Shown one piece after another: positions 1 to 64,000 of a stretch of 64,000 nucleotides of DNA (position 1 is the stretch's first letter; each line of letters opens with the position of its first letter). The stretch comes from Bacteroides bouchesdurhonensis. Lineage in GTDB: Bacteria > Bacteroidota > Bacteroidia > Bacteroidales > Bacteroidaceae. A program made the position numbers and the translations under genes. The DNA lies in contig NZ_LT707006.1 of assembly GCF_900155865.1 (NCBI RefSeq), forward strand, positions 27,751 through 91,750, given 5' to 3'. The notes beneath the pieces were generated by a model that was not told the origin of the DNA, searched no databases, and saw only the letters and a list, made by a program, of their open reading frames with translations.

Positions 1-27
1 ATTCTCAGGGTCCTGTCCATACCGCAG
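1..27 (-). repeat. Left copy of the crossover repeat (inverted)
   Basis: Read on the minus strand, this edge gives CTGCGG followed by TATGGACAGGACCCTGA and four more bases. The 21 bases at 1-21 are the exact reverse complement of 4540-4560 inside the DUF4965-type gene. The CTGCGG part (22-27) is also found next to the silent copy at 13760. By inference this is the start of a third 3' cassette that runs leftward out of the window, so only its first bases are visible. Being inverted relative to 4540, it would support inversion of about 22-4539. Confidence 0.8.
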
Positions 28-217
28 TCTTGCAAACAATGTATTGTATATCAATTTGTTACATAAAAATGTATTGTCTTTGTGTTGTGTTTTTTATACT
101 ATGTCTATGTACTAAAGAAGTTTATTATAGATATGAAAGTATAATAGTAATATGACATGTTTATAATTAAAACATATACTGATGCTCATCTCTTAAATTG
201 GCGAATAAACATCTTGT

Positions 218-316
218 AAGTAACTGTTCACAATTAGTTAATGTTATCCGTCATTCTTCGCTTCGCTCCTTTAGATAGATACTCATGATACATATTAATT
301 AGGAATACTAACTTAT
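218..316. repeat. Degenerate direct repeat, copy 1
   Basis: By eye this aligns with 638-727. Shared blocks include AAGT-ACTGTTC-CAATTAGT-AATG near the start and CTCATGATA followed by ATTAATTAGGAA near the end. Copy 1 carries about a dozen extra bases (TTCGCTTCGCTCC) in the middle. Origin and role are unknown. Confidence 0.55.
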
Positions 317-415
317 TTGATTAATTTATTACGCTATAAAGAAGGCTCTGCATAGTCTATTTTTTGAAAAATAAGAATATTATTGTAGTTTTTCTTTCAG
401 ATATTAAAGATTGGT

Positions 416-478
416 TAGTTCCTCGGTGAGAAACAACTTGTTTCTCACCGAGGAACTATTTGTTTCTTTTAAAGAAAC
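416..478. terminator. 43-bp perfect palindrome plus an adjacent short palindrome
   Basis: Positions 416-436 and 438-458 are perfect 21-bp inverted arms around one central base. They are followed by an 8-bp pair (462-469 and 471-478, GTTTCTTT / AAAGAAAC) around one base. The stem could act as a terminator in either direction for the recombinase and for whatever lies to the left, although no long T-run follows directly. A cruciform or protein site is an alternative. Confidence 0.5.
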
Positions 479-637
479 TATGTCTTGGCTTTAAATCAAA
501 ATACGAAATTTACAACATGTTAATTATTAACCTTTTATAGAAATAAAGCACTACCTTTGATAATTATAGGATGATTATTGACAAATAAGCTAAGATTTAT
601 AACCAGCAATGAATAGTAAAATATATTTTTATTACAT

Positions 638-727
638 AAGTTACAGTTCGCAATTAGTCAATGCTGTCTATTATCCCCTTAAACAACAGATGCTCATGAT
701 ATGAATTAATTAGGAACACTTACCTAT
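638..727. repeat. Degenerate direct repeat, copy 2
   Basis: This is the partner of 218-316, offset by about 420 bp, with several substitutions and without the central GC-richer insertion. It lies just beyond the 3' end of the recombinase gene. Confidence 0.55.
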
Positions 728-815
728 ATCATCTTGTTTATTATAGTATGAACATGTAGAATAAAATAGTATATGAATAATTTAAATCATAATATAAAAA
801 CAAATCTTTTTAATT

Positions 816-2099
816 TTATTGGGCAAGTCTAGCCCTCAGTTCCTTCAATCTATTAGCGGCTTGCAGATTATCAACTTTGATATATCGCATAAAAGCAGAT
901 GGACTTTTGTGACCAGATATTCGCATCAATTCTTCTGCAGGAAAACCTGATAAATACATATTCGTACAAAAAGAGCGTCTACAAGTATGGGAGTATATTA
1001 GTTCCCATTTTTCGTATATTCGTTTTTCTCGTTCTTTGCCTTTTTTACGAACTATTTCAACTTTCTGTCTTAACTTCGCTTTTAGTCCCAACTCTTTTAC
1101 CCTATCATTAAATAAATATCTTGGTATTTTGGGTAATTCATAATTGTATTTTTTAAGAATCTCTGGAACATAATCAATCATGGGAATAATAACTGCCTTA
1201 TGTACTTTTCTTTGTTTAAGGTTTATATTTCCATTATCCAAATCAATGTGTTCTGGACCTAAAGTTGAAAGATCACTATATCGTAAACCTGTAAAACATC
1301 CAGTGATAAATATATCGCGTATTTTCTCCAATTGCTTATCATCCGATAGATCGAGCTCGTATATCGCTGCTAATTCTTTTTCACTTAAATAAATAGCATC
1401 AGTTTCTTCCTCTACAACTTTGAAACATCTTAGATCAATTGGCGGAATGGCTCCTTTTACAATCTGAAAATTAACAAATCCTTTCAATAATCGTATAATT
1501 TTCCCTGCAGAGTTAGTGAGTAATCCTTTTGTTCCATTTGGCTTTTCAGCTTTATAGAATAAATAATCCATGAATTCATTGTAAAATGTCAAATTCAAAT
1601 TATGAAATGACAAAGGTTGAGATGAATATTCCTTAAAAGCAATTAGATGTTTACGAAGTGTTCTATAATCTTTGATCTGATCTTTAGAAACAGATGGAGC
1701 CTTTTCTATAATATATCTTTCTAATGCATCAAATATATCTATTCGATGGGAACGCAAATCATATTCCCTATCTTTTTCCAATTCGAGCAAAACAAAATCA
1801 ACAGTCGGATCTAGATTATTATCTTTAGCATAAGTAAGAATTTTGCCAAGTTTTGATGTGATTCTAATTAAACAAGAATCAATTTCTTCGTATTGTGGAC
1901 AAGCACGTTTAATCCATCTCTTCTTGGCATCCCAATATTCAGGTTTAATATTGTATCCAGTAGAGATGAGTGTACGTTTAAACCGATCATAATTATATCG
2001 AATATAAAGAACTGTAGTGCCCTCTTGAGTAACGTACTTTGGTTTAATATATGGAAAATATTTTGCTATAGTGATCTGTATTGCATTCGTGTTGCAAAT
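816..2099 (-). CDS. Tyrosine recombinase/integrase, putative local invertase; start codon missing or non-canonical
   Basis: This is a phage-integrase-family recombinase, expected to cut and rejoin DNA through a tyrosine. The C-terminal part carries the catalytic set: Arg in TGLRYSDL, a Lys in the KQRKVHK strand, HTCRRS, GHKS, and Tyr in MRYIK. An open frame continues upstream of the first usable codon (TTG at 1790) back to a TAA at 2102-2100. It encodes a plausible arm-binding N-terminus (YIRYNYDRF, STGYNIKPEYWD), which would give about 427 residues, normal for Bacteroides integrases. Those extra 103 codons contain no ATG, GTG or TTG. Either a rare start such as the ATA at 2081 is used, or the start was lost and only a shortened product from 1790 could be made. 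Its place between the crossover repeats at 1-27 and 4540 suggests that it is, or was, the recombinase of this locus. Confidence 0.8.
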   Translation of the reverse strand: MCNTNAIQITIAKYFPYIKPKYVTQEGTTVLYIRYNYDRFKRTLISTGYNIKPEYWDAKKRWIKRACPQYEEIDSCLIRITSKLGKILTYAKDNNLDPTVDFVLLELEKDREYDLRSHRIDIFDALERYIIEKAPSVSKDQIKDYRTLRKHLIAFKEYSSQPLSFHNLNLTFYNEFMDYLFYKAEKPNGTKGLLTNSAGKIIRLLKGFVNFQIVKGAIPPIDLRCFKVVEEETDAIYLSEKELAAIYELDLSDDKQLEKIRDIFITGCFTGLRYSDLSTLGPEHIDLDNGNINLKQRKVHKAVIIPMIDYVPEILKKYNYELPKIPRYLFNDRVKELGLKAKLRQKVEIVRKKGKEREKRIYEKWELIYSHTCRRSFCTNMYLSGFPAEELMRISGHKSPSAFMRYIKVDNLQAANRLKELRARLAQ

Positions 2100-2105
2100 T
2101 TAAGA

Positions 2106-2628
2106 AAGCTATCTAAAACAGCAAATATCTCTTTAGTTAAAGTTGATGATTGCTCATGCTTTTATAATTTTCTTTAAGCTAAGGAAAATATCTGTTCATA
2201 AAAGGATAAATATTGCTCAAACGGCATAGAGACCTCTATTTATTGAGTCTAAAAAAGGAGAAAAACATAAAAAAGAGCAGATTTTATCCTTTCTTGACCA
2301 TAGATTTTCCTTATTTTTTATATTAATTGTCTTATTTTGTATCGATCGAAATAAAATGCTATGGGAAATAACTAGCCTTTACAGGTTTTATGTCTACTCA
2401 AGATACACAAAACAGTAGTACTTTTCTCCATAACATTCTATTCAAGATTTGACAATACTGGTATTTGTTAATAGGTAAAAAGAAAAAATAAAAGTATTAA
2501 GGATTAAAGTTTTCATTAAGGTATTATTTAAGGTAAGAAGAAATTTAGCTAACATGGGGTTGTTTTATTATTAAGGTAAGAAGATTGTAGGATGGATAAC
2601 CTTAAATTTTAGATTAATTAAAAGAATT
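2106..2628 (+). promoter_or_regulatory. Divergent upstream region of the DUF4965-type gene with TTAAGG repeats
   Basis: No gene is seen here. TTAAGG occurs at 2497, 2516, 2528 and 2571 on the plus strand, and inverted as CCTTAA at 2600. The longer TTAAGGTAAGAAGA is present twice, at 2528-2541 and 2571-2584, 43 bp apart (about four helical turns). A regulator-binding role is inferred. I found no convincing Bacteroides TTTG / TAnnTTTG promoter pair. The region lies inside the putative invertible segment, so the promoter would travel with the 5' module. Confidence 0.45.
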
Positions 2629-5142
2629 ATGAAGAAACTACTAATTATGATGGCTCTTTCTGTTAGTATGCTGATTAATGCTCAGACAACTAACTTTTTT
2701 GAACCTGTTAAAGAAATAGCACTACGTGTCCCGTCAGTGCCAATTGTTGTTTCAGACCCATATTTTTCAATTTGGTCTCCTTATGACAAATTGATGGAAG
2801 GGAGTACAGAACATTGGACAAGTGCAAAGAAGCCTTTATTGGGTGCCCTACGGGTAGATGGTAAAGTATATCGTTTTCTAGGTAAAGATAAAATAAATTT
2901 AGTCCCGATTGCCCCTATGACAAATGTAGAACGTTGGGAAGCAGCTTATACGAATAGCACACCATCTAATGGATGGCAAGAATTTCAATTTGATGATAGC
3001 AGTTGGAAAAAAGGAAAGGCTGCTTTTGGTAGCCACGATATGCAACGGGTTCACACTGAATGGAAAGGGAATGATACTGATATTTATATTCGTCGCGAAT
3101 TCGATATTAATAATTTAGATTTAGCAGAAGATTTTTATTTAATTTATTCTCATGATGATGTATTTGAACTATATCTCAATGGGGAAAAATTAGTTTCTAC
3201 AGATCTAGTTTGGAGAGACAATGTGTATTTGAAACTGACTGATGCAGCAAAGAAAAAATTGCGTAATGGTAAGAATGTGATTGCTGCTCATTGCCACAAT
3301 ACTACAGGAGGTTCCTATGTGGATTTTGGTTTATTCCGTGAAAAGAAAGATGCCGTAAAGTTCTCTGATGAGGCTATTCAAAAATCTGTAGATGTATTAG
3401 CGACTTCTAGTTATTATACTTTTACCTGTGGTCCTGTAGAGCTCGATCTCGTTTTTACAGCTCCTCAGTTGATTGATGATTTGGATCTATTATCCACACC
3501 TATTAATTATATATCCTATCGCGTACGAGCACTTGATCAGAAAGGTCATGATGTACAACTCTATATGGAAACTACTCCAGAATTGAGTATTAATGAGAAT
3601 AATCAACCTACTATTGCACGTACGTTATCTAAAAATGGTATTAGTTATGTTGAGGCTGGGTCCATTGATCAGCCAATATGTGATCGTAAAGGTGACTTAA
3701 TTTGTGCAGATTGGGGTTACGCATACCTTGCTAGTGTAAATGGAGCTGGGAAATCTATAGGTTTAGGCGATTATTATAGAATGAAAGAATCGTTTGTAAA
3801 AAACGGAAGTTTAAATTCCACTATTACAAAATGGACTACTCGCAAAGAAGAGGATAATCCAGCTATGACTTATGTACATAATTTAGGTATAGTTTCCAAG
3901 GATAGCAAAGAGGGATTCATGATGATTGGTTATGATGATATCTATTCTATTGAATATATGTATGAAAAGCGTATGGGATATTGGAAGCACGACGGTAAAG
4001 TAACCATATTCGATGCTTTCGAGAATTTGAGAGATAATTATCAACCAATTATGGAGCGTTGCCGCGCTTTGGATGCGATGATTTATAATGACGCAGAGAA
4101 AGCAGGTGGCAAAAAATATGCTGAAATCTGTTCGGCTGCTTATCGTCAGGTAATGTCAGCCCACAAACTCTTCAAAGATAAAGAAGGTAACTTGATGTGG
4201 TTTTCAAAAGAGAACAATAGTAATGGTTGTGTTAATACAGTGGACTTGACTTATCCATCTGCTCCATTATTTTTGATTTATAATCCTGATTTACAGAAAG
4301 CAATGATGACTAGTATTTTTGAATATAGTGCTAGTGGTCGTTGGAATAAACCTTTCCCAGCTCATGACTTAGGAACATATCCTATAGCTAACGGACAAGT
4401 TTACGGAGGCGATATGCCTATTGAAGAAGGTGGTAACATGGTTATTCTAGCTGCAGCTATCTCAAAAATTGAAGGAAATGCCGATTATGTAAAAAAATAT
4501 TGGGGTATTTTAACCACGTGGACTAATTATTTAGTAGAGTATGGACAGGACCCTGAGAATCAACTTTGTACGGATGACTTTGCGGGTCATTGGGCGCATA
4601 ATGCGAACTTGTCAATAAAAGCTATTATGGGTGTTGCCGGATATAGTGAGATGGCACGTCTACTTGGTTTGGATGATGTTGCGGACAAATATGCTGTTAT
4701 TGCCAAGAATATGGCGGTGAAATGGGAAGAAATGGCAAACGAAGGTGATCATTATCGTCTTGCTTTTGACCGTAAAGATACTTGGAGTCAAAAATATAAT
4801 ATGGTTTGGGATAAAATCTGGAACCTGAATCTCTTCCCCAATAACGTAATCGAAAAAGAAATCAAGTATTATCAGACCAAGCAGAATCTTTATGGTTTGC
4901 CTCTGGATTCTCGCAAAGAGTACACTAAATCGGACTGGATTATGTGGACAGCGGCAATGGCACCTGACCAGAATACATTCGAGAAGTTTATAGATCCCCT
5001 TTATAAATACATTGATGAAACAAAAACTCGTGTACCTATCAGTGACTGGCATCATACGGATAGTGGTGAATGGGTTGGTTTTAAAGCTCGTTCTGTAATC
5101 GGTGGATACTGGATGAAGGTACTTATGGATAAAGCTCGATGA
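2629..5142 (+). CDS. GtaA/DUF4965-family secreted protein (glutaminase A-like), expressed full-length copy
   Basis: The protein has 837 residues with a signal peptide (cleavage after about residue 18, LINAQ). By family knowledge the order is DUF4964, a galactose-binding-like jelly-roll insert (about residues 95-235, with DDSSWKKG and YLNGEKL), DUF5127, DUF4965 and DUF1793. Fungal relatives are called glutaminase A, but Bacteroides members sit in glycan loci and their substrate is uncertain. The crossover sequence at 4540 encodes YGQDP from residue 638, so the last 200 residues form the exchangeable module; these reappear almost unchanged at 13766-14368. The stop is 36 bp before the next gene, and the reading direction and short gaps suggest it leads the cassette A operon. 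Both ends of the gene look intact. Confidence 0.85.
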   Translation: MKKLLIMMALSVSMLINAQTTNFFEPVKEIALRVPSVPIVVSDPYFSIWSPYDKLMEGSTEHWTSAKKPLLGALRVDGKVYRFLGKDKINLVPIAPMTNVERWEAAYTNSTPSNGWQEFQFDDSSWKKGKAAFGSHDMQRVHTEWKGNDTDIYIRREFDINNLDLAEDFYLIYSHDDVFELYLNGEKLVSTDLVWRDNVYLKLTDAAKKKLRNGKNVIAAHCHNTTGGSYVDFGLFREKKDAVKFSDEAIQKSVDVLATSSYYTFTCGPVELDLVFTAPQLIDDLDLLSTPINYISYRVRALDQKGHDVQLYMETTPELSINENNQPTIARTLSKNGISYVEAGSIDQPICDRKGDLICADWGYAYLASVNGAGKSIGLGDYYRMKESFVKNGSLNSTITKWTTRKEEDNPAMTYVHNLGIVSKDSKEGFMMIGYDDIYSIEYMYEKRMGYWKHDGKVTIFDAFENLRDNYQPIMERCRALDAMIYNDAEKAGGKKYAEICSAAYRQVMSAHKLFKDKEGNLMWFSKENNSNGCVNTVDLTYPSAPLFLIYNPDLQKAMMTSIFEYSASGRWNKPFPAHDLGTYPIANGQVYGGDMPIEEGGNMVILAAAISKIEGNADYVKKYWGILTTWTNYLVEYGQDPENQLCTDDFAGHWAHNANLSIKAIMGVAGYSEMARLLGLDDVADKYAVIAKNMAVKWEEMANEGDHYRLAFDRKDTWSQKYNMVWDKIWNLNLFPNNVIEKEIKYYQTKQNLYGLPLDSRKEYTKSDWIMWTAAMAPDQNTFEKFIDPLYKYIDETKTRVPISDWHHTDSGEWVGFKARSVIGGYWMKVLMDKAR
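4540..4560 (+). repeat. Crossover repeat in the intact gene
   Basis: This copy starts with TATGGACAGGACCCTGA, is identical over 21 bases to the inverted copy at 1-21, and shares 17 bases with 13766-13782. It lies in frame and encodes YGQDPEN, so a switch at this point would keep the reading frame. Upstream bases (GTAGAG) differ from the CTGCGG found at the other two copies, as expected for an expressed versus a silent junction. Confidence 0.85.
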
Positions 5143-5178
5143 GATGATTAATTTACAATACACTTATTATTAACTAAA

Positions 5179-6708
5179 ATGAAAAACATGAAATGTAAAA
5201 TGAAAAAAGTATTGAAGGAGTGGCAGTGGGTACTACTGGCATTATTCACGATTTGCATTTGCAGTTGCAAAGATGATGATGACAATGCAAATGCAGTAGC
5301 TTTTGATCCTTCGAAACCCGTGTTGATCTCTGATTTCACACCTAAGAAAGGTGGAACCGGGCAGCGTCTGGTTATCTACGGAGAAAATTTTGGATTGGAT
5401 AAGTCGTTGGTCAATGTTATGATCGGTGGGAAAAAAGCTACTATTATTAATGTTAATAACAATAGTATTTATTGTTTAGTCCCATCACAAGCTTATGACG
5501 GTGACATTAAAGTGATAGTCGGAGAAGAAGAGAACCAAGTGACTGGTATATCGGAAAGTATCTTTGAATATGAGAAAAAGATGGTAGTAGGTACATTATG
5601 CGGCTATCGTAATGAATATGATAATCAGGGCTGGAAAGATGGTTCTTTTGACATCTGTTGCGGGTTTCGTAATGATGGATGTTTGAAGTTTGATCCGCTG
5701 TATCCTGATCACCTGTACGTTGTATATGACGGTGCTGATATTCAATTGTTGGATTTGAAGAATCGAATGCTTTCTACTCCGTTAAATCGTTCATCATTTG
5801 GGGATAGACGTTTGCGTTCGCTTGACTTCACAAATGATGGACAATATATGGTTGTAGCTGTCGATTTTAATGGTTGGGGTACTGGAACTAGTCCAAGTGT
5901 ATATTTCGTGAAGCGTAATGAAGATGGTTCATTTACGAATAATAGTAGTATTCAGTTAATTGCTTCTTATAAACAATGTAATGGTGCTGCTCTTCATCCG
6001 ATAAATAATAACGAACTATACTTTAATAGTTATGAACGCGGTCAGGTATTCCGTATGGATGTATCCAAATACTTTGAAACAATTAATAATGGTGGTAATT
6101 GGAATCCTGACAGAGATGGCGGGAATTATGACGAATTATTTACAATTCAGGACACTGGTTGGGAATTCCAGATTAACATACATCCTAGTGGTAATTATGC
6201 CTATATTGTGGTAATTAATCAACATTATATTTTGCGTACTGACTACAACTGGGAAAAGAAACGTTTTGCTCCTGCTTACGTTGTTGCTGGACAGGCGCGT
6301 TCTGCTGCATGGGAAGATGCTGCCGGAGTAAGTGCTAGATTAAATCGTCCATATCAAGGAATATTTGTAAAGAACCAAGAGTATGTAGATGAAGGTAGGG
6401 AAGATGTGTATGATTTCTATTTTTGCGATAATAAAAACCACTGTATTCGTAAACTATCTCCAGAAGGTATCGTAAGTACTTATGCTGGACGTGGAAACAC
6501 TACTTCTGTTGTTGACAATAATGTTTGGGGTACTGAGGATGGTGATTTACGTGAAGTTGCCCGCTTCCGTGATCCAAGTGGTATAGCTTATGATGAGAGA
6601 GACAATGTATTCTATATTTTGGATGTTGTAGGTCGTAAGATACGTACAATATCAATGGAAGGAGAAACGGGAACATCGGTAGATCTGGAATCAGGTAATT
6701 TTAATTAA
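5179..6708 (+). CDS. IPT/TIG and NHL-type repeat outer-surface lipoprotein (cassette A)
   Basis: This 509-residue lipoprotein has a hydrophobic leader ending in CICSCKDDDD, a lipobox followed by acidic residues typical of surface export in Bacteroides. An IPT/TIG Ig-like domain covers about residues 45-130 (VLISDFTPKKGGTGQRLVIYGENFG). A beta-propeller of NHL-like repeats fills the rest, ending with RFRDPSGIAYDERDNVFYILD. Such proteins commonly accompany SusC/SusD and probably help bind glycan at the surface. The cassette B relative is at 15175. It lies 30 bp before susC. Other in-frame Met codons at 5188 and 5200 could also be the start. Confidence 0.8.
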   Translation: MKNMKCKMKKVLKEWQWVLLALFTICICSCKDDDDNANAVAFDPSKPVLISDFTPKKGGTGQRLVIYGENFGLDKSLVNVMIGGKKATIINVNNNSIYCLVPSQAYDGDIKVIVGEEENQVTGISESIFEYEKKMVVGTLCGYRNEYDNQGWKDGSFDICCGFRNDGCLKFDPLYPDHLYVVYDGADIQLLDLKNRMLSTPLNRSSFGDRRLRSLDFTNDGQYMVVAVDFNGWGTGTSPSVYFVKRNEDGSFTNNSSIQLIASYKQCNGAALHPINNNELYFNSYERGQVFRMDVSKYFETINNGGNWNPDRDGGNYDELFTIQDTGWEFQINIHPSGNYAYIVVINQHYILRTDYNWEKKRFAPAYVVAGQARSAAWEDAAGVSARLNRPYQGIFVKNQEYVDEGREDVYDFYFCDNKNHCIRKLSPEGIVSTYAGRGNTTSVVDNNVWGTEDGDLREVARFRDPSGIAYDERDNVFYILDVVGRKIRTISMEGETGTSVDLESGNFN

Positions 6709-6738
6709 TCAAAATCTAACGAATAAACACGTATTTAT

Positions 6739-9700
6739 ATGAAAAAGTATTTAATCATGTTTGCTGTGTTACTATGCATACCATTAACTATGTTAGCACA
6801 GCAAACTGTAACTGTGAGTGGTACAGTTACCGACACGAAAGGAGTACCTATGATCGGTGTCAATGTCTCTGTGAAAGATGTTGCAGGTCTGGGTGCTATC
6901 ACAGACTTAGATGGACATTATCATCTTAAGATGGAGCCTTATCATAAATTAGCTTTTACTTATATTGGTTATGAAACTGTTGAGATTTTAGTAAAAGATA
7001 AATATACTATTAATGTAGAGATGAAAGAGGCCGCTGCAAGTGCAATAGATGAAGTAGTGGTTACAGGTATGGGAACACAGAAAAAACTGACCGTTACCGG
7101 TGCAGTAACTAATGTGAAAGTGGAAGACTTGAAACGGTTCCCGACTTCTAATTTATCTAATGCACTAGCTGGTAATGTACCGGGAATCATCGCAATGCAG
7201 AATTCAGGGCAACCTGGAAAAAACACTTCTGAATTCTGGATCCGTGGTATTTCTACTTTTGGAGCTAGTAATAGTGCTTATATATTGGTTGATGGATTTG
7301 AACGTAATAATTTGGATGAGATTAATATTGAAGATATTGAATCATTCACTGTATTAAAGGATGCTTCAGCTACTGCTATTTATGGTTCTAAGGGTGCTAA
7401 TGGTGTAGTATTGATTACTACCAAACATGGTAAAGCTGGTAAAGTAAATATTAATGCTAAAGTAGAAACTTCGTATAATACACGTACTATTACTCCAGAG
7501 TTTGTAGATGGAAATACATATGCCAATTTAATGAATGAAGCTTGTGTTACTCGTAATAAAGGTTTTGTTTTTAGACCGGAAGAACTGGAGATTATACGTT
7601 TAGGCTTAGATCCTGATTTATATCCGAATGTAGATTGGATGGATGTACTGTTAAAAGATGGAGCTTGGAGTTATCGTGCCAACTTGAATTTAAGCGGTGG
7701 TGGTTCTACAGCTCGTTACTTTGTTTCCGCTAGTTATGTGGAAGATGAAGGTATGTACAAAACCGATGATACTTTGAAAAAAGATTATGATACGAATGCT
7801 AACTATAAACGTTGGAATTACCGTATGAATGTTGATATTGATATTACCAAAACGACTCTTTTAAAAGTAGGAGTATCGGGCTCTTTAGCTAAACGTAATA
7901 GTCCTGGATTAGGTGATAATGATGTATGGGGAGAACTTTTTGGATACAATGCTCTTAGTACTCCAGTACTATACTCCAATGGACGTATTCCAGCTTTAGG
8001 TACAGGAAATAAAACCAATCCATGGGTATCTGCTACACAAACTGGTTATAATGAAAATTGGGATAATAATATTCAGACCAATGTTACATTAGAACAGAAC
8101 TTTGATTTTATAACCAAAGGGTTACGTTTTGTCGGACGTTTTGGATATGATACTAATAATAGTAACTGGATTAACCGTCATCGTTGGCCAGACCAATGGA
8201 AAGCATTGAGCCGTAATCCCCAAAATGGAGAAATTGTTTGGGATCATGTATCCGGTCCAAGTGATATGTTTCAAGATAGTGGTTCGAGAGGAGATCGTCG
8301 CGAGTTTTTAGATTTATTATTAAGTTGGGATCGTGGTTTTAAAGATCATCATCTTGGTGCTACAGTAAGATATACACAAGATTCTAAAAAACAGACAGTA
8401 GATATAGGTACTGATATTAAAAATGGTGTAGCACGACGAAATCAGGGTTTAGCCGGACGCGTTACATACAATTGGAATTACCGTTATTTCTTTGATTTTA
8501 ATTTCGGTTATACAGGTTCTGAGAACTTTGCAACAGGACACCAATACGGATTCTTTCCTGCTTTTTCTGCAGCGTGGAATATCGCTGAAGAACCTATTGT
8601 CAAGAATAATCTAAAGTGGATGAATATGTTCAAAGTTCGTTACTCACATGGTAAAGTTGGTAATGACAATATGAATGATAGATTCCCATATTTGTATACC
8701 ATTCAGGATTGGTATAAAGATTCAAAGGATAAAACTCATGACCTTGCAGGTTATAATTGGGGAACAGCAGCATATTCTAATTATTATAAAGGTATACATT
8801 ATGCGCAGGTAGCTTCTCCATATATAACATGGGAAGTTGCTACTAAAGATGACCTTGGAATAGATTTATCATTATTCAACGATAAATTCTCTGCTACAGT
8901 AGATTATTTCTATGAAAAACGTACAGGTATTTATATGACACGCAAATTCCTGCCATTCATTACAGGATTGGAAAGTAAACCTAGAGCTAATGTCGGTGCA
9001 GTTCGTTCTAGAGGCTTTGATGGACATTTCTCATTAAAAGAGAAAATTGGGAATGTCGATATGACAATCCGTGGTAATATGACCTATAGTAAAAATGAAG
9101 TATTAGATAGGGATGAGGAAAATAAGGTTTATCCTTATCAATATGAACGTGGCTATCGTGTGGATCAAGAAAAGGGTCTTATTGCATTAGGATTGTTTAA
9201 AGACTATGATGATATCCGCAATAGTCCAAAACAGGAATTTGGAGTAGTACAACCTGGTGATATTAAATATAAAGATGTCAATGGTGACGGTGTTATTAAT
9301 AATGGTGACCGAGTTGCTATCGGTGCGACAAGACGGCCTAATCTGGTTTATGGTATTGGTGCTTCTGTTGCATGGAATGGGTTTGATTTTAATGTTCATT
9401 TCCAAGGTGCTGGTAAATCAACTTTCCCTATTTATGGCAAGTGTGTATTTGCATTTAGAGAAAATGACTGGGGCAATATCATGAAAGGTATGCTTGAAGA
9501 TCGTTGGGTAGATTCAGAAACTGCAGAAAAACTTGGTATCCAGGCGAATGAAAATCCGAATGCTCCTTATCCACGCTTAACATATGGTGTAAATGGGAAC
9601 AATGAGCAGGGGTCTACTTATTGGTTACGTAACGGACGCTATGTACGCTTGAAAAATGTAGATATAGGTTATACTCTTCCGAAAAATATAACGAATAAAC

Positions 9701-9852
9701 TTCATTTTAATAACATCCGTATATTCGTTGCAGGATCTAATTTAATTACTTGGTCAAGTTTCAAATTGTGGGATCCAGAATCAACTCAGCCACGTGGTGA
9801 AGAATATCCGTTGACTAAATCAATTACAATGGGTTTAACAGTTAATTTATAA
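6739..9852 (+). CDS. SusC-like TonB-dependent outer-membrane transporter (cassette A)
   Basis: The protein has 1037 residues with a signal peptide (MKKYLIMFAVLL...LAQ). A carboxypeptidase-regulatory-like domain follows (GTVTDTKGVPMIGVNVSV), then a plug (VDGFERNNLDE, IESFTVLKDASATAIYG, GANGVVLITTK) and a beta-barrel ending in an aromatic-poor VNL terminus. There is no STN signalling domain, so it is not an anti-sigma-coupled transporter. It would import oligosaccharides captured by the partner SusD encoded 14 bp downstream. The paralogue at 16578 is clearly related but much more diverged than the C-terminal DUF4965 repeat, which suggests a different ligand. Confidence 0.95.
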   Translation: MKKYLIMFAVLLCIPLTMLAQQTVTVSGTVTDTKGVPMIGVNVSVKDVAGLGAITDLDGHYHLKMEPYHKLAFTYIGYETVEILVKDKYTINVEMKEAAASAIDEVVVTGMGTQKKLTVTGAVTNVKVEDLKRFPTSNLSNALAGNVPGIIAMQNSGQPGKNTSEFWIRGISTFGASNSAYILVDGFERNNLDEINIEDIESFTVLKDASATAIYGSKGANGVVLITTKHGKAGKVNINAKVETSYNTRTITPEFVDGNTYANLMNEACVTRNKGFVFRPEELEIIRLGLDPDLYPNVDWMDVLLKDGAWSYRANLNLSGGGSTARYFVSASYVEDEGMYKTDDTLKKDYDTNANYKRWNYRMNVDIDITKTTLLKVGVSGSLAKRNSPGLGDNDVWGELFGYNALSTPVLYSNGRIPALGTGNKTNPWVSATQTGYNENWDNNIQTNVTLEQNFDFITKGLRFVGRFGYDTNNSNWINRHRWPDQWKALSRNPQNGEIVWDHVSGPSDMFQDSGSRGDRREFLDLLLSWDRGFKDHHLGATVRYTQDSKKQTVDIGTDIKNGVARRNQGLAGRVTYNWNYRYFFDFNFGYTGSENFATGHQYGFFPAFSAAWNIAEEPIVKNNLKWMNMFKVRYSHGKVGNDNMNDRFPYLYTIQDWYKDSKDKTHDLAGYNWGTAAYSNYYKGIHYAQVASPYITWEVATKDDLGIDLSLFNDKFSATVDYFYEKRTGIYMTRKFLPFITGLESKPRANVGAVRSRGFDGHFSLKEKIGNVDMTIRGNMTYSKNEVLDRDEENKVYPYQYERGYRVDQEKGLIALGLFKDYDDIRNSPKQEFGVVQPGDIKYKDVNGDGVINNGDRVAIGATRRPNLVYGIGASVAWNGFDFNVHFQGAGKSTFPIYGKCVFAFRENDWGNIMKGMLEDRWVDSETAEKLGIQANENPNAPYPRLTYGVNGNNEQGSTYWLRNGRYVRLKNVDIGYTLPKNITNKLHFNNIRIFVAGSNLITWSSFKLWDPESTQPRGEEYPLTKSITMGLTVNL

Positions 9853-9866
9853 AATAATACGAAATT

Positions 9867-11921
9867 ATGATAAAGAAACTATTTATATTACTGCTGGCCA
9901 TCTTTAGTGCAGGTGTGTTTTCATCCTGCAATGACTATTTGGAGTCAGACAAGTATTTCAAAGACCGTACTACTATTGAAGCGGTTTTTACAGATAGAGA
10001 TCGTACAGAGCAGTGGCTTGCTTATGCATATTCTTTTTTGAAGAATCAATGTGCTGATGTAGTGAGTAAAGATGCAGGTACAAGTAGCCATTGCTTTGCC
10101 GACGACATGTACTATGGGGACCGTGATATTGCATATGATCCTAAAGAAGGCAGTCAGCTTTCTTATAATAAATTCAAATTGGGAGAGTATAATGAGAATG
10201 AGTTTAATGAGGTTTGGCCTCGTTGTTATAAAGGAATCTACCAGGCTTCTGTCTTCATCCATAACATTGATATGAACCCAACCATGACTCCGGAGGAAAG
10301 ATTGGATTATAAAGGACAAGCCCGCTTTGTTCGTGCTTATTTTTACTGGTTGTTACTTCGTAAATATGGTCCAATACCTTTGATGCCGGATGAAGGAGTG
10401 GACTATACTCAAAGTTATGACCAGATTGCCACTCCTCGTAGTTCTTACGAAGAGGTTGCTGACTTCATTAGTGCTGAAATGGTACAAGCTGCCAAAGAGT
10501 TACAATATTTAAAACGTATGGATAACGAGAATATTGCTCGTCCAACTAAGGGTGCTGCATTAGCTACTCGTGCTTATGCTTTGATTTTTGCAGCAAGTCC
10601 TTTGGCAAATGGTAACAATGATGAGTTTGCACAAGCATTAGTAGATGATCAGGGACGCCGTCTCTTATCTCCTGAATACAATGAAGAAAAATGGGCAAAA
10701 GCAGCTGCAGCTTGTAAAGATGTGATGGAATTGGGAGTGTACGAACTTTATCATGCTTCATTCTCAAGTTCTGATAATGGACCTCAAGATCGTCCGACTA
10801 TTGTTCCACCTTCTGATAACAACTTCTCTACTAAAATCTGGCCAAATGGTTGGAAAGATATTGACCCTTTCAAATCTTATCGTAACTTATTTAGTGGTGA
10901 TGTGTCTGCTGTGGATAATCCTGAGTTGATATTTTCTCGTATTAATAATACAACTGATGGGGATTATGCAATTGAGGCATTGGTATTGCATCAGATGCCG
11001 CGAGATTTTGGTGGATGGAATACACATGGTTTAACACAGAAGATGTGTGATGCTTATTATATGAACAATGGTTCTGATTGCCCAGGAAAGGACAAGGAAA
11101 TCGGACGCGGTGATGGTTCTCAGCGTTTGACAGGTTTTACAACAAAAGAAGATGTTGAGAAAGGACTTTATAAGCCACTAAGCGAAAATGTTTCTTTGCA
11201 ATATGCAAATCGTGAACCTCGTTTCTATGCTTCGGTAGCATATAATGGGGCTGTTTGGAATTATATGAGTCGTACAGAACCAAATGATCGTAATCGGCAG
11301 ACTTTCTACTATCGTGGTTTAGGGAATGGTTTTATGAACTCGCCTTTCCATTTGCGTACAGGTATTGGCATTATGAAATTTGTTAATCCTGAGGATTCTC
11401 CAGGTAATATCAGGAAAAAACCAGAACCGGCAATTCGCTATGCTGATATTTTATTACTTTATGCAGAAGCTTTAAATGAATTAGATGGTACCTATAATAT
11501 TCCTTCTTGGGATGAATCGATGACTTATACGATTAGTCGTAATAAAGAAGAAATGCAGAAGGGTATTCATCCTGTACGTATTCGTGCCGGTCTTCCTGAT
11601 TATACAGAAACCCAATATGCAAATAAAGACGAATTACGTAAAGCATTGAAACGTGAACGTATGATTGAATTAATGGGCGAAGGCAAACGTTACTATGATC
11701 TCCGTCGTTGGAAAGATGCCCCAGTTGAAGAAGCATTACAAATATATGGTTGTAACGTGGTAATGGATGAAACACATCGAAATGAGTTTCATGTACCAAT
11801 TGCTATTTATAATTTGCCTTCTACATTCTCACCGAAAATGTATTTCTGGCCAATCAGGCATGATGAGCTGAAGCATAATAAACGTTTGACACAGAATCCT
11901 GGATGGACTATGTATGATTAA
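9867..11921 (+). CDS. SusD-like (RagB/SusD) surface glycan-binding lipoprotein (cassette A)
   Basis: This 684-residue lipoprotein has the lipobox at FSSCNDYLES. The N-terminal SusD-like part has the TPR-like helices seen in this family (GQARFVRAYFYWLLLRKYGPIPLMPDE). The C-terminal RagB/SusD part includes RYADILLLYAEALNE and RERMIELMGEGKRYYDLRRW. It caps the SusC encoded just upstream and selects the ligand. A DUF lipoprotein gene follows after 20 bp. Confidence 0.93.
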   Translation: MIKKLFILLLAIFSAGVFSSCNDYLESDKYFKDRTTIEAVFTDRDRTEQWLAYAYSFLKNQCADVVSKDAGTSSHCFADDMYYGDRDIAYDPKEGSQLSYNKFKLGEYNENEFNEVWPRCYKGIYQASVFIHNIDMNPTMTPEERLDYKGQARFVRAYFYWLLLRKYGPIPLMPDEGVDYTQSYDQIATPRSSYEEVADFISAEMVQAAKELQYLKRMDNENIARPTKGAALATRAYALIFAASPLANGNNDEFAQALVDDQGRRLLSPEYNEEKWAKAAAACKDVMELGVYELYHASFSSSDNGPQDRPTIVPPSDNNFSTKIWPNGWKDIDPFKSYRNLFSGDVSAVDNPELIFSRINNTTDGDYAIEALVLHQMPRDFGGWNTHGLTQKMCDAYYMNNGSDCPGKDKEIGRGDGSQRLTGFTTKEDVEKGLYKPLSENVSLQYANREPRFYASVAYNGAVWNYMSRTEPNDRNRQTFYYRGLGNGFMNSPFHLRTGIGIMKFVNPEDSPGNIRKKPEPAIRYADILLLYAEALNELDGTYNIPSWDESMTYTISRNKEEMQKGIHPVRIRAGLPDYTETQYANKDELRKALKRERMIELMGEGKRYYDLRRWKDAPVEEALQIYGCNVVMDETHRNEFHVPIAIYNLPSTFSPKMYFWPIRHDELKHNKRLTQNPGWTMYD

Positions 11922-11941
11922 TTTGTAATATAAATGAATAT

Positions 11942-12967
11942 ATGAAAAGAATATATACTTTAGTAACCCTAGTAGCTCTGATTATACTAGGAACTTCATG
12001 TAATGATGAATGGAAAGATGAGCAATATGAACAATACGTTTCTTTTCGTTCCCCATTAGACAGTAAAGGAGTAACAGAGGTTTATGTCCCATATAGTCGT
12101 AAGAATGCCGATGGTAGCTATACGGAAGGAAAATCGAACTATGAATTGCCGGTAATTGTTAGTGGATCGAATACTAATCAACAAAATATAACAGTTCATG
12201 TGGCACATGATCCTGATACGCTAGAAACATTAAATATCGCTCGTTTTCAAGAGCGTTATGATTTATGGTATCATGATTTAGAAGATGAACACCCGGAATA
12301 CGCATCTTTCCCAGAAAACATAGAGATTAAAGCCGGAGAAGATGTTAGTTTATTAAATATTGATTTTGATTTTAGAGGAATTGATATGTCAAAGAAGTGG
12401 GTGCTTCCATTAAAGGTTGTTGATGACTCTTCTTATGGCTATCAATCACATCCACGTAAAAATTATAGTAAAGCTATTTTAAGAATATTACCATTCAATA
12501 ATTATTCAGGAGTTTATTCTGGAGTAGCATTATTGAACTACATTAAGGGTGATGAAGGAAATGGCTCTATTATGGCAAATGATATTACTGGATATGTTGT
12601 AGATGAGAATACGATATTCTTTTATGCAGGTATAATTAATGAAGACCGCACAGACCGTGCTAACTACAAGATTTTTGCAGAGTTTTCTGGTGGTGAGACT
12701 GGAGGTATTGTTAATTTCTATGCAGAGAATGAAGAAATACATTTTGTGAATAACAAAGAAGCTTCTTATCGTATAATTGAGGATATGGACGCAACTCGTC
12801 CTTATTTGAAACGTCGTTATGTAATCATTAATAATATTGATTATGAATATACAGACTATACTTCTGTACCAGGAACAGGTATTACATATACAGTAAGAGG
12901 CTCATTAACACTTGAACGTCATATCAATACTCAGATTCCAGATGAAGATCAGGCTATTGAATGGTAA
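11942..12967 (+). CDS. DUF4973/DUF4361-type surface lipoprotein (cassette A)
   Basis: This 341-residue lipoprotein has its lipobox at LGTSCNDEWKDE. It is built of beta-sandwich-like segments and ends in IPDEDQAIEW. The family assignment is from recall of SusD-adjacent lipoproteins with this layout (ELPVIVSGS, KWVLPLKVVDDSSY, FNNYSGVYSG). It probably acts as an accessory surface glycan-binding protein, in the position of SusE/F. It is the last gene of the cassette A operon and is followed by a terminator. The cassette B paralogue is at 21817. Confidence 0.75.
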   Translation: MKRIYTLVTLVALIILGTSCNDEWKDEQYEQYVSFRSPLDSKGVTEVYVPYSRKNADGSYTEGKSNYELPVIVSGSNTNQQNITVHVAHDPDTLETLNIARFQERYDLWYHDLEDEHPEYASFPENIEIKAGEDVSLLNIDFDFRGIDMSKKWVLPLKVVDDSSYGYQSHPRKNYSKAILRILPFNNYSGVYSGVALLNYIKGDEGNGSIMANDITGYVVDENTIFFYAGIINEDRTDRANYKIFAEFSGGETGGIVNFYAENEEIHFVNNKEASYRIIEDMDATRPYLKRRYVIINNIDYEYTDYTSVPGTGITYTVRGSLTLERHINTQIPDEDQAIEW

Positions 12968-12993
12968 TAATATCAAGTAAGTAGAATAGAATG

Positions 12994-13035
12994 GGGAAGG
13001 ATAACTTTGTATCTAAAAGTTTCCTTCCCTTTTTT
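12994..13035 (+). terminator. Intrinsic terminator of the cassette A operon
   Basis: The arm GGGAAGGATAACTTT pairs, with one bulge, with AAAGTTTCCTTCCC, and six T residues follow at 13030-13035. It lies 27 bp after the stop of the DUF lipoprotein. Confidence 0.8.
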
Positions 13036-13747
13036 GTTATCATCCTCATTAGTATTCACTAATAAGATAGCAAATGCATCAAAATAAATACGTTTTCTCA
13101 CATTTGGTAGCATTCCTTGACAGAACCAAATTTGATTGCATTGTGGCAAAGCATGAGGAAAATAGATATATAAAGTATGTCACATCTTGGAATTAACTAA
13201 TTGCACCCCCAACAACCTACACTTGAGTTTGTGACCTAATGATCGGTTGAGACTTTATAATTACCCTTCATCTGGAGAAAGAATATACTTTATTGAAGTT
13301 AAAACCTTCTCTTATTGTTTGAATTTCTATTCATACGATATCTTAATTCTACAGTATAATAAAGACGAAAGTTCGATTTAATTTACTCATACAAATATCA
13401 CCCATTCATTTTACCAGTTGATCATATTTAGAAATAACAACATATCACTTCATTCCGGTCTGTTATTTTTCCTATCTATGTATAAATTTTATTTTCCCTA
13501 TTTATTGGATTATATTAAATAAACTCTAGTCTTGTTACTCTCATAATTGTACTTAGTCAGTAATGGTTCAATTAACCTTTTCATATAACTTTAGTGCATG
13601 CTCTCACACCTGATAAACAGATGAGTTGAGTAATAAAAGTTAGTTTCTTTTATTAAACAAAATATATTCTCGATTTATCAAGATAATCCCTTTATTAGAA
13701 TACGGGAATAGCACAAGTATAAATTAATTTATTGATATATAAGGTAT
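13036..13747. other. About 700 bp between cassettes A and B without a recognisable gene
   Basis: The stretch is AT-rich, with many stops in all frames and no gene or RNA that I can recognise. It directly precedes the start-less gene copy, and I see no clear promoter for cassette B. If the repeats recombine, this would be the junk flank exchanged with the expressed 5' module. Confidence 0.5.
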
Positions 13748-13750
13748 TAG

Positions 13751-14368
13751 TGCCATCTGCTGCGGTATGGACAGGACCCTGAAAACCAACTTTGCACGGA
13801 TGACTTTGCGGGTCATTGGGCGCATAATGCGAACTTGTCAATAAAAGCCATCATGGGTGTTGCCGGATATAGTGAGATGGCACGTCTACTTGGTTTGGAT
13901 GATGTCGCGGACAAATATGCTGTTATTGCCAAGAATATGGCGGTGAAATGGGAAGAAATGGCAAACGAAGGTGATCATTATCGCCTAGCTTTTGACCGTG
14001 AAAACACTTGGAGTCAAAAGTATAATATGGTTTGGGATAAGATATGGAACCTCAATCTTTTCCCCAATAACGTAATCGAAAAAGAAATCAAGTATTATCA
14101 GACCAAGCAGAATCTTTATGGTTTGCCTCTGGATTCTCGCAAAGAGTACACTAAATCGGACTGGATTATGTGGACGGCGGCAATGGCACCTGACCAGAAT
14201 ACTTTTGAGAAGTTTATATATCCTCTTTATAAATACATTGATGAAACAAAAACTCGTGTGCCTATCAGTGATTGGCATCATACGGATAGTGGTGAATACG
14301 TGGGGTTCAAAGCCCGCTCTGTTATCGGAGGATATTGGATGCAAGTAATGATAAACAAAATATTATGA
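13751..14368 (+). pseudogene. Silent C-terminal cassette of the DUF4965-family gene
   Basis: An in-frame TAG at 13748-13750 is followed by a few codons, and then by TAT GGA CAG GAC CCT, the same frame as residue 638 of the intact gene. It continues to a stop at 14368. About 200 residues match the C-terminus of the intact protein with only around ten differences, several in the last eight residues (WMKVLMDKAR versus WMQVMINKIL). There is no signal peptide, no N-terminal two-thirds and no good start, although a TTG at 13835 opens a shorter frame. By itself it is not expected to make a working protein. It is best read as a storage copy that becomes a gene when joined to the 5' module at 2629-4539. 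An ordinary truncated duplicate is the alternative. Confidence 0.8.
13760..13782 (+). repeat. Crossover repeat at the head of cassette B
   Basis: CTGCGG plus TATGGACAGGACCCTGA is shared, over 23 bases, with the minus strand of 27-5. The 17-base part is shared with 4540-4556. It has the same orientation as 4540, so direct recombination between these two would excise about 9.2 kb including cassette A. Confidence 0.85.
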
Positions 14369-14580
14369 GATACTTAATTTACAACATACTTATTTATCAG
14401 CTAAATATGAATGCATGCTCTTATCAAATTCCTCTTCAAGGAGAGAAAAGACAAAAATCCGATCAATCAAAACTTACTTCTGAAGAGTATAGTTTTTTTT
14501 GTGATAGTTTCGTTTGCGCAAACGGAAATACTATAGGCTACTATAAGCCCATTTTAGTAGAGAATACAGAAAGCTTATAG
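14365..14580 (+). CDS. Small hypothetical ORF, cassette B only
   Basis: A 71-codon frame whose ATG overlaps the stop of the silent gene copy (ATGA). Its first 45 bases are similar to the non-coding spacer after the intact gene (5140-5180), so the start may be an accident of that spacer. The later part (QGEKRQKSDQSKLTSEEYSFF, CANGNTIGYYKP) is not recognisable. No clear signal peptide is seen. It may be a remnant rather than a gene. Confidence 0.25.
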   Translation: MRYLIYNILIYQLNMNACSYQIPLQGEKRQKSDQSKLTSEEYSFFCDSFVCANGNTIGYYKPILVENTESL

Positions 14581-14730
14581 AATTTTATTACATAAAAAAA
14601 ATGATCAAACGAATTTACTTAGTTCTAAGAATCTGAATGGTGAGGAAAAGTGTCTGACACCGATCATTAAATGGAAAAACTAGAAATATTTTGTAACGAC
14701 AATTACATGTTTATTAACTGATTATAATTT

Positions 14731-15147
14731 ATGAAAAACATTTTATTAGTAAAAAAGGAAGAAGTTAGGGATGAAAATTTTCATTTGCCAAGACTAAACT
14801 TCCCATTTCAAGGGTACGAGTTAGTTCCCTCTTATACTTTCTCATATCAAGTCTATCATACAAATGGAGGCTATGCAAATACATACGATGGAAATTCTAC
14901 CAGCTATGCAAGTATAAGCGAAGTTCTACTTCCTAAAATAGGGGAAAAAGGAGGTAATATAGAAATCTCTGTAAGATGCACAGATACCGAAACGGATGAT
15001 TATAGTTATGTGGTTAAAAATTTAAGCTATCCTCCCAGTGAAAACACAATAGATGTAGCCTTTTATATGACTGACTTTTATTTTAATAACAATGATAATG
15101 ATCTACTAAAGTACAAGCACGATTTGCTCAACAAACGTAATAATTAA
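14731..15147 (+). CDS. Hypothetical protein, cassette B only
   Basis: The frame gives 138 residues with no signal peptide, no membrane segment and no family that I recognise. It is rich in Tyr, Ser and Asn (YTFSYQVYHTNGGYANTYDG), with an alternating beta-like pattern and a polar Asn/Asp-rich C-terminus. It lies 27 bp before the IPT lipoprotein gene and has no counterpart in cassette A, so it could be a cassette-specific cargo gene or the decayed tail of a larger one. Confidence 0.45.
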   Translation: MKNILLVKKEEVRDENFHLPRLNFPFQGYELVPSYTFSYQVYHTNGGYANTYDGNSTSYASISEVLLPKIGEKGGNIEISVRCTDTETDDYSYVVKNLSYPPSENTIDVAFYMTDFYFNNNDNDLLKYKHDLLNKRNN

Positions 15148-15174
15148 TATTATTTATCTTAAAAAAAATGTATT

Positions 15175-16554
15175 ATGAAAAAGAAGACAAAAAGTAATGT
15201 TTGGCACATCCAATGGATGTTGTTAGCATTTGTCACTCTTTGCTTCACCGGTTGCAAAGACGACAATGAGGATCAAGGAGAAGCTTTTGATCCCAACAAA
15301 CCAATTGTCATTTCCGACTTTTCGGAAAAAAAAGGAGGAGTCGGTAATAACTTGATTTTATACGGAGACAACTTCGGCAATGACATCTCAAAGGTAAAAG
15401 TGACGATTGGCGGAAAAGATGCACGTATTATCACTGTAAAAAACAAGAGTATGTACTGTATCATTCCTCCAAAAGCCTACAATGGAGACATTCATGTAAG
15501 TGCTTTGGACGATAATGGACAAGTAATAAGTAGCGCAGAAGCTGAAAGCACTTTTGAATATGAAAAGAAATGGATGGTAAGTACCGCTTTCGGAACACAT
15601 TACGAAAATTCGAACGAATTCTTTGACATGAAAGATGGTTCACTTGATGCTGGAGGTGGTTTCGGTAATGTTTTCTGGTTTTCATGGGATCCATTGTCTG
15701 ATTACAATAAATTATATTTTACCAATGATGGAAAAACGACACGGTACCTTGACCTTGAAAAAAATGAAATAGGGACTTTCTCTCATGGTTTTGATAGGGT
15801 AACTGCCATGACTTGGACTTTGGATGGTGATCTTATTTTATCTCACAATCATTCAAGTGATACAAGAACAGCAAATTATCTGTACACACGGGAGTCTAAT
15901 TATAGCACTAGAGAAACCTTAGGTGGATATGCCCGTGGAGTCAATGGAAGTATGGTACATCCCATAAACGGTGAATTTTATTATTCCAGATATAGAGCGG
16001 GGGATATGTGGAAATATGATTTTGAGACTGGTGAAAGCAGTTTATGTTTTCAAAACCCATATTCAGGAGTTGCCATTTATCTGGTGCCCCATCCTTCCGG
16101 TAACTATGCATACATGTTGGAGCAAGAATTCTATTTCATTATGCGTACTGACTATGACTGGATTAGTAGAACATTTACGACTCCTTATGCTATTTGTGGA
16201 ACCGGAAATGCTTGGGGGTATTCTGATGGTATAGGAACGCATGCACAATTAAACAGACCTATTCAAGGAGTATTTGTGAAGAATCCGGATTATGCAGGTC
16301 GAGATGATGAATATGATTTTTACTTCTGTGATAAAAACAACCATTGTGTCCGTATTCTGACTCCCACCGGACGAGTTACAACATTTGCCGGACGTGGTAA
16401 TAACGGTACTTCCGGACTATTTGACGGAGAAGTTCGCACAGAAGCACGATTTAACGAACCGCGAGCACTGACTTTTGATCCGAAAAGAAACTGCTTCTAT
16501 GTAGGCGATGGACTGAATAAGATAATCCGTAAAATTGCGAAAGAAACTGAATAA
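15175..16554 (+). CDS. IPT/TIG and NHL-type repeat lipoprotein (cassette B)
   Basis: This 459-residue lipoprotein has its lipobox at CFTGCKDDNED. An IPT/TIG domain (VISDFSEKKGGVGNNLILYGDNFG) is followed by a beta-propeller ending in EARFNEPRALTFDPKRNCFYVGD. It is the paralogue of the protein at 5179 and about 50 residues shorter, mainly in the propeller. It probably binds glycan at the cell surface with the SusC/SusD pair that follows. The gap to susC is 23 bp. Confidence 0.8.
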   Translation: MKKKTKSNVWHIQWMLLAFVTLCFTGCKDDNEDQGEAFDPNKPIVISDFSEKKGGVGNNLILYGDNFGNDISKVKVTIGGKDARIITVKNKSMYCIIPPKAYNGDIHVSALDDNGQVISSAEAESTFEYEKKWMVSTAFGTHYENSNEFFDMKDGSLDAGGGFGNVFWFSWDPLSDYNKLYFTNDGKTTRYLDLEKNEIGTFSHGFDRVTAMTWTLDGDLILSHNHSSDTRTANYLYTRESNYSTRETLGGYARGVNGSMVHPINGEFYYSRYRAGDMWKYDFETGESSLCFQNPYSGVAIYLVPHPSGNYAYMLEQEFYFIMRTDYDWISRTFTTPYAICGTGNAWGYSDGIGTHAQLNRPIQGVFVKNPDYAGRDDEYDFYFCDKNNHCVRILTPTGRVTTFAGRGNNGTSGLFDGEVRTEARFNEPRALTFDPKRNCFYVGDGLNKIIRKIAKETE

Positions 16555-16577
16555 CAAATGATAAACACATTTTTATA

Positions 16578-19500
16578 ATGAGAAATTTTTTACTAACATG
16601 TATATTGTTGCTTGGACTTTCCGTCAGTGCACTAGCACAGGAAAATGTTACAGTAACAGGAACCGTGCTTGATACGAACAAAGAACCGATGATCGGTGTG
16701 AACGTATCTATAGAAAACATGCCCGGATTAGGAGCAATTACTGATTTGAACGGTAAGTACTCAATAAAAATGCCTCCTTACAACAAACTGGTATTCTCAT
16801 ACATTGGCTACGACAAGGTTACAGTATTGATAAAGGAACAAAAAGTAGTAAATGTTACCATGCAAGAATCTTCTGCCACTGTAATGGACGAAGTTGTTGT
16901 GACAGGTACCGGTACTCAGAAAAAGATTGCCGTAACCGGTGCTATCACAAACGTGGATGTAGAACAGTTGAAATCCAATCCCTCCAGTTCTGTTGTTGAT
17001 GCTTTGGCAGGAGTAGTGCCTGGTGTAATGGCAATGCAATCGGATGGTCGTCCAGGTACGGTTTCTGAATTCTGGGTTCGTGGTATTTCCACATTTGGAG
17101 CCAGCAGTGCTGCATTGGTGTTAGTGGATGGATTTGAGCGAGATATCAACGAAGTCAGCGTAGAAGATATCGAATCTTTCACTGTATTAAAGGATGCGTC
17201 TGCAACGGCTATTTATGGAAGCAAAGGCGCAAATGGTGTAGTTTTAATCACCACGAAGCGTGGTAAAGAAGGTAAGATCAATGTAGATGTGAAATTAGAA
17301 GGATTCTACAGCACGTTTACCCAAAAATATGATTTCGTAGACGGACATACCTATGCTTCCATGGCGAATGAAGCCAAGACCACACGTAATCAAGAACCTC
17401 TGTACTCTCACGAAGAATTGGAAATGTTCCGTTTAGGACTGGACCCGGATTTATTCCCGAATGTAGATTGGATGGACGTCATGATGCGTGATGGTGCTTT
17501 CAGTTCGCGTGCTACAGTAAACATGAGTGGAGGTGGTAAAACCGCCCGTTACTTTGTATCAGGTAGTTATCAGGATCAGCAGGGTATGTATAAAGTAGAT
17601 AATGAAATGAAAAAAGACTATAACACAAATACGAATTTCCGTAAATGGACATATCGTATGAACATAGATATAGACATCACTAAATCTACTTTATTGAAGG
17701 TTGGTGTTTCTGGTTCGTTGCGTAAACAGAACGACCCGGGACAAGGTACGACTTCTATTTGGACGGCATTAATGGGATATAATGCCATCACAACGCCTAT
17801 CACTTATTCTGATGGAAGAATACCAGCTATCGGAAATGACAATGGTGACCGTTTTAACCCATGGGTCCAAGCCACCCAAACTGGATTCAATGAAAGCTGG
17901 AAAAATAATATTCAAACAAATATTACTTTAGAACAAAAACTGGATTTCATTACCAAAGGGCTCCGCTTTGTAGGACGTTTTGGATATGATACCGAAAATT
18001 CAAACTATATCAAGCGATATAAATATCCTGAGCTATGGCGCGCAGAACGTTACCGTAATTCTGAAGGAGATTTGGTATTTACAAAAATTGTTGATGAAAA
18101 GAAACTTGAACAAGCATCAGGTTCTAGTGGAGAAAGGCATGAATTCTTCGAATGGGAATTACATTATGACCGTGGATTTAAAGCACATCATGTAGGAGGA
18201 GTTTTGAAGTATACTCAATCTTCTAAAGTACAAACTCAGGGGATCGGTACAGACATCAAAAACGGTATCGCCCGTCGTAATCAAGGGTTAGCAGGACAAG
18301 CGACGTATAACTGGAATTATCGCTACTTCGTTAATTTCAACTTTGGATATACAGGTTCGGAAAATTTCCACAAGGATCATCGTTACGGATTTTTCCCTGC
18401 AGTTTCCGCTGCATGGAACATCGCTGAAGAGCCTTTTATCAAAAAACAGACAAAAGAATGGTTGAATATGCTTAAAGTGCGTTACTCGTATGGTAAAACC
18501 GGTAATGATAATTTAAACGGCATTCGTTTCCCATATTTATTTGACATCGAAACAATAACAAAGACAGTTGACAACAAACAAGAACCTGACGGTGGTTATT
18601 GGTTTTCAGATATCAATGCCAACGTCAATAGATACTATGGAGGTATGCGCTATTCTTCCATAGCTTCACTCGATACTTCATGGGAAATAGCCACTAAACA
18701 GGATTTGGGAGTTGATATCCATTTGTTTGATGATAAATTTACGGCCGAGATCGACTACTTCCATGAGAAACGTTCTGATATTTACTGGGATCGTAAATAT
18801 TTGCCTTGGATAGTAGGCTTGGAACAAACATTTAAAGCTAATATCGGAGAAGTAAAGACCAAAGGATTCGACGGTCACTTTTCATTTAGGCAAAAAATCA
18901 AGAATGTGGATGTAACTTTACGCGGTAACATGACTTATAGCAAAAATGAGATCATTGAGCAAGATGAAGAAAACACAGTTTATGGGTATAAACTAAATCA
19001 AGGTCATCGTATTGATCAGGCAAAAGGATTGGTTGCTTTGGGATTGTTCAAAGATTATGATGATATCAGAAATAGTCCAAGACAAACATGGAACGAAGTA
19101 ATGCCTGGTGATATCAAATATAAAGATATCAATGGTGATGGTATCATCGATGGTAATGACCGAGTAGCTATTGGGGCGACAAAAAGACCGAATTTGACTT
19201 ATGGATTCGGAACCAGTGTACGTTGGAAGCAATTGGACGTGAATGTTCTTTTCCAAGGAGTAGGAAAATCAACATATTTCATAGACGGTTCCACGGTATT
19301 TATGTTCAGAACCGGTGACGGTTGGGGCAACATATTGACTGAAATGGCTAATAGTAATCGCTGGATATTGGGAGAAAATGAAGATCCGAATGCAGAATAT
19401 CCGCGTCTAACCTATGGCAAGAATGAAAACAATGAACAGCAATCAACTTATTGGTTGAGAAATGGTGCTTATTTGCGTCTAAAGAATTTGGATATCGGAT

Positions 19501-19682
19501 ATACGTTACCTACAGCTTTAGCAAACAAGGCTCACTTGAACAGAGTACGTTTCTATTTTATTGCAACCAACTTGCTTACATTCTCTAAGTTTAAGCTTTG
19601 GGATCCGGAAATGGGAAGTACGGATGGTAAAAAATACCCACTTAGCAAGACTTTTACTTTAGGTGTATCAGTTAATCTATAA
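16578..19682 (+). CDS. SusC-like TonB-dependent transporter (cassette B)
   Basis: The protein has 1034 residues with a signal peptide, a carboxypeptidase-regulatory-like domain (GTVLDTNKEPMIGVNVSI), a plug (VDGFERDINEVS, FTVLKDASATAIYG) and a beta-barrel. No STN domain is present. Compared with the cassette A SusC, the plug is strongly conserved and many barrel stretches differ, which fits a related transporter with altered ligand choice. Base composition is slightly less AT-rich than cassette A. It pairs with the SusD gene 13 bp downstream. Confidence 0.95.
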   Translation: MRNFLLTCILLLGLSVSALAQENVTVTGTVLDTNKEPMIGVNVSIENMPGLGAITDLNGKYSIKMPPYNKLVFSYIGYDKVTVLIKEQKVVNVTMQESSATVMDEVVVTGTGTQKKIAVTGAITNVDVEQLKSNPSSSVVDALAGVVPGVMAMQSDGRPGTVSEFWVRGISTFGASSAALVLVDGFERDINEVSVEDIESFTVLKDASATAIYGSKGANGVVLITTKRGKEGKINVDVKLEGFYSTFTQKYDFVDGHTYASMANEAKTTRNQEPLYSHEELEMFRLGLDPDLFPNVDWMDVMMRDGAFSSRATVNMSGGGKTARYFVSGSYQDQQGMYKVDNEMKKDYNTNTNFRKWTYRMNIDIDITKSTLLKVGVSGSLRKQNDPGQGTTSIWTALMGYNAITTPITYSDGRIPAIGNDNGDRFNPWVQATQTGFNESWKNNIQTNITLEQKLDFITKGLRFVGRFGYDTENSNYIKRYKYPELWRAERYRNSEGDLVFTKIVDEKKLEQASGSSGERHEFFEWELHYDRGFKAHHVGGVLKYTQSSKVQTQGIGTDIKNGIARRNQGLAGQATYNWNYRYFVNFNFGYTGSENFHKDHRYGFFPAVSAAWNIAEEPFIKKQTKEWLNMLKVRYSYGKTGNDNLNGIRFPYLFDIETITKTVDNKQEPDGGYWFSDINANVNRYYGGMRYSSIASLDTSWEIATKQDLGVDIHLFDDKFTAEIDYFHEKRSDIYWDRKYLPWIVGLEQTFKANIGEVKTKGFDGHFSFRQKIKNVDVTLRGNMTYSKNEIIEQDEENTVYGYKLNQGHRIDQAKGLVALGLFKDYDDIRNSPRQTWNEVMPGDIKYKDINGDGIIDGNDRVAIGATKRPNLTYGFGTSVRWKQLDVNVLFQGVGKSTYFIDGSTVFMFRTGDGWGNILTEMANSNRWILGENEDPNAEYPRLTYGKNENNEQQSTYWLRNGAYLRLKNLDIGYTLPTALANKAHLNRVRFYFIATNLLTFSKFKLWDPEMGSTDGKKYPLSKTFTLGVSVNL

Positions 19683-19695
19683 ACAACAAAAACAT

Positions 19696-21792
19696 ATGAA
19701 AAGAAAAATATTAATTTTATCCCTTGTGATGGGTATGAATCTCTCATTCAGCGGATGTGCTGATTACTTGGATTCAGACTATCTGTTTGACGAACGTATG
19801 ACCACAGAGGATGTATTCAAAGATAAAGAATATACCAATAAATGGTTAGCCAGAGGATACTCTTACCTTGCAGACAACAGCATGCAAGACGTATGTAGTA
19901 AAAAGACCATTCCTTTCAATTTTGCAGATGACATGTACTACGGGGATGAGAATGATGGGTATAAAAAGTGGAAAAACGGTGAATATAACGAAAGCGGTTT
20001 AGGAGACAACAGCAAATGGATATGGCTCAATGCCTATAGGGGAATTCGTCAAGTAACAATTCTTCTCAACAATATTCATCTGAATCAGGAATTCACTGAA
20101 GAAGAATTGAATGATATAAAAGGTCAAGCACATTTTCTAAGGGGTTATTTCTATTGGATTTTGCTCCGTACCTATGGCCCAATTCCTATCGTACCAGATG
20201 AAGGCGTTGATTATACGTTAGAATATGACGAAATAGCAAGGTCACGCAACACGTATGAAGAATGCGCTGATTACATCGCCAACGAAATGATAAAAGCAGC
20301 AAACATGCTTCAACTTCAACGTGATATGCAAAATATTTCCCGTCCTACCCGTGGTGCAGCTTTAGCTCTCCGCGCACGTGTATTACTATATGCTGCCAGC
20401 CCGTTAGCTAATGGTGGAGCTCCTGAAGAGGTTCAAGCAGCCATGGTAGATCGAGAAGGCAATCCATTACTTTCAGCTACCAAAGACGAAAGAAAATGGG
20501 CTAGAGCCGCTGCCGCAGCTAAAGATGTTATGGAGATGAATTATTACCATCTATATACTACAGGACGTCGGGAACACGGAGATATAGCTTTTCCTAGCAC
20601 ATTACAACCTCAAAAAGATCCCGAAAACCATTTCGATGAGAAACCATGGCCAGAAGGATACATGGATATCGACCCGTTCGAATCTTATCGTTCTGTATTT
20701 AATGGAGCGATCTCTGCTTATGAGAATCCGGAACTTATATTTACCAGAGGTCGTAATCAAGGAGGAGAAGGGATAAATGTAATGTGTATTCATCAATTGC
20801 CACGTCGTGAAGGTAAAGGATACAATTCGCATGGGATGACTCAAAAACAATGTGATGCCTATTATATGAATGATGGTTCCGACTGTCCGGGCATGAACGA
20901 TATGTATGCGAACCAACCCGGATATGAAAACCCACTTCGTTACAACTCCGATCCGCGACCGACAGATTTAGTAACAGAAGAAGAACTCGCTAATTATCCA
21001 GAACTGGGTCCTAAAGGAGTTGGAGTCTGCAAACAGTATGCACAGCGAGAGCCCCGTTTCTACGCTTCTGTTGGTTACAACGGTGCTACCTGGAACTTAC
21101 TGAATGCAGACGAAAGCAAAGACGAAGTAAAAAATGTACAAATATTCTATTATCGTGGAGATCCTAACGGATACAAAAATACAACATATTGGCCTCGTAC
21201 AGGAATCAGTATCAAAAAATACATCCATCCAGACGATATGAGTAATACACTGCAAACTTCTTATGATCAAAGTCGTATGAATAACTCCAAAGTGGATCCT
21301 GCCATTCGTTATGCGGAAGTGTTACTTATCTATGCAGAAGCATTGAACGAACTGTCAGGTTCTTATGATATTCCTTCTTGGGATGGCAGTCGCACTTACA
21401 CTATTAGTCGTAAAATCGACGAAATGAAGAAAGGTATTCAACCAATTCGTATTCGTGCAGGTATCCCCGACTACACTGCTGACATCTATGAGGACCAAAC
21501 TAAATTCCGTATCAAACTGAAACGTGAACGTCAGATCGAACTGTTCGCTGAAGGACATCGCTATTTCGACCTACGTCGCTGGTGCGATGCTCCTCAAGAA
21601 GAGTCCGCTCAAGTATATGGATGCAATGCGTATAGTACCAAAAATATGTCCACTATCTTCCATACTCCGACAGTGACTCCATCGTTACCATCTATTTTCA
21701 CTACGAAAATGTGGTTCTGGCCCATTCATCATGACGAGCTGAAACATAACAAAGAATTAACTCAGAATCCGGGATGGAGAGATCCGGAATAA
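19696..21792 (+). CDS. SusD-like surface glycan-binding lipoprotein (cassette B)
   Basis: The ATG at 19696 gives a 698-residue lipoprotein with a clean leader (MKRKILILSLVMGMNLSFSGC). A longer frame from a TTG at 19663 would overlap susC and spoil the leader. RagB/SusD signatures are present (GQAHFLRGYFYWILLRTYGPIPIVPDE; RYAEVLLIYAEALNE; RERQIELFAEGHRYFDLRRW). It is the paralogue of 9867, with insertions around residues 380-430. Confidence 0.93.
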   Translation: MKRKILILSLVMGMNLSFSGCADYLDSDYLFDERMTTEDVFKDKEYTNKWLARGYSYLADNSMQDVCSKKTIPFNFADDMYYGDENDGYKKWKNGEYNESGLGDNSKWIWLNAYRGIRQVTILLNNIHLNQEFTEEELNDIKGQAHFLRGYFYWILLRTYGPIPIVPDEGVDYTLEYDEIARSRNTYEECADYIANEMIKAANMLQLQRDMQNISRPTRGAALALRARVLLYAASPLANGGAPEEVQAAMVDREGNPLLSATKDERKWARAAAAAKDVMEMNYYHLYTTGRREHGDIAFPSTLQPQKDPENHFDEKPWPEGYMDIDPFESYRSVFNGAISAYENPELIFTRGRNQGGEGINVMCIHQLPRREGKGYNSHGMTQKQCDAYYMNDGSDCPGMNDMYANQPGYENPLRYNSDPRPTDLVTEEELANYPELGPKGVGVCKQYAQREPRFYASVGYNGATWNLLNADESKDEVKNVQIFYYRGDPNGYKNTTYWPRTGISIKKYIHPDDMSNTLQTSYDQSRMNNSKVDPAIRYAEVLLIYAEALNELSGSYDIPSWDGSRTYTISRKIDEMKKGIQPIRIRAGIPDYTADIYEDQTKFRIKLKRERQIELFAEGHRYFDLRRWCDAPQEESAQVYGCNAYSTKNMSTIFHTPTVTPSLPSIFTTKMWFWPIHHDELKHNKELTQNPGWRDPE

Positions 21793-21816
21793 TCTTACAA
21801 CTTAAGAATATTGAAC

Positions 21817-22836
21817 ATGAAGAAAATATATTATCTTTTTCTAGCGATGGCAGCAGGACTCTGCTGCACATCGTGCAACAACGAATGGGAAGACGAACAA
21901 TTCATGCAAATGCCTTCCCTAAAAGCAGAACCGAATAGCGCAGGTGTAACTCCTGTCTATGTGCGCTACGATATCAATGGAACCAAACGCTATAATCTTC
22001 CGGTGATTTTTAGTGGATCAACGATGAATACTCACAACCGTACTGTACATTTCGCTGTAGATACAGATACACTTAGAAGTTTGAACCAGGAACGATATGG
22101 TAAACGGAACGAACTCTTTTACCAACAATTAACATCCGAATACTGTAGTTTTCCGGAAAGTATAGAATTTCCAGCCGGAGAATGTCAGACTCTATTACCC
22201 ATAGACTTCACTTTAGGAGGAAATAATGGCGAAAATCCACTAAATTTGAGCGACAAATGGATATTGCCTCTGACCATAGTAGACGATGCTTCTTACGATT
22301 ATCAGGCCAATCCACGTAAGCATTATCGGAAAGCATTGCTGAACATTACTCCATTCAACGACTATTCGGGCGTTTACGGAGGTACTAAGTATATGATATA
22401 CATGGACGGTAACAAGAACGAACCACTGACTCTGAATGAACATAGAGCTTATGTGCATGATGACAAAACGATATTCGTCTATGCCGGACTTAGAGATGTT
22501 GATTTTTTGGATCGCAAACTCTACAAAGTATTCATCGAGTTCACAGACGAAAGAATTGATATCTTGAAAAAGAAATTGAGAATCTATAGTGATAATGACA
22601 AGAATAATAAATTTAAGGAAATCGGGCAGTCTTATTATACTATTGAAGAAGAAATGGACCCACAGAAACCTTATTTAAAACATATTTATATCACTCTTGG
22701 CTTGTCATATGAATTTGAAGATTACACCACAATCGGTGAAAATAATAGAATTAAGTATCTCGTGGAAGGTACATTATCTATGCAACGTGATCTCAATACA
22801 TTGATTCCTGACGAAGATCAACAAATTCAATGGTAA
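21817..22836 (+). CDS. DUF4973/DUF4361-type surface lipoprotein (cassette B)
   Basis: From the ATG at 21817 this is a 339-residue lipoprotein with lipobox LCCTSCNNEWEDE. It shares layout and ending (IPDEDQQIQW) with the cassette A protein at 11942. It is probably an accessory glycan-binding surface protein. It is the last gene of cassette B before a hairpin terminator. Confidence 0.75.
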   Translation: MKKIYYLFLAMAAGLCCTSCNNEWEDEQFMQMPSLKAEPNSAGVTPVYVRYDINGTKRYNLPVIFSGSTMNTHNRTVHFAVDTDTLRSLNQERYGKRNELFYQQLTSEYCSFPESIEFPAGECQTLLPIDFTLGGNNGENPLNLSDKWILPLTIVDDASYDYQANPRKHYRKALLNITPFNDYSGVYGGTKYMIYMDGNKNEPLTLNEHRAYVHDDKTIFVYAGLRDVDFLDRKLYKVFIEFTDERIDILKKKLRIYSDNDKNNKFKEIGQSYYTIEEEMDPQKPYLKHIYITLGLSYEFEDYTTIGENNRIKYLVEGTLSMQRDLNTLIPDEDQQIQW

Positions 22837-22862
22837 TCTTTGTGTTATAATTTAAATTAAAC

Positions 22863-22910
22863 GGAAAGAATGGTTCTAATATAATAGAATCATTCTTTCC
22901 TTCATATTTT
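22863..22910 (+). terminator. Hairpin terminator after cassette B
   Basis: GGAAAGAATGGTTCT (22863-22877) pairs with AGAATCATTCTTTCC (22886-22900) with one G-T pair, followed by a weak T-rich run. It separates cassette B from the oxidoreductase operon, and partial read-through is possible. Confidence 0.65.
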
Positions 22911-22920
22911 AAACTTAAGT

Positions 22921-24213
22921 ATGAAAGCCCATTCCATCAGTCGTCGCGAATTTCTAAAAAACTTAGGTATTGCCGGAAGCGGAGTAATTCTAGCTGCCAG
23001 TCCATGGCTTTCGGCCTTCTCAGAGGTAACTCAAACCAATAACGAAAAGTGTCGTCTAGCCATCATCGGTCCTGGTTCCCGTGGACGCTTTCTTATGAGT
23101 TTCCTCATTCAAAACCCTAAAGTCGAGATTGTAGCCCTATGTGACATCTACCGTGCCTCCATAGAAGCAGCCTTAAAGCTCACTCCTAATGCTAAAGTGT
23201 ATGGCGACTATCATGAAGTACTGGAAGACAGAAATGTGGATGCTATACTAGTAGCAACACCTTTGAGTTCCCACTGCCAAATCGTAATTGACGCCTTTGA
23301 CGCAGGAAAACATGTATTCTGTGAAAAATCAATCGGTTTCACAATGGAAGAATGCTTCCGCATGTATAACAAACATTTGAACAGTGGCAAGATTTTCTTC
23401 ACTGGGCAACAGCGTCTGTTCGACCCACGATATATAAAAACCATGGAAATGATCCATGCCGGCACGTTCGGAGGAATTAACGCTATCCATACTTTCTGGA
23501 ATCGAAATGGTGACTGGAGACGTCCTGTACCTTCACCACACCTGGAACGCCTGATCAACTGGCGCCTGTACCGGGACTTTTCAAAAGGATTAATGACCGA
23601 ATTAGCTTGTCATCAGCTCCAAATAGGAAGCTGGGCATTACGTAAACTTCCCGAACGAGTAATGGGCCACGGTGCTATTACCTATTGGAAAGACGGCCGG
23701 GAAGTCTACGATAATGTCAGTTGCATATACGTATTCGATGACGGTGTAAAGATGACATTCGATTCTGTCATATCCAACAAGTTCTACGGTCTTGAAGAAC
23801 AGATCATGGGTAACTTGGGTACTGTCGAACCGGAAAAGGGAAGGTATTACTTCGAAAATATCCCTCCTGCTCCCGGTTTTCTTCAAATGGTCAATGAGTG
23901 GGAAAATAAACTGTTCGACTCCCTTCCTTTTGCAGGAACTAGTTGGGCCCCTGAGACAGCTAATAGTAATAAAGGAGAACTCATACTAGGAGAACGCCCC
24001 AAAACAGACGGGACCTCACTATTGTTGGAAGCATTTGTAGAAGCAGTTATCACCGGTAAACAACCGCCGCGAATTGCAGAAGAAGGTTATTATGCCAGTA
24101 TGCTCTGTCTATTAGGACATCAAGCAATGGAAGAAGAGAAAACACTCAGGTTCCCTGACGAATATAAGATCAATTATCTGAATCATCAATCCAAATCCAC
24201 TGGGACACTATGA
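22921..24213 (+). CDS. Tat-exported Gfo/Idh/MocA-family oxidoreductase
   Basis: The protein has 430 residues. The N-terminus has a twin-arginine signal (SRREFLKNLGIAGSGVILAASPW). A Rossmann fold follows (LAIIGPGSRGRFLM, IVALCDIY), then the family substrate-binding domain. The motif that is usually EKP reads EKS (HVFCEKSIGF), so the catalytic Lys is kept. Members act on sugars with NAD(P), and some, such as GH109, use this chemistry for glycoside cleavage; the substrate here is unknown. Its last codons overlap the next ORF by 4 bp (ATGA), which indicates translational coupling. Confidence 0.85.
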   Translation: MKAHSISRREFLKNLGIAGSGVILAASPWLSAFSEVTQTNNEKCRLAIIGPGSRGRFLMSFLIQNPKVEIVALCDIYRASIEAALKLTPNAKVYGDYHEVLEDRNVDAILVATPLSSHCQIVIDAFDAGKHVFCEKSIGFTMEECFRMYNKHLNSGKIFFTGQQRLFDPRYIKTMEMIHAGTFGGINAIHTFWNRNGDWRRPVPSPHLERLINWRLYRDFSKGLMTELACHQLQIGSWALRKLPERVMGHGAITYWKDGREVYDNVSCIYVFDDGVKMTFDSVISNKFYGLEEQIMGNLGTVEPEKGRYYFENIPPAPGFLQMVNEWENKLFDSLPFAGTSWAPETANSNKGELILGERPKTDGTSLLLEAFVEAVITGKQPPRIAEEGYYASMLCLLGHQAMEEEKTLRFPDEYKINYLNHQSKSTGTL

Positions 24214-24461
24214 AAGACAGTATCATAACCGCACAACGGAAAAAGAAAGAGTTGATCAATCTGTTAGTGTGCTTCATTATAGCCAATCTGGTCAATCTAT
24301 ATGCGATAATTACCTATCATACTCATTTTTTGGAGATGATAACTAGTATATTCTATATAATTATATTTACTTTTTTGATTTATGCCTTTTGGACAATTAT
24401 TCGTATATTCTTTTATGGTATAAAGGTATTATTTAAAAGAGAAAGTAAGATACAAAAATAG
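24210..24461 (+). CDS. Small two-helix membrane protein
   Basis: This 83-residue protein has two hydrophobic segments (about residues 16-35 and 44-68) and basic ends (QRKKKE; FKRESKIQK). The start overlaps the preceding oxidoreductase stop. I do not recognise a family. The coupling suggests a role next to the exported oxidoreductase, but this is inference. Confidence 0.6.
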   Translation: MKDSIITAQRKKKELINLLVCFIIANLVNLYAIITYHTHFLEMITSIFYIIIFTFLIYAFWTIIRIFFYGIKVLFKRESKIQK

Positions 24462-24518
24462 ACTTATACATTTGTAACTAATAAAAGGAAATACTTAATC
24501 AATATCAATGAACAAATT

Positions 24519-25937
24519 ATGGTAACACGAAGAGACTTTCTTAAGACAATGACAATGGCTTCCGCCGGTCTGGCACTTGGAAGCGGTGAAGCGTTGAACG
24601 CCCAGAACCTAACGTCCAACAGAGGTAAAAACGGCAAAGTGAAGATCGCCTATATCGGTATCGGAAACCGCGGTGAACAAATCATCGGCGATTTTGCACG
24701 TACCGGTATGGTGGAAGTAGTAGCATTGTGTGATGTGGACATGGGAGCCAAACATACTCAAAAGGTAATTGGTATGTATCCCAAAGCAAAACAGTTCAGA
24801 GACTTCCGTCAGATGTTCGACAAGGCAGGAAATGAATTTGATGCTGTGGCAATCGCTGTTCCCGACCACTCCCACTTTCCTATCAGTATGCTGGCTCTGG
24901 CCTCAGGCAAACATGTATATGTGGAAAAACCACTGGCACGTACATTTTATGAAGCCGAACTGTTGATGCAGGCTGCATTGAAGCGTCCTAACTTGGCAAC
25001 TCAAGTCGGTAATCAGGGACATTCAGAAGCGAATTACTTCCAATTTAAAGCGTGGATGGACGCAGGAATTATTAAAGACGTTACTGCCGTGTCCGCACAC
25101 ATGAATAATGTTCGCCGTTGGCACAAGTGGGATACTAACATTTATAAGCTCCCTTCCGGACAACAATTACCCAAGGATATGGACTGGGATACATGGCTGG
25201 GAGCGGTTCCTTATCATGAATATAATGAAAAGTATCATCAAGGTGAATGGCGTTGCTGGTATGACTTCGGTATGGGTGCCTTGGGTGACTGGGGAGCACA
25301 TATTCTGGACACGGTTCATGAGTTCCTGGAATTGGGATTGCCTTATGAAATTACCTTGACTCACCAGGAAGGCCATAATGATTACTTCTTCCCTTATTCT
25401 TCCACCATCCTTTTCCGTTTCCCTGCCCGCAAGGGAATGCCACCGGTAGATATCACCTGGTATGACGGTTTGGACAACCTTCCTCCTATTCCGGCGGGTT
25501 ATGGCGTTTCCGGTCTGGATCCGAATATCCCTACAACGAACCAGGGAACTGCTCCGGCTGCTAAATTGAATCCCGGAAAGATTATCTATACGAAGGATTT
25601 GATCTTTAAGGGAGGTAGTCATGGCAGTACATTGTCGATCATTCCCGAGGAAAAGGCAAAGGAAATGGCTGACAAGCTACCGGAAGTACCGAAGAGTCCT
25701 TCGAACCACTTTGAAAACTTCTTACTTGCCTGTCAGGGGGTTGAGAAAACGCGTTCACCGTTTGAAATCAATGGGGTGTTGAGCCAGGTATTCTCATTGG
25801 GAGTAATGGCGCAACGTTTGAATACACAGTTATTCTTTGACCCTCGTACAAAACAGATTACTAACAATGAATTTGCCAATTCGATGTTGGCGGGATTACC
25901 ACCGCGTAAAGGATGGGATGAATTTTATAAGTTATAA
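24519..25937 (+). CDS. Tat-exported Gfo/Idh/MocA-family oxidoreductase
   Basis: The protein has 472 residues. A twin-arginine leader (TRRDFLKTMTMASAGLALGSG) precedes a Rossmann fold (IAYIGIGNRGEQIIG, VVALCDVD) and the standard EKP motif (VYVEKPLARTFYEAE). The C-terminal domain has the conserved GALGDWGAHILD stretch typical of periplasmic glycan-locus members. It is only distantly related to the protein at 22921, so the two probably act on different substrates or steps. A 22-bp gap leads to the GH76-like gene. Confidence 0.87.
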   Translation: MVTRRDFLKTMTMASAGLALGSGEALNAQNLTSNRGKNGKVKIAYIGIGNRGEQIIGDFARTGMVEVVALCDVDMGAKHTQKVIGMYPKAKQFRDFRQMFDKAGNEFDAVAIAVPDHSHFPISMLALASGKHVYVEKPLARTFYEAELLMQAALKRPNLATQVGNQGHSEANYFQFKAWMDAGIIKDVTAVSAHMNNVRRWHKWDTNIYKLPSGQQLPKDMDWDTWLGAVPYHEYNEKYHQGEWRCWYDFGMGALGDWGAHILDTVHEFLELGLPYEITLTHQEGHNDYFFPYSSTILFRFPARKGMPPVDITWYDGLDNLPPIPAGYGVSGLDPNIPTTNQGTAPAAKLNPGKIIYTKDLIFKGGSHGSTLSIIPEEKAKEMADKLPEVPKSPSNHFENFLLACQGVEKTRSPFEINGVLSQVFSLGVMAQRLNTQLFFDPRTKQITNNEFANSMLAGLPPRKGWDEFYKL

Positions 25938-25959
25938 CATAACAAAAAGCAGAGAGAAC

Positions 25960-27468
25960 ATGAGACTGACTGAACGAAAGAATTTGTTTCTTATGTTAAT
26001 CGCCCTACCACTTCTATTTTGCTCGTGTGGTAGTGGCGATGACTCTCTTCCGACAAAGGAAGAGAATGATAATAATAAAGGAGAAGAACCTACTATAATA
26101 GTTAATCCTGTAACCGACTTAAAGGGTGAAGAGACACAAAATGCTAATGAGTTGAAAGTAACCTGGCAAAATCCAAAGGATCCAAGGCTAATAAGAGTAG
26201 AATTATCTTATGCATTATTGACAGAAAGAACTGAAAATGAACCTCTCACACAACAAGTGAATGCAACATCGGGAAGTAAAGGCTCATTCCTCTTAAAACT
26301 AGCCCAATATGGAAATTATGAAATATCAGCAGTTGCTATCGATAATTATGGCAGAAGATCAGAAAAAGTAACAATTACTGCCACACCATCCAAAACAGGA
26401 TTTGTCATTGACTGGTCTGCTCTTGCTGATAGCTGTACATATGTCCTAATAGAACAGTTTATGAATAAAAATAAAGGAACCTTCTGGAAATCTCCCAAAG
26501 ACATAAGTGGGGGTTCTTTCAATATTTATTGGCAACAAGCACATGCGATGGATGTTGTAGTATATTCTTACGAACGAATAAAAGATGAAAATCCAGACTT
26601 AGCCAATACTTATAAAAGATATTTTAAACTTTGGTTCGAAAACAAAGCCAATAATTATCATCATAGTGCAAGTGATGAAACGGGCTTTCTTAATCCTTTT
26701 ACTGATGATATGTGCTGGATTTGTTTGACAATGATACATCTGTCAGAAGCTACAGGAGATAATACATATATTAATATGGCTAAAAAGATCTATGATCAAC
26801 ATATCATTACCAGAGCATGGACAGATAACAAGGGCACAGGATTGCCATGGCAGACCGAAAGTAATGGAAGAAATGCCTGTACAAACTCTCCGGGTTGTTT
26901 GATTGCCGTCAAATTATATAAGAAATTTAATAAAGAGAATTATCTTACAGATGCAAAAACATTATACAAATATATTGAGAGCAATCTATTGAAAGATGAC
27001 GGCAGAGTAGAAGAACCTCCATTAACCTACACTCAAGGAACATTTGGTGAAGCATGTAGACAGTTATATCACGTAACTCAAGAAGCAAGCTATATGAGAA
27101 TGGCTGAGAAGGTAATAAATTATACAGCGACAAGTAGTAGATGTCTTAGAAATGGAATATTAAGAGATGAAGGGACCAGTATGGATCAAAGTATTTTTAA
27201 GGCAGTATTTGTACCTTATGCAATAAATCTTATTTTGGACGACAAAGCACTCAGTTCTATCAGAACTTCTTTAAGAAGCTTTATGAAAGAAAATGCCAAG
27301 ACATTGCGTAACAACCTGAATAGAAAAAAATATCCGGCTATGTACTGCGATTACTATTGGGGAAGCATGTTCTCCGGAGATGTTGCTTCAATGGGAGCCC
27401 AAACTAGTGGAGCATCTTTAATGGAAGGAATTGCACGCATGCTGGCTAGTGAAAATAATCCTGAATAA
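25960..27468 (+). CDS. GH76-like (alpha-1,6-mannanase family) lipoprotein
   Basis: The ATG at 25960 gives 502 residues with lipobox LFCSCGSGDD. A fibronectin-III/DUF4959-like domain (about residues 35-140, VNPVTDLKGEETQ to ITATP) is followed by an alpha-helical barrel. That barrel has the GH76-style catalytic pair in FTDDMCWICL, plus LPWQTESNGRNACTNSPG and QGTFGEACRQLYHVT. The family cleaves alpha-1,6-mannan backbones by an endo mechanism. The first 130 residues are closely related to those of the next gene, although the catalytic parts are unrelated. Confidence 0.75.
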   Translation: MRLTERKNLFLMLIALPLLFCSCGSGDDSLPTKEENDNNKGEEPTIIVNPVTDLKGEETQNANELKVTWQNPKDPRLIRVELSYALLTERTENEPLTQQVNATSGSKGSFLLKLAQYGNYEISAVAIDNYGRRSEKVTITATPSKTGFVIDWSALADSCTYVLIEQFMNKNKGTFWKSPKDISGGSFNIYWQQAHAMDVVVYSYERIKDENPDLANTYKRYFKLWFENKANNYHHSASDETGFLNPFTDDMCWICLTMIHLSEATGDNTYINMAKKIYDQHIITRAWTDNKGTGLPWQTESNGRNACTNSPGCLIAVKLYKKFNKENYLTDAKTLYKYIESNLLKDDGRVEEPPLTYTQGTFGEACRQLYHVTQEASYMRMAEKVINYTATSSRCLRNGILRDEGTSMDQSIFKAVFVPYAINLILDDKALSSIRTSLRSFMKENAKTLRNNLNRKKYPAMYCDYYWGSMFSGDVASMGAQTSGASLMEGIARMLASENNPE

Positions 27469-27514
27469 CACTCAGGACTATAATTTATAGTTACAAATTT
27501 TAAATTTAAAGTAC

Positions 27515-28867
27515 ATGAGACCAACTGAACGAAATATCTGGTCATTTATATTAATTATACTGCCACTAGTATTTTATGCTTGTGGTAGCGGTAATGACTC
27601 TTTGCCTCCTGGAAGTAACAATGATAAAGACAAAGGAGAAGCACCTGAAGTAATAGTTAATCCTGTTACTGATTTAAAGGCAGTTGAGACTCAAAAAGCA
27701 AACGAGTTACAACTAACCTGGCATAATCCTTCTGAAGCAGTTTCTGTAGAGATCTCTTATCTACCGGATGGAGAGGATGAAACAAATGCTACTATCACCA
27801 ATGTACGAGTAAACGATAATATTAAAGGCTCTTTATTAATAAAAGCTCTAGAATATAATACATACCGGATTTCTGCGACTGCCATTGATAACTATGGAAG
27901 GCACTCGAAGAAAACTACGATCACAGCTACACCTGCCGAAAAAGATGCAGAAGTATCTTGGGAGATCGTAGAAAATAAATTACCTATAGCCGATCCCTAC
28001 GTTTTGTATTACAATAATAAATATTATGCTTATGGTACCCGTATCAACGGGTTTGAAGTATATATATCAGAAGATTTAAAGCATTGGAAACGAGGTGAGC
28101 GTTTAGCATTATCTCCCGAGAACTCATGGGGAGACAAATGGTATTGGGCACCTGAGGTATATTATATTGCATCAAAGAATATGTTTTATATGTTTTACAC
28201 AGTAAATGAACATATTTGTGTAGCTACTTCCACTAATCCCGAAGGTCCTTTTGTACAAAGTGAGAAAAAGCCTATTATTGCCAATGAAAAAGGAATCGAC
28301 ACATCATTTTTTATGGATGACAATGGTACGCCTTATCTTTATTTTGTACGTTTTACCGGAGGAAATGTTATTTGGGTGGCTGAGATGAATAAAGATCTGA
28401 AAAGTATTAAAACAGAAACATTAAGACAATGTATCAGTGCCGAAAATTCCTGGGAAAAGAAACAAGGAACTATCACAGAAGGACCTTCTTTAATAAAAAG
28501 AGGAAATACTTACTATTTGCTTTATTCTGCCAATCATTATGAAAGTCAGGATTATGCTGTAGGGTATGCGACATCAAATTCTCCATTAGGTCCATGGAAG
28601 AAATATAGTGGAAATCCTATTTTGAGAAGAGATAAAGAAGCTGCCGGTGGATTGGTAGGCACTGGTCACGGAGCCCCATTCATATGTAAAGACGGAAGTT
28701 ATAAATACATTTTCCATGCTCATGCCAGTTCCACCAGTATTGGTCCAAGAACATCTTACATTAATGACCTCCATTTCTCGGACAACGGAATAATAAACAT
28801 TAGTGGAGAATTGATTAAACCGGTCATAGTAAAACAAAAAGTATCTATACTCAATAATGTTCAATAA
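27515..28867 (+). CDS. GH43-like glycosidase lipoprotein
   Basis: This 450-residue lipoprotein has its lipobox at VFYACGSGND. The same FN3/DUF4959-like module as the preceding gene (VNPVTDLKAVETQ) leads into a five-bladed propeller. The three GH43 acids are visible: Asp in IADPYVLYY, Asp in GIDTSFFMDD and Glu in ITEGPSLIKR. WYWAPEVYYI is also typical. GH43 enzymes remove arabinose, xylose or galactose residues; the specificity is not readable. Its end overlaps the long frame of the next gene, whose true start is at 28884. Confidence 0.82.
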   Translation: MRPTERNIWSFILIILPLVFYACGSGNDSLPPGSNNDKDKGEAPEVIVNPVTDLKAVETQKANELQLTWHNPSEAVSVEISYLPDGEDETNATITNVRVNDNIKGSLLIKALEYNTYRISATAIDNYGRHSKKTTITATPAEKDAEVSWEIVENKLPIADPYVLYYNNKYYAYGTRINGFEVYISEDLKHWKRGERLALSPENSWGDKWYWAPEVYYIASKNMFYMFYTVNEHICVATSTNPEGPFVQSEKKPIIANEKGIDTSFFMDDNGTPYLYFVRFTGGNVIWVAEMNKDLKSIKTETLRQCISAENSWEKKQGTITEGPSLIKRGNTYYLLYSANHYESQDYAVGYATSNSPLGPWKKYSGNPILRRDKEAAGGLVGTGHGAPFICKDGSYKYIFHAHASSTSIGPRTSYINDLHFSDNGIINISGELIKPVIVKQKVSILNNVQ

Positions 28868-28883
28868 ACAAAAAATTATTATT

Positions 28884-29987
28884 ATGTCAAAAAAGTTATT
28901 TATATTCGTATTTTTACTCCCTTTTCAATTATTATTGGCTCAATCTAGTCAATTGACTGATTTCCCGGAAGGTTACACTCCGGAAGAAGTTGGTAAACGT
29001 TTAGCCTACCGTTTTGTAGATGGTAAACACGCACTGCATGCCGGTAAATGGATTAGTTATCCGGAGACTTTTAACTGGAACGGTGCCCTTCAATTGGCTA
29101 AAATAACCAAGGACAAAAAGCTCTTCAAACTCCTGGAAAATAAATTCGAGCCTTTGTTTACCACGGAAAAGAAGTTGCTACCTATCATGAATCATGTCGA
29201 TTTGAATATGTTCGGAAGCCTGCCTCTGAACCTGTATCAGATGACAAAGAAAAAGAAGTACCTGAAACTGGGACTGCCTTACGCTGATACTCAATGGGAG
29301 GTTCCTGAGAATGCGAAACCTTCGGAAAAGGAATGGGCCGGCAAAGGCTACTCCTGGCAGACACGTCTTTGGATTGATGATATGTATATGATTACCATCG
29401 TACAGACTCAGGCTTACAAGGTAACCAAAGATCGTAAGTATATTGACCGTGCAGCCAAAGAAATGGTACTTTATCTGGATGAGCTGCAACGTCCCAACGG
29501 CTTGTTCTATCATGCTCCCGATGTACCATTTTACTGGGGACGCGGTAACGGCTGGATGGCTGCCGGTATGACCGAGTTACTACGTAACCTCCCTAAAAAT
29601 CATCCAAACCGCGAACGCATTATGCAGGGATATCACACCATGATGAAAAGCCTGCTGGATTACCAAACCTCAAGCGGTATGTGGAACCAATTGATTGACC
29701 AGCCTGACTGCTGGGCCGAGACTTCCGGATCTGCCATGTTTACTTTTGCTTTTATTGTAGGTGTGAAGAATGGCTGGCTGGATGCAGAGGTATACGGTCC
29801 TGCTGCACGTAAAGCATGGATGGCTTTGGTGTCCTATATTAATGATAAGGGAGCTGTGAGAGAAGTATGTGTCGGAACAAACAAAAAAAATAGTAAGCAG
29901 TACTACTATGACCGTCCCCGCAATACGGGGGATTATCATGGACAAGCTCCTTATCTGTGGTGTACAGTTGCACTACTGGAAAAGTAA
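28884..29987 (+). CDS. GH105/GH88-like unsaturated glycuronyl hydrolase
   Basis: From the ATG at 28884 the protein has 367 residues and a signal peptide (MSKKLFIFVFLLPFQLLLAQ). The alpha/alpha barrel carries WIDDMYMITI (catalytic-type Asp), FYWGRGNGWMAAGM, CWAETSGSAMF and a C-terminal GDYHGQAPYLWC. Family members remove the unsaturated uronic acid left by polysaccharide lyases, for example from rhamnogalacturonan. No lyase gene is visible in this window, so it may work with one elsewhere. It is the last gene of the run that starts at 22921. Confidence 0.85.
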   Translation: MSKKLFIFVFLLPFQLLLAQSSQLTDFPEGYTPEEVGKRLAYRFVDGKHALHAGKWISYPETFNWNGALQLAKITKDKKLFKLLENKFEPLFTTEKKLLPIMNHVDLNMFGSLPLNLYQMTKKKKYLKLGLPYADTQWEVPENAKPSEKEWAGKGYSWQTRLWIDDMYMITIVQTQAYKVTKDRKYIDRAAKEMVLYLDELQRPNGLFYHAPDVPFYWGRGNGWMAAGMTELLRNLPKNHPNRERIMQGYHTMMKSLLDYQTSSGMWNQLIDQPDCWAETSGSAMFTFAFIVGVKNGWLDAEVYGPAARKAWMALVSYINDKGAVREVCVGTNKKNSKQYYYDRPRNTGDYHGQAPYLWCTVALLEK

Positions 29988-30583
29988 CAGAGCTCCATCA
30001 TGTTTAGTTATCTTAAAGCAGATACACATTGTTTTCAAATATTAATAGTCAATCTATTGGCTACTAATACCTAAGATATTGAGGATTAATAGCTGATATA
30101 TTAACTATTAATCCTCAACAAGCAGAAAAACAATAATCATTTTGAAGCCCTAGAAACGTATTATGGGAGTTTGTTTATGATTTTATTCCTGTCACCAAAT
30201 AAGAAACTGAAGACAAAACAGCGAATGATGTGTTGATGATCCGTTTTCCTGAAAATATATCGCGGTTCATTTTATCAAGCTGGTGCTGAAAGATGAAAGA
30301 CCATACTGACCAGACCTACCGCTTCAGATTTCAAACAATTGGATGGTCTCAAATCTCCCAAAATAAAGCTATTATATATGTTTAGGGAAGATGGGGAGCA
30401 TATTTTATTATTTATTGATTCTTATCTTTACATTCTTCTAAATGTTTTTGCCTTACTTTGCATTGTTGAATCTAAAACTAGTTTCATATGAAAACTAAAA
30501 CCTTGTCATTAAGACATCTTTGTCGTTATCTCATTTCAATCAACCATTTCCCATATAACTATTGTGGGTAACTTTTAAAATTA
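29988..30583. other. 595 bp without an intact gene; hairpin and a possible decayed coding remnant
   Basis: A perfect 14-bp inverted repeat (30079-30092 and 30105-30118, TTGAGGATTAATAG / CTATTAATCCTCAA, 12-bp loop) could end transcription after the GH105-like gene, although no T-run follows. At about 30205-30400, protein-like pieces (VLMIRFPENISR, FIKLVLKDE, ASDFKQLDGLKSPKIKLLYMF) lie in different frames. This would fit a frameshifted gene remnant, but the family is not recognisable. Confidence 0.35.
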
Positions 30584-32668
30584 ATGTTTAAGATGAAAAG
30601 GCAGTTCGTTACATTAATAATATTTTTTATAGTAGTATCCGCTTTTGCTCAAAAAACATATTATTGCCAGCAAGAAGGAGACACATTAGTTATTGGGAAT
30701 GATCAGATTGAACGGAAGTTTATTTGGAATGGTGGGAATTTAATGACATATAGTTTAAGTAACAAAGCAAGTGGTAAAATAGAACTAGTAACCGCTCCCC
30801 TACCGGATCTACTCATTTCCAAAACGGAAAAAGTCGGTACTAACGGTCTATGCCGAACGGAAGAAGTAACTGCTACTGATATTCATCCAGCTTATCTAAA
30901 AACGACAGTAACATTCACCTTGGGTGCATTAGATATTCAAAAAATATATCGGATTTATGATCATTGCCCAGCAATAGCATGTGATACCTATCTGAAAGGA
31001 ACAATGAATCGTATTTCAGAAGAACAAAATGAAAATTCAGCCGACCACAAAAATATAGAGTCTGCAGAAGACATGAAATCCAGGGCTGTAACTGCGATCT
31101 TAGACCAATTGAATTTTAAAGGGCAGCATTGGCATGCGAAAGCTGTAGAATTTTGGGATGTGACAGATTGGAATAATAATTTAGTAACAGAACGAAATGC
31201 CATTATTTATCGTAAAAACAATTATCGTGGGAACCTTTTTTTCGTACGTAACGGAGAAGATAACAATGGTTTCTTCTTTTTAAAAGAAGCTCCTTGCTCC
31301 AGTGTTCAGTTAGCGTATAAAGATGCAGACTTCATCGCTGAATTTGGAAAATTCATGATCACGGGATTAGGACTTACAGAAACAGATATCCGAGAAGATG
31401 AATGGACGCGAACATACAGTTGCGTAACAGGAGTATATACTGGAGATGAACTGGAAGCATTGACTGCATTACGCAATTACCAGAAAAACATCCGTACCCA
31501 TCTTCAAGAACGTGACGAAATGATTATGATGAATACTTGGGGTGATCGCAGCCAAGATACTAAAGTCAATGAAGCATTCTGCTTACAAGAATTAGAACGT
31601 GCAGCTAAATTAGGAATTACTCATTTTCAAATAGATGATGGGTGGCAAACGGGAAAAAGTCCTAATTCAGCTACAGCCAAAGGATCTTTCAAGAATATCT
31701 GGGATAATAAAGACTACTGGAAACCCAATATAGACAAATATCCACATGGATTAACTCCAATTGTTGAAAGAGGAAAAAGGTTAGGTATTGAGATTTGTCT
31801 ATGGTTCAATCCCAGTGTACAAAATGATTTTGCAGACTGGCATAAAGACGCGGAAGCACTGATCGGAATTTATCGTAAATACGGAATTCGAATTTTTAAG
31901 ATTGATGGATTGACCATTCCCACCAAAACATCTGAAATAAATCTTCGTAAACTATTTAATAAAGTACTGGCAGAGACGGATAATAAAGTCATGTTCAATC
32001 TAGATGCGACAGCCAGCCGTCGTGGAGGTTACCATATGTTCAATGAATATGGAAATATCTTTCTGGAAAACCGCTATACAGATTGGAAGAATTACTACCC
32101 ATATTGGACACTTCGCAACTTATGGATGCTAGCCAAATATGTACCCGCAGAAAAATTGCAAATCGAATTTCTAAATAAGTGGAGAAATTCACAGAAATAC
32201 GGTAACGAACCATTTGCTCCGGCAAATTATTCATTCGAATATCTCTTTGCAACTACTATGGCAGGACAGCCATTAGCCTGGATGGAAGCTTCCAATCTTC
32301 CTGACGAAGCGTTTAAACTGAAGAAGCTAGTAGAGCAATACAAAGAACTACAATATAATTTTCACCAAGGAATCATTCTCCCTATTGGAGATGAACCTTC
32401 CGGACGCTCTTGGACAGGTTTCCAATCGATCTGCGATCAAGTGAACAAAGCTCCGAGTGGTTACCTCCTTATTTATAGAGAAGATAATGACCAAGATGAA
32501 ACATGGATAGAAACTTGGTTACCTGAAGGTAAAGAAATCGTCTGTACTCCAATATTTGGAAGTGGTAAAGCAATAAATAGTATAGTTGGAAGAAAAGGCT
32601 CAATAAAAGTCACTCTTCCCCAAAAAAATAACTTCGTCATGTATCAATATCAAGTAAAGGAAAACTGA
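30584..32668 (+). CDS. GH36-like (clan GH-D) alpha-galactosidase-type enzyme
   Basis: The protein has 694 residues with a signal peptide (ATG at 30584 or 30593; FFIVVSAFAQ). An N-terminal beta-sandwich is followed by a TIM barrel. Visible features are MNTWGDRS, THFQIDDGWQTG, EICLWFNPS, and FKIDGLTIP with the probable nucleophile Asp, then LENRYTDW. The family cleaves alpha-linked galactose or related sugars by a retaining mechanism. Specificity within clan D, which also includes GH31-like and GH27 groups, is uncertain. The next gene follows after 60 bp. Confidence 0.75.
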   Translation: MFKMKRQFVTLIIFFIVVSAFAQKTYYCQQEGDTLVIGNDQIERKFIWNGGNLMTYSLSNKASGKIELVTAPLPDLLISKTEKVGTNGLCRTEEVTATDIHPAYLKTTVTFTLGALDIQKIYRIYDHCPAIACDTYLKGTMNRISEEQNENSADHKNIESAEDMKSRAVTAILDQLNFKGQHWHAKAVEFWDVTDWNNNLVTERNAIIYRKNNYRGNLFFVRNGEDNNGFFFLKEAPCSSVQLAYKDADFIAEFGKFMITGLGLTETDIREDEWTRTYSCVTGVYTGDELEALTALRNYQKNIRTHLQERDEMIMMNTWGDRSQDTKVNEAFCLQELERAAKLGITHFQIDDGWQTGKSPNSATAKGSFKNIWDNKDYWKPNIDKYPHGLTPIVERGKRLGIEICLWFNPSVQNDFADWHKDAEALIGIYRKYGIRIFKIDGLTIPTKTSEINLRKLFNKVLAETDNKVMFNLDATASRRGGYHMFNEYGNIFLENRYTDWKNYYPYWTLRNLWMLAKYVPAEKLQIEFLNKWRNSQKYGNEPFAPANYSFEYLFATTMAGQPLAWMEASNLPDEAFKLKKLVEQYKELQYNFHQGIILPIGDEPSGRSWTGFQSICDQVNKAPSGYLLIYREDNDQDETWIETWLPEGKEIVCTPIFGSGKAINSIVGRKGSIKVTLPQKNNFVMYQYQVKEN

Positions 32669-32728
32669 TATTAAACTATAAACACAAGAGAATTTACACT
32701 TAAATATAACTTCAAATAAAAAACAGAT

Positions 32729-33514
32729 ATGAATAAGAATCTATATTTGTTACTATTTCTACTCTTTCAATCTTTAGCAATATATGCCGGAGAAAAAGTA
32801 AAACCATCCGATCTAGACTTATATTTATGTATAGGTCAATCTAACATGGCAGGACGTGCAGATCTAACTCCGGAAATAATGGACACTTTGCAAAATGTAT
32901 ATCTATTAAATGACAAAGGACATTTTGAACCGGCTTCCAATCCGTTAAATCGTTATTCAACAGTCAGAAAGAACCTATCAATGCAACGTTTAGGACCAAG
33001 TTATGCCTTTGCCAAGGAAATTGAAAGAAAAACGAAAAACCCGGTAGGTTTAGTAGTAAATGCCCGCGGGGGAAGCTCCATAAATGCCTGGTTGAAAGGC
33101 AGCAAAAATGGGTATTATGAAAAAGCCTTATCACGAATCCGAATAGCCATGAAACAAGGAGGACACTTGAAAGCTATTCTCTGGCATCAAGGAGAAGCCG
33201 ATTGTTCGAATCCGGAAGAATATAAGCAAAAATTAATTTTACTTATTAAAAGTTTCAGAGAAGATCTGGGAATGCCTGAGCTTCCTGTTATTGTTGGACA
33301 GATTTCTCAATGGAATTGGACAAAAAGAGAAGCAGGAACAGCTCCTTTTAATAAGATGATTAGGAAGGTTTCTTCATTTATCCCATACTCTGATTGGGTT
33401 TCATCCAAAGGAGCAGATTGCTACAAAGATGAAACAGATCCTCATTTTGGGACTAAAGGACAATTGCTAATAGGAAAACGCTATGCTAAAAAAGTATACA
33501 AGTTCTATAAATAA
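32729..33514 (+). CDS. SGNH/SASA-family carbohydrate esterase
   Basis: This 261-residue secreted protein has a signal peptide ending near LAIYAG. Block I is LCIGQSNMAGR (catalytic Ser), followed by VVNARGGSSI, then ILWHQGEADC, and DPHFGTKGQ near the C-terminus with the Asp and His of the triad. This is the sialate-O-acetylesterase / acetyl-xylan-esterase (CE6-like) group, which removes acetyl groups from glycans. It probably forms a unit with the GH36-like gene. Confidence 0.85.
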   Translation: MNKNLYLLLFLLFQSLAIYAGEKVKPSDLDLYLCIGQSNMAGRADLTPEIMDTLQNVYLLNDKGHFEPASNPLNRYSTVRKNLSMQRLGPSYAFAKEIERKTKNPVGLVVNARGGSSINAWLKGSKNGYYEKALSRIRIAMKQGGHLKAILWHQGEADCSNPEEYKQKLILLIKSFREDLGMPELPVIVGQISQWNWTKREAGTAPFNKMIRKVSSFIPYSDWVSSKGADCYKDETDPHFGTKGQLLIGKRYAKKVYKFYK

Positions 33515-33516
33515 AA

Positions 33517-33670
33517 TGAAGCTGTATCAAAATGCCGATTAACTTATCATTCTGTTCTAAGAGAACATAGCGAAGAATCTCTTCTTTCACTTAAATAAAG
33601 AGTAAATTCTTCGCTACGTTCAGAATGACAAAGCAAAATAAGAACGATTATCTATTTTGATGCAACTTCA
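33517..33670. mobile_element. MITE-like / nested inverted-repeat element
   Basis: The outer arms TGAAGCTGTATCAAAAT (33517-33533) and ATTTTGATGCAACTTCA (33654-33670) are inverted repeats with two mismatches. Inside, CATTCTG...AACATAGCGAAGAATC is mirrored by ATTCTTCGCTACGTTCAGAATG. The whole 154 bp could fold into one long hairpin. There is no coding capacity. Such REP/MITE-like hairpins are dispersed in Bacteroides genomes; here it lies between convergent genes and could also stop transcription of both. Confidence 0.6.
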
Positions 33671-33719
33671 CCTCACATTAGCTCCAGACAAAGATTTCAC
33701 CTCTTAATAACATACGAGA

Positions 33720-36700
33720 TCATGATTCTCCAGAAAGCGGAGGCTGACCAATATAATCTTTAGGCAAAACACCATACTGAGCCTTAAAGCACTTAGCAAA
33801 ATAAGAAGAAGAACCAAATCCTACCTGTGAAGCGACTTCAGAAATCCGCGTACCACTTTTAATTAACTCGGCAGCACGATTCATACGAAGAGTCTTCAAG
33901 TAATCATTTGGAGACACACCAGAGAGAGCTTTTATTTTCCTATAGAAATTAGAACGGCTCATATGCATTTGCTCAGCAAGCGTATCTATAGAGAAATTTT
34001 CATCTGCTAATTGATCTGCAATCACTCCCTGTATTTTAGCAACAAACTCACAGTCTTTCTGAGACATCGCAAGATCTGTTGTAACAATAGAGTCTGCTGC
34101 TCCAACAGATAAGCTATTCATCAGTTTATAGAAAGACTGCCTCAATTTAAGAAGATTCTCAATCTGCATATGAAGCTGTTTTATTGAAAACGGTTTCTCA
34201 ATATATACATCTGCTCCGGATTCAAGACCTTCCACTTTAGATTCAAGAGTTGTTTTCGCTGTCAATAAAATAACCGGAATATGCGAATATTCAATATCAT
34301 TTTTTACTCGGCTGCATAACTCTAACCCATCCATTTCCGGCATCATCACGTCACTTACAATCACATCGACACTTTCCCGAGAAAGTACTTCCAGTGCCTC
34401 AACGCCATTAGTAGCTTTCAATACACGAAACCAAACACTCAGTGATTCACGAGTCAGATTCAGTAAATCGACATTATCCTCCACCAGCAACACAGTAAAT
34501 TTCTTTCCAGAAAACTCGGAAACAATTCCTTCTCCCCCCTCTTCCGATTGAGCTTCTATTATTTCAGCCTCAGGCTCTACGTTTACTTTCTCCAATGGAA
34601 GAGATAAAACAAAAGAGGAACCTCCACCAACAGCGTCTTCTACCCACAGATCACCATGATGAGCCTCAGCTAAAGACTTTGCAAAAGCCAATCCAATACC
34701 TGTTCCTACAGAAGCGACCTTGTCTCCCGGCAATTGGTAAAAGGCTTCAAAGACCTTTATTTTTTGTCCATCCGGGACTCCCGGTCCATCATCACTTACA
34801 GAGATTCTTATATTGGTATCTGTCACCGACAGTTTTAATTCCACATGTGTCTGGGAATATTTTAAAGCATTTCCCATCAAATTGACCAGAATCTTACTGA
34901 TCTTTTCCGGATCAATCATTAATACCAATTTATTATCAGGCAATACCAGTTTTAATTCAAGCCCTTTCAGTTCCGCCGGACTAGTAAACTGGCTATAAAT
35001 ATCTTGTACCAATTCATTGATCGAACACCGTTTCTGATTCAATTGCAAAGCTCCACTTTCCATTTTCTGGAAGTCAAGTAACTGATTGGTAATCCCCAAC
35101 AGATAATTCACATTCTTATCAATGACAGAAAGATACTTAACATCCCTCCCCTCTCTCTGAGTTTCCTGCAACTTCTCAAGTGGAAGCCGAATTAAACTTA
35201 GTGGAGTACGTATCTCATGTACCAGATTAATAAAGAAGTTAATCTTCGACTTATATACTTCTTTCTCTTGCTTAACCTGATAATCCTCCATTCGAAGTTT
35301 GTATTTGCGTTTGACATACCAGTTCCAACGCCAAGCAACCAGATAAGTCAGTCCAAGCAACAAAAGGATATAAACAATATAAGCAATTGTACTTCGCCAC
35401 CAGGGAGGAGTAATGATTATCCATAGACGAGTTGCTTTATCACTCCACTTATAATCGTTATTAGAACCACGAACCAGAAATTCATACTCACCAGGAGGCA
35501 AATTGGTATAAGATGCCATATAACTTTCCGAATTCATAATCCATTCCTTATCTACACCTTTCAATATGTATGAATAACGATTCTTATGCGGGTCTTCATA
35601 ACTCAATGCAACAAAACGGATAGAGAAACTATTATATTTAAAAGGCAATACAATTTTACGAGCCATATATAACGGTTCGTTAAGCTGAAGAACCTGTTTT
35701 ACGGTCTTATCTTTGGGTAAATAAGGTAATCGGATATCTGTAACATAAACCGGAGGAATATAAGAATTATCTTCGAATTGTTCCGGAACAAAAGCATTAA
35801 AGCCATTTATACCCCCAAAATAAATCTTACCATTAGAAGATTTTAAAGAAGACTGTGCTGTAAACTGATTTCCCTGCAAACCATCATTCACTGTAAACTG
35901 ACGATAGCTATCTTTAATAACAGGATTAATCTTAATCAATCCTATATTAGAAGATATCCAGAAATTACCTGACTGATCTTGTTCTATAGAATAAATCACA
36001 TTATTAGGCAATATTTTATTCTGAGGATCAAAATTGGCAAAGTTCTCTTCTTTCGGGTTGAAAGAACAAAGTCCACCTCCATTCGTTCCAAACCACATCG
36101 TACCTCTCATATCCTCAAACAAACAGATGACAGAGTTACTGGAAATAGTAGTCGAATCTTCGCGTTTATGCTGGAAATGTCTCCAACTATTATTAATAGT
36201 ATTATTGAGGAAAACACCATTATTGGAAGTTGCAATCCAGAGATTGTTATACATATCTTCGTATATATCAACTACGGATATCATCGAACCAATGGTTGTA
36301 ATAGTCAAGAAGTCATCACTCTCCGGAGAATAACAACATAACCCCCAACTTGTCCCGACAAAAATATTTCCTCGTCTATCCTTATATACACATAACACAT
36401 CATTACTACAAATTGTATTAGGTACTCCTCGCGAATGAGTATAATTCCTCGTCATTCCTGTATTCAAATCTATAACATACAATCCTCCGGCATAAGTACC
36501 CACCCATAATTTATTATCATCAAGTAATAACGAACGAATGTCTAATTTCAAATTCTTATCGCCTCCAATGGAATATTCAGATAACTCACCCGTCACAGAA
36601 TCAAAAAAACATAAACCGTTACGTGTACCTATCCAAATGTTTCCTTCTTTATTCTCACAAAAAGGGCCTACCACTTTTCCTGCACTCAGTACTCCGGGTA

Positions 36701-37733
36701 ATGTAGCCGGTGAATAATAATCAAAGCGTTTGGACTCTTTCGGCATATAATTTACTCCACCTAGGTTTGTCATTACCCAAAGTGCACCTTCCGCATCCCA
36801 CATCATCGCATTGATTGTCTGATCGCTTAAACTTCGTGAATCATATGGATTATCTCCTCTGCAAAACGTATTCGTAATACGATTAAAAAGATATAATCCA
36901 TTGTCCGTCCCCACCAATAATTCTTGCTCCGAATATTTCAACAAACAACGAATGGCCCCAAAGTTCAAAGAAGTAGTATAGTGTTCCAGTAACCCTGTTT
37001 GTTTATTCAAGTGGTACAGAAGATTAACATCCGCTCCAACCCAAATTTCGCCATCCACATTCTGTACACAATTAATTTTATGACTGTCTGACGCATCCAC
37101 AAAAGGTGAAACCTCATAGGCCTGCAAGAACTTACCATTTTCATCGAAGCAAAGGAGTCCCTCTTGCAAAGAAGCCGTATAAATCAACCCATCATTTCCA
37201 ACACAAATATCCCAAAGAAAAGATGTCTGCGAACTATTCTGGATTAACACTTCTCTTTCAGGATCATAAATAAAAATCCCCTGCCCTAAAGTTCCAATCC
37301 AAATCTTCCCATCCTTTGCTTTTACTACTTTCTTCACTTCACTACTTACAGACACTCCGTAACTAGTCGTACTATTGAATCTGGAAAAACGGTCGGTCTC
37401 CCGATCATAAATATAAAGTCCCGAATTAGTACCGACCCAAATTCTCTGCTCATCTTCAAAAAGAGTTTCCACAAAGTTGCTTTCCAAAGAATAATCTTCA
37501 TTCAGTGCATTGCGGTAAACTTTATTCCCCTGTCCGTCATATCGATTCAGCCCATCACTGGTACCCAACCAAATAAAGCCATAACTATCTTGAATAGCAC
37601 ACCATACCGTATTATGAGATAAACCATCCTCAACTTGATACTTCTTGAATGAGAAGTATGGAGCCGCTGATAATGGTTCGAGCCAAAAGGCTAATAGAAA
37701 TATTAGGATTTTAGTCAATTTCATCTTACACAT
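33720..37733 (-). CDS. Hybrid two-component system regulator (HTCS): sensor kinase, receiver and AraC-type DNA-binding domain
   Basis: This single-protein signalling system has up to 1348 residues. In order (numbered from the most upstream ATG at 37766) it has two-component propeller repeats (to about 700), a Y_Y_Y domain (about 710-785), one membrane helix (about 790-812), and HisKA with LVHEIRTPL (His near 850). These are followed by a HATPase with NALKYS, DDGPGVPDG and GTGIGLAF; a receiver with VLLVEDN and SDVMMPEMDG; and an AraC-type HTH at the C-terminus. The periplasmic part senses a glycan fragment, and the output activates a utilisation locus. ATGs at 37733 and 37724 give a normal signal peptide (MKLTKILIFLLAFWLEPLSA). 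The 37766 start would overlap the EnvC-like gene, so I prefer 37733. It probably controls genes of 22921-33514, the neighbouring SusCD cassettes, or both. Confidence 0.93.
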   Translation of the reverse strand: MCKMKLTKILIFLLAFWLEPLSAAPYFSFKKYQVEDGLSHNTVWCAIQDSYGFIWLGTSDGLNRYDGQGNKVYRNALNEDYSLESNFVETLFEDEQRIWVGTNSGLYIYDRETDRFSRFNSTTSYGVSVSSEVKKVVKAKDGKIWIGTLGQGIFIYDPEREVLIQNSSQTSFLWDICVGNDGLIYTASLQEGLLCFDENGKFLQAYEVSPFVDASDSHKINCVQNVDGEIWVGADVNLLYHLNKQTGLLEHYTTSLNFGAIRCLLKYSEQELLVGTDNGLYLFNRITNTFCRGDNPYDSRSLSDQTINAMMWDAEGALWVMTNLGGVNYMPKESKRFDYYSPATLPGVLSAGKVVGPFCENKEGNIWIGTRNGLCFFDSVTGELSEYSIGGDKNLKLDIRSLLLDDNKLWVGTYAGGLYVIDLNTGMTRNYTHSRGVPNTICSNDVLCVYKDRRGNIFVGTSWGLCCYSPESDDFLTITTIGSMISVVDIYEDMYNNLWIATSNNGVFLNNTINNSWRHFQHKREDSTTISSNSVICLFEDMRGTMWFGTNGGGLCSFNPKEENFANFDPQNKILPNNVIYSIEQDQSGNFWISSNIGLIKINPVIKDSYRQFTVNDGLQGNQFTAQSSLKSSNGKIYFGGINGFNAFVPEQFEDNSYIPPVYVTDIRLPYLPKDKTVKQVLQLNEPLYMARKIVLPFKYNSFSIRFVALSYEDPHKNRYSYILKGVDKEWIMNSESYMASYTNLPPGEYEFLVRGSNNDYKWSDKATRLWIIITPPWWRSTIAYIVYILLLLGLTYLVAWRWNWYVKRKYKLRMEDYQVKQEKEVYKSKINFFINLVHEIRTPLSLIRLPLEKLQETQREGRDVKYLSVIDKNVNYLLGITNQLLDFQKMESGALQLNQKRCSINELVQDIYSQFTSPAELKGLELKLVLPDNKLVLMIDPEKISKILVNLMGNALKYSQTHVELKLSVTDTNIRISVSDDGPGVPDGQKIKVFEAFYQLPGDKVASVGTGIGLAFAKSLAEAHHGDLWVEDAVGGGSSFVLSLPLEKVNVEPEAEIIEAQSEEGGEGIVSEFSGKKFTVLLVEDNVDLLNLTRESLSVWFRVLKATNGVEALEVLSRESVDVIVSDVMMPEMDGLELCSRVKNDIEYSHIPVILLTAKTTLESKVEGLESGADVYIEKPFSIKQLHMQIENLLKLRQSFYKLMNSLSVGAADSIVTTDLAMSQKDCEFVAKIQGVIADQLADENFSIDTLAEQMHMSRSNFYRKIKALSGVSPNDYLKTLRMNRAAELIKSGTRISEVASQVGFGSSSYFAKCFKAQYGVLPKDYIGQPPLSGES

Positions 37734-37750
37734 GTGTTTTATTAATTCAA

Positions 37751-39049
37751 TTATCGGTTTAACCATGGTTCCGGATTCAATTTTTCTTTCTCTTTACGCA
37801 ATTGGAAATGCAATACTGTACGTCCATTATCTGTTCCGTCTGAGAATATCTGTCCTATCTCTTGCTTAGTCTTAACCGTATCACCCGACTTAACTGATGC
37901 AGAAGAAAGATTACAATAAACAGAAATATAATCCCCATGACGAATGAGCACATTAAATAGTCCATTCAGTTGAAATACTGCTGCTACCTTACCATCAAAA
38001 ATCGCACGCGCCTTCGCACCCGGCTTACCTTGGATATCAATTCCTTTATTATCCAGCTGGACATTACGAAGTCCTTCGACTGCATACTGACCATAATGAC
38101 TGACAATGATATAAGGCCCGGTCACCGGCATTGGAAGCTTTCCCCGATTCGCAGCAAAACTCCCAGATAACTCCCGGTCTTCTTTACTCATCCTGTAAGC
38201 ATCCAGCGGTTTTGCCTTCGTGGCAGTTACTGTCTCTGTAGATTTCTTCTCTTTAGACTCTGTTTTCTCACGGACAGTAGCGTTACGACGAGCTTCTTCC
38301 GCTCTTTTATGTGCACGTTCTATTTCTTCGTTAATCAAACGATCAATGCGTGCATTCAACTGATTAGCTTCTTTTCTCTTCTTATTTATCTCACTTTGCA
38401 ATCCTTTCTGCTTTTTCTGCAGATTGGCAACCAAAGTACGCTTTTCTTTTTCTTGATCCTCCAGTTTTGCTTTTTCAGCCTCCCGCTCCTTCAGCAATCC
38501 CTCCTTAGCGTTTCTTACCTGTTGGCGTTCTGCTTTCTTTTTTCGTATCTGTTCCTGCTTTTTCAATATTTCCTCTCCCTGCAAACGTTGATAAGTCGCA
38601 TACTCACGCACATACCGCATACGACGATATGTCTGACTCAAACTTTTTGCAGAGAAAATAAACATCAGTTTCTCTTCCACCGATTTGTTCTTATACAAAT
38701 ATTGCACAGAGGCTTCATACTTTTTCTTCTTATCCTTCAAATCTTTTTGAAGAACATTTAACTGATATTCCAAAGAAGACAACTCACGTTCAATCGCCTC
38801 CATATCATTATTAATAGCAAGAATATAACGTTTTCTCTCTTCAATCTGTCCGGTTAGCGCAGCTAGACCATTCAACTGACTACCTACATCCTTTTTTGTA
38901 TCTTTCAATAATGATTCTGTATCAGATATCTGCTTTTGCAGAGCACCACGTTTGCCTTCCAACTCACGAATCAACTTATTCGACTGAGCCGAAAGAGGGA
39001 TTGCCAGCCATAGGCAACTTATCAGAATCATAAAGATGCGTTTTATCAT
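37751..39049 (-). CDS. EnvC-like murein hydrolase activator (degenerate M23/LytM)
   Basis: The protein has 432 residues with a signal peptide (LWLAIPLSAQ), a long coiled coil (about 25-260, rich in Lys, Glu and Gln) and a C-terminal LytM domain. The zinc ligands of active M23 peptidases appear replaced: NKGIDIQG in place of HxGxD, and TVLHFQLR in place of HLHFEIR. As in E. coli EnvC, this suggests an activator of cell-separation amidases rather than an enzyme. Its start overlaps the DUF4292 gene stop by 4 bp. It is the last core gene before the regulator. Confidence 0.85.
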   Translation of the reverse strand: MIKRIFMILISCLWLAIPLSAQSNKLIRELEGKRGALQKQISDTESLLKDTKKDVGSQLNGLAALTGQIEERKRYILAINNDMEAIERELSSLEYQLNVLQKDLKDKKKKYEASVQYLYKNKSVEEKLMFIFSAKSLSQTYRRMRYVREYATYQRLQGEEILKKQEQIRKKKAERQQVRNAKEGLLKEREAEKAKLEDQEKEKRTLVANLQKKQKGLQSEINKKRKEANQLNARIDRLINEEIERAHKRAEEARRNATVREKTESKEKKSTETVTATKAKPLDAYRMSKEDRELSGSFAANRGKLPMPVTGPYIIVSHYGQYAVEGLRNVQLDNKGIDIQGKPGAKARAIFDGKVAAVFQLNGLFNVLIRHGDYISVYCNLSSASVKSGDTVKTKQEIGQIFSDGTDNGRTVLHFQLRKEKEKLNPEPWLNR

Positions 39050-39624
39050 AACAGAGCTATCAGCATTTTTACTAATTCTTCCAAAGGAACCTCCGTATAT
39101 TTAGAGGTAAGTTCCGTTGGAGCCATTGAAAATTCTTTTGTCGAGAATTCATATAACTGTATTTTTGCCTTCTCTAATGAAGGAATTCCTAACTCCTTTC
39201 CCGTTAGTTCAGTCTTTCCACCCGGGAGAGCTGCATCAGTCAGGGCCCTTTCCAAACGTGAGAATTCTGCATTTTTAGGCAATATATCTTTCAATTCATC
39301 TTTGGTTGCACGCACATATCGCTTATTCATCCGATCCACAATCAGTACTTTATCCGGAGCTATCTCGATACGTGCAATCTCGGTACGCAAGATAGGCATT
39401 AATAAAGAAATCTGCACCAGTTCGTTACTTTTCATCTTCATGAGACCTCCCACTGACATACTACCACTTTTGCCGGGAATAGTCAGCTGGAGTTTGGAAG
39501 CCAAATAACTGAAAGCCGGAGTAACTACCGCCTTCTCCTTTTCTTTCTCTACCACCACATGTTTGCTACTCTTACAGCCCGCCAACATTACCAGCATCAA
39601 CAACAGATAAGCAAATCTTCTCAT
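39046..39624 (-). CDS. DUF4292 lipoprotein
   Basis: This 192-residue lipoprotein has its lipobox at VMLAGCKSSKH. The body has LolA/LolB-like features (SMSVGGLMKMKSNELVQISLLMPILRTEIARIEI; DRMNKRYVRA). It belongs to a conserved Bacteroidota family of uncharacterised role, probably in the cell envelope. It overlaps both neighbours by ATGA and is therefore translationally coupled to the TPR and EnvC-like genes. Confidence 0.8.
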   Translation of the reverse strand: MRRFAYLLLMLVMLAGCKSSKHVVVEKEKEKAVVTPAFSYLASKLQLTIPGKSGSMSVGGLMKMKSNELVQISLLMPILRTEIARIEIAPDKVLIVDRMNKRYVRATKDELKDILPKNAEFSRLERALTDAALPGGKTELTGKELGIPSLEKAKIQLYEFSTKEFSMAPTELTSKYTEVPLEELVKMLIALL

Positions 39625-41459
39625 TCAGCAATATACTTTTTCTTTTCTATTTTTTGTTTCAGTGTTTTCGAATCATTCCCCATTTCCAATGATTGCTTCC
39701 AATACTTTAATGCACCTTCCACATCACCAGTCATGAAATAAATATCTCCACAATGTTCAACCACTTCACTACTCTTCTCTCCATCACTTTTCATCGCATT
39801 GTCTATATAGATGCGAGCCTCCGAGTAATTTCCTTTTTCAAACAATATCCAGGCATACGTATCCAGATAAGTCGCATTATTGGGTTCAGCCTTTACTGTC
39901 TTATAACTCATTTCTTCTGCTTTGTCAAGATCACGACGTTCCAATGATAAATAGTAGGCATAATTATTCAAAGCACCGACATTCGAAGGATTGTAAACCA
40001 AAGCAGAATCATAAGCCGCATAAGCATCTGCCATTTGCTTTTTGGTATGATACATATCCCCCATAATCGAATAAAAATCGGATATAACTTCCTTCTTAGT
40101 ATCAGGCGTAATATGTTCCAAAGCCTTTTTGCAAACACTCACCACACTATCCGTTTGCTCTGCCTGATTATAAGCAATCGCAAGATAATAATAAAGCTCC
40201 AATGCATCGGGAGTTGCTTCAATACCAGGTTCACAGATTTTGATAATTTGCTTATAATCCTCTTTTTTAGCAGCCGAACTAATTAACATCAAACGAGCTG
40301 CCTTATTCATAGGATCCAAATCAACCACTTGCTCCAATACCGGCACAGAAGCATCTTCCATATTCTTAGACAACAGATATTGAGCATAAAGCATCGGGAT
40401 CTGAGGGTCATCTACATCCTGTCGCATCACTTTTGTAAACAAATCAATCACCTGAGTACTATCTTTACCAGCTTGTTCATTTTCTACAATTACTTGACGC
40501 ATTACATTCAATTTGATATCAGAAGCCACCTTCTTATTCAGCAACAACGTATCCAATTGTTGTTGGTAAAGCTCTTTCTGGTCAGTCTGTTCATAATAAG
40601 AAGCCATTGAATAAAGAGCCATTGGATTATCCGGTTCGGCTGCTAATACTTTCTGATAAGCATCATAAGCTTCCTGCTTCTTTCCATTCTGAAGATATAC
40701 ATCACCCAATATCACCTGATAACGCATATCCATCGGATATTCCTGTACCAGACTTTCAATTTCCTGAAAAGCTTTCTTATCATCCTTCATTTGAAGATAA
40801 ATACGGAACTTTTCCATGGACAACTGTTCATTCTTTCCGATACGTTTCTCCAGACGGTTCAAAGTGGCAATAACTTCATCAAACTTTTCCTGACGTCCGT
40901 AAATATCCAGAAGATTGAACAACGGTCCCTGTTTACCGGGAAAACGCTTTGCCATCTGTTCTAATAACACTACGGCTTTATCCAATTGATCTTGTTGCTG
41001 ATACAAAGAAACTAATCCCTGACTATACCAGAAATTATCCGGCGCATTTTCTACTGCTTTTTCCAATGCAGCCTGTCCTTGAGGAATCTGTCGGAGAAAC
41101 ATATAATACTGAGAAATCTCATAAAGTGCAGAAGCTGCATTGGGATCAATATCCAAACAATGTTGCAACAACTCAAAAGCAGCTGCATACTCCTTCTTTT
41201 CCTTCAATCGTATGGCCTCCAAAAAGAAATAATCAAACTTCCGTTGTTCCTCTTCCGTCAGTTGTGATTCCGGATTTTCGCTAGCCTTAGCTACTTTCTT
41301 CTTCTTTTTCTCAACTTTCTTCACAGCCGATTTTGTATCAATGGCATTCCCTGACACAACAGCTGTGCTTCCTGTTACTATACCTGCTGCTTGAGCAGCC
41401 ATACAAGAAGTAAGTAACAAAGTACTAATCAGTAAAAATAGTATTAACTTAGCTTTCAT
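39621..41459 (-). CDS. TPR-repeat lipoprotein
   Basis: The ATG at 41459 gives 612 residues with a lipoprotein leader (MKAKLILFLLISTLLLTSC). A longer frame upstream would run into dut. The body is a near-continuous set of tetratricopeptide repeats (for example AYDAYQKVLAAEPDNPMALYS and ALNNYAYYLSLERRDLDKAEEM). It probably acts as a periplasmic or outer-membrane scaffold; the partner is unknown. It starts 1 bp after dut ends. Confidence 0.85.
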   Translation of the reverse strand: MKAKLILFLLISTLLLTSCMAAQAAGIVTGSTAVVSGNAIDTKSAVKKVEKKKKKVAKASENPESQLTEEEQRKFDYFFLEAIRLKEKKEYAAAFELLQHCLDIDPNAASALYEISQYYMFLRQIPQGQAALEKAVENAPDNFWYSQGLVSLYQQQDQLDKAVVLLEQMAKRFPGKQGPLFNLLDIYGRQEKFDEVIATLNRLEKRIGKNEQLSMEKFRIYLQMKDDKKAFQEIESLVQEYPMDMRYQVILGDVYLQNGKKQEAYDAYQKVLAAEPDNPMALYSMASYYEQTDQKELYQQQLDTLLLNKKVASDIKLNVMRQVIVENEQAGKDSTQVIDLFTKVMRQDVDDPQIPMLYAQYLLSKNMEDASVPVLEQVVDLDPMNKAARLMLISSAAKKEDYKQIIKICEPGIEATPDALELYYYLAIAYNQAEQTDSVVSVCKKALEHITPDTKKEVISDFYSIMGDMYHTKKQMADAYAAYDSALVYNPSNVGALNNYAYYLSLERRDLDKAEEMSYKTVKAEPNNATYLDTYAWILFEKGNYSEARIYIDNAMKSDGEKSSEVVEHCGDIYFMTGDVEGALKYWKQSLEMGNDSKTLKQKIEKKKYIAE

Positions 41460-41460
41460 T

Positions 41461-41895
41461 TCATTTTTTTCCTGTATGTCCGAAGCCACCGGTTCCACGT
41501 TCTGTTTCATCCAACACTTCCACTTCCTGCCACTCCACTTGTTCATGCTTAGCAATAATCATTTGGGCAATACGCTCTCCGTCTTCAATTACAAAAGATT
41601 CCGAAGAAAGATTGACCAAAATTATACAGATTTCTCCCCGATAATCAGCATCTATCGTACCTGGAGAATTGAGGACCGTAATTCCTTTTTTAATAGCCAA
41701 ACCACTCCGAGGACGAATCTGTGCTTCAAATCCTTGTGGAAGAGCAATATATAGTCCAGTAGGTACTAAACACCGTTGCAACGGAGCCAATGTCATTGGT
41801 TCGGAAAGGTTAGCACGGATATCCATTCCTGCAGATAATTCAGTGGCATAAGCCGGAAGCGAATGCTTCGATTTATTAATAATTTGAACGTTCAT
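41461..41895 (-). CDS. dut: dUTP diphosphatase
   Basis: The ATG at 41895 gives a 144-residue trimeric-type dUTPase, the usual size. Family motifs are visible: [43 protein letters not shown] and the P-loop-like C-terminal [10 protein letters not shown]. It hydrolyses dUTP to dUMP to keep uracil out of DNA. The longer frame to 41994 has no family support. It is the first gene of the dut, TPR, DUF4292, envC-like operon and is divergent from dgt, another nucleotide-pool enzyme. Confidence 0.95.
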
Positions 41896-42073
41896 AAAAT
41901 CACATTTACTATTTAACAGGCGAAAATACACATTTTGTACTGAAAAAGAGTTAAGTTTGCAGTTAAATATTGTGGCGATGTGCAAATATGCCAATCCACT
42001 AATAGGGTTACACTATAAACTCACACAAAATTTAGTAGATTGAGCAGTATATTGACAGATTAAACATTTATTT

Positions 42074-43420
42074 ATGATGAATTGGAATCAATTAATATCA
42101 GCGAAACGCTTCGGCATGGAAGAATTTCATTCGGAACGTCTGGAAAACCGTTCGGAATTTCAACGAGATTATGACCGCCTTATTTTCTCCGCTCCTTTTC
42201 GACGTTTACAAAATAAAACACAAGTATTCCCTCTCCCAGGGAGTATTTTCGTGCATAATCGTCTCACACACAGCTTAGAAGTTTCTTGTGTAGGACGTTC
42301 TTTAGGCAATGACGTTGCCAAAGCTATCTTAGAGCGTAAGCCGGAACTCCACAATTCCTTTCTACCAGAGATCGGTTCCATTGTATCCGCTGCTTGCTTG
42401 GCACATGATCTTGGCAATCCGCCATTTGGACATTCCGGAGAACGAGCCATTTCAACCTTTTTCTCAGAAGGGAAAGGATTAAACTTACAATATAAGCAGT
42501 TAAACGGAGAACAACTTTCACCGATGGAATGGGAGGATTTAACACATTTCGAAGGAAATGCCAATGCATTCCGTCTTTTGACTCACCAGTTTGAAGGACG
42601 TCGGAAAGGAGGTTTTGCGATGACCTATACAACGCTTGCTTCTATTGTAAAATATCCCTTTTCATCGAGTCTTGCAGGTAAAAAATCCAAATTCGGTTTC
42701 TTTGTCAGTGAAGAACAAAGTTTTCAAAAGATAGCTACCGAACTAGGACTTACTCAGCTCAACGACCATCCTTTGAAATATGCGCGTCATCCTCTAGTTT
42801 ATCTGGTAGAAGCGGCCGATGACATTTGCTATCAAATGATGGACATAGAAGATGCCCACAAATTAAAGATCCTGACTACCGAAGAAACAAAAAAGCTTCT
42901 GATGTCCTATTTTAGTGAGGAACGTCAAAAACATATCCGTCAAACTTTCCACATTGTCAGTGACACCAATGAACAAATCGCTTATTTACGTTCTTCTGTC
43001 ATCGGGCTATTGATTCGAGAATGTACCCGCGTATTCCTTGATCATGAAGATGAAATCTTGGAGGGAAGTTTCGAAGGAACACTCATCAAGCATATTTCTG
43101 AATGCCCGGCAACAGCGTACAAACATTGTGCAGACATTTCTATTAAGAAAATCTACCGTGCAAAAGATGTGCTGGACATCGAATTAGCCGGTTTCCGCGT
43201 TATCAGTACTTTGCTTGAACTTATGATAGATGCTGTAACTTCACCCGAAAAAGCATATTCTGAATTATTAATCAACCGCGTTTCCAGCCAGTACAATATA
43301 AAAGCACCTGTACTCTATGAAAGAATACAGGCGGTGCTTGATTATATTTCCGGAATGACCGATGTATTTGCACTCGATCTTTACCGCAAGATTAACGGCA
43401 ACAGTCTGCCTGCGGTGTAA
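42074..43420 (+). CDS. dgt: Deoxyguanosinetriphosphate triphosphohydrolase-like protein
   Basis: This is a 448-residue HD-domain phosphohydrolase. The HD metal site is seen in RLTHSLEV, CLAHDLGNPPFGHSGE and VEAADDICYQMMDIED. It opens with the typical RSEFQRDYDRLIFSAPFRRLQNKTQVFPL. The family releases tripolyphosphate from dNTPs. ATG codons at 42074 and 42077 are both possible starts. Its 3' end overlaps the end of the convergent glsB gene by 29 bp. Confidence 0.93.
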   Translation: MMNWNQLISAKRFGMEEFHSERLENRSEFQRDYDRLIFSAPFRRLQNKTQVFPLPGSIFVHNRLTHSLEVSCVGRSLGNDVAKAILERKPELHNSFLPEIGSIVSAACLAHDLGNPPFGHSGERAISTFFSEGKGLNLQYKQLNGEQLSPMEWEDLTHFEGNANAFRLLTHQFEGRRKGGFAMTYTTLASIVKYPFSSSLAGKKSKFGFFVSEEQSFQKIATELGLTQLNDHPLKYARHPLVYLVEAADDICYQMMDIEDAHKLKILTTEETKKLLMSYFSEERQKHIRQTFHIVSDTNEQIAYLRSSVIGLLIRECTRVFLDHEDEILEGSFEGTLIKHISECPATAYKHCADISIKKIYRAKDVLDIELAGFRVISTLLELMIDAVTSPEKAYSELLINRVSSQYNIKAPVLYERIQAVLDYISGMTDVFALDLYRKINGNSLPAV

Positions 43421-44405
43421 CAACTTTAGGAGTAAATACTTCTTCAGTCTCACAAGGTGCTTTCAACGCATCCGGATTACTTTCAATAAAGGTCTGGATG
43501 TGTCGAATTCGTTTTTCTTCTAATATCTCATCAACAGCAATCAGGATACCGGTTTCTTCCACGTCACCAAATTCATAATTAATCGCTGTTCCAAACATAC
43601 GCATAGTCGGACTTAAGCTCATATAAGCATTTACCAACGGCGGAATGTTATATCCTAATTTACGGATCTCACAATTCAGAATTTTATAATCCTCTTTGAA
43701 TGTATCTTTGCAGAATAAAGCTTGTAATTCTTCTTCCGAAGTTTCCATTTTCAACGGTTCCATCGGGTAAACCAGCTGATCTTTATCCCAAAAGTGTTTC
43801 TTTAGAAAGTGAAGAATCATATCACGACCACGACGATGATAACTTGGATACATAGTCACTTTACCGAAGAAGAATTTCACATTCGGCATTACTACTGTCA
43901 AAGCTCCCAATCCATCCCACAAATTATCTAACGCAAACAGTCCTTTGCTCCCTGCGCGGGTAGACTGATATTCTAATGTCACAAACGAACGTCCCAACTC
44001 GATTGTTTGCGGCAAATAATCCTTAATAAACGCATCAGAGAAATGGAACATATGAGAAGTAGCTAGAATCGGAGCCCCCTTTTCATCAAAGCGGACATCT
44101 GTCCCAAGCAAATACCGATATCCTCCCAGAATCTCTTCCGCTTCCGGATTCCAAACAATCAGTTGTTTATAAGGATGTTCCATGGTATCGTATTCGTCGA
44201 TATCCATCGACATCCCAGTACCTCCACCTGCTGCACGGAAAGCTATTTCACGTAAACGCCCAATCTCCTTCATTACATTCGGGGCATCCTGATGAGTAAT
44301 AATATAAATCTGATTATTACTTTTATTCGTCATACGCAAGCGCCTTTCTTCTGTAAGTTCCGCTTTTAGTAGTTCTTTGCTTACCGGTCTTATAATCTCT
44401 TCCAT
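43392..44405 (-). CDS. glsB: GNAT-type N-acyltransferase, glycine-lipid synthesis (OlsB-like)
   Basis: This 337-residue protein is of the OlsB/hemolysin-type acyltransferase group (EIGRLREIAFRAAGGGTGMSMDIDEYD, ILGGYRYLLG, ELGRSFVTLEYQ). In B. thetaiotaomicron the GlsB protein acylates glycine as the first step of glycine-lipid synthesis, and this gene matches that type and its pairing with a PlsC-like gene. It uses acyl-ACP by family knowledge. It lies 26 bp after glsA and converges on dgt. Confidence 0.8.
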   Translation of the reverse strand: MEEIIRPVSKELLKAELTEERRLRMTNKSNNQIYIITHQDAPNVMKEIGRLREIAFRAAGGGTGMSMDIDEYDTMEHPYKQLIVWNPEAEEILGGYRYLLGTDVRFDEKGAPILATSHMFHFSDAFIKDYLPQTIELGRSFVTLEYQSTRAGSKGLFALDNLWDGLGALTVVMPNVKFFFGKVTMYPSYHRRGRDMILHFLKKHFWDKDQLVYPMEPLKMETSEEELQALFCKDTFKEDYKILNCEIRKLGYNIPPLVNAYMSLSPTMRMFGTAINYEFGDVEETGILIAVDEILEEKRIRHIQTFIESNPDALKAPCETEEVFTPKVVTPQADCCR

Positions 44406-44431
44406 ATTCTTTGTTATAGTTGTTCTATAAG

Positions 44432-45250
44432 TTACAATTTATATACGATATCCTTTACATATTCGGCCCATTGTGCAGGCGTTTTCGATTTATCAAAAGT
44501 TTGCCAGGGAATTGGCTTGCCAAATGTAATAGTAAAGGTTTTATGACGATTTTTCAGCATTTCATCGGCCAAATACAGCATTGCGATATTGAATTTGATC
44601 CCTAATGTTTTACATGTATTTGCCAGATTGTAAAAGAAATCGGAATTCCGACCTTCAAAATGAACAGGCACCACGTCGCGTTTTGCCTGTACACTCTTCA
44701 CAATAAATGTTTTCTTCCATTCCAGATCGCGAATAACCCCATTTTGACGACGCGAACAAAGTCCTGCTGGAAACATGATAAGCTGATTATCAGATTGAAA
44801 ACCGGCTTCTACCATTTTGGGAAAGTCCTTAGCTTGCTTCCCAGTCTTATTAATAGGTATACAAAGCGGTGCCAAGCCACGAAGGTTCATCAATAAGTCA
44901 TTGACCAGATATTTCACCTTTCCATTATAATGCCGTCCTAATACATAACCGAGTGCTACACCGTCCTGTCCCCCCAATGGATGATTGGAAACAAAAGTAT
45001 ATAAACCATTATCCGGTAGATTCTCAGCTCCTTTCACTTCTACCTTTGCATCCAGAAACTCCAGAGATGCCTCGAGGAAATCCACTCCTAACTTATCTTT
45101 CGACTCATTCAGGAATACGTTTAATTCATCCTGATGAACGATTCTCTTTAAATAGGAGATTACGAACTTAGGAATGTACTTATACTGCTTCGGTGCCTTT
45201 GCCCGAAGTATCTTATCAACATCAATTAAAAACAAAGAGTCATCAGTCAT
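44432..45250 (-). CDS. glsA: PlsC-like O-acyltransferase, glycine-lipid synthesis
   Basis: From the ATG at 45250 the protein has 272 residues. The acyltransferase block I motif reads SNHPLGGQDG (His-x4-Asp). MFPAGLCSRR and PVHFEGRNSDFF fit blocks III and IV. With glsB it should build the diacylated glycine lipid by O-acylating the N-acyl product. A TTG at 45259 would add three residues. A matching promoter lies just upstream. Confidence 0.8.
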   Translation of the reverse strand: MTDDSLFLIDVDKILRAKAPKQYKYIPKFVISYLKRIVHQDELNVFLNESKDKLGVDFLEASLEFLDAKVEVKGAENLPDNGLYTFVSNHPLGGQDGVALGYVLGRHYNGKVKYLVNDLLMNLRGLAPLCIPINKTGKQAKDFPKMVEAGFQSDNQLIMFPAGLCSRRQNGVIRDLEWKKTFIVKSVQAKRDVVPVHFEGRNSDFFYNLANTCKTLGIKFNIAMLYLADEMLKNRHKTFTITFGKPIPWQTFDKSKTPAQWAEYVKDIVYKL

Positions 45251-45274
45251 TCTTTTCAAATAAAAATGATGCTA

Positions 45275-45306
45275 CAAAATTAGCGGTTCTTTTTTATTAA
45301 TCGCAA
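45275..45306 (-). promoter_or_regulatory. Bacteroides-type promoter for glsA-glsB
   Basis: On the minus strand, TAATTTTG (45282-45275) matches the -7 consensus TAnnTTTG exactly. A TTG (45306-45304) lies 21 bases upstream, at the expected -33 distance. This would place the start of transcription about 20 bases before the ATG at 45250. Confidence 0.6.
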
Positions 45307-45340
45307 TAATTTGATAGAAAATGCAGGAATTGAGTTCAGA

Positions 45341-45430
45341 ACCTAAAAAAAGAACACCTAAAAACTATCAAATATGACCTAAAAACTATCATCTGACAGA
45401 TTTACCCCCCAAGAAAGTTGAATTTACCCC
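45341..45430. promoter_or_regulatory. Two sets of direct repeats between glsA and the sigma factor gene
   Basis: ACCTAAAAACTATCA occurs at 45356-45370 and 45377-45391, 21 bp apart, with a partial copy (ACCTAAAAA) at 45341. TTTACCCC occurs at 45401-45408 and 45423-45430, 22 bp apart. Two-turn spacing suggests a protein binding on one face of the DNA. The control target could be glsA, the sigma factor gene, or both. Confidence 0.5.
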
Positions 45431-45510
45431 TGTCACTTTTCTTGAATCGCGCTAAACTTGCAACATCAAAAAAAACCGAATAGAATATTAACTATTAAAA
45501 AGCAACGCAT

Positions 45511-46014
45511 ATGAAAAGTTTAAGCTTCAGAAAAGATCTAATTGGAGTACAAGATGAATTACTCCGCTTTGCATACAAATTAACAACCGACCGTGAAGAA
45601 GCAAACGATTTGTTGCAAGAGACCTCACTTAAAGCATTAGATAATGAGGATAAGTATATGCCGGACACCAATTTTAAAGGATGGATGTATACTATTATGC
45701 GCAATATCTTTATTAATAACTACCGTAAAGTAGTCCGCGACCAGACATTTATCGACCAGACTGATAATCTTTATCATTTAAGTCTGCCGCAAGATGCCGG
45801 TTTTGAAAGCACAGAAAGAGCCTATGACTTGAAAGAAATGCACAAAGTGGTGAACTCTCTTCCTAAAGAATATAGAGTACCGTTCGCTATGCACGTATCA
45901 GGTTACAAATACCGCGAGATTGCAGAAAAATTGAATCTTCCGTTAGGAACTGTAAAAAGCCGTATTTTCTTTACGCGTCAAAAATTACAGGATGAATTGA
46001 AAGACTTTCGCTAA
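45511..46014 (+). CDS. ECF-type sigma-70 factor
   Basis: The protein has 167 residues. Region 2 shows RFAYKLTTDREEANDLLQET and NFKGWMYTIMRNIFINNYR. Region 4 shows LPKEYRVPFAMHVSGYKYREIAEKLNLPLGTVKSRIFFTRQKL. No anti-sigma gene follows; a terminator does. This suggests regulation by level or by an unlinked partner. The target set is not visible here. Confidence 0.92.
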   Translation: MKSLSFRKDLIGVQDELLRFAYKLTTDREEANDLLQETSLKALDNEDKYMPDTNFKGWMYTIMRNIFINNYRKVVRDQTFIDQTDNLYHLSLPQDAGFESTERAYDLKEMHKVVNSLPKEYRVPFAMHVSGYKYREIAEKLNLPLGTVKSRIFFTRQKLQDELKDFR

Positions 46015-46092
46015 ACCTTAACTATAAACTTGTCAATTTCAGACTTTATATTCTTTAGTACAGATTTTTAGTTGTGTTAATGACCTCAGAGA

Positions 46093-46132
46093 CATGGGAA
46101 AATCAACGGATTTTCTCATGTTTTCATTTTTT
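46093..46132 (+). terminator. Intrinsic terminator after the ECF sigma gene
   Basis: CATGGGAAAATC (46093-46104) pairs with GATTTTCTCATG (46109-46120) around AACG, with one G-T pair. T-rich TTTTCATTTTTT follows. Confidence 0.85.
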
Positions 46133-46322
46133 CCGCACAGGACTCGTCCTTCTTTATCTTCCTTTCAAACGAAGTTTATCTTCTATTACCCCAATTACAT
46201 ATATTACACTAAAGAGGTAATAAAAGCCAAGTAATTTTAATTACTGTACGTATCCCTCTACCATTAATTAGATTTTCTTTTATATTCCTTTGTTAGTTCC
46301 ATTCCCTTATTGAGGAATTATG
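46133..46322. other. Non-coding stretch before the phased array
   Basis: No gene is seen. A short inverted repeat (AGTAAT/ATTACT, 46230-46245) is the only structure noticed. Confidence 0.5.
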
Positions 46323-46428
46323 GTTTCAGTGCTTGAAACTTTTAGTTTCATCTAATTGAAACCATTAGTTTCAGTGCTTGAAACTTTTAGTTTCACCTAA
46401 TGAAACCATTAGTTCCAGTGCTTGAAAC
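46323..46428. repeat. Phased array of ten alternating GTTTCA/TGAAAC half-sites
   Basis: Hexamers start at 46323, 46334, 46345, 46357, 46368, 46379, 46390, 46401, 46412 and 46423. They alternate GTTTCA and TGAAAC, with one variant GTTCCA at 46412, and steps are 11 bp apart from one of 12. Equivalently, a 44-45-bp unit is repeated nearly 2.5 times. All half-sites fall on one helical face. It lies about 410 bp upstream of mraZ. A multi-site operator or a structured transcript are possible; I know of no named element like it. Confidence 0.85.
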
Positions 46429-46777
46429 TCTTCATTCAATAGGATCAAACACTTCATTCATACAGTTAGTTTAAACCTCTCATAACTATTTCTTCATGTT
46501 TTGTTCCCCTGCCCCTCTTCCTGATGGTGACGACATAATTTTCCATCACACTGCCATCACCACTTGCCATCACATCGTCGATCATTAATACAAAGGAAGT
46601 TAGCAACAAATAGGTGACTGTGATGGATTTATTATAAAACACACATAGGGAAGAAGTGGGCTGAATAAACAAAATAATTAGATGAATCCCCCACCAACAA
46701 AGTCTTTTCGGAGCAACTTCATTTTCAATGAAATAAGCAATTAACATTCTGTTGAAAACTTCTCAAAAAGATTTTTG
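46429..46777. other. About 350 bp without a supported gene
   Basis: A 93-codon frame on the minus strand (46466-46747) has no recognisable domain and is not called. The stretch has repeated GCCATCAC blocks near 46550-46575. It may be an untranslated leader or spacer of the dcw cluster. Confidence 0.4.
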
Positions 46778-46802
46778 TGGAATATAGTGGGGAATTGTGG
46801 GG
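46778..46802 (+). promoter_or_regulatory. Putative MraZ operator (three TGG boxes, 10-bp period)
   Basis: TGGAA at 46778, TGGGG at 46788 and TGGGG at 46798 are spaced exactly 10 bp apart, 40-64 bp before the mraZ ATG. In other bacteria MraZ binds direct TGGGN repeats with 5-nt spacers upstream of its own gene, which is the same geometry. Autoregulation of the dcw cluster is inferred. Confidence 0.75.
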
Positions 46803-46841
46803 AAATTCATACTTTTACCGTCGCTTATTATAATAAGGTAA

Positions 46842-47312
46842 ATGATACGTTTTTTAGGGAATATTGAAGCCAGAGCGGATGCCAAAGGAAGAGTATTTAT
46901 ACCCGCCACTTTTAGGAAACAGTTACAAGCTGTTTCTGAAGAGAGGCTTATTATGCGTAAAGACGTATTTCAAGACTGCCTGACACTCTATCCAGAGAGT
47001 GTGTGGAATGAGGAACTGAACGAACTCCGAAGCAGATTAAATAAATGGAACAGCAAACACCAATTAATCTTCAGGCAATTTGTTAGTGATGTTGAAGTGG
47101 TCACTCAAGATAGTAACGGACGAATACTTATTCCCAAACGATACTTGCAAATTTGTGATATCCGGGGGGATATTCGTTTTATCGGCGTCGATAACAAAAT
47201 AGAGATCTGGGCTAAAGAACGGACAGAACAACCATTTATGTCGTCTGAAGAGTTCGGAGCCGCATTAGAAGAAATTATGAACGATGACAAAATAGAAAAT
47301 GGAGAAAGATGA
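46842..47312 (+). CDS. mraZ: Transcriptional regulator MraZ
   Basis: The protein has 156 residues with two SpoVT-AbrB-like halves (MIRFLGNIEARADAKGRVFIPATFRKQL and VEVVTQDSNGRILIPKRYLQIC), the standard MraZ duplication. It is a DNA-binding regulator at the head of the dcw cluster. A perfect 14-bp palindrome (CTTATTATAATAAG, 46824-46837) precedes the ATG and contains a weak AAGG. Its end overlaps rsmH by 14 bp. Confidence 0.95.
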   Translation: MIRFLGNIEARADAKGRVFIPATFRKQLQAVSEERLIMRKDVFQDCLTLYPESVWNEELNELRSRLNKWNSKHQLIFRQFVSDVEVVTQDSNGRILIPKRYLQICDIRGDIRFIGVDNKIEIWAKERTEQPFMSSEEFGAALEEIMNDDKIENGER

Positions 47313-48213
47313 ACTGACATACCACGTACCTGTATTACTGAAAGAAAGCGTTGATGCAATGAATATTCGTCCGGATGGAACGTATGTAGACGTTACATTT
47401 GGAGGGGGCGGGCATTCTCGTGAAATCCTGTCACGACTCGGAGAAGGAGGACAGCTACTAGGATTTGATCAGGATGAAGATGCAGAACGTAACATCGTCA
47501 ACGATCCCCATTTCACTTTTGTACGTAGTAATTTCCGTTATCTGCACAACTTCCTCCGTTACCATGACATCGAACAGGTAGATGCGATCCTAGCTGACCT
47601 CGGCGTATCTTCCCATCACTTTGATGACAGTGAACGTGGATTCTCTTTCCGTTTCGATGGGGCACTGGATATGCGTATGAATAAACGCGCCGGACTTACA
47701 GCTGCGGATATAGTAAATACGTACGAAGAAGAACGATTGGCGAATCTTTTTTATTTATACGGAGAATTAAAGAACAGCCGGAAACTGGCTTCTGTCATTG
47801 CAAAAGAACGGAACGGAAAATATATCCAGACGATCGGTGAGTTTCTGGATATTATCAAACCTCTTTTTGGACGAGAACGAGAAAAGAAGGAACTGGCAAA
47901 AGTATTCCAAGCACTTCGCATTGAAGTGAACCAAGAAATGGAAGCACTAAAAGAGATGTTACTGGCGACTACCGAGGTGCTTAAGCCGGGAGGAAGATTA
48001 GTTGTCATCACCTATCACTCATTGGAGGACCGCATGGTGAAAAACATCATGAAGACGGGTAACGTAGAAGGAAAAGCAGAAGTAGACTTTTTTGGAAATG
48101 TACAAACCCCTTTCCGATTGATCAACAATAAAGTGATTGTTCCCAATGAAGCGGAGATAGAAAGAAATCCGCGTTCGAGAAGTGCTAAATTACGTATTGC
48201 AGAGAAAAAATAA
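47299..48213 (+). CDS. rsmH: 16S rRNA m4C1402 methyltransferase
   Basis: The protein has 304 residues. The SAM site appears as YVDVTFGGGGHSREIL and LLGFDQDEDA. ADLGVSSHHFDDSERGFSF and the C-terminal VVITYHSLEDRMVKN are hallmarks of MraW/RsmH. It N4-methylates C1402 of 16S rRNA. It overlaps mraZ and leads by 5 bp into the FtsL-like gene. Confidence 0.96.
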   Translation: MEKDELTYHVPVLLKESVDAMNIRPDGTYVDVTFGGGGHSREILSRLGEGGQLLGFDQDEDAERNIVNDPHFTFVRSNFRYLHNFLRYHDIEQVDAILADLGVSSHHFDDSERGFSFRFDGALDMRMNKRAGLTAADIVNTYEEERLANLFYLYGELKNSRKLASVIAKERNGKYIQTIGEFLDIIKPLFGREREKKELAKVFQALRIEVNQEMEALKEMLLATTEVLKPGGRLVVITYHSLEDRMVKNIMKTGNVEGKAEVDFFGNVQTPFRLINNKVIVPNEAEIERNPRSRSAKLRIAEKK

Positions 48214-48218
48214 AAGAT

Positions 48219-48572
48219 ATGGAAGAAACAGTAAACAAAAAAGCAGCAGAGGAGAAGAAGAAAAAACGGACTTCGTTGAAAAGTATTCTGGGTGGGGATA
48301 TTCTGGCTACTGACTTTTTCCGTCGCCAGACGAAGTTATTGGTACTTATTATGGTAATGGTGATCTTCTATATCCACAACCGTTATGCCAGTCAGCAGCA
48401 GCAGATTGAAATAGACAAGTTGAAAAAGGAACTGATAGATATCAAATACGATGCACTGACTCGTAGTTCCGAATTAATGGAAAAGAGTCGTCAATCACGT
48501 ATTGAGAATTACATATCGAGTAAGGAAAGCGATTTGCAAACTTCCACTAATCCGCCTTACCTTATTAAATAG
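48219..48572 (+). CDS. ftsL: FtsL-like division protein
   Basis: This 117-residue bitopic protein has a basic cytoplasmic N-terminus (KKAAEEKKKKR), one membrane helix (about residues 38-52, LLVLIMVMVIFYIH) and a short coiled-coil-like periplasmic part (QQQQIEIDKLKKEL). Its size, topology and position between rsmH and ftsI fit FtsL. Sequence similarity across phyla is too low to rely on alone. Confidence 0.75.
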   Translation: MEETVNKKAAEEKKKKRTSLKSILGGDILATDFFRRQTKLLVLIMVMVIFYIHNRYASQQQQIEIDKLKKELIDIKYDALTRSSELMEKSRQSRIENYISSKESDLQTSTNPPYLIK

Positions 48573-48614
48573 AAAACGAGAGTAGAACATTTGTAGTTTT
48601 AAAAGACAAGCACT

Positions 48615-50768
48615 GTGGCAGTTAATAAAAAAAACATAATGACCCGTTACTTCTTCGTCATACTGATTATGATATTGATAGGAGTGGCAATTGTCGTAAA
48701 GGGAGGCATCACTATGTTTGCCGATCGACAATACTGGCAGGATGTAGCCGACCGTTTCGTAAAAGAAAACGTAACGGTGAAGCCCAACCGCGGAAACATT
48801 ATTTCTTCCGACGGCAAACTAATGGCAAGTTCTTTGCCTGAATATAAGATATATATGGACTTTATGTCCGGTGAAAAGGATGAAAAGAAAAAAATAAAAG
48901 ATCAGGCACGACGTGATTCTATTCTGAAAGCAAACATGGATTCTATCTGTAAAGGACTCCACCAAATATTTCCGGATAAAAGTGCAGCAGAATTTAAAGC
49001 GCATCTCAAAAAAGGACGTCAGGCAAAAAGCCGTAACTACCTGATCTATCCGAAACGTATTTCATATATACAATATAAAGAGGTGAAACGTTTGCCCGTT
49101 TTTCGTTTGAATCCCTACAAAGGCGGATTTAAAGGACTGGCATTCAACCAACGCAAAAAACCATTCGGTTCATTGGCTGCACGTACTTTAGGTGATGTCT
49201 TTGCCGATACGGCACAAGGAGCTAAAAATGGAATTGAGCTTGCTTACGACACTATCCTGAAAGGACGCGACGGCTTGACTCATCGCCAGAAAGTGATGAA
49301 TAAATATCTGAATATTGTAGATATCCCTCCGGTAGACGGCTGTGACTTGATTACTACTATTGATGTAGGTATGCAGGATATTTGTGAAAAAGCTTTAATA
49401 GACAAGCTGAAAGAAATTAATGCTAGTGTAGGCGTTGTTGTTTTAATGGAGGTTGCTACCGGAGAAGTAAAAGCTATCGTCAATATGATGAAAGGAAAAG
49501 ATGGTGAATATTATGAAATGCGTAACAACGCTATAAGTGATATGCTAGAGCCAGGATCTACCTTCAAAACAGCTTCCATCATGGTAGCATTAGAAGATGG
49601 CTATATCACTCCTGACTACATTGTCGATACCGGTAATGGACAAAAGCCCATGCATGGACGTGTTATGAAAGACCATAACTGGCATCGCGGAGGATACGGA
49701 AAGTTAACTGTTACAGAGATTTTAGGAGTGTCTTCCAATGTCGGCACATCTAGTATTATCGACCACTTTTATAATAAGAATCCACAAAAATTCGTTGATG
49801 GGTTAAAGCGGATGAGCATCGACCAGACTCTTCATTTACAAATTTCAGGAGAAGGGAAGCCAAATATTCGTGGACCGAAAGAACGTTATTTTTCAAAAAC
49901 CACTTTACCATGGATGAGTATCGGTTATGAAACACAGGTACCGCCCATAAACATCCTGACATTCTATAATGCAATTGCTAATAATGGCGTATCCATACGT
50001 CCGAAATTTGTAAAAGCAGCCATGAAAGATGGAGAAATGATACAAGAGTTCCCTACAGAAGTCATTAATCCTAAAATTTGTTCGGATAAAACATTAGCGC
50101 AAATCCAAGATATTTTGCGAAAAGTAGTAAGTGAAGGACTTGCTAAACCAGCAGGCAGCAAGCAGTTTCATGTATCAGGAAAAACCGGAACAGCTCAAAT
50201 TTCGCAAGGAGCAGCTGGATACAAAACCGGAACAACAAATTATTTGGTTAGTTTTTGCGGATATTTTCCTTCTGAAACACCGAAATATAGCATGATTGTT
50301 TCCATACAAAAACCTGGGCTACCAGCCTCGGGAGGTTTGATGGCAGGTAGCGTATTCAGCAAAATAGCTGAAAGAGTCTATGCTAAAGACTTGCGACTGC
50401 CACTTACAAGTGCGATTGATACAAACAGTATCGTAATCCCAAACGTAAAAGCAGGAGAAATGCGATCTGCAAAACGGGTTTTGGATGAGTTGAATATCAA
50501 AACACAGGGTGAAATTGCCTCTTCAGGAAAGGAAGTATGGGGAAGTAGTCATGCAGCCCCACAAGCAGTGGTTCTGGAAAGCCGGAGTAACATGCAGAAT
50601 TTTGTACCCAGCGTTATTGGCATGGGAGCAAAAGATGCAGTCTACTTACTTGAAAGCAAAGGGTTGAAGGTTCGCCTGGTGGGTGTCGGTAAAGTAAGAA
50701 GCCAATCTATAGCAAACGGAACCGTAGCGAAAAAAGGGCAAACAATTACATTGCAAATGAGGAATTAA
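48615..50768 (+). CDS. ftsI: Division transpeptidase PBP3/FtsI with PASTA domain
   Basis: The protein has about 717 residues: one N-terminal membrane helix, a pedestal/dimer domain, a transpeptidase domain and a C-terminal PASTA domain ([21 protein letters not shown]). Penicillin-binding motifs are all present: SxxK in [11 protein letters not shown], SxN in VSSNVGTSS and KTG in VSGKTGTAQ. It cross-links septal peptidoglycan. The start is GTG at 48615; an ATG at 48639 would also keep the helix. Confidence 0.94.
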
Positions 50769-50797
50769 AAATGAAAAAAGAAGAGCCAAATAAAGTT

Positions 50798-52246
50798 ATG
50801 TTATTAAAAGAGTTACTGAAAGCAATACAACCGGTACAGATATCCGGAGATTCGGAAATTGAAATCACCGGGATCAACATAGACTCCCGCCTGGTGGAGA
50901 AAGGACATTTATTCATGGCTATGCGTGGCACACAGACTGACGGTCATGCCTACATACCTACTGCTATTGAAAAAGGAGCAGTAGCAATCCTTTGTGAAGA
51001 CTTGCCGGAAGAGCCAAAAGCAGGAATTACATATATCCAGGTGAAAGACAGTGAAGATGCAGCAGGAAAGATTGCCACAACTTTCTATGGGAATCCAACC
51101 TCCAAATTGGAGCTGGTAGGTGTCACCGGAACAAATGGGAAGACTACGATTGCTACCTTATTATATAATACATTCCGTTACTTCGGATATAAAGTTGGAC
51201 TAATCTCTACTGTCTGTAATTATATTGATGATGAGCCTGTTCCAACTGAGCATACTACTCCTGACCCTATTACACTAAATCAGTTGTTAGGACGAATGGC
51301 AGATGAAGGATGCAAATATGCTTTTATGGAAGTCAGTTCACATTCTATTACTCAGAAGCGGATTAGCGGATTAAAATTTGCAGGAGGTATTTTCACCAAC
51401 CTGACTCGCGACCACTTGGACTATCATAAAACTGTAGAGAATTATCTGAAAGCCAAGAAGAAATTCTTTGATGAATTACCCAAAAACGCATTTAGCCTGA
51501 CTAATCTAGATGATAAGAATGGATTAGTGATGACACAGAATACACGTTCCAAAGTATATACCTATTCATTAAGAAGCCTTAGTGACTTCAAAGGGCGGGT
51601 ACTTGAATCGCATTTCGAAGGAATGCTGCTCGACTTTAATAACCACGAGTTAGCTGTTCAATTCATAGGCAAATTCAATGCTTCCAATCTTTTAGCTGTA
51701 TTTGGAGCTGCGGTATTATTAGGAAAGAAAGAAGAAGATGTATTACTGGCTCTGAGTACTTTGCACCCGGTAGCCGGACGTTTCGATGCAGTTCGTTCTC
51801 CGAAAGGATTTACTGCAATCGTAGACTACGCACATACTCCGGATGCACTTATCAATGTATTGAATGCAATTCATGGAGTTCTTGAAGGCAAGGGAAAAGT
51901 GATTACTGTGGTAGGTGCCGGTGGTAACCGTGATAAAGGCAAACGCCCCATCATGGCAAAAGAAGCCGCCAAAGCCAGCGACCGAGTTGTTATCACATCC
52001 GACAATCCACGTTTTGAAGAACCACAAGACATCATCAATGATATGCTTGCCGGACTAGATGCAGATGATTTAAAGAAAACCCTTAGTATCGCAGACCGTA
52101 AAGAAGCAATTCGTACAGCTTGTATGTTTGCTGAAAAAGGAGATGTAATTCTGGTTGCCGGAAAAGGGCACGAGAATTATCAGGAGATTAAAGGAGTGAA
52201 ACATCATTTCGATGATAAAGAGGTATTGAAAGAGATTTTTAAATAA
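50798..52246 (+). CDS. murE: UDP-MurNAc-L-Ala-D-Glu:meso-DAP ligase
   Basis: From the ATG at 50798 the protein has 482 residues; an upstream ATG at 50771 would add nine. It shows the ATP site [14 protein letters not shown], the carbamylated-Lys region and [12 protein letters not shown] in [11 protein letters not shown] indicates meso-diaminopimelate as the added residue, as expected for a Gram-negative wall. It is one step of cytoplasmic precursor synthesis. Confidence 0.95.
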
Positions 52247-52312
52247 TGAATCATTCTGCCGATAATTCATAAAGGACAGGCACAATGACACTTTGATAAA
52301 CTGATAAATATT

Positions 52313-53581
52313 ATGTTATACTATCTGTTTGAATGGCTACATAAGCTTAATTTTCCCGGAGCAGGAATGTTTGGATACACCTCATTCCGAGCTTTGATGG
52401 CAGTCATCCTTGCATTACTTATTTCAAGTATCTGGGGAGACAGATTCATTAATCTACTTAAGAAGAAGCAGATTACGGAGACCCAACGCGATGCAAAAAT
52501 TGACCCATTTGGTGTTAATAAAGTAGGTGTACCGAGTATGGGAGGAGTCATCATTATCGTCGCTATTCTTATCCCATGTTTGCTATTAGGTAAGCTACAC
52601 AATATATATATGATATTAATGTTGATTACCACCGTATGGTTGGGATCACTCGGATTTGCAGATGATTATATCAAAATATTCAAGAAAGACAAAGAAGGTC
52701 TACATGGAAAGTTTAAAATTATCGGTCAGGTAGGTTTAGGATTAATTGTAGGACTCACATTATACTTAAGCCCGGATGTGGTAATCCGGGAAAACATTGA
52801 AGTACATAAGCCCGGACAAGAAATGGAAGTAATACATGGAACCAATGACCTGAAATCCACTCAAACCACTATTCCTTTCTTTAAGAGTAACAACCTCGAT
52901 TATGCAGATATCGTTGCCTTTATGGGTGACCATGCACAAGCAGCCGGATGGATATTGTTTGTCATCATCACAATCTTTGTTGTTACCGCCGTATCGAACG
53001 GAGCCAATCTAAATGACGGAATGGATGGAATGGCAGCAGGAAATTCCGCGATTATCGGTGTCACGTTAGGTATTTTAGCCTATGTATCATCCCATATTGA
53101 ATTTGCCGGTTATTTGAATATCATGTATATTCCGGGATCGGAAGAACTAGTAATCTTTATTTGTGCCTTCATTGGTGCATTAATTGGTTTCTTATGGTAC
53201 AATGCCTACCCGGCACAAGTCTTTATGGGAGATACAGGTAGTTTGACCATTGGAGGAATCATTGCCGTATTTGCTATCATTATTCATAAGGAATTACTGA
53301 TTCCAATCCTTTGTGGTGTATTCCTGGTAGAGAATCTGTCGGTAATCCTGCAACGTTTCTACTACAAAATAGGAAAACGGAAAGGAGTAAAACAACGATT
53401 GTTCAAACGGGCCCCGATTCATGATCATTTCCGTACTTCCATGAATCTGGTAGAACCCGGTTGTACAGTGATGTTTACTAAACCGGAACAGTTGTTTCAT
53501 GAATCAAAGATTACCGTTCGTTTCTGGATTGTAACCATCGTATTGGCAGCGATCACTATCATAACATTGAAAATAAGATAA
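52313..53581 (+). CDS. mraY: Phospho-MurNAc-pentapeptide transferase
   Basis: The protein has 422 residues and about ten membrane helices. Catalytic motifs are visible: FADDYIKIFKKDKEG, NGANLNDGMDGMA and VFMGDTGSL. It makes lipid I by transferring phospho-MurNAc-pentapeptide to undecaprenyl phosphate. It is longer than the roughly 360-residue standard because of a polar insert at about residues 155-205. The usual HHH motif reads APIHDHF here. Confidence 0.95.
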   Translation: MLYYLFEWLHKLNFPGAGMFGYTSFRALMAVILALLISSIWGDRFINLLKKKQITETQRDAKIDPFGVNKVGVPSMGGVIIIVAILIPCLLLGKLHNIYMILMLITTVWLGSLGFADDYIKIFKKDKEGLHGKFKIIGQVGLGLIVGLTLYLSPDVVIRENIEVHKPGQEMEVIHGTNDLKSTQTTIPFFKSNNLDYADIVAFMGDHAQAAGWILFVIITIFVVTAVSNGANLNDGMDGMAAGNSAIIGVTLGILAYVSSHIEFAGYLNIMYIPGSEELVIFICAFIGALIGFLWYNAYPAQVFMGDTGSLTIGGIIAVFAIIIHKELLIPILCGVFLVENLSVILQRFYYKIGKRKGVKQRLFKRAPIHDHFRTSMNLVEPGCTVMFTKPEQLFHESKITVRFWIVTIVLAAITIITLKIR

Positions 53582-53707
53582 CATATAAAAGTAACAAGTA
53601 TGAGGTATAAGCCGCAAGTACTCATGCCTGTTACTAATATAAACCAACACTTGCAGCAAAACTGAGTATTCAGTTATTATAACCAATACTCTTTTATCCT
53701 AGTATAT

Positions 53708-55105
53708 ATGAATACAGAAAACAGTAGCAAAGTTAATTTTGCTTCCTCTTCTTCGGAAAGAGCTGAAAAGAAGTCGAGAATTGTAATTTTAGGAGCTGGT
53801 GAAAGCGGAGCTGGTGCAGCCGTTCTTGCCAAGGTCAAGGGATTCGACACATTCGTTTCGGATATGTCCGCTATTAAGGACAATTATAAAGAACTGCTGG
53901 ACAGCCATCAAATTGCTTGGGAAGAAGGGCACCACACAGAAGAACTTATTCTGAATGCTGACGAAGTGATTAAAAGTCCTGGCATACCGAATGATGCACC
54001 TATAATTTTGAAATTGAAAGCTCAAGGTACGCCAGTGATCTCCGAAATAGAATTTGCCGGACGTTATACAGATGCAAAGATGATTTGTATCACAGGATCT
54101 AACGGAAAGACTACCACTACTTCCCTAATCTATCATATTTTCAAAAGTGCAGGAGTAAATGTAGGTTTAGCCGGTAATATCGGAAAGAGTCTGGCTTTGC
54201 AGGTTGCTGAAGATGATCATGATTATTACATTATTGAATTGAGCTCATTCCAGCTGGATAACATGTATAATTTTCGTGCGAACATCGCCGTATTAATGAA
54301 TATTACCCCTGATCATCTGGACCGTTACGACCATTGTATGCAGAATTACATTGATGCAAAATTCCGTATCACACAAAATCAGACACCAGACGATGCATTC
54401 ATCTTCTGGAATGACGATCCCATTATCAAACGGGAGCTTGCGAAACATGGTTTGAAGGCTCACTTATACCCTTTTGCCGCTGTAAAAGAAGAAGGTGCTA
54501 TCGCATACGTAGAGGACAAGGAAGTAAAGATAACAGAACCGATCACCTTCAACATGGAACAAGAAGAATTGGCTCTGACCGGACAACATAACCTATATAA
54601 TTCCTTAGCAGCAGGAATCTCTGCCAACTTAGCCGGTATCACCAAAGAAAATATTCGGAAAGCACTTTCCGATTTCAAAGGTGTGGAACATCGTTTGGAG
54701 AAAGTAGCACGTGTACGTGGTATCGATTTCATCAATGACTCTAAAGCAACAAATGTCAATTCCTGCTGGTATGCTTTGCAAAGCATGACTACCAAAGTGG
54801 TATTGATTCTCGGTGGAAAGGACAAAGGCAATGACTATACGGAGATAGAAGACCTGGTACACGAAAAATGCTCGGCATTGGTATACCTAGGACTTCATAA
54901 CGAAAAGTTGCATGATTGTTTCGACCATTTAGGTCTTCCGGTGGCTGACATACAAACGGGAATGAAAGACGCAGTAGAAGCAGCCTACAAACTAGCTCAA
55001 AAAGGTGAAACCGTATTATTAAGTCCTTGTTGTGCTTCATTCGACCTCTTTAAGAGTTACGAAGATCGCGGCGATCAATTTAAGAAGTACGTCCTCGCCC
55101 TTTAA
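53708..55105 (+). CDS. murD: UDP-MurNAc-L-alanine:D-glutamate ligase
   Basis: The protein has 465 residues. The opening IVILGAGESGAGAA is the MurD nucleotide/uracil-binding fold. The ATP site is ICITGSNGKTTTTSL, with FINDSKATN and the C-terminal LLSPCCASFDLFKSYEDRG typical of MurD. A 13-residue Ser/Glu-rich extension precedes the fold, so the start might be slightly later. It adds D-Glu to the precursor. Confidence 0.96.
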   Translation: MNTENSSKVNFASSSSERAEKKSRIVILGAGESGAGAAVLAKVKGFDTFVSDMSAIKDNYKELLDSHQIAWEEGHHTEELILNADEVIKSPGIPNDAPIILKLKAQGTPVISEIEFAGRYTDAKMICITGSNGKTTTTSLIYHIFKSAGVNVGLAGNIGKSLALQVAEDDHDYYIIELSSFQLDNMYNFRANIAVLMNITPDHLDRYDHCMQNYIDAKFRITQNQTPDDAFIFWNDDPIIKRELAKHGLKAHLYPFAAVKEEGAIAYVEDKEVKITEPITFNMEQEELALTGQHNLYNSLAAGISANLAGITKENIRKALSDFKGVEHRLEKVARVRGIDFINDSKATNVNSCWYALQSMTTKVVLILGGKDKGNDYTEIEDLVHEKCSALVYLGLHNEKLHDCFDHLGLPVADIQTGMKDAVEAAYKLAQKGETVLLSPCCASFDLFKSYEDRGDQFKKYVLAL

Positions 55106-55141
55106 TTACCTATTTCTAATTTTTAATTCTTAATTAAAAAG

Positions 55142-56461
55142 ATGGATTTATTAAAGAACATATTCAAAGGTGACAAGGTAATCTGGATTATTTTCCTCTG
55201 TCTCTGCCTCATCTCAATTATTGAGGTATTTTCGGCAGCTTCAACGCTTACCTATAAAAGCGGTGACCATTGGGGACCTATTACACAACACTCTATCATT
55301 CTGATGGTAGGTGCTGTAGTAGTGGTATTTCTACACAATGTTCCTTATAAATGGTTTCAGGTATTTCCTGTTTTCCTATACCCGCTTTCTCTAGTCTTAT
55401 TGGCATTTGTTACGCTGATGGGTATCATTACAGGAGACCGTGTCAATGGAGCTGCTCGTTGGATGACTTTCATGGGACTACAATTCCAGCCTTCAGAGTT
55501 GGCAAAAATGGCGGTTATCATTGCTGTCTCATTCATTTTGTCTAAGAAACAGGATGATGAAGGAGCTAATCCGAAAGCCTTTAAATATATCATGATTATC
55601 ACCGGACTGGTACTCATATTGATTGCACCGGAAAACCTTTCAACAGCTATGCTATTGTTTGGAGTGGTATTCATGATGATGTTCATCGGGAGAGTATCCT
55701 CCAAAAAATTATTAATGTTGATGGGAGGACTTGTACTCGTAGCAGGGCTTGGCGTAGGAACAGTAATTGCTATTCCTGCAAAAACATTGCACAATACTCC
55801 CGGACTCCATCGTTTGGAAACTTGGCAAAACCGTATCAAAGGTTTCTTTGACAAAGAAGACGTACCTGCTGCAAAATTTGATATTGACAAAGATGCACAG
55901 ATCGCACATGCACGCATTGCTATTGCAACAAGCCATGTAGTCGGCAAAGGACCGGGAAACTCGATTCAACGTGACTTTCTTAGCCAAGCATTCTCCGACT
56001 TTATCTTTGCCATTGTTATCGAAGAGATGGGACTGATAGGAGGGGCATTTGTGGTATTCTTATATCTCTGTCTGTTAATGCGTGCAGGAAGAATCGCACA
56101 AAAATGTGAACGGACTTTTCCCGCCTTTCTTGTAATGGGAATTGCCATATTGCTAGTATCACAAGCGATATTAAATATGATGGTTGCCGTCGGATTGTTT
56201 CCTGTAACCGGACAACCTCTCCCCCTGATAAGTAAAGGAGGTACAAGTACATTAATTAATTGCGCTTATATCGGAATGATATTAAGCGTCAGCCGATATA
56301 CTGCCCATTTGGAAGAACAAAAAGCACACGATGCACAGATTCAGATGCAAATAGCAACTGGTACCTCCGATTCGGAAGCACAGACAGCTGCTGAACCGAC
56401 TGCACAGATTCTGAATAGCGATGCTAAGTTCGAAGATGAACAGGACAGTCATAATAGCTGA
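55142..56461 (+). CDS. ftsW: Septal peptidoglycan glycosyltransferase FtsW
   Basis: This 439-residue SEDS-family membrane protein has about ten helices. SEDS signatures are seen in GAARWMTFMGLQFQPSELAK, and in GNSIQRDFLSQAFSDFIFAIVIEEMG and PLISKGGTS. It has a 60-residue polar C-terminal tail. With FtsI it polymerises glycan strands at the septum. Confidence 0.95.
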   Translation: MDLLKNIFKGDKVIWIIFLCLCLISIIEVFSAASTLTYKSGDHWGPITQHSIILMVGAVVVVFLHNVPYKWFQVFPVFLYPLSLVLLAFVTLMGIITGDRVNGAARWMTFMGLQFQPSELAKMAVIIAVSFILSKKQDDEGANPKAFKYIMIITGLVLILIAPENLSTAMLLFGVVFMMMFIGRVSSKKLLMLMGGLVLVAGLGVGTVIAIPAKTLHNTPGLHRLETWQNRIKGFFDKEDVPAAKFDIDKDAQIAHARIAIATSHVVGKGPGNSIQRDFLSQAFSDFIFAIVIEEMGLIGGAFVVFLYLCLLMRAGRIAQKCERTFPAFLVMGIAILLVSQAILNMMVAVGLFPVTGQPLPLISKGGTSTLINCAYIGMILSVSRYTAHLEEQKAHDAQIQMQIATGTSDSEAQTAAEPTAQILNSDAKFEDEQDSHNS

Positions 56462-56517
56462 TAGATCAGCAATAAAAGAAACGATGAACGGTGAACAGGA
56501 AAGAAGAAAGGATTAGT

Positions 56518-57636
56518 ATGGAAAAAGAACTTAGAATTATCATCAGTGGTGGAGGAACGGGAGGTCATATTTTCCCGGCTGTATCCATCGCCAACGCAAT
56601 AATCGAATTACGCCCGGATGCAAAAATACTTTTTGTAGGTGCCGAAGGACGAATGGAAATGCAACGGGTTCCCGATGCAGGTTATAAGATAATCGGGCTT
56701 CCAATTGCAGGATTCGATCGCAAACATCTATGGAAGAATATAGCTGTACTGATGAAATTGGCACGTAGTCAATGGAAAGCACGTAGTATCATCAAAAACT
56801 TCCGCCCACAAGTAGCGGTAGGTGTAGGAGGTTATGCCAGCGGTCCCACATTAAAGACAGCAGGAATGATGGGAGTTCCTACTTTAATCCAGGAACAGAA
56901 CTCTTATGCAGGAGTAACAAATAAATTATTGGCACAGAAAGCCAGAAAGATATGTGTAGCATATGAAGGAATGGAGAAGTTTTTCCCTGGCGATAAAATC
57001 ATTATGACAGGGAATCCGGTTCGCCAGAATTTGACAAAGGATATGCCTTCCAAAGACGAAGCACTCCGTTCATTTCATCTGCAATCCGGTAAGAAAACTG
57101 TATTAATTGTAGGAGGCAGCTTAGGAGCTCGTACTATTAATAATACATTGATAGCCGGATTATCTGTAATCAAGGCAAATAGCGATGTACAATTTATCTG
57201 GCAAACAGGAAAATTCTATCATCCGCAAGTCATGGAAGCCATAAAGGCCACAGGAAAACTGCCAAATTTATTTGTAACCGATTTCATCAAGGACATGGCT
57301 GCTGCATATGCTGCTGCCGATTTGATCATTTCACGTGCGGGAGCCGGCTCTATTTCTGAATTTTGCCTATTGAACAAGCCTGTTGTTTTGGTTCCTTCAC
57401 CTAATGTTGCAGAGGATCATCAGACTAAAAACGCACTAGCACTTGTCAACAAGCAGGCTGCAATCTATGTGAAAGATAGCGAAGCCGAAAATACATTGCT
57501 GAATATAGCTTTAGCAACTGTAACAGATGATCGTAAATTGAAAGAGTTGAGTGAGAATATTGCCAAACTGGCTTTACCTGATTCTGCAAAAATCATTGCA
57601 CAGGAAGTGATAAAGTTAGCAGAAGAATCTCTATAA
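56518..57636 (+). CDS. murG: UDP-GlcNAc:lipid I N-acetylglucosaminyltransferase
   Basis: The ATG at 56518 gives 372 residues. GGGTGGHIFPA, QEQNSYAGVTNK, VGGSLGARTIN and RAGAGSISE are MurG hallmarks. A longer frame from 56491 lacks support. It converts lipid I to lipid II at the inner face of the membrane. Confidence 0.95.
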   Translation: MEKELRIIISGGGTGGHIFPAVSIANAIIELRPDAKILFVGAEGRMEMQRVPDAGYKIIGLPIAGFDRKHLWKNIAVLMKLARSQWKARSIIKNFRPQVAVGVGGYASGPTLKTAGMMGVPTLIQEQNSYAGVTNKLLAQKARKICVAYEGMEKFFPGDKIIMTGNPVRQNLTKDMPSKDEALRSFHLQSGKKTVLIVGGSLGARTINNTLIAGLSVIKANSDVQFIWQTGKFYHPQVMEAIKATGKLPNLFVTDFIKDMAAAYAAADLIISRAGAGSISEFCLLNKPVVLVPSPNVAEDHQTKNALALVNKQAAIYVKDSEAENTLLNIALATVTDDRKLKELSENIAKLALPDSAKIIAQEVIKLAEESL

Positions 57637-57673
57637 TCCATACCCGATATCATAAAATAAAACAGTGAAAACA

Positions 57674-59062
57674 ATGAATATTGAATCCATAAAGTCAGTC
57701 TATTTCGTAGGTGCCGGAGGTATCGGCATGAGCGCACTCGTACGTTATTTCCTTTCCAAAGGGAAAATCGTAGCCGGATATGACCGTACCCCTACTCCAT
57801 TGACTGAGAATCTTATTGCTGAAGGTGCACAAATACATTATGAAGAAAACGTTTGTCTGATTCCAGAAAGTTGCAAAGACAAAGAAACAACATTAGTGGT
57901 ATTAACTCCTGCTATTCCTCATGAGCACGAGGAACTGGAGTATTTCCGTAATAATGGATTTGAGATACAAAAACGTGCACAGGTATTAGGAACAATCACT
58001 CGTTCGAGTAAAGGATTATGCGTAGCAGGTACACATGGTAAAACAACTACTTCTACTATGGCTGCACACCTGCTAAATCAATCACATATAGAATGTACCG
58101 CTTTTCTCGGAGGTATTTCTAAGAATTATGGTACTAATCTGTTGCTTTCCCAGAAAAGCCCCTACACAGTAATCGAAGCAGACGAGTTCGACCGTTCATT
58201 CCATTGGTTATCTCCTTATATGTCAGTCATCACAGCAACTGATCCTGACCATTTGGATATTTACGGAACAGAGAAAGCCTATTTGGAGAGCTTCGAACAC
58301 TATACCACTCTGATCCAACCGGGAGGTGCATTGATTATCCGTAAAGGTATCGCTTTGCAACCTAAAGTACAAGCAGGGGTTCGTGTATATACATATTCAC
58401 GCGACGAAGGAGACTTCCATGCTGAAAACATTCGCATCGGAAACGGAGAAATCTTCATCGACTTTGTCGCTCCTGATACGCGAATCAACGATATCCAGCT
58501 CGGAGTTCCTGTTAGTATCAATATCGAAAACGGAATAGCTGCGATGGCACTCGCCCACTTGAACGGAGTAACTGACGAAGAGATTAAACAAGGAATGTCA
58601 AGTTTCCATGGGGTAGACCGCCGTTTTGACTTTAAAATAAAGAACGACAAGATTGTATTCCTAAGCGACTACGCTCATCATCCTGCCGAAATCAAGCAAA
58701 GTGTACAGTCTATCCACGAACTTTATAAAGATAAGAAGATCACAGCGATCTTCCAGCCACATCTTTATACCCGTACTCGCGACTTTTACAAAGACTTTGC
58801 AGACAGCCTTTCCTTACTGGACGAAGTCATTTTGATAGACATCTATCCTGCTCGAGAGACACCTATTCCAGGTGTTACCAGCAAGCTGATTTATGATAAT
58901 CTCCGCCCGGGTATTGAAAAAAGTATGTGTAAAAAGGAAGAAATACTGAACATTCTGAAAGATAAAAACATTGAAGTATTGATTACCTTAGGTGCCGGAG
59001 ACATTGACAATTATGTTCCCGAAATAAAGAAACTATTGGATATGAAAGTTCTTCATTCTTAA
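57674..59062 (+). CDS. murC: UDP-MurNAc:L-alanine ligase
   Basis: The protein has 462 residues from the ATG at 57674 (a GTG at 57665 is the alternative). It shows VYFVGAGGIGMSALVRYF, the ATP site VAGTHGKTTTSTM, GVDRRFDF and YAHHPAEI. It performs the first amino-acid addition. It lies between murG and ftsQ in the dcw order. Confidence 0.95.
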   Translation: MNIESIKSVYFVGAGGIGMSALVRYFLSKGKIVAGYDRTPTPLTENLIAEGAQIHYEENVCLIPESCKDKETTLVVLTPAIPHEHEELEYFRNNGFEIQKRAQVLGTITRSSKGLCVAGTHGKTTTSTMAAHLLNQSHIECTAFLGGISKNYGTNLLLSQKSPYTVIEADEFDRSFHWLSPYMSVITATDPDHLDIYGTEKAYLESFEHYTTLIQPGGALIIRKGIALQPKVQAGVRVYTYSRDEGDFHAENIRIGNGEIFIDFVAPDTRINDIQLGVPVSINIENGIAAMALAHLNGVTDEEIKQGMSSFHGVDRRFDFKIKNDKIVFLSDYAHHPAEIKQSVQSIHELYKDKKITAIFQPHLYTRTRDFYKDFADSLSLLDEVILIDIYPARETPIPGVTSKLIYDNLRPGIEKSMCKKEEILNILKDKNIEVLITLGAGDIDNYVPEIKKLLDMKVLHS

Positions 59063-59073
59063 TTAATAATATT

Positions 59074-59811
59074 ATGGTAAAGAGAATCCTTCTGTTCATT
59101 GTCATGCTGGTGCTTATAGCCTACCTCGGTATAGCTATAACTGCCTTCAACCGTAAGCCTGCCGATCAGACTTGCCGGGACGTGGAGTTAGTGATCAAGG
59201 ATACCGCTTATGCAGGCTTTATCACCAAAGACGAATTGAAAGGTGTCCTTCAAAACAAAGGTATATATCCTATCGGGAAGAAGATGGAACGCATCTCCAC
59301 TAAATCGTTGGAGCGCGAACTAAGTAAACACCCGCTCATTGCAGAAGCGGAATGCTATAAGACACCTAGCGGAAAGATCTGTGTTGAAGTAGCGCAACGC
59401 ATTCCTATCCTTCGTGTTATGAGTAGCAACGGTGAAAATTACTATCTTGATAACAAAGGAACCATCATGCCACAAGATGCGAAATGTGTCGCTCACCGGG
59501 CAATTGTCACCGGAAACGTAGAAAAGTCGTTCGCAATGAAGGATTTATATAAGTTTGGTGTATTTTTGCAAAACAATAAGTTCTGGGATGCCCAGATAGA
59601 ACAAATTAATGTGTTGTCCGACCGTACTATCGAACTGGTGCCACGTGTAGGAGATCACCTTGTCTATCTCGGAAAACTGGAGAATTTTGAAAATAAGCTT
59701 TCACGCCTAAAGATATTTTATGAGAAAGGACTCAATCAGGTAGGCTGGAACAAGTATTCACGCATCAATCTAGAGTTTAGTAACCAGATTATTTGTACAA
59801 AACGAGAATAA
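59074..59811 (+). CDS. ftsQ: Division protein FtsQ/DivIB
   Basis: The protein has 245 residues with a single N-terminal membrane helix (about 5-23), a POTRA-like domain (IKDTAYAGFITKDELKGVL) and a beta domain ending in YSRINLEFSNQIICTK. Position before ftsA supports the call. It links early and late divisome parts in the periplasm. Confidence 0.88.
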   Translation: MVKRILLFIVMLVLIAYLGIAITAFNRKPADQTCRDVELVIKDTAYAGFITKDELKGVLQNKGIYPIGKKMERISTKSLERELSKHPLIAEAECYKTPSGKICVEVAQRIPILRVMSSNGENYYLDNKGTIMPQDAKCVAHRAIVTGNVEKSFAMKDLYKFGVFLQNNKFWDAQIEQINVLSDRTIELVPRVGDHLVYLGKLENFENKLSRLKIFYEKGLNQVGWNKYSRINLEFSNQIICTKRE

Positions 59812-59827
59812 TAACAAATAAAAAGAT

Positions 59828-61285
59828 ATGGCAACAACAGAATTTATCGCCGCGATTGAACTAGGTTCATCGAAGATAACCGGTGTGGCCGGAAAAAAGA
59901 ACAGTGACGGAAGCATGCAGATTTTAGCATATGCGCAAGAAGACTCTTCAACGTTTATCCGTAAGGGAGTCATCTTTAACCTTGACAAAACTGCACAAAG
60001 CCTGACTTCTATCATTAACAGACTGGAAGGTGAATTGAATAACTCAATCGCCAAGGTATATGTAGGTATTGGTGGACAATCGCTCCGCACAGTCCGTAAT
60101 GTAGTGAGTCGCGACCTGGAAGAGGAAGCCATCATATCGGAAGAACTTGTAAACGCTATCGGTGACGAGAATATCGCTATTCCGGTGGTTGATATGGATA
60201 TATTGGATGTAGCACCACAAGAATATAAAGTAGGTAATAACTTACAAGCCAATCCGATTGGCCTAGTTGGAACCCATATTGAGGGGCGTTTCCTCAATAT
60301 TGTGGCCCGTTCTTCTGTACGCAAAAACCTGGAACATTGTTTCCAACAAGCAAAAATCGAGATTGCCGATCAACTGATTGCACCATTGGTTACAGCGAAT
60401 GCCGTATTAACAGAAAGCGAACGCCGTTCGGGATGTGCATTGATTGACTTCGGAGCTGATACAACAACCATCTCAATTTATAAAAATAATATTCTTCGTT
60501 TCCTGACTGTTCTTCCATTGGGAGGAAACAGTATCACACGTGATATCTGCACCCTGCAAATGGAGGAAGAAGAGGCAGAACGTCTGAAAAAAGCATACGG
60601 AGATGCATTATACGAAGAAGACGAGAACGAAGAACCCGCTACCTGCAAACTGGACGACGATAGCCGCACGATTGAGCTAGGTAAACTTAATAACATTATC
60701 GAAGCACGTGCCGAGGAAATCATAGCCAATGTATGGAATCAAATCCAGCTTTCAAGCTATGAAGACAAGTTGCTGGCTGGTATTATCATGATCGGTGGAG
60801 CAGCTAACCTGAAGAATCTGGATGAAATGTTACGCAGACGCAGCAAAATAGAAAAAATCCGACTAGCTAAATTGCCTCGTAATACAGTTCATGCTTCTAA
60901 TAATATGCTAAAGAAAGACAGTTCTTTGAATACAGTCTTCGGGCTTCTTTTTGAAGGTAATCAGAACTGTTGTTTAACAGAGACTACTCATAAAGCTCCA
61001 GTTGCTGTTCCTAAAGCAGAACCGGAAATTCACCAGACAGTGGATATGTTCGAAGACGACAAAGAACTGCAAGAGCAAGCCCGATTAGCAAAAATCAAGA
61101 AAGACGAAGAAGAAAGAGAAGCCAGACAAGCTGCCAGAGATGCTGCTAAAGAAAAGGAGAGACTTCGCAAACTAAAGGAGAAAGAAGAAAAGGAAAAACG
61201 GAAACGGGAAGCCGGTCCAAGTTGGATCCAGCGAAAGATTGATTCGCTGACAAAGGAAATCTTCTCTGATGATGATATGAAATAA
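59828..61285 (+). CDS. ftsA: Division protein FtsA
   Basis: This 485-residue actin-like ATPase shows FIAAIELGSSKITGVAGKK, GCALIDFGADTTTISIYK and IIMIGGAANLKNLDEML. It ends with a long Lys/Glu/Arg-rich linker and a short amphipathic end (GPSWIQRKIDSLTKEIF), which is the expected membrane anchor. It tethers FtsZ to the membrane. Confidence 0.95.
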   Translation: MATTEFIAAIELGSSKITGVAGKKNSDGSMQILAYAQEDSSTFIRKGVIFNLDKTAQSLTSIINRLEGELNNSIAKVYVGIGGQSLRTVRNVVSRDLEEEAIISEELVNAIGDENIAIPVVDMDILDVAPQEYKVGNNLQANPIGLVGTHIEGRFLNIVARSSVRKNLEHCFQQAKIEIADQLIAPLVTANAVLTESERRSGCALIDFGADTTTISIYKNNILRFLTVLPLGGNSITRDICTLQMEEEEAERLKKAYGDALYEEDENEEPATCKLDDDSRTIELGKLNNIIEARAEEIIANVWNQIQLSSYEDKLLAGIIMIGGAANLKNLDEMLRRRSKIEKIRLAKLPRNTVHASNNMLKKDSSLNTVFGLLFEGNQNCCLTETTHKAPVAVPKAEPEIHQTVDMFEDDKELQEQARLAKIKKDEEEREARQAARDAAKEKERLRKLKEKEEKEKRKREAGPSWIQRKIDSLTKEIFSDDDMK

Positions 61286-61303
61286 TTCAAAATTCAATAA
61301 GAT

Positions 61304-62614
61304 ATGGACGAGATAGTACAATTTGATTTCCCGACCGACTCGCCGAAAATCATAAAAGTAATCGGTGTAGGTGGCGGTGGCGGTAACGCCGTAAACCATA
61401 TGTACCGGGAAGGTATACATGACGTAACGTTCGTTCTTTGCAATACGGACAACCAAGCTTTGGCGGAATCACCTGTTCCGGTAAAACTGCAATTGGGCCG
61501 TAGCATTACACAAGGACTTGGTGCCGGCAACCGTCCCGAACGGGCACGAGATGCCGCTGAAGAGAGTATTGACGATATAAAAACTCTGTTGAATGATGGT
61601 ACCAAAATGGTATTTATCACAGCTGGAATGGGAGGAGGTACCGGAACCGGTGCAGCTCCGGTTATTGCCCGTATCGCCAAAGAAATGGATATTCTTACGG
61701 TAGGTATTGTTACTATTCCATTCATCTTCGAAGGAGAAAAGAAGATTATTCAGGCGTTGGATGGTGTAGAACGTATCGCTCAGCATGTAGATGCATTGCT
61801 GGTCATCAATAACGAACGTTTACGTGAGATATATGCGGACCTTACCTTTATGAATGCATTTGGTAAGGCTGATGATACTTTGTCTATTGCTGCTAAAAGT
61901 ATTGCTGAAATTATCACCATGCGCGGTACTGTCAATCTGGACTTTGCTGACGTAAAAACAATCCTGAAAGATGGTGGAGTTGCTATCATGAGTACAGGAT
62001 TCGGAGAAGGAGAAAATCGCGTAACGAAAGCTATTGATGATGCACTGCACTCTCCATTGCTAAACAACAATGATATCTTCAATGCTAAAAAGGTAATGCT
62101 CAATGTTTCTTTCTGCTCAACATCCGAGTTGATGATGGAGGAAATGAACGAAGTGCATGAATTTATGAGTAAATTCCGCGAAGGAGTGGAAGTGATCTGG
62201 GGTGTCGCCATGGACAACTCACTGGAAAGCAAGGTAAAGATCACTGTATTAGCAACCGGATTCGGCGTAGAAGATGTACCGGGTATGGATAGTCTGCACG
62301 AAGCTCGAAGCCAGGAAGAAGAAGAACGTCAATTAATGCTGGAGGAAGAAAAAGAAAAGAACAAAGAACGTATCCGCAAGGCATATGGAGAAAGTGCTAA
62401 TGGCATTGGTAGCAAGAGTCTCCGTAAACGCCGTCATATCTATCTTTTCAACATCGAAGATTTAGACAATGATGACATCATCGCTATGGTGGAAGACTCT
62501 CCTACTTACCAACGGGATAAAACGACTCTTACCAAAATTAAAACAAAAGCCGCTCTCGAAGAGGAAGTAGCAACAGAAGAAGCTACTGATAGTGACGGAG
62601 TGATTACTTTCTAG
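61304..62614 (+). CDS. ftsZ: Division protein FtsZ
   Basis: The protein has 436 residues of tubulin fold. It shows IKVIGVGGGGGNAVNHM, the tubulin signature AGMGGGTGTGAAPVIA and NLDFADVKTIL. An extended acidic C-terminal region follows residue about 335. It forms the Z-ring. It is 18 bp after ftsA. Confidence 0.97.
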   Translation: MDEIVQFDFPTDSPKIIKVIGVGGGGGNAVNHMYREGIHDVTFVLCNTDNQALAESPVPVKLQLGRSITQGLGAGNRPERARDAAEESIDDIKTLLNDGTKMVFITAGMGGGTGTGAAPVIARIAKEMDILTVGIVTIPFIFEGEKKIIQALDGVERIAQHVDALLVINNERLREIYADLTFMNAFGKADDTLSIAAKSIAEIITMRGTVNLDFADVKTILKDGGVAIMSTGFGEGENRVTKAIDDALHSPLLNNNDIFNAKKVMLNVSFCSTSELMMEEMNEVHEFMSKFREGVEVIWGVAMDNSLESKVKITVLATGFGVEDVPGMDSLHEARSQEEEERQLMLEEEKEKNKERIRKAYGESANGIGSKSLRKRRHIYLFNIEDLDNDDIIAMVEDSPTYQRDKTTLTKIKTKAALEEEVATEEATDSDGVITF

Positions 62615-62634
62615 TAATTTAGATTAAAAAAGAT

Positions 62635-63084
62635 ATGGATTTATTTGAAAAAGTCAGCGAAGACATTAAAACCGCAATGAAGGCGAAAGATAAAGTAGCC
62701 TTGGAAACTCTGAGAAACATAAAAAAATTCTTCTTAGAGGCGAAAACAGCTCCAGGAGCTAATGATACATTGACAGATGATGCAGCCTTGAAAATTATTC
62801 AGAAATTGGTGAAACAAGGGAAAGATGCTGCTGAGATCTATATTGGACAAGGACGTCAGGATTTGGCTGATACAGAAATGGCGCAAGTTGCAGTAATGGA
62901 GACTTACTTACCCAAACAGATGTCTGCAGAAGAACTGGAAGCTGCTTTGAAAGAAATTATTGCAGAAACAGGTGCTACCAGTGGTAAAGATATGGGTAAA
63001 GTAATGGGCGTTGCTTCCAAGAAACTAGCCGGACTTGCTGAAGGTCGTGCTATCTCTGCTAAAGTAAAGGAACTCTTAGGATAA
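62635..63084 (+). CDS. GatB/YqeY-domain protein
   Basis: The protein has 149 residues, the usual size of free-standing YqeY (LFEKVSEDIKTAMKAKDKVALETLRNIKK; AVMETYLPKQMSAEELEAALKEIIAE; GKVMGVASKKLAG). It is related to the tail domain of the GatB amidotransferase, and its role alone is not settled. It is the last gene of the cluster, 20 bp after ftsZ, and is followed by a terminator. Confidence 0.93.
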   Translation: MDLFEKVSEDIKTAMKAKDKVALETLRNIKKFFLEAKTAPGANDTLTDDAALKIIQKLVKQGKDAAEIYIGQGRQDLADTEMAQVAVMETYLPKQMSAEELEAALKEIIAETGATSGKDMGKVMGVASKKLAGLAEGRAISAKVKELLG

Positions 63085-63128
63085 AATCGTTCTTTTTACA
63101 CAGCAAGAAAATACTATAGTTCTATCGA

Positions 63129-63189
63129 CTATCACCGGTAACGCAGAATCCCCTTATCCATTGAGGATGCAGAACGGTGATAGTTTTTT
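63129..63189 (+). terminator. Intrinsic terminator of the dcw cluster
   Basis: CTATCACCG (63129-63137) pairs with CGGTGATAG (63175-63183), with some further pairing inside. A run of six T residues follows at 63184-63189. Confidence 0.85.
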
Positions 63190-63556
63190 ATATTCTCTGC
63201 CTATTACTTCTCCCTAACATAATTGAAGTGAACTTTTCTATTCATGAATTAGGAAGTTGTCTATTGATTTTTATCCGGAATTCAGGTATTACCACAGGAG
63301 ATTTGCACAATACTGCTAAAGACGCATTAAAGACTTCCAGTACTCAAAACGAATTTCATAGTAAGTTGTTAAAGCAATGCCCGGAATAGATAAAGAACAA
63401 TTAAGTAGCCAAAAACAAACCACATGTATGCCTACAATTAAAATCGAATTTAGGTCGCTCGCCGATTATTCGGGATTAATACCAATATTACTAAGCTTGT
63501 ATACACGAGAATTAACAAAAAAATCACCTCATTAACAAGCCCTCTTTAAATAATTC
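63190..63556. other. Spacer without a supported gene
   Basis: A 70-codon frame over 63177-63389 overlaps the terminator and has no recognisable features. I see nothing else up to the end of recO. Confidence 0.5.
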
Positions 63557-64000
63557 TCAATCAAACAATTCTTTCAAAATCTCCAAAGATTTTAAAACCG
63601 GGAAATCCGGCAAATGCAAGCGATAATAGTCATTGATAATCGTTAGACAACGGATACGTTCCGCACGGCTCATCGTGAAAAGATGCATGGTATCATAGTT
63701 CATGCGCATCAGCCGGCAGAGATACCCCGCTTCTTCAGGATTAATATAAGAAGAATGTAATTGAGGACGTATAGAAGTAAAACAAGCATTCAACATATCG
63801 AAGTAATCACCAGCATGATAATCTTCCAAATTCGGGTAAAGTCCTAGGAAACGCGAAAGGCGCATCAAAAAAACTAAATGAAAATTAGCAAAGTTCTTCT
63901 TACACTCATCGAGCCATATGACCGAATGTTCCAAATAGGCAAATAACGGACGATTCTCCGCTTCCTCACGCATTGCCCGATAAAGAAATTCAGCTAGAAA
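63557..64000 (-). CDS. recO: DNA repair protein RecO, C-terminal part (cut by the window edge)
   Basis: The frame is open to base 64000, giving [20 protein letters not shown] and then the helical RecO C-terminal region ([41 protein letters not shown]). The N-terminal OB-fold lies outside the window. RecO helps RecA load at gaps with RecF and RecR. Confidence 0.88.

What the first reader, a model, noticed from the sequence alone, without database searches (positions are those of the whole stretch)
1..13782. Putative three-way shufflon joining one 5' gene module to alternative C-termini and SusCD operons
Seen directly: TATGGACAGGACCCTGA occurs at 4540 inside an intact DUF4965-family gene, at 13766 at the head of a start-less copy of only its C-terminal part, and inverted at the window's left edge (21-5). 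A tyrosine recombinase gene and the gene's 5' two-thirds lie between the two inverted copies. The repeat encodes YGQDP in frame, so an exchange would keep the reading frame. Two of the three 3' cassettes are visible, each with its own IPT lipoprotein, SusC, SusD and DUF lipoprotein. Inferred: inversion of about 4.5 kb would connect the promoter, signal peptide and N-terminal domains to the left cassette. Two successive inversions would reach cassette B, while direct 4540 x 13766 recombination would excise 9.2 kb. The family background is SusC/SusD inversion by local recombinases in Bacteroides; in-frame switching inside this enzyme gene is, as far as I know, not a standard example.
Basis: partly seen in the sequence, partly recalled or inferred. 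Interest (0 to 1): 0.92.

Follow-up and report, generated by a model that had tools for sequence, protein, structure and literature searches.

The report
Enzyme-splitting switch for nutrient-uptake operons
A Bacteroides genome holds one front part of an enzyme gene and three alternative back parts, each leading its own nutrient-uptake operon, and a recombinase related to mobile-element integrases likely flips the front part from one to another, so that the cell would change its uptake system while rebuilding the enzyme each time.

Summary
A separate 4,516-bp contig equals the front module exactly. Of 158 genus genomes, eight others carry orphan back parts like these, two of them single-contig; orthologous cassettes stand joined in one species and orphaned in another. 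The B. faecalis draft joins the identical front part to two different operons. In public proteins of one lineage, fronts at least 98% identical carry back parts under 95% identical in 209 of 301 pairs, against 0 of 210 and 0 of 105 in two control lineages. Orphan back parts, untranslatable as they stand, show purifying selection. The recombinases form a clade sister to island integrases, some of which sit at tRNA-Asp; the closest island att site matches at 21 of 23 bases. All ten shufflon-clade recombinases read AUA/AUC where 14 of 15 island integrases read AUG. In this genome the back parts are about 95% identical, so the operon changes more than the enzyme. Inversion by this recombinase, its rarity, and silence of the orphan operons are inferred. 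I file it as a new variant of the Bacteroides SusC/SusD shufflon.

The parts
5..21 (-). recombination site L, inverted; heads the left cassette, which lies outside the window (C1 about 19.2-27.75 kb)
816..2096 (-). tyrosine recombinase frame, likely starting at ATA about 2069; recalled catalytic residues R272, H370, R373, H396 and Y405 are present in the translated frame
2629..4539 (+). front part of the enzyme gene (signal peptide, DUF4964, DUF5127 and the start of the GtaA six-hairpin domain), shared by all states
4540..4556 (+). recombination site A, encoding YGQDP inside the intact gene
4540..5142 (+). back part A of the enzyme, joined in this assembly
5179..6708 (+). IPT/TIG lipoprotein, cassette A
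6739..9852 (+). SusC-type outer membrane protein, cassette A
9867..11921 (+). SusD-type lipoprotein, cassette A
11942..12967 (+). DUF4973 / BT_3987-like lipoprotein, cassette A
13766..13782 (+). recombination site B
13766..14368 (+). back part B of the enzyme, orphan: no start for this frame, in-frame TAG at 13748
15175..16554 (+). IPT lipoprotein, cassette B
16578..19682 (+). SusC-type protein, cassette B
19663..21792 (+). SusD-type protein, cassette B
21811..22836 (+). DUF4973-type lipoprotein, cassette B
22921..25937 (+). two Gfo/Idh/MocA oxidoreductases behind cassette B; the second has an inverted twin behind cassette L
33720..37766 (-). hybrid two-component regulator at the end of the same gene group; that it governs the shared promoter is a guess

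Best explanation
This is likely a three-way DNA-inversion switch in which a recombinase related to mobile-island integrases would flip a 4.5-kb module, holding its own gene and the shared front part of an enzyme gene, between three back-end cassettes, each with its own SusC/SusD operon. Shown by sequence: three sites in this genome, one of them inverted, each opening a homologous C-terminal arm and a separate operon of IPT lipoprotein, SusC, SusD and DUF4973-type lipoprotein. The shared core encodes YGQDP in frame, so an exchange there would keep the enzyme whole. Inferred: strand exchange inside TGGACAGGACCC. Inversion L x A would join the front to cassette L; two inversions (L x B, then A x B) would join it to B; A x B in direct order would delete cassette A. 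The proposed consequence is operon choice: one promoter and a nearly constant enzyme, with an exchangeable transporter, binding protein and lipoproteins. In one lineage that includes B. thetaiotaomicron the C-terminus itself differs by up to about 19%. Inferred origin: an integrase of a mobilizable island that targets tRNA-Asp, whose att core resembles the YGQDP codons. Inferred control: starting at AUA/AUC instead of AUG keeps the recombinase scarce.
For: Left cassette present. Contig C7 equals window 23-4538 with no difference and ends where the shared sequence begins. Same architecture in eight other genomes of 158; the recombinase is found in 8 of the 9 genomes with orphan copies. Cassette E joined in G081 and orphan in G021; X joined in G043 and orphan in G001; D the reverse. 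B. faecalis draft: front part identical over 1,947 of 1,947 aligned bases (one 1-base gap) on cassette D (C12) and on cassette A (C40). Public proteins: 209 of 301 pairs against 0 of 210 and 0 of 105; the 200 residues before the site, 0 of 279. Orphan-orphan dN/dS 0.03-0.07 in seven pairs, no internal stop in 16 copies read; recombinase dN/dS 0.03-0.10 in five pairs. Recombinase clade sister to island integrases, 100/99; closest att match 21 of 23, 0 in 200 shuffles. Joined copies read TAT before the core, orphans TAT, TTT or TCT.
Against: No reads, no alternative joint seen inside this strain. C7 and the single N fit switching but could arise from assembly, since arms A and L are identical for 338 bp with the N set aside. 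Arm L is a mosaic of A-like and B-like sequence, so homologous recombination also acts here. In B. faecalis the recombinase is split by an insertion of about 1 kb, yet two joints occur, in a draft flagged 7% contaminated. This recombinase has no canonical start codon. G144 has three orphan cassettes but no recombinase or front part in its draft. Seven of 21 island loci showed no site at <=4 mismatches, and this genome has no other site of the att type at <=1 mismatch. The recombinase was not checked beside the swapped public proteins. A recalled promoter consensus found nothing before the front part.
Confidence: 0.82

Rival explanations
1. The arrangement does switch, but by RecA-type homologous recombination between the arms of about 650 bp; the recombinase gene is a passenger from an island.
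For: Long arms in inverted order, A and L identical for 338 bp, arm L a mosaic; two joints in B. faecalis although its recombinase is split.
Against: The recombinase lies between the same two sites in the relatives read, is under purifying selection, and the joint coincides with a sequence like the att sites of its kin. First residue differences among joined and orphan copies place exchange at the core.
Confidence: 0.11
2. The orphans are relics of old duplications and nothing switches now.
For: Orphans have no start for the enzyme frame and no switching was observed in this strain.
Against: No internal stop in 16 copies read and orphan-orphan dN/dS of 0.03-0.07; swapped back parts behind identical front parts in public proteins, 16 of 29 pairs; opposite states between species. 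Gene conversion among arms could mimic part of the selection signal.
Confidence: 0.05
3. Assembly artefact around a repeat.
For: A single N at the left site and a redundant contig; draft relatives break at or near the same point.
Against: The same architecture stands in two single-contig genomes (G021, G043) and on a 3.75-Mb contig (G081) of other species.
Confidence: 0.02

Closest known systems
Bacteroides fragilis SusC/SusD intergenic shufflon (region EE; invertase Tsr0667), seen through passages of PMC5729914 and PMC11852207; the primary paper is not held
   Same: Several susC/susD pairs, inverted repeats, a tyrosine-type invertase, and operon choice by inversion of larger segments
   Different: There the repeats overlap the susC start codon and lie downstream of an invertible promoter; here the joint lies inside an upstream enzyme gene that is rebuilt in frame, and the recombinase travels inside the inverting segment
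Plasmid R64 shufflon (Rci), described from PMC11852207 passages and recall
   Same: One constant front part joined to alternative C-termini at several sites
   Different: Here each C-terminus brings a whole operon; the gene product is an enzyme; no relation to Rci was tested
Integrases of mobilizable islands at tRNA-Asp in Dysgonomonas, Parabacteroides and Bacteroides
   Same: Sister clade to the shufflon recombinases; similar site
   Different: They serve islands with relaxase genes (two examined) and start at ATG in 14 of 15 read
Intragenic inversions in Bacteroides (Chanin 2024, seen only as cited in PMC12632263 and PMC12548429 passages)
   Same: An inversion with its end inside a coding sequence
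   Different: Here complete back ends are exchanged together with the operons behind them, and a recombinase gene lies in the inverting segment

Membership tests
SusC/SusD shufflon (Bacteroides) | several susC/susD operons in inverted and direct order sharing a repeat | tested here: met
   three in this genome, four back parts in G021
SusC/SusD shufflon (Bacteroides) | local site-specific recombinase | tested here: met
   recombinase gene in the module; found in 8 of 9 genomes with orphans
SusC/SusD shufflon (Bacteroides) | repeat over the susC start codon, as in region EE | tested here: not met
   the sites lie inside the enzyme coding sequence
SusC/SusD shufflon (Bacteroides) | inversion observed in the population | tested here: inconclusive
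   no reads; two joints in the B. faecalis draft and opposite states between species
island integrase family (tRNA-Asp) | recombinase phylogeny | tested here: met
   sister clades, 100/99; sister, not nested inside
island integrase family (tRNA-Asp) | insertion at a tRNA-Asp gene | tested here: not met
   the shufflon sites are in a protein gene; tRNA-Asp was seen in 3 of 12 island loci scanned
R64-type shufflon | constant N-terminus with alternative C-termini at one joint | tested here: met
R64-type shufflon | Rci-type recombinase | not tested
   no comparison with Rci was made
invertible promoter switch | the inverting segment carries a promoter but no coding joint | tested here: not met
   the joint at 4540 lies within a coding sequence

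The most novel reading that the evidence does not exclude
A tRNA-Asp integrase has been captured as the invertase of an operon-choosing switch. It reads the codons of an enzyme's conserved YGQDP motif as its attachment site, so every exchange rebuilds the enzyme in frame while replacing the whole transporter operon behind it, and the invertase is kept scarce by starting at AUA/AUC instead of AUG throughout the lineage.
Probability: 0.5. Interest if true: 0.86.

Novelty: new variant of a known kind. Interest (0 to 1): 0.78.

Why it matters
It would show how a mobile-element integrase becomes a host switch, with site, relatives and lost start codon all visible in sequence. It also gives a design in which an enzyme is split at a fixed turn and its back end chooses the transporter operon, so a cell would keep its enzyme while changing surface receptors that nutrients, antibodies and phages meet. 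The joint is short and fixed, so state frequencies could be read from existing gut sequencing data, and carriers named B. thetaiotaomicron make it testable in a tractable species.

Tried and rejected
Exact 17-mer across 119 genus genomes: only this genome. Two relatives that carry it, G121 and G144, were not in that sample, and G103, which was, is cut at the site. Promoter scan with a recalled Bacteroides consensus: nothing before the front part, one match with a mismatch before site B, background 0.62 per kb per strand. PDB sequence search with the enzyme: no match at 0.001; the fold search gave GH116 glycosidases at TM 0.54-0.58 among the best, which suggests a glycoside-hydrolase-like enzyme but no substrate. 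I tested whether other small contigs also duplicate C1: the two tried (C4, C11), of the 18 besides C7, do not, apart from ends and partial homology. I first took the orphan beside the recombinase on B. faecalis C12 for cassette A; one search showed that its arm matches those of both A and D, so it is unassigned and not used. The 98.5% spans diverging operon sequence; the front parts alone are identical. Papers: eight searches listed none whose title or abstract reports this locus; I read passages of eight papers. Milman 2023 and Nakayama-Imaohji 2009 are not held, so an earlier mention is not excluded.
Full report
What is there. The window is C1:27751-91750 of a 5.3-Mb Bacteroides assembly. 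The 17-mer occurs three times in the assembly at up to two mismatches, all here: 5-21(-), 4540-4556(+), 13766-13782(+). It exists: C1:27177-27755(-) is a 95%-identical C-terminal copy of the enzyme, followed leftwards by an IPT lipoprotein, SusC, SusD and a DUF4973-type lipoprotein. Beyond it lie copies of a Gfo/Idh gene and a GH88-domain gene that also stand beyond cassette B (96.3% and 97.5% identical, inverted), so the L and B sides are partly mirror images.

The repeat is the head of longer arms. A-L share 648 bp at 94.3%, A-B 647 bp at 91.8%, B-L 807 bp at 94.7%; they start at or within a few bases of the core and cover the whole C-terminal part. Upstream of the 17-mer, A shares 1 base with the others, B and L share 6. 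The joint is sharp on one side and homologous on the other.

Assembly signs. Contig C7 (4,516 bp) equals window 23-4538 with no difference, that is, the module between the inverted sites, ending where the shared sequence begins; C1 has a single N at 27750 next to the left site. Both fit two arrangements in the culture. They do not prove it, since A and L are identical for 338 bp with the N set aside. Two of the other 18 small contigs, C4 and C11, were tested and do not duplicate C1 in this way.

Relatives. Of 158 genus genomes, 10 have a close recombinase (E <= 1e-120), 51 have a match to the C-terminal part at E <= 1e-60, and 9 have short orphan copies at about 80% identity or more: G000, G001, G021, G043, G052, G081, G103, G121, G144. 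The recombinase is found in 8 of these 9. G144 lacks it and the front part; its three cassette contigs begin at the site, so the module may be missing from that draft. One further short frame (G132, 261 aa, 65%) is not counted. The two recombinases without orphans are an island (G138) and a cousin locus (G152). By contig name and length G103 is B. faecichinchillae, G121 B. faecalis, G001 B. faecis, G052 B. reticulotermitis. G021 and G043, each a single contig, have four and three such C-terminal copies. B. faecichinchillae has a 4,532-bp module contig, cut like C7, and three cassette contigs that begin within about 100 bp of the site.

Opposite states. Cassettes were matched by SusC identity. 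E is joined in G081 and orphan after the recombinase in G021 (93%). X is joined in G043 and orphan beside the recombinase in G001 (94%); D is joined in G001 and orphan beside it in G043 (96%). In G001 recombinase and front part lie on two contigs, but each joint named is contiguous. In B. faecalis the front part on C12 and on C40 is identical over 1,947 of 1,947 aligned bases (C12 lacks one base) and leads to cassette D on C12 and cassette A on C40. Caveats: a draft, a 7% contamination flag, and a recombinase split by an unidentified insertion of about 1 kb on C12.

Public proteins. Of 2,716 homologs the best 120 were listed; 106 contain the motif with enough sequence on both sides and were used, 14 were dropped. 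Linked at 97.5% in the front part, one lineage of 37, including entries named B. thetaiotaomicron, carries 11 back-part types at 97%. Among its pairs with front >= 98%, 209 of 301 have back parts under 95%; among pairs with identical fronts, 16 of 29. Lineages of 21 and 15 give 0 of 210 and 0 of 105 (and one of 3 gives 0 of 3). In the 37-member lineage the 200 residues just before the site are under 95% in 0 of 279 pairs. P0004 and P0012 agree at 637 of 637 front residues and differ at 37 of 202 behind, the first at +25. Pairs are not independent; the recombinase was not checked beside these genes; the control lineages were not matched to a genome whose locus I read.

Selection. Orphan copies have no start for the enzyme frame. 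None of the 16 copies read, joined and orphan, has an internal stop. Of 12 pairs, 10 gave a dN/dS, all 0.03-0.13; the seven orphan-orphan pairs lie at 0.03-0.07, for example 59 synonymous and 14 nonsynonymous differences between two orphans of G021. This is expected if they are often expressed as part of the enzyme, or were until recently; gene conversion among arms may contribute. The recombinase gave 0.03-0.10 in five pairs; two pairs were saturated.

Where exchange happens. The joined copies read TAT before GGACAGG or GGGCAGG; orphans read TAT, TTT or TCT. In G001 the bases after GACCC differ between joined and orphan copies. Exchange therefore most simply lies within TGGACAGGACCC (inference). 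In the model (mean pLDDT 86.1) residues 639-641 lie between helices 625-638 and 642-645 of the helical domain. G639 and D641 are invariant in the 43-row alignment. Foldseek's best PDB matches are GH116 glycosidases at TM 0.54-0.58, so a glycoside-hydrolase-like enzyme is likely, substrate unknown.

Origin. The nine recombinases taken as shufflon type by their context form one clade, sister to 21 island integrases (100/99). A site within 4 mismatches of the 17-mer and reading GGTATGGACGG is seen in 14 of these 21 island loci; 7 show none, two of which (L043, L062) begin at or inside the gene. Of 12 island loci scanned for tRNAs, three hold a tRNA-Asp gene, and its 3' end carries GGCGGTATGGACGGGACTC. 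Two islands examined encode a relaxase; L042 also a CD-NTase and a patatin. CTGCGGTATGGACAGGACCCTGA, the sequence at sites L and B, matches the site of L052 at 21 of 23 bases (0 in 200 shuffles); that is the best of those scanned, others differ at 3-6 bases. This genome has no further site of the form GTATGGACNGGACYC at one mismatch, so its own tRNA-Asp does not offer that core.

Start codon. A script given 20 island integrases could read 15; 14 have ATG at the start position and L047 has ATA. All 10 shufflon-clade recombinases have ATA (5) or ATC (5) there; these include the cousin L045 and the split B. faecalis gene. This genome and B. faecis have no in-frame ATG, GTG or TTG upstream in the open frame; the other eight have TTG or ATG at varying distances, so a longer protein is possible there. 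I infer weak translation; that is untested.

Known kinds. B. fragilis region EE switches susC/susD pairs through repeats over the susC start codon (PMC5729914 passages; Tsr0667 in a PMC11852207 passage). [quoted passage not shown] another passage mentions nutrient-receptor shufflons in B. thetaiotaomicron (PMC12548429). This locus works like that kind but puts the joint inside an enzyme gene, carries its recombinase in the inverting segment and shows the recombinase's island kin. I call it a new variant.

Noticed in passing
L045 8601-12134 (uncultured Bacteroides; same locus as G152 C11): Cousin locus: a recombinase of the same clade lies between 167-bp inverted repeats (96%) at the 5' ends of IPT-type lipoprotein genes, with IPT-SusC-SusD cassettes on both sides and no enzyme front part found; a possible switch with another joint.
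   Followed up: partly
L042 1942-4027 and 8996-9919: An island with a related integrase carries a CD-NTase, a patatin-like phospholipase and a relaxase, as in a mobilizable anti-phage island.
   Followed up: partly
window about 2075-2100 and the same place in relatives: TTTGCAACACGAATGCAATAC-like sequence with a repeated TGCAA lies just before the recombinase start in shufflon and island genes alike; it might be arm or operator sites (seen by eye).
   Followed up: no
C1:17480-19104 vs 52065-53687 and 15903-17027 vs 56613-57737: Large inverted repeats (96.3% and 97.5%) around the whole locus, with Gfo/Idh and GH88-domain genes, could allow a larger inversion by homologous recombination.
   Followed up: partly
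L066 / L109 (B. faecalis): The recombinase is split by an insertion of about 1 kb and a further reading frame sits between recombinase and enzyme; the enzyme frame on C12 is also interrupted.
   Followed up: partly
C1:27177-27755 against C1:32290-32889 and 41516-42109: Arm L is a mosaic: identical to A for 338 bp with the N set aside, B-like near its 3' end, so gene conversion or crossing over acts within the arms.
   Followed up: partly
L083 (contig C4) and L089 (contig C11): Small contigs with unique middles and ends that recur many times on C1 (127 bp identical); they look like further unplaced variable segments of this genome.
   Followed up: no
window 14731-15147: A 138-aa reading frame of unknown kind lies between orphan B and the IPT lipoprotein, an extra gene in cassette B.
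   Followed up: no
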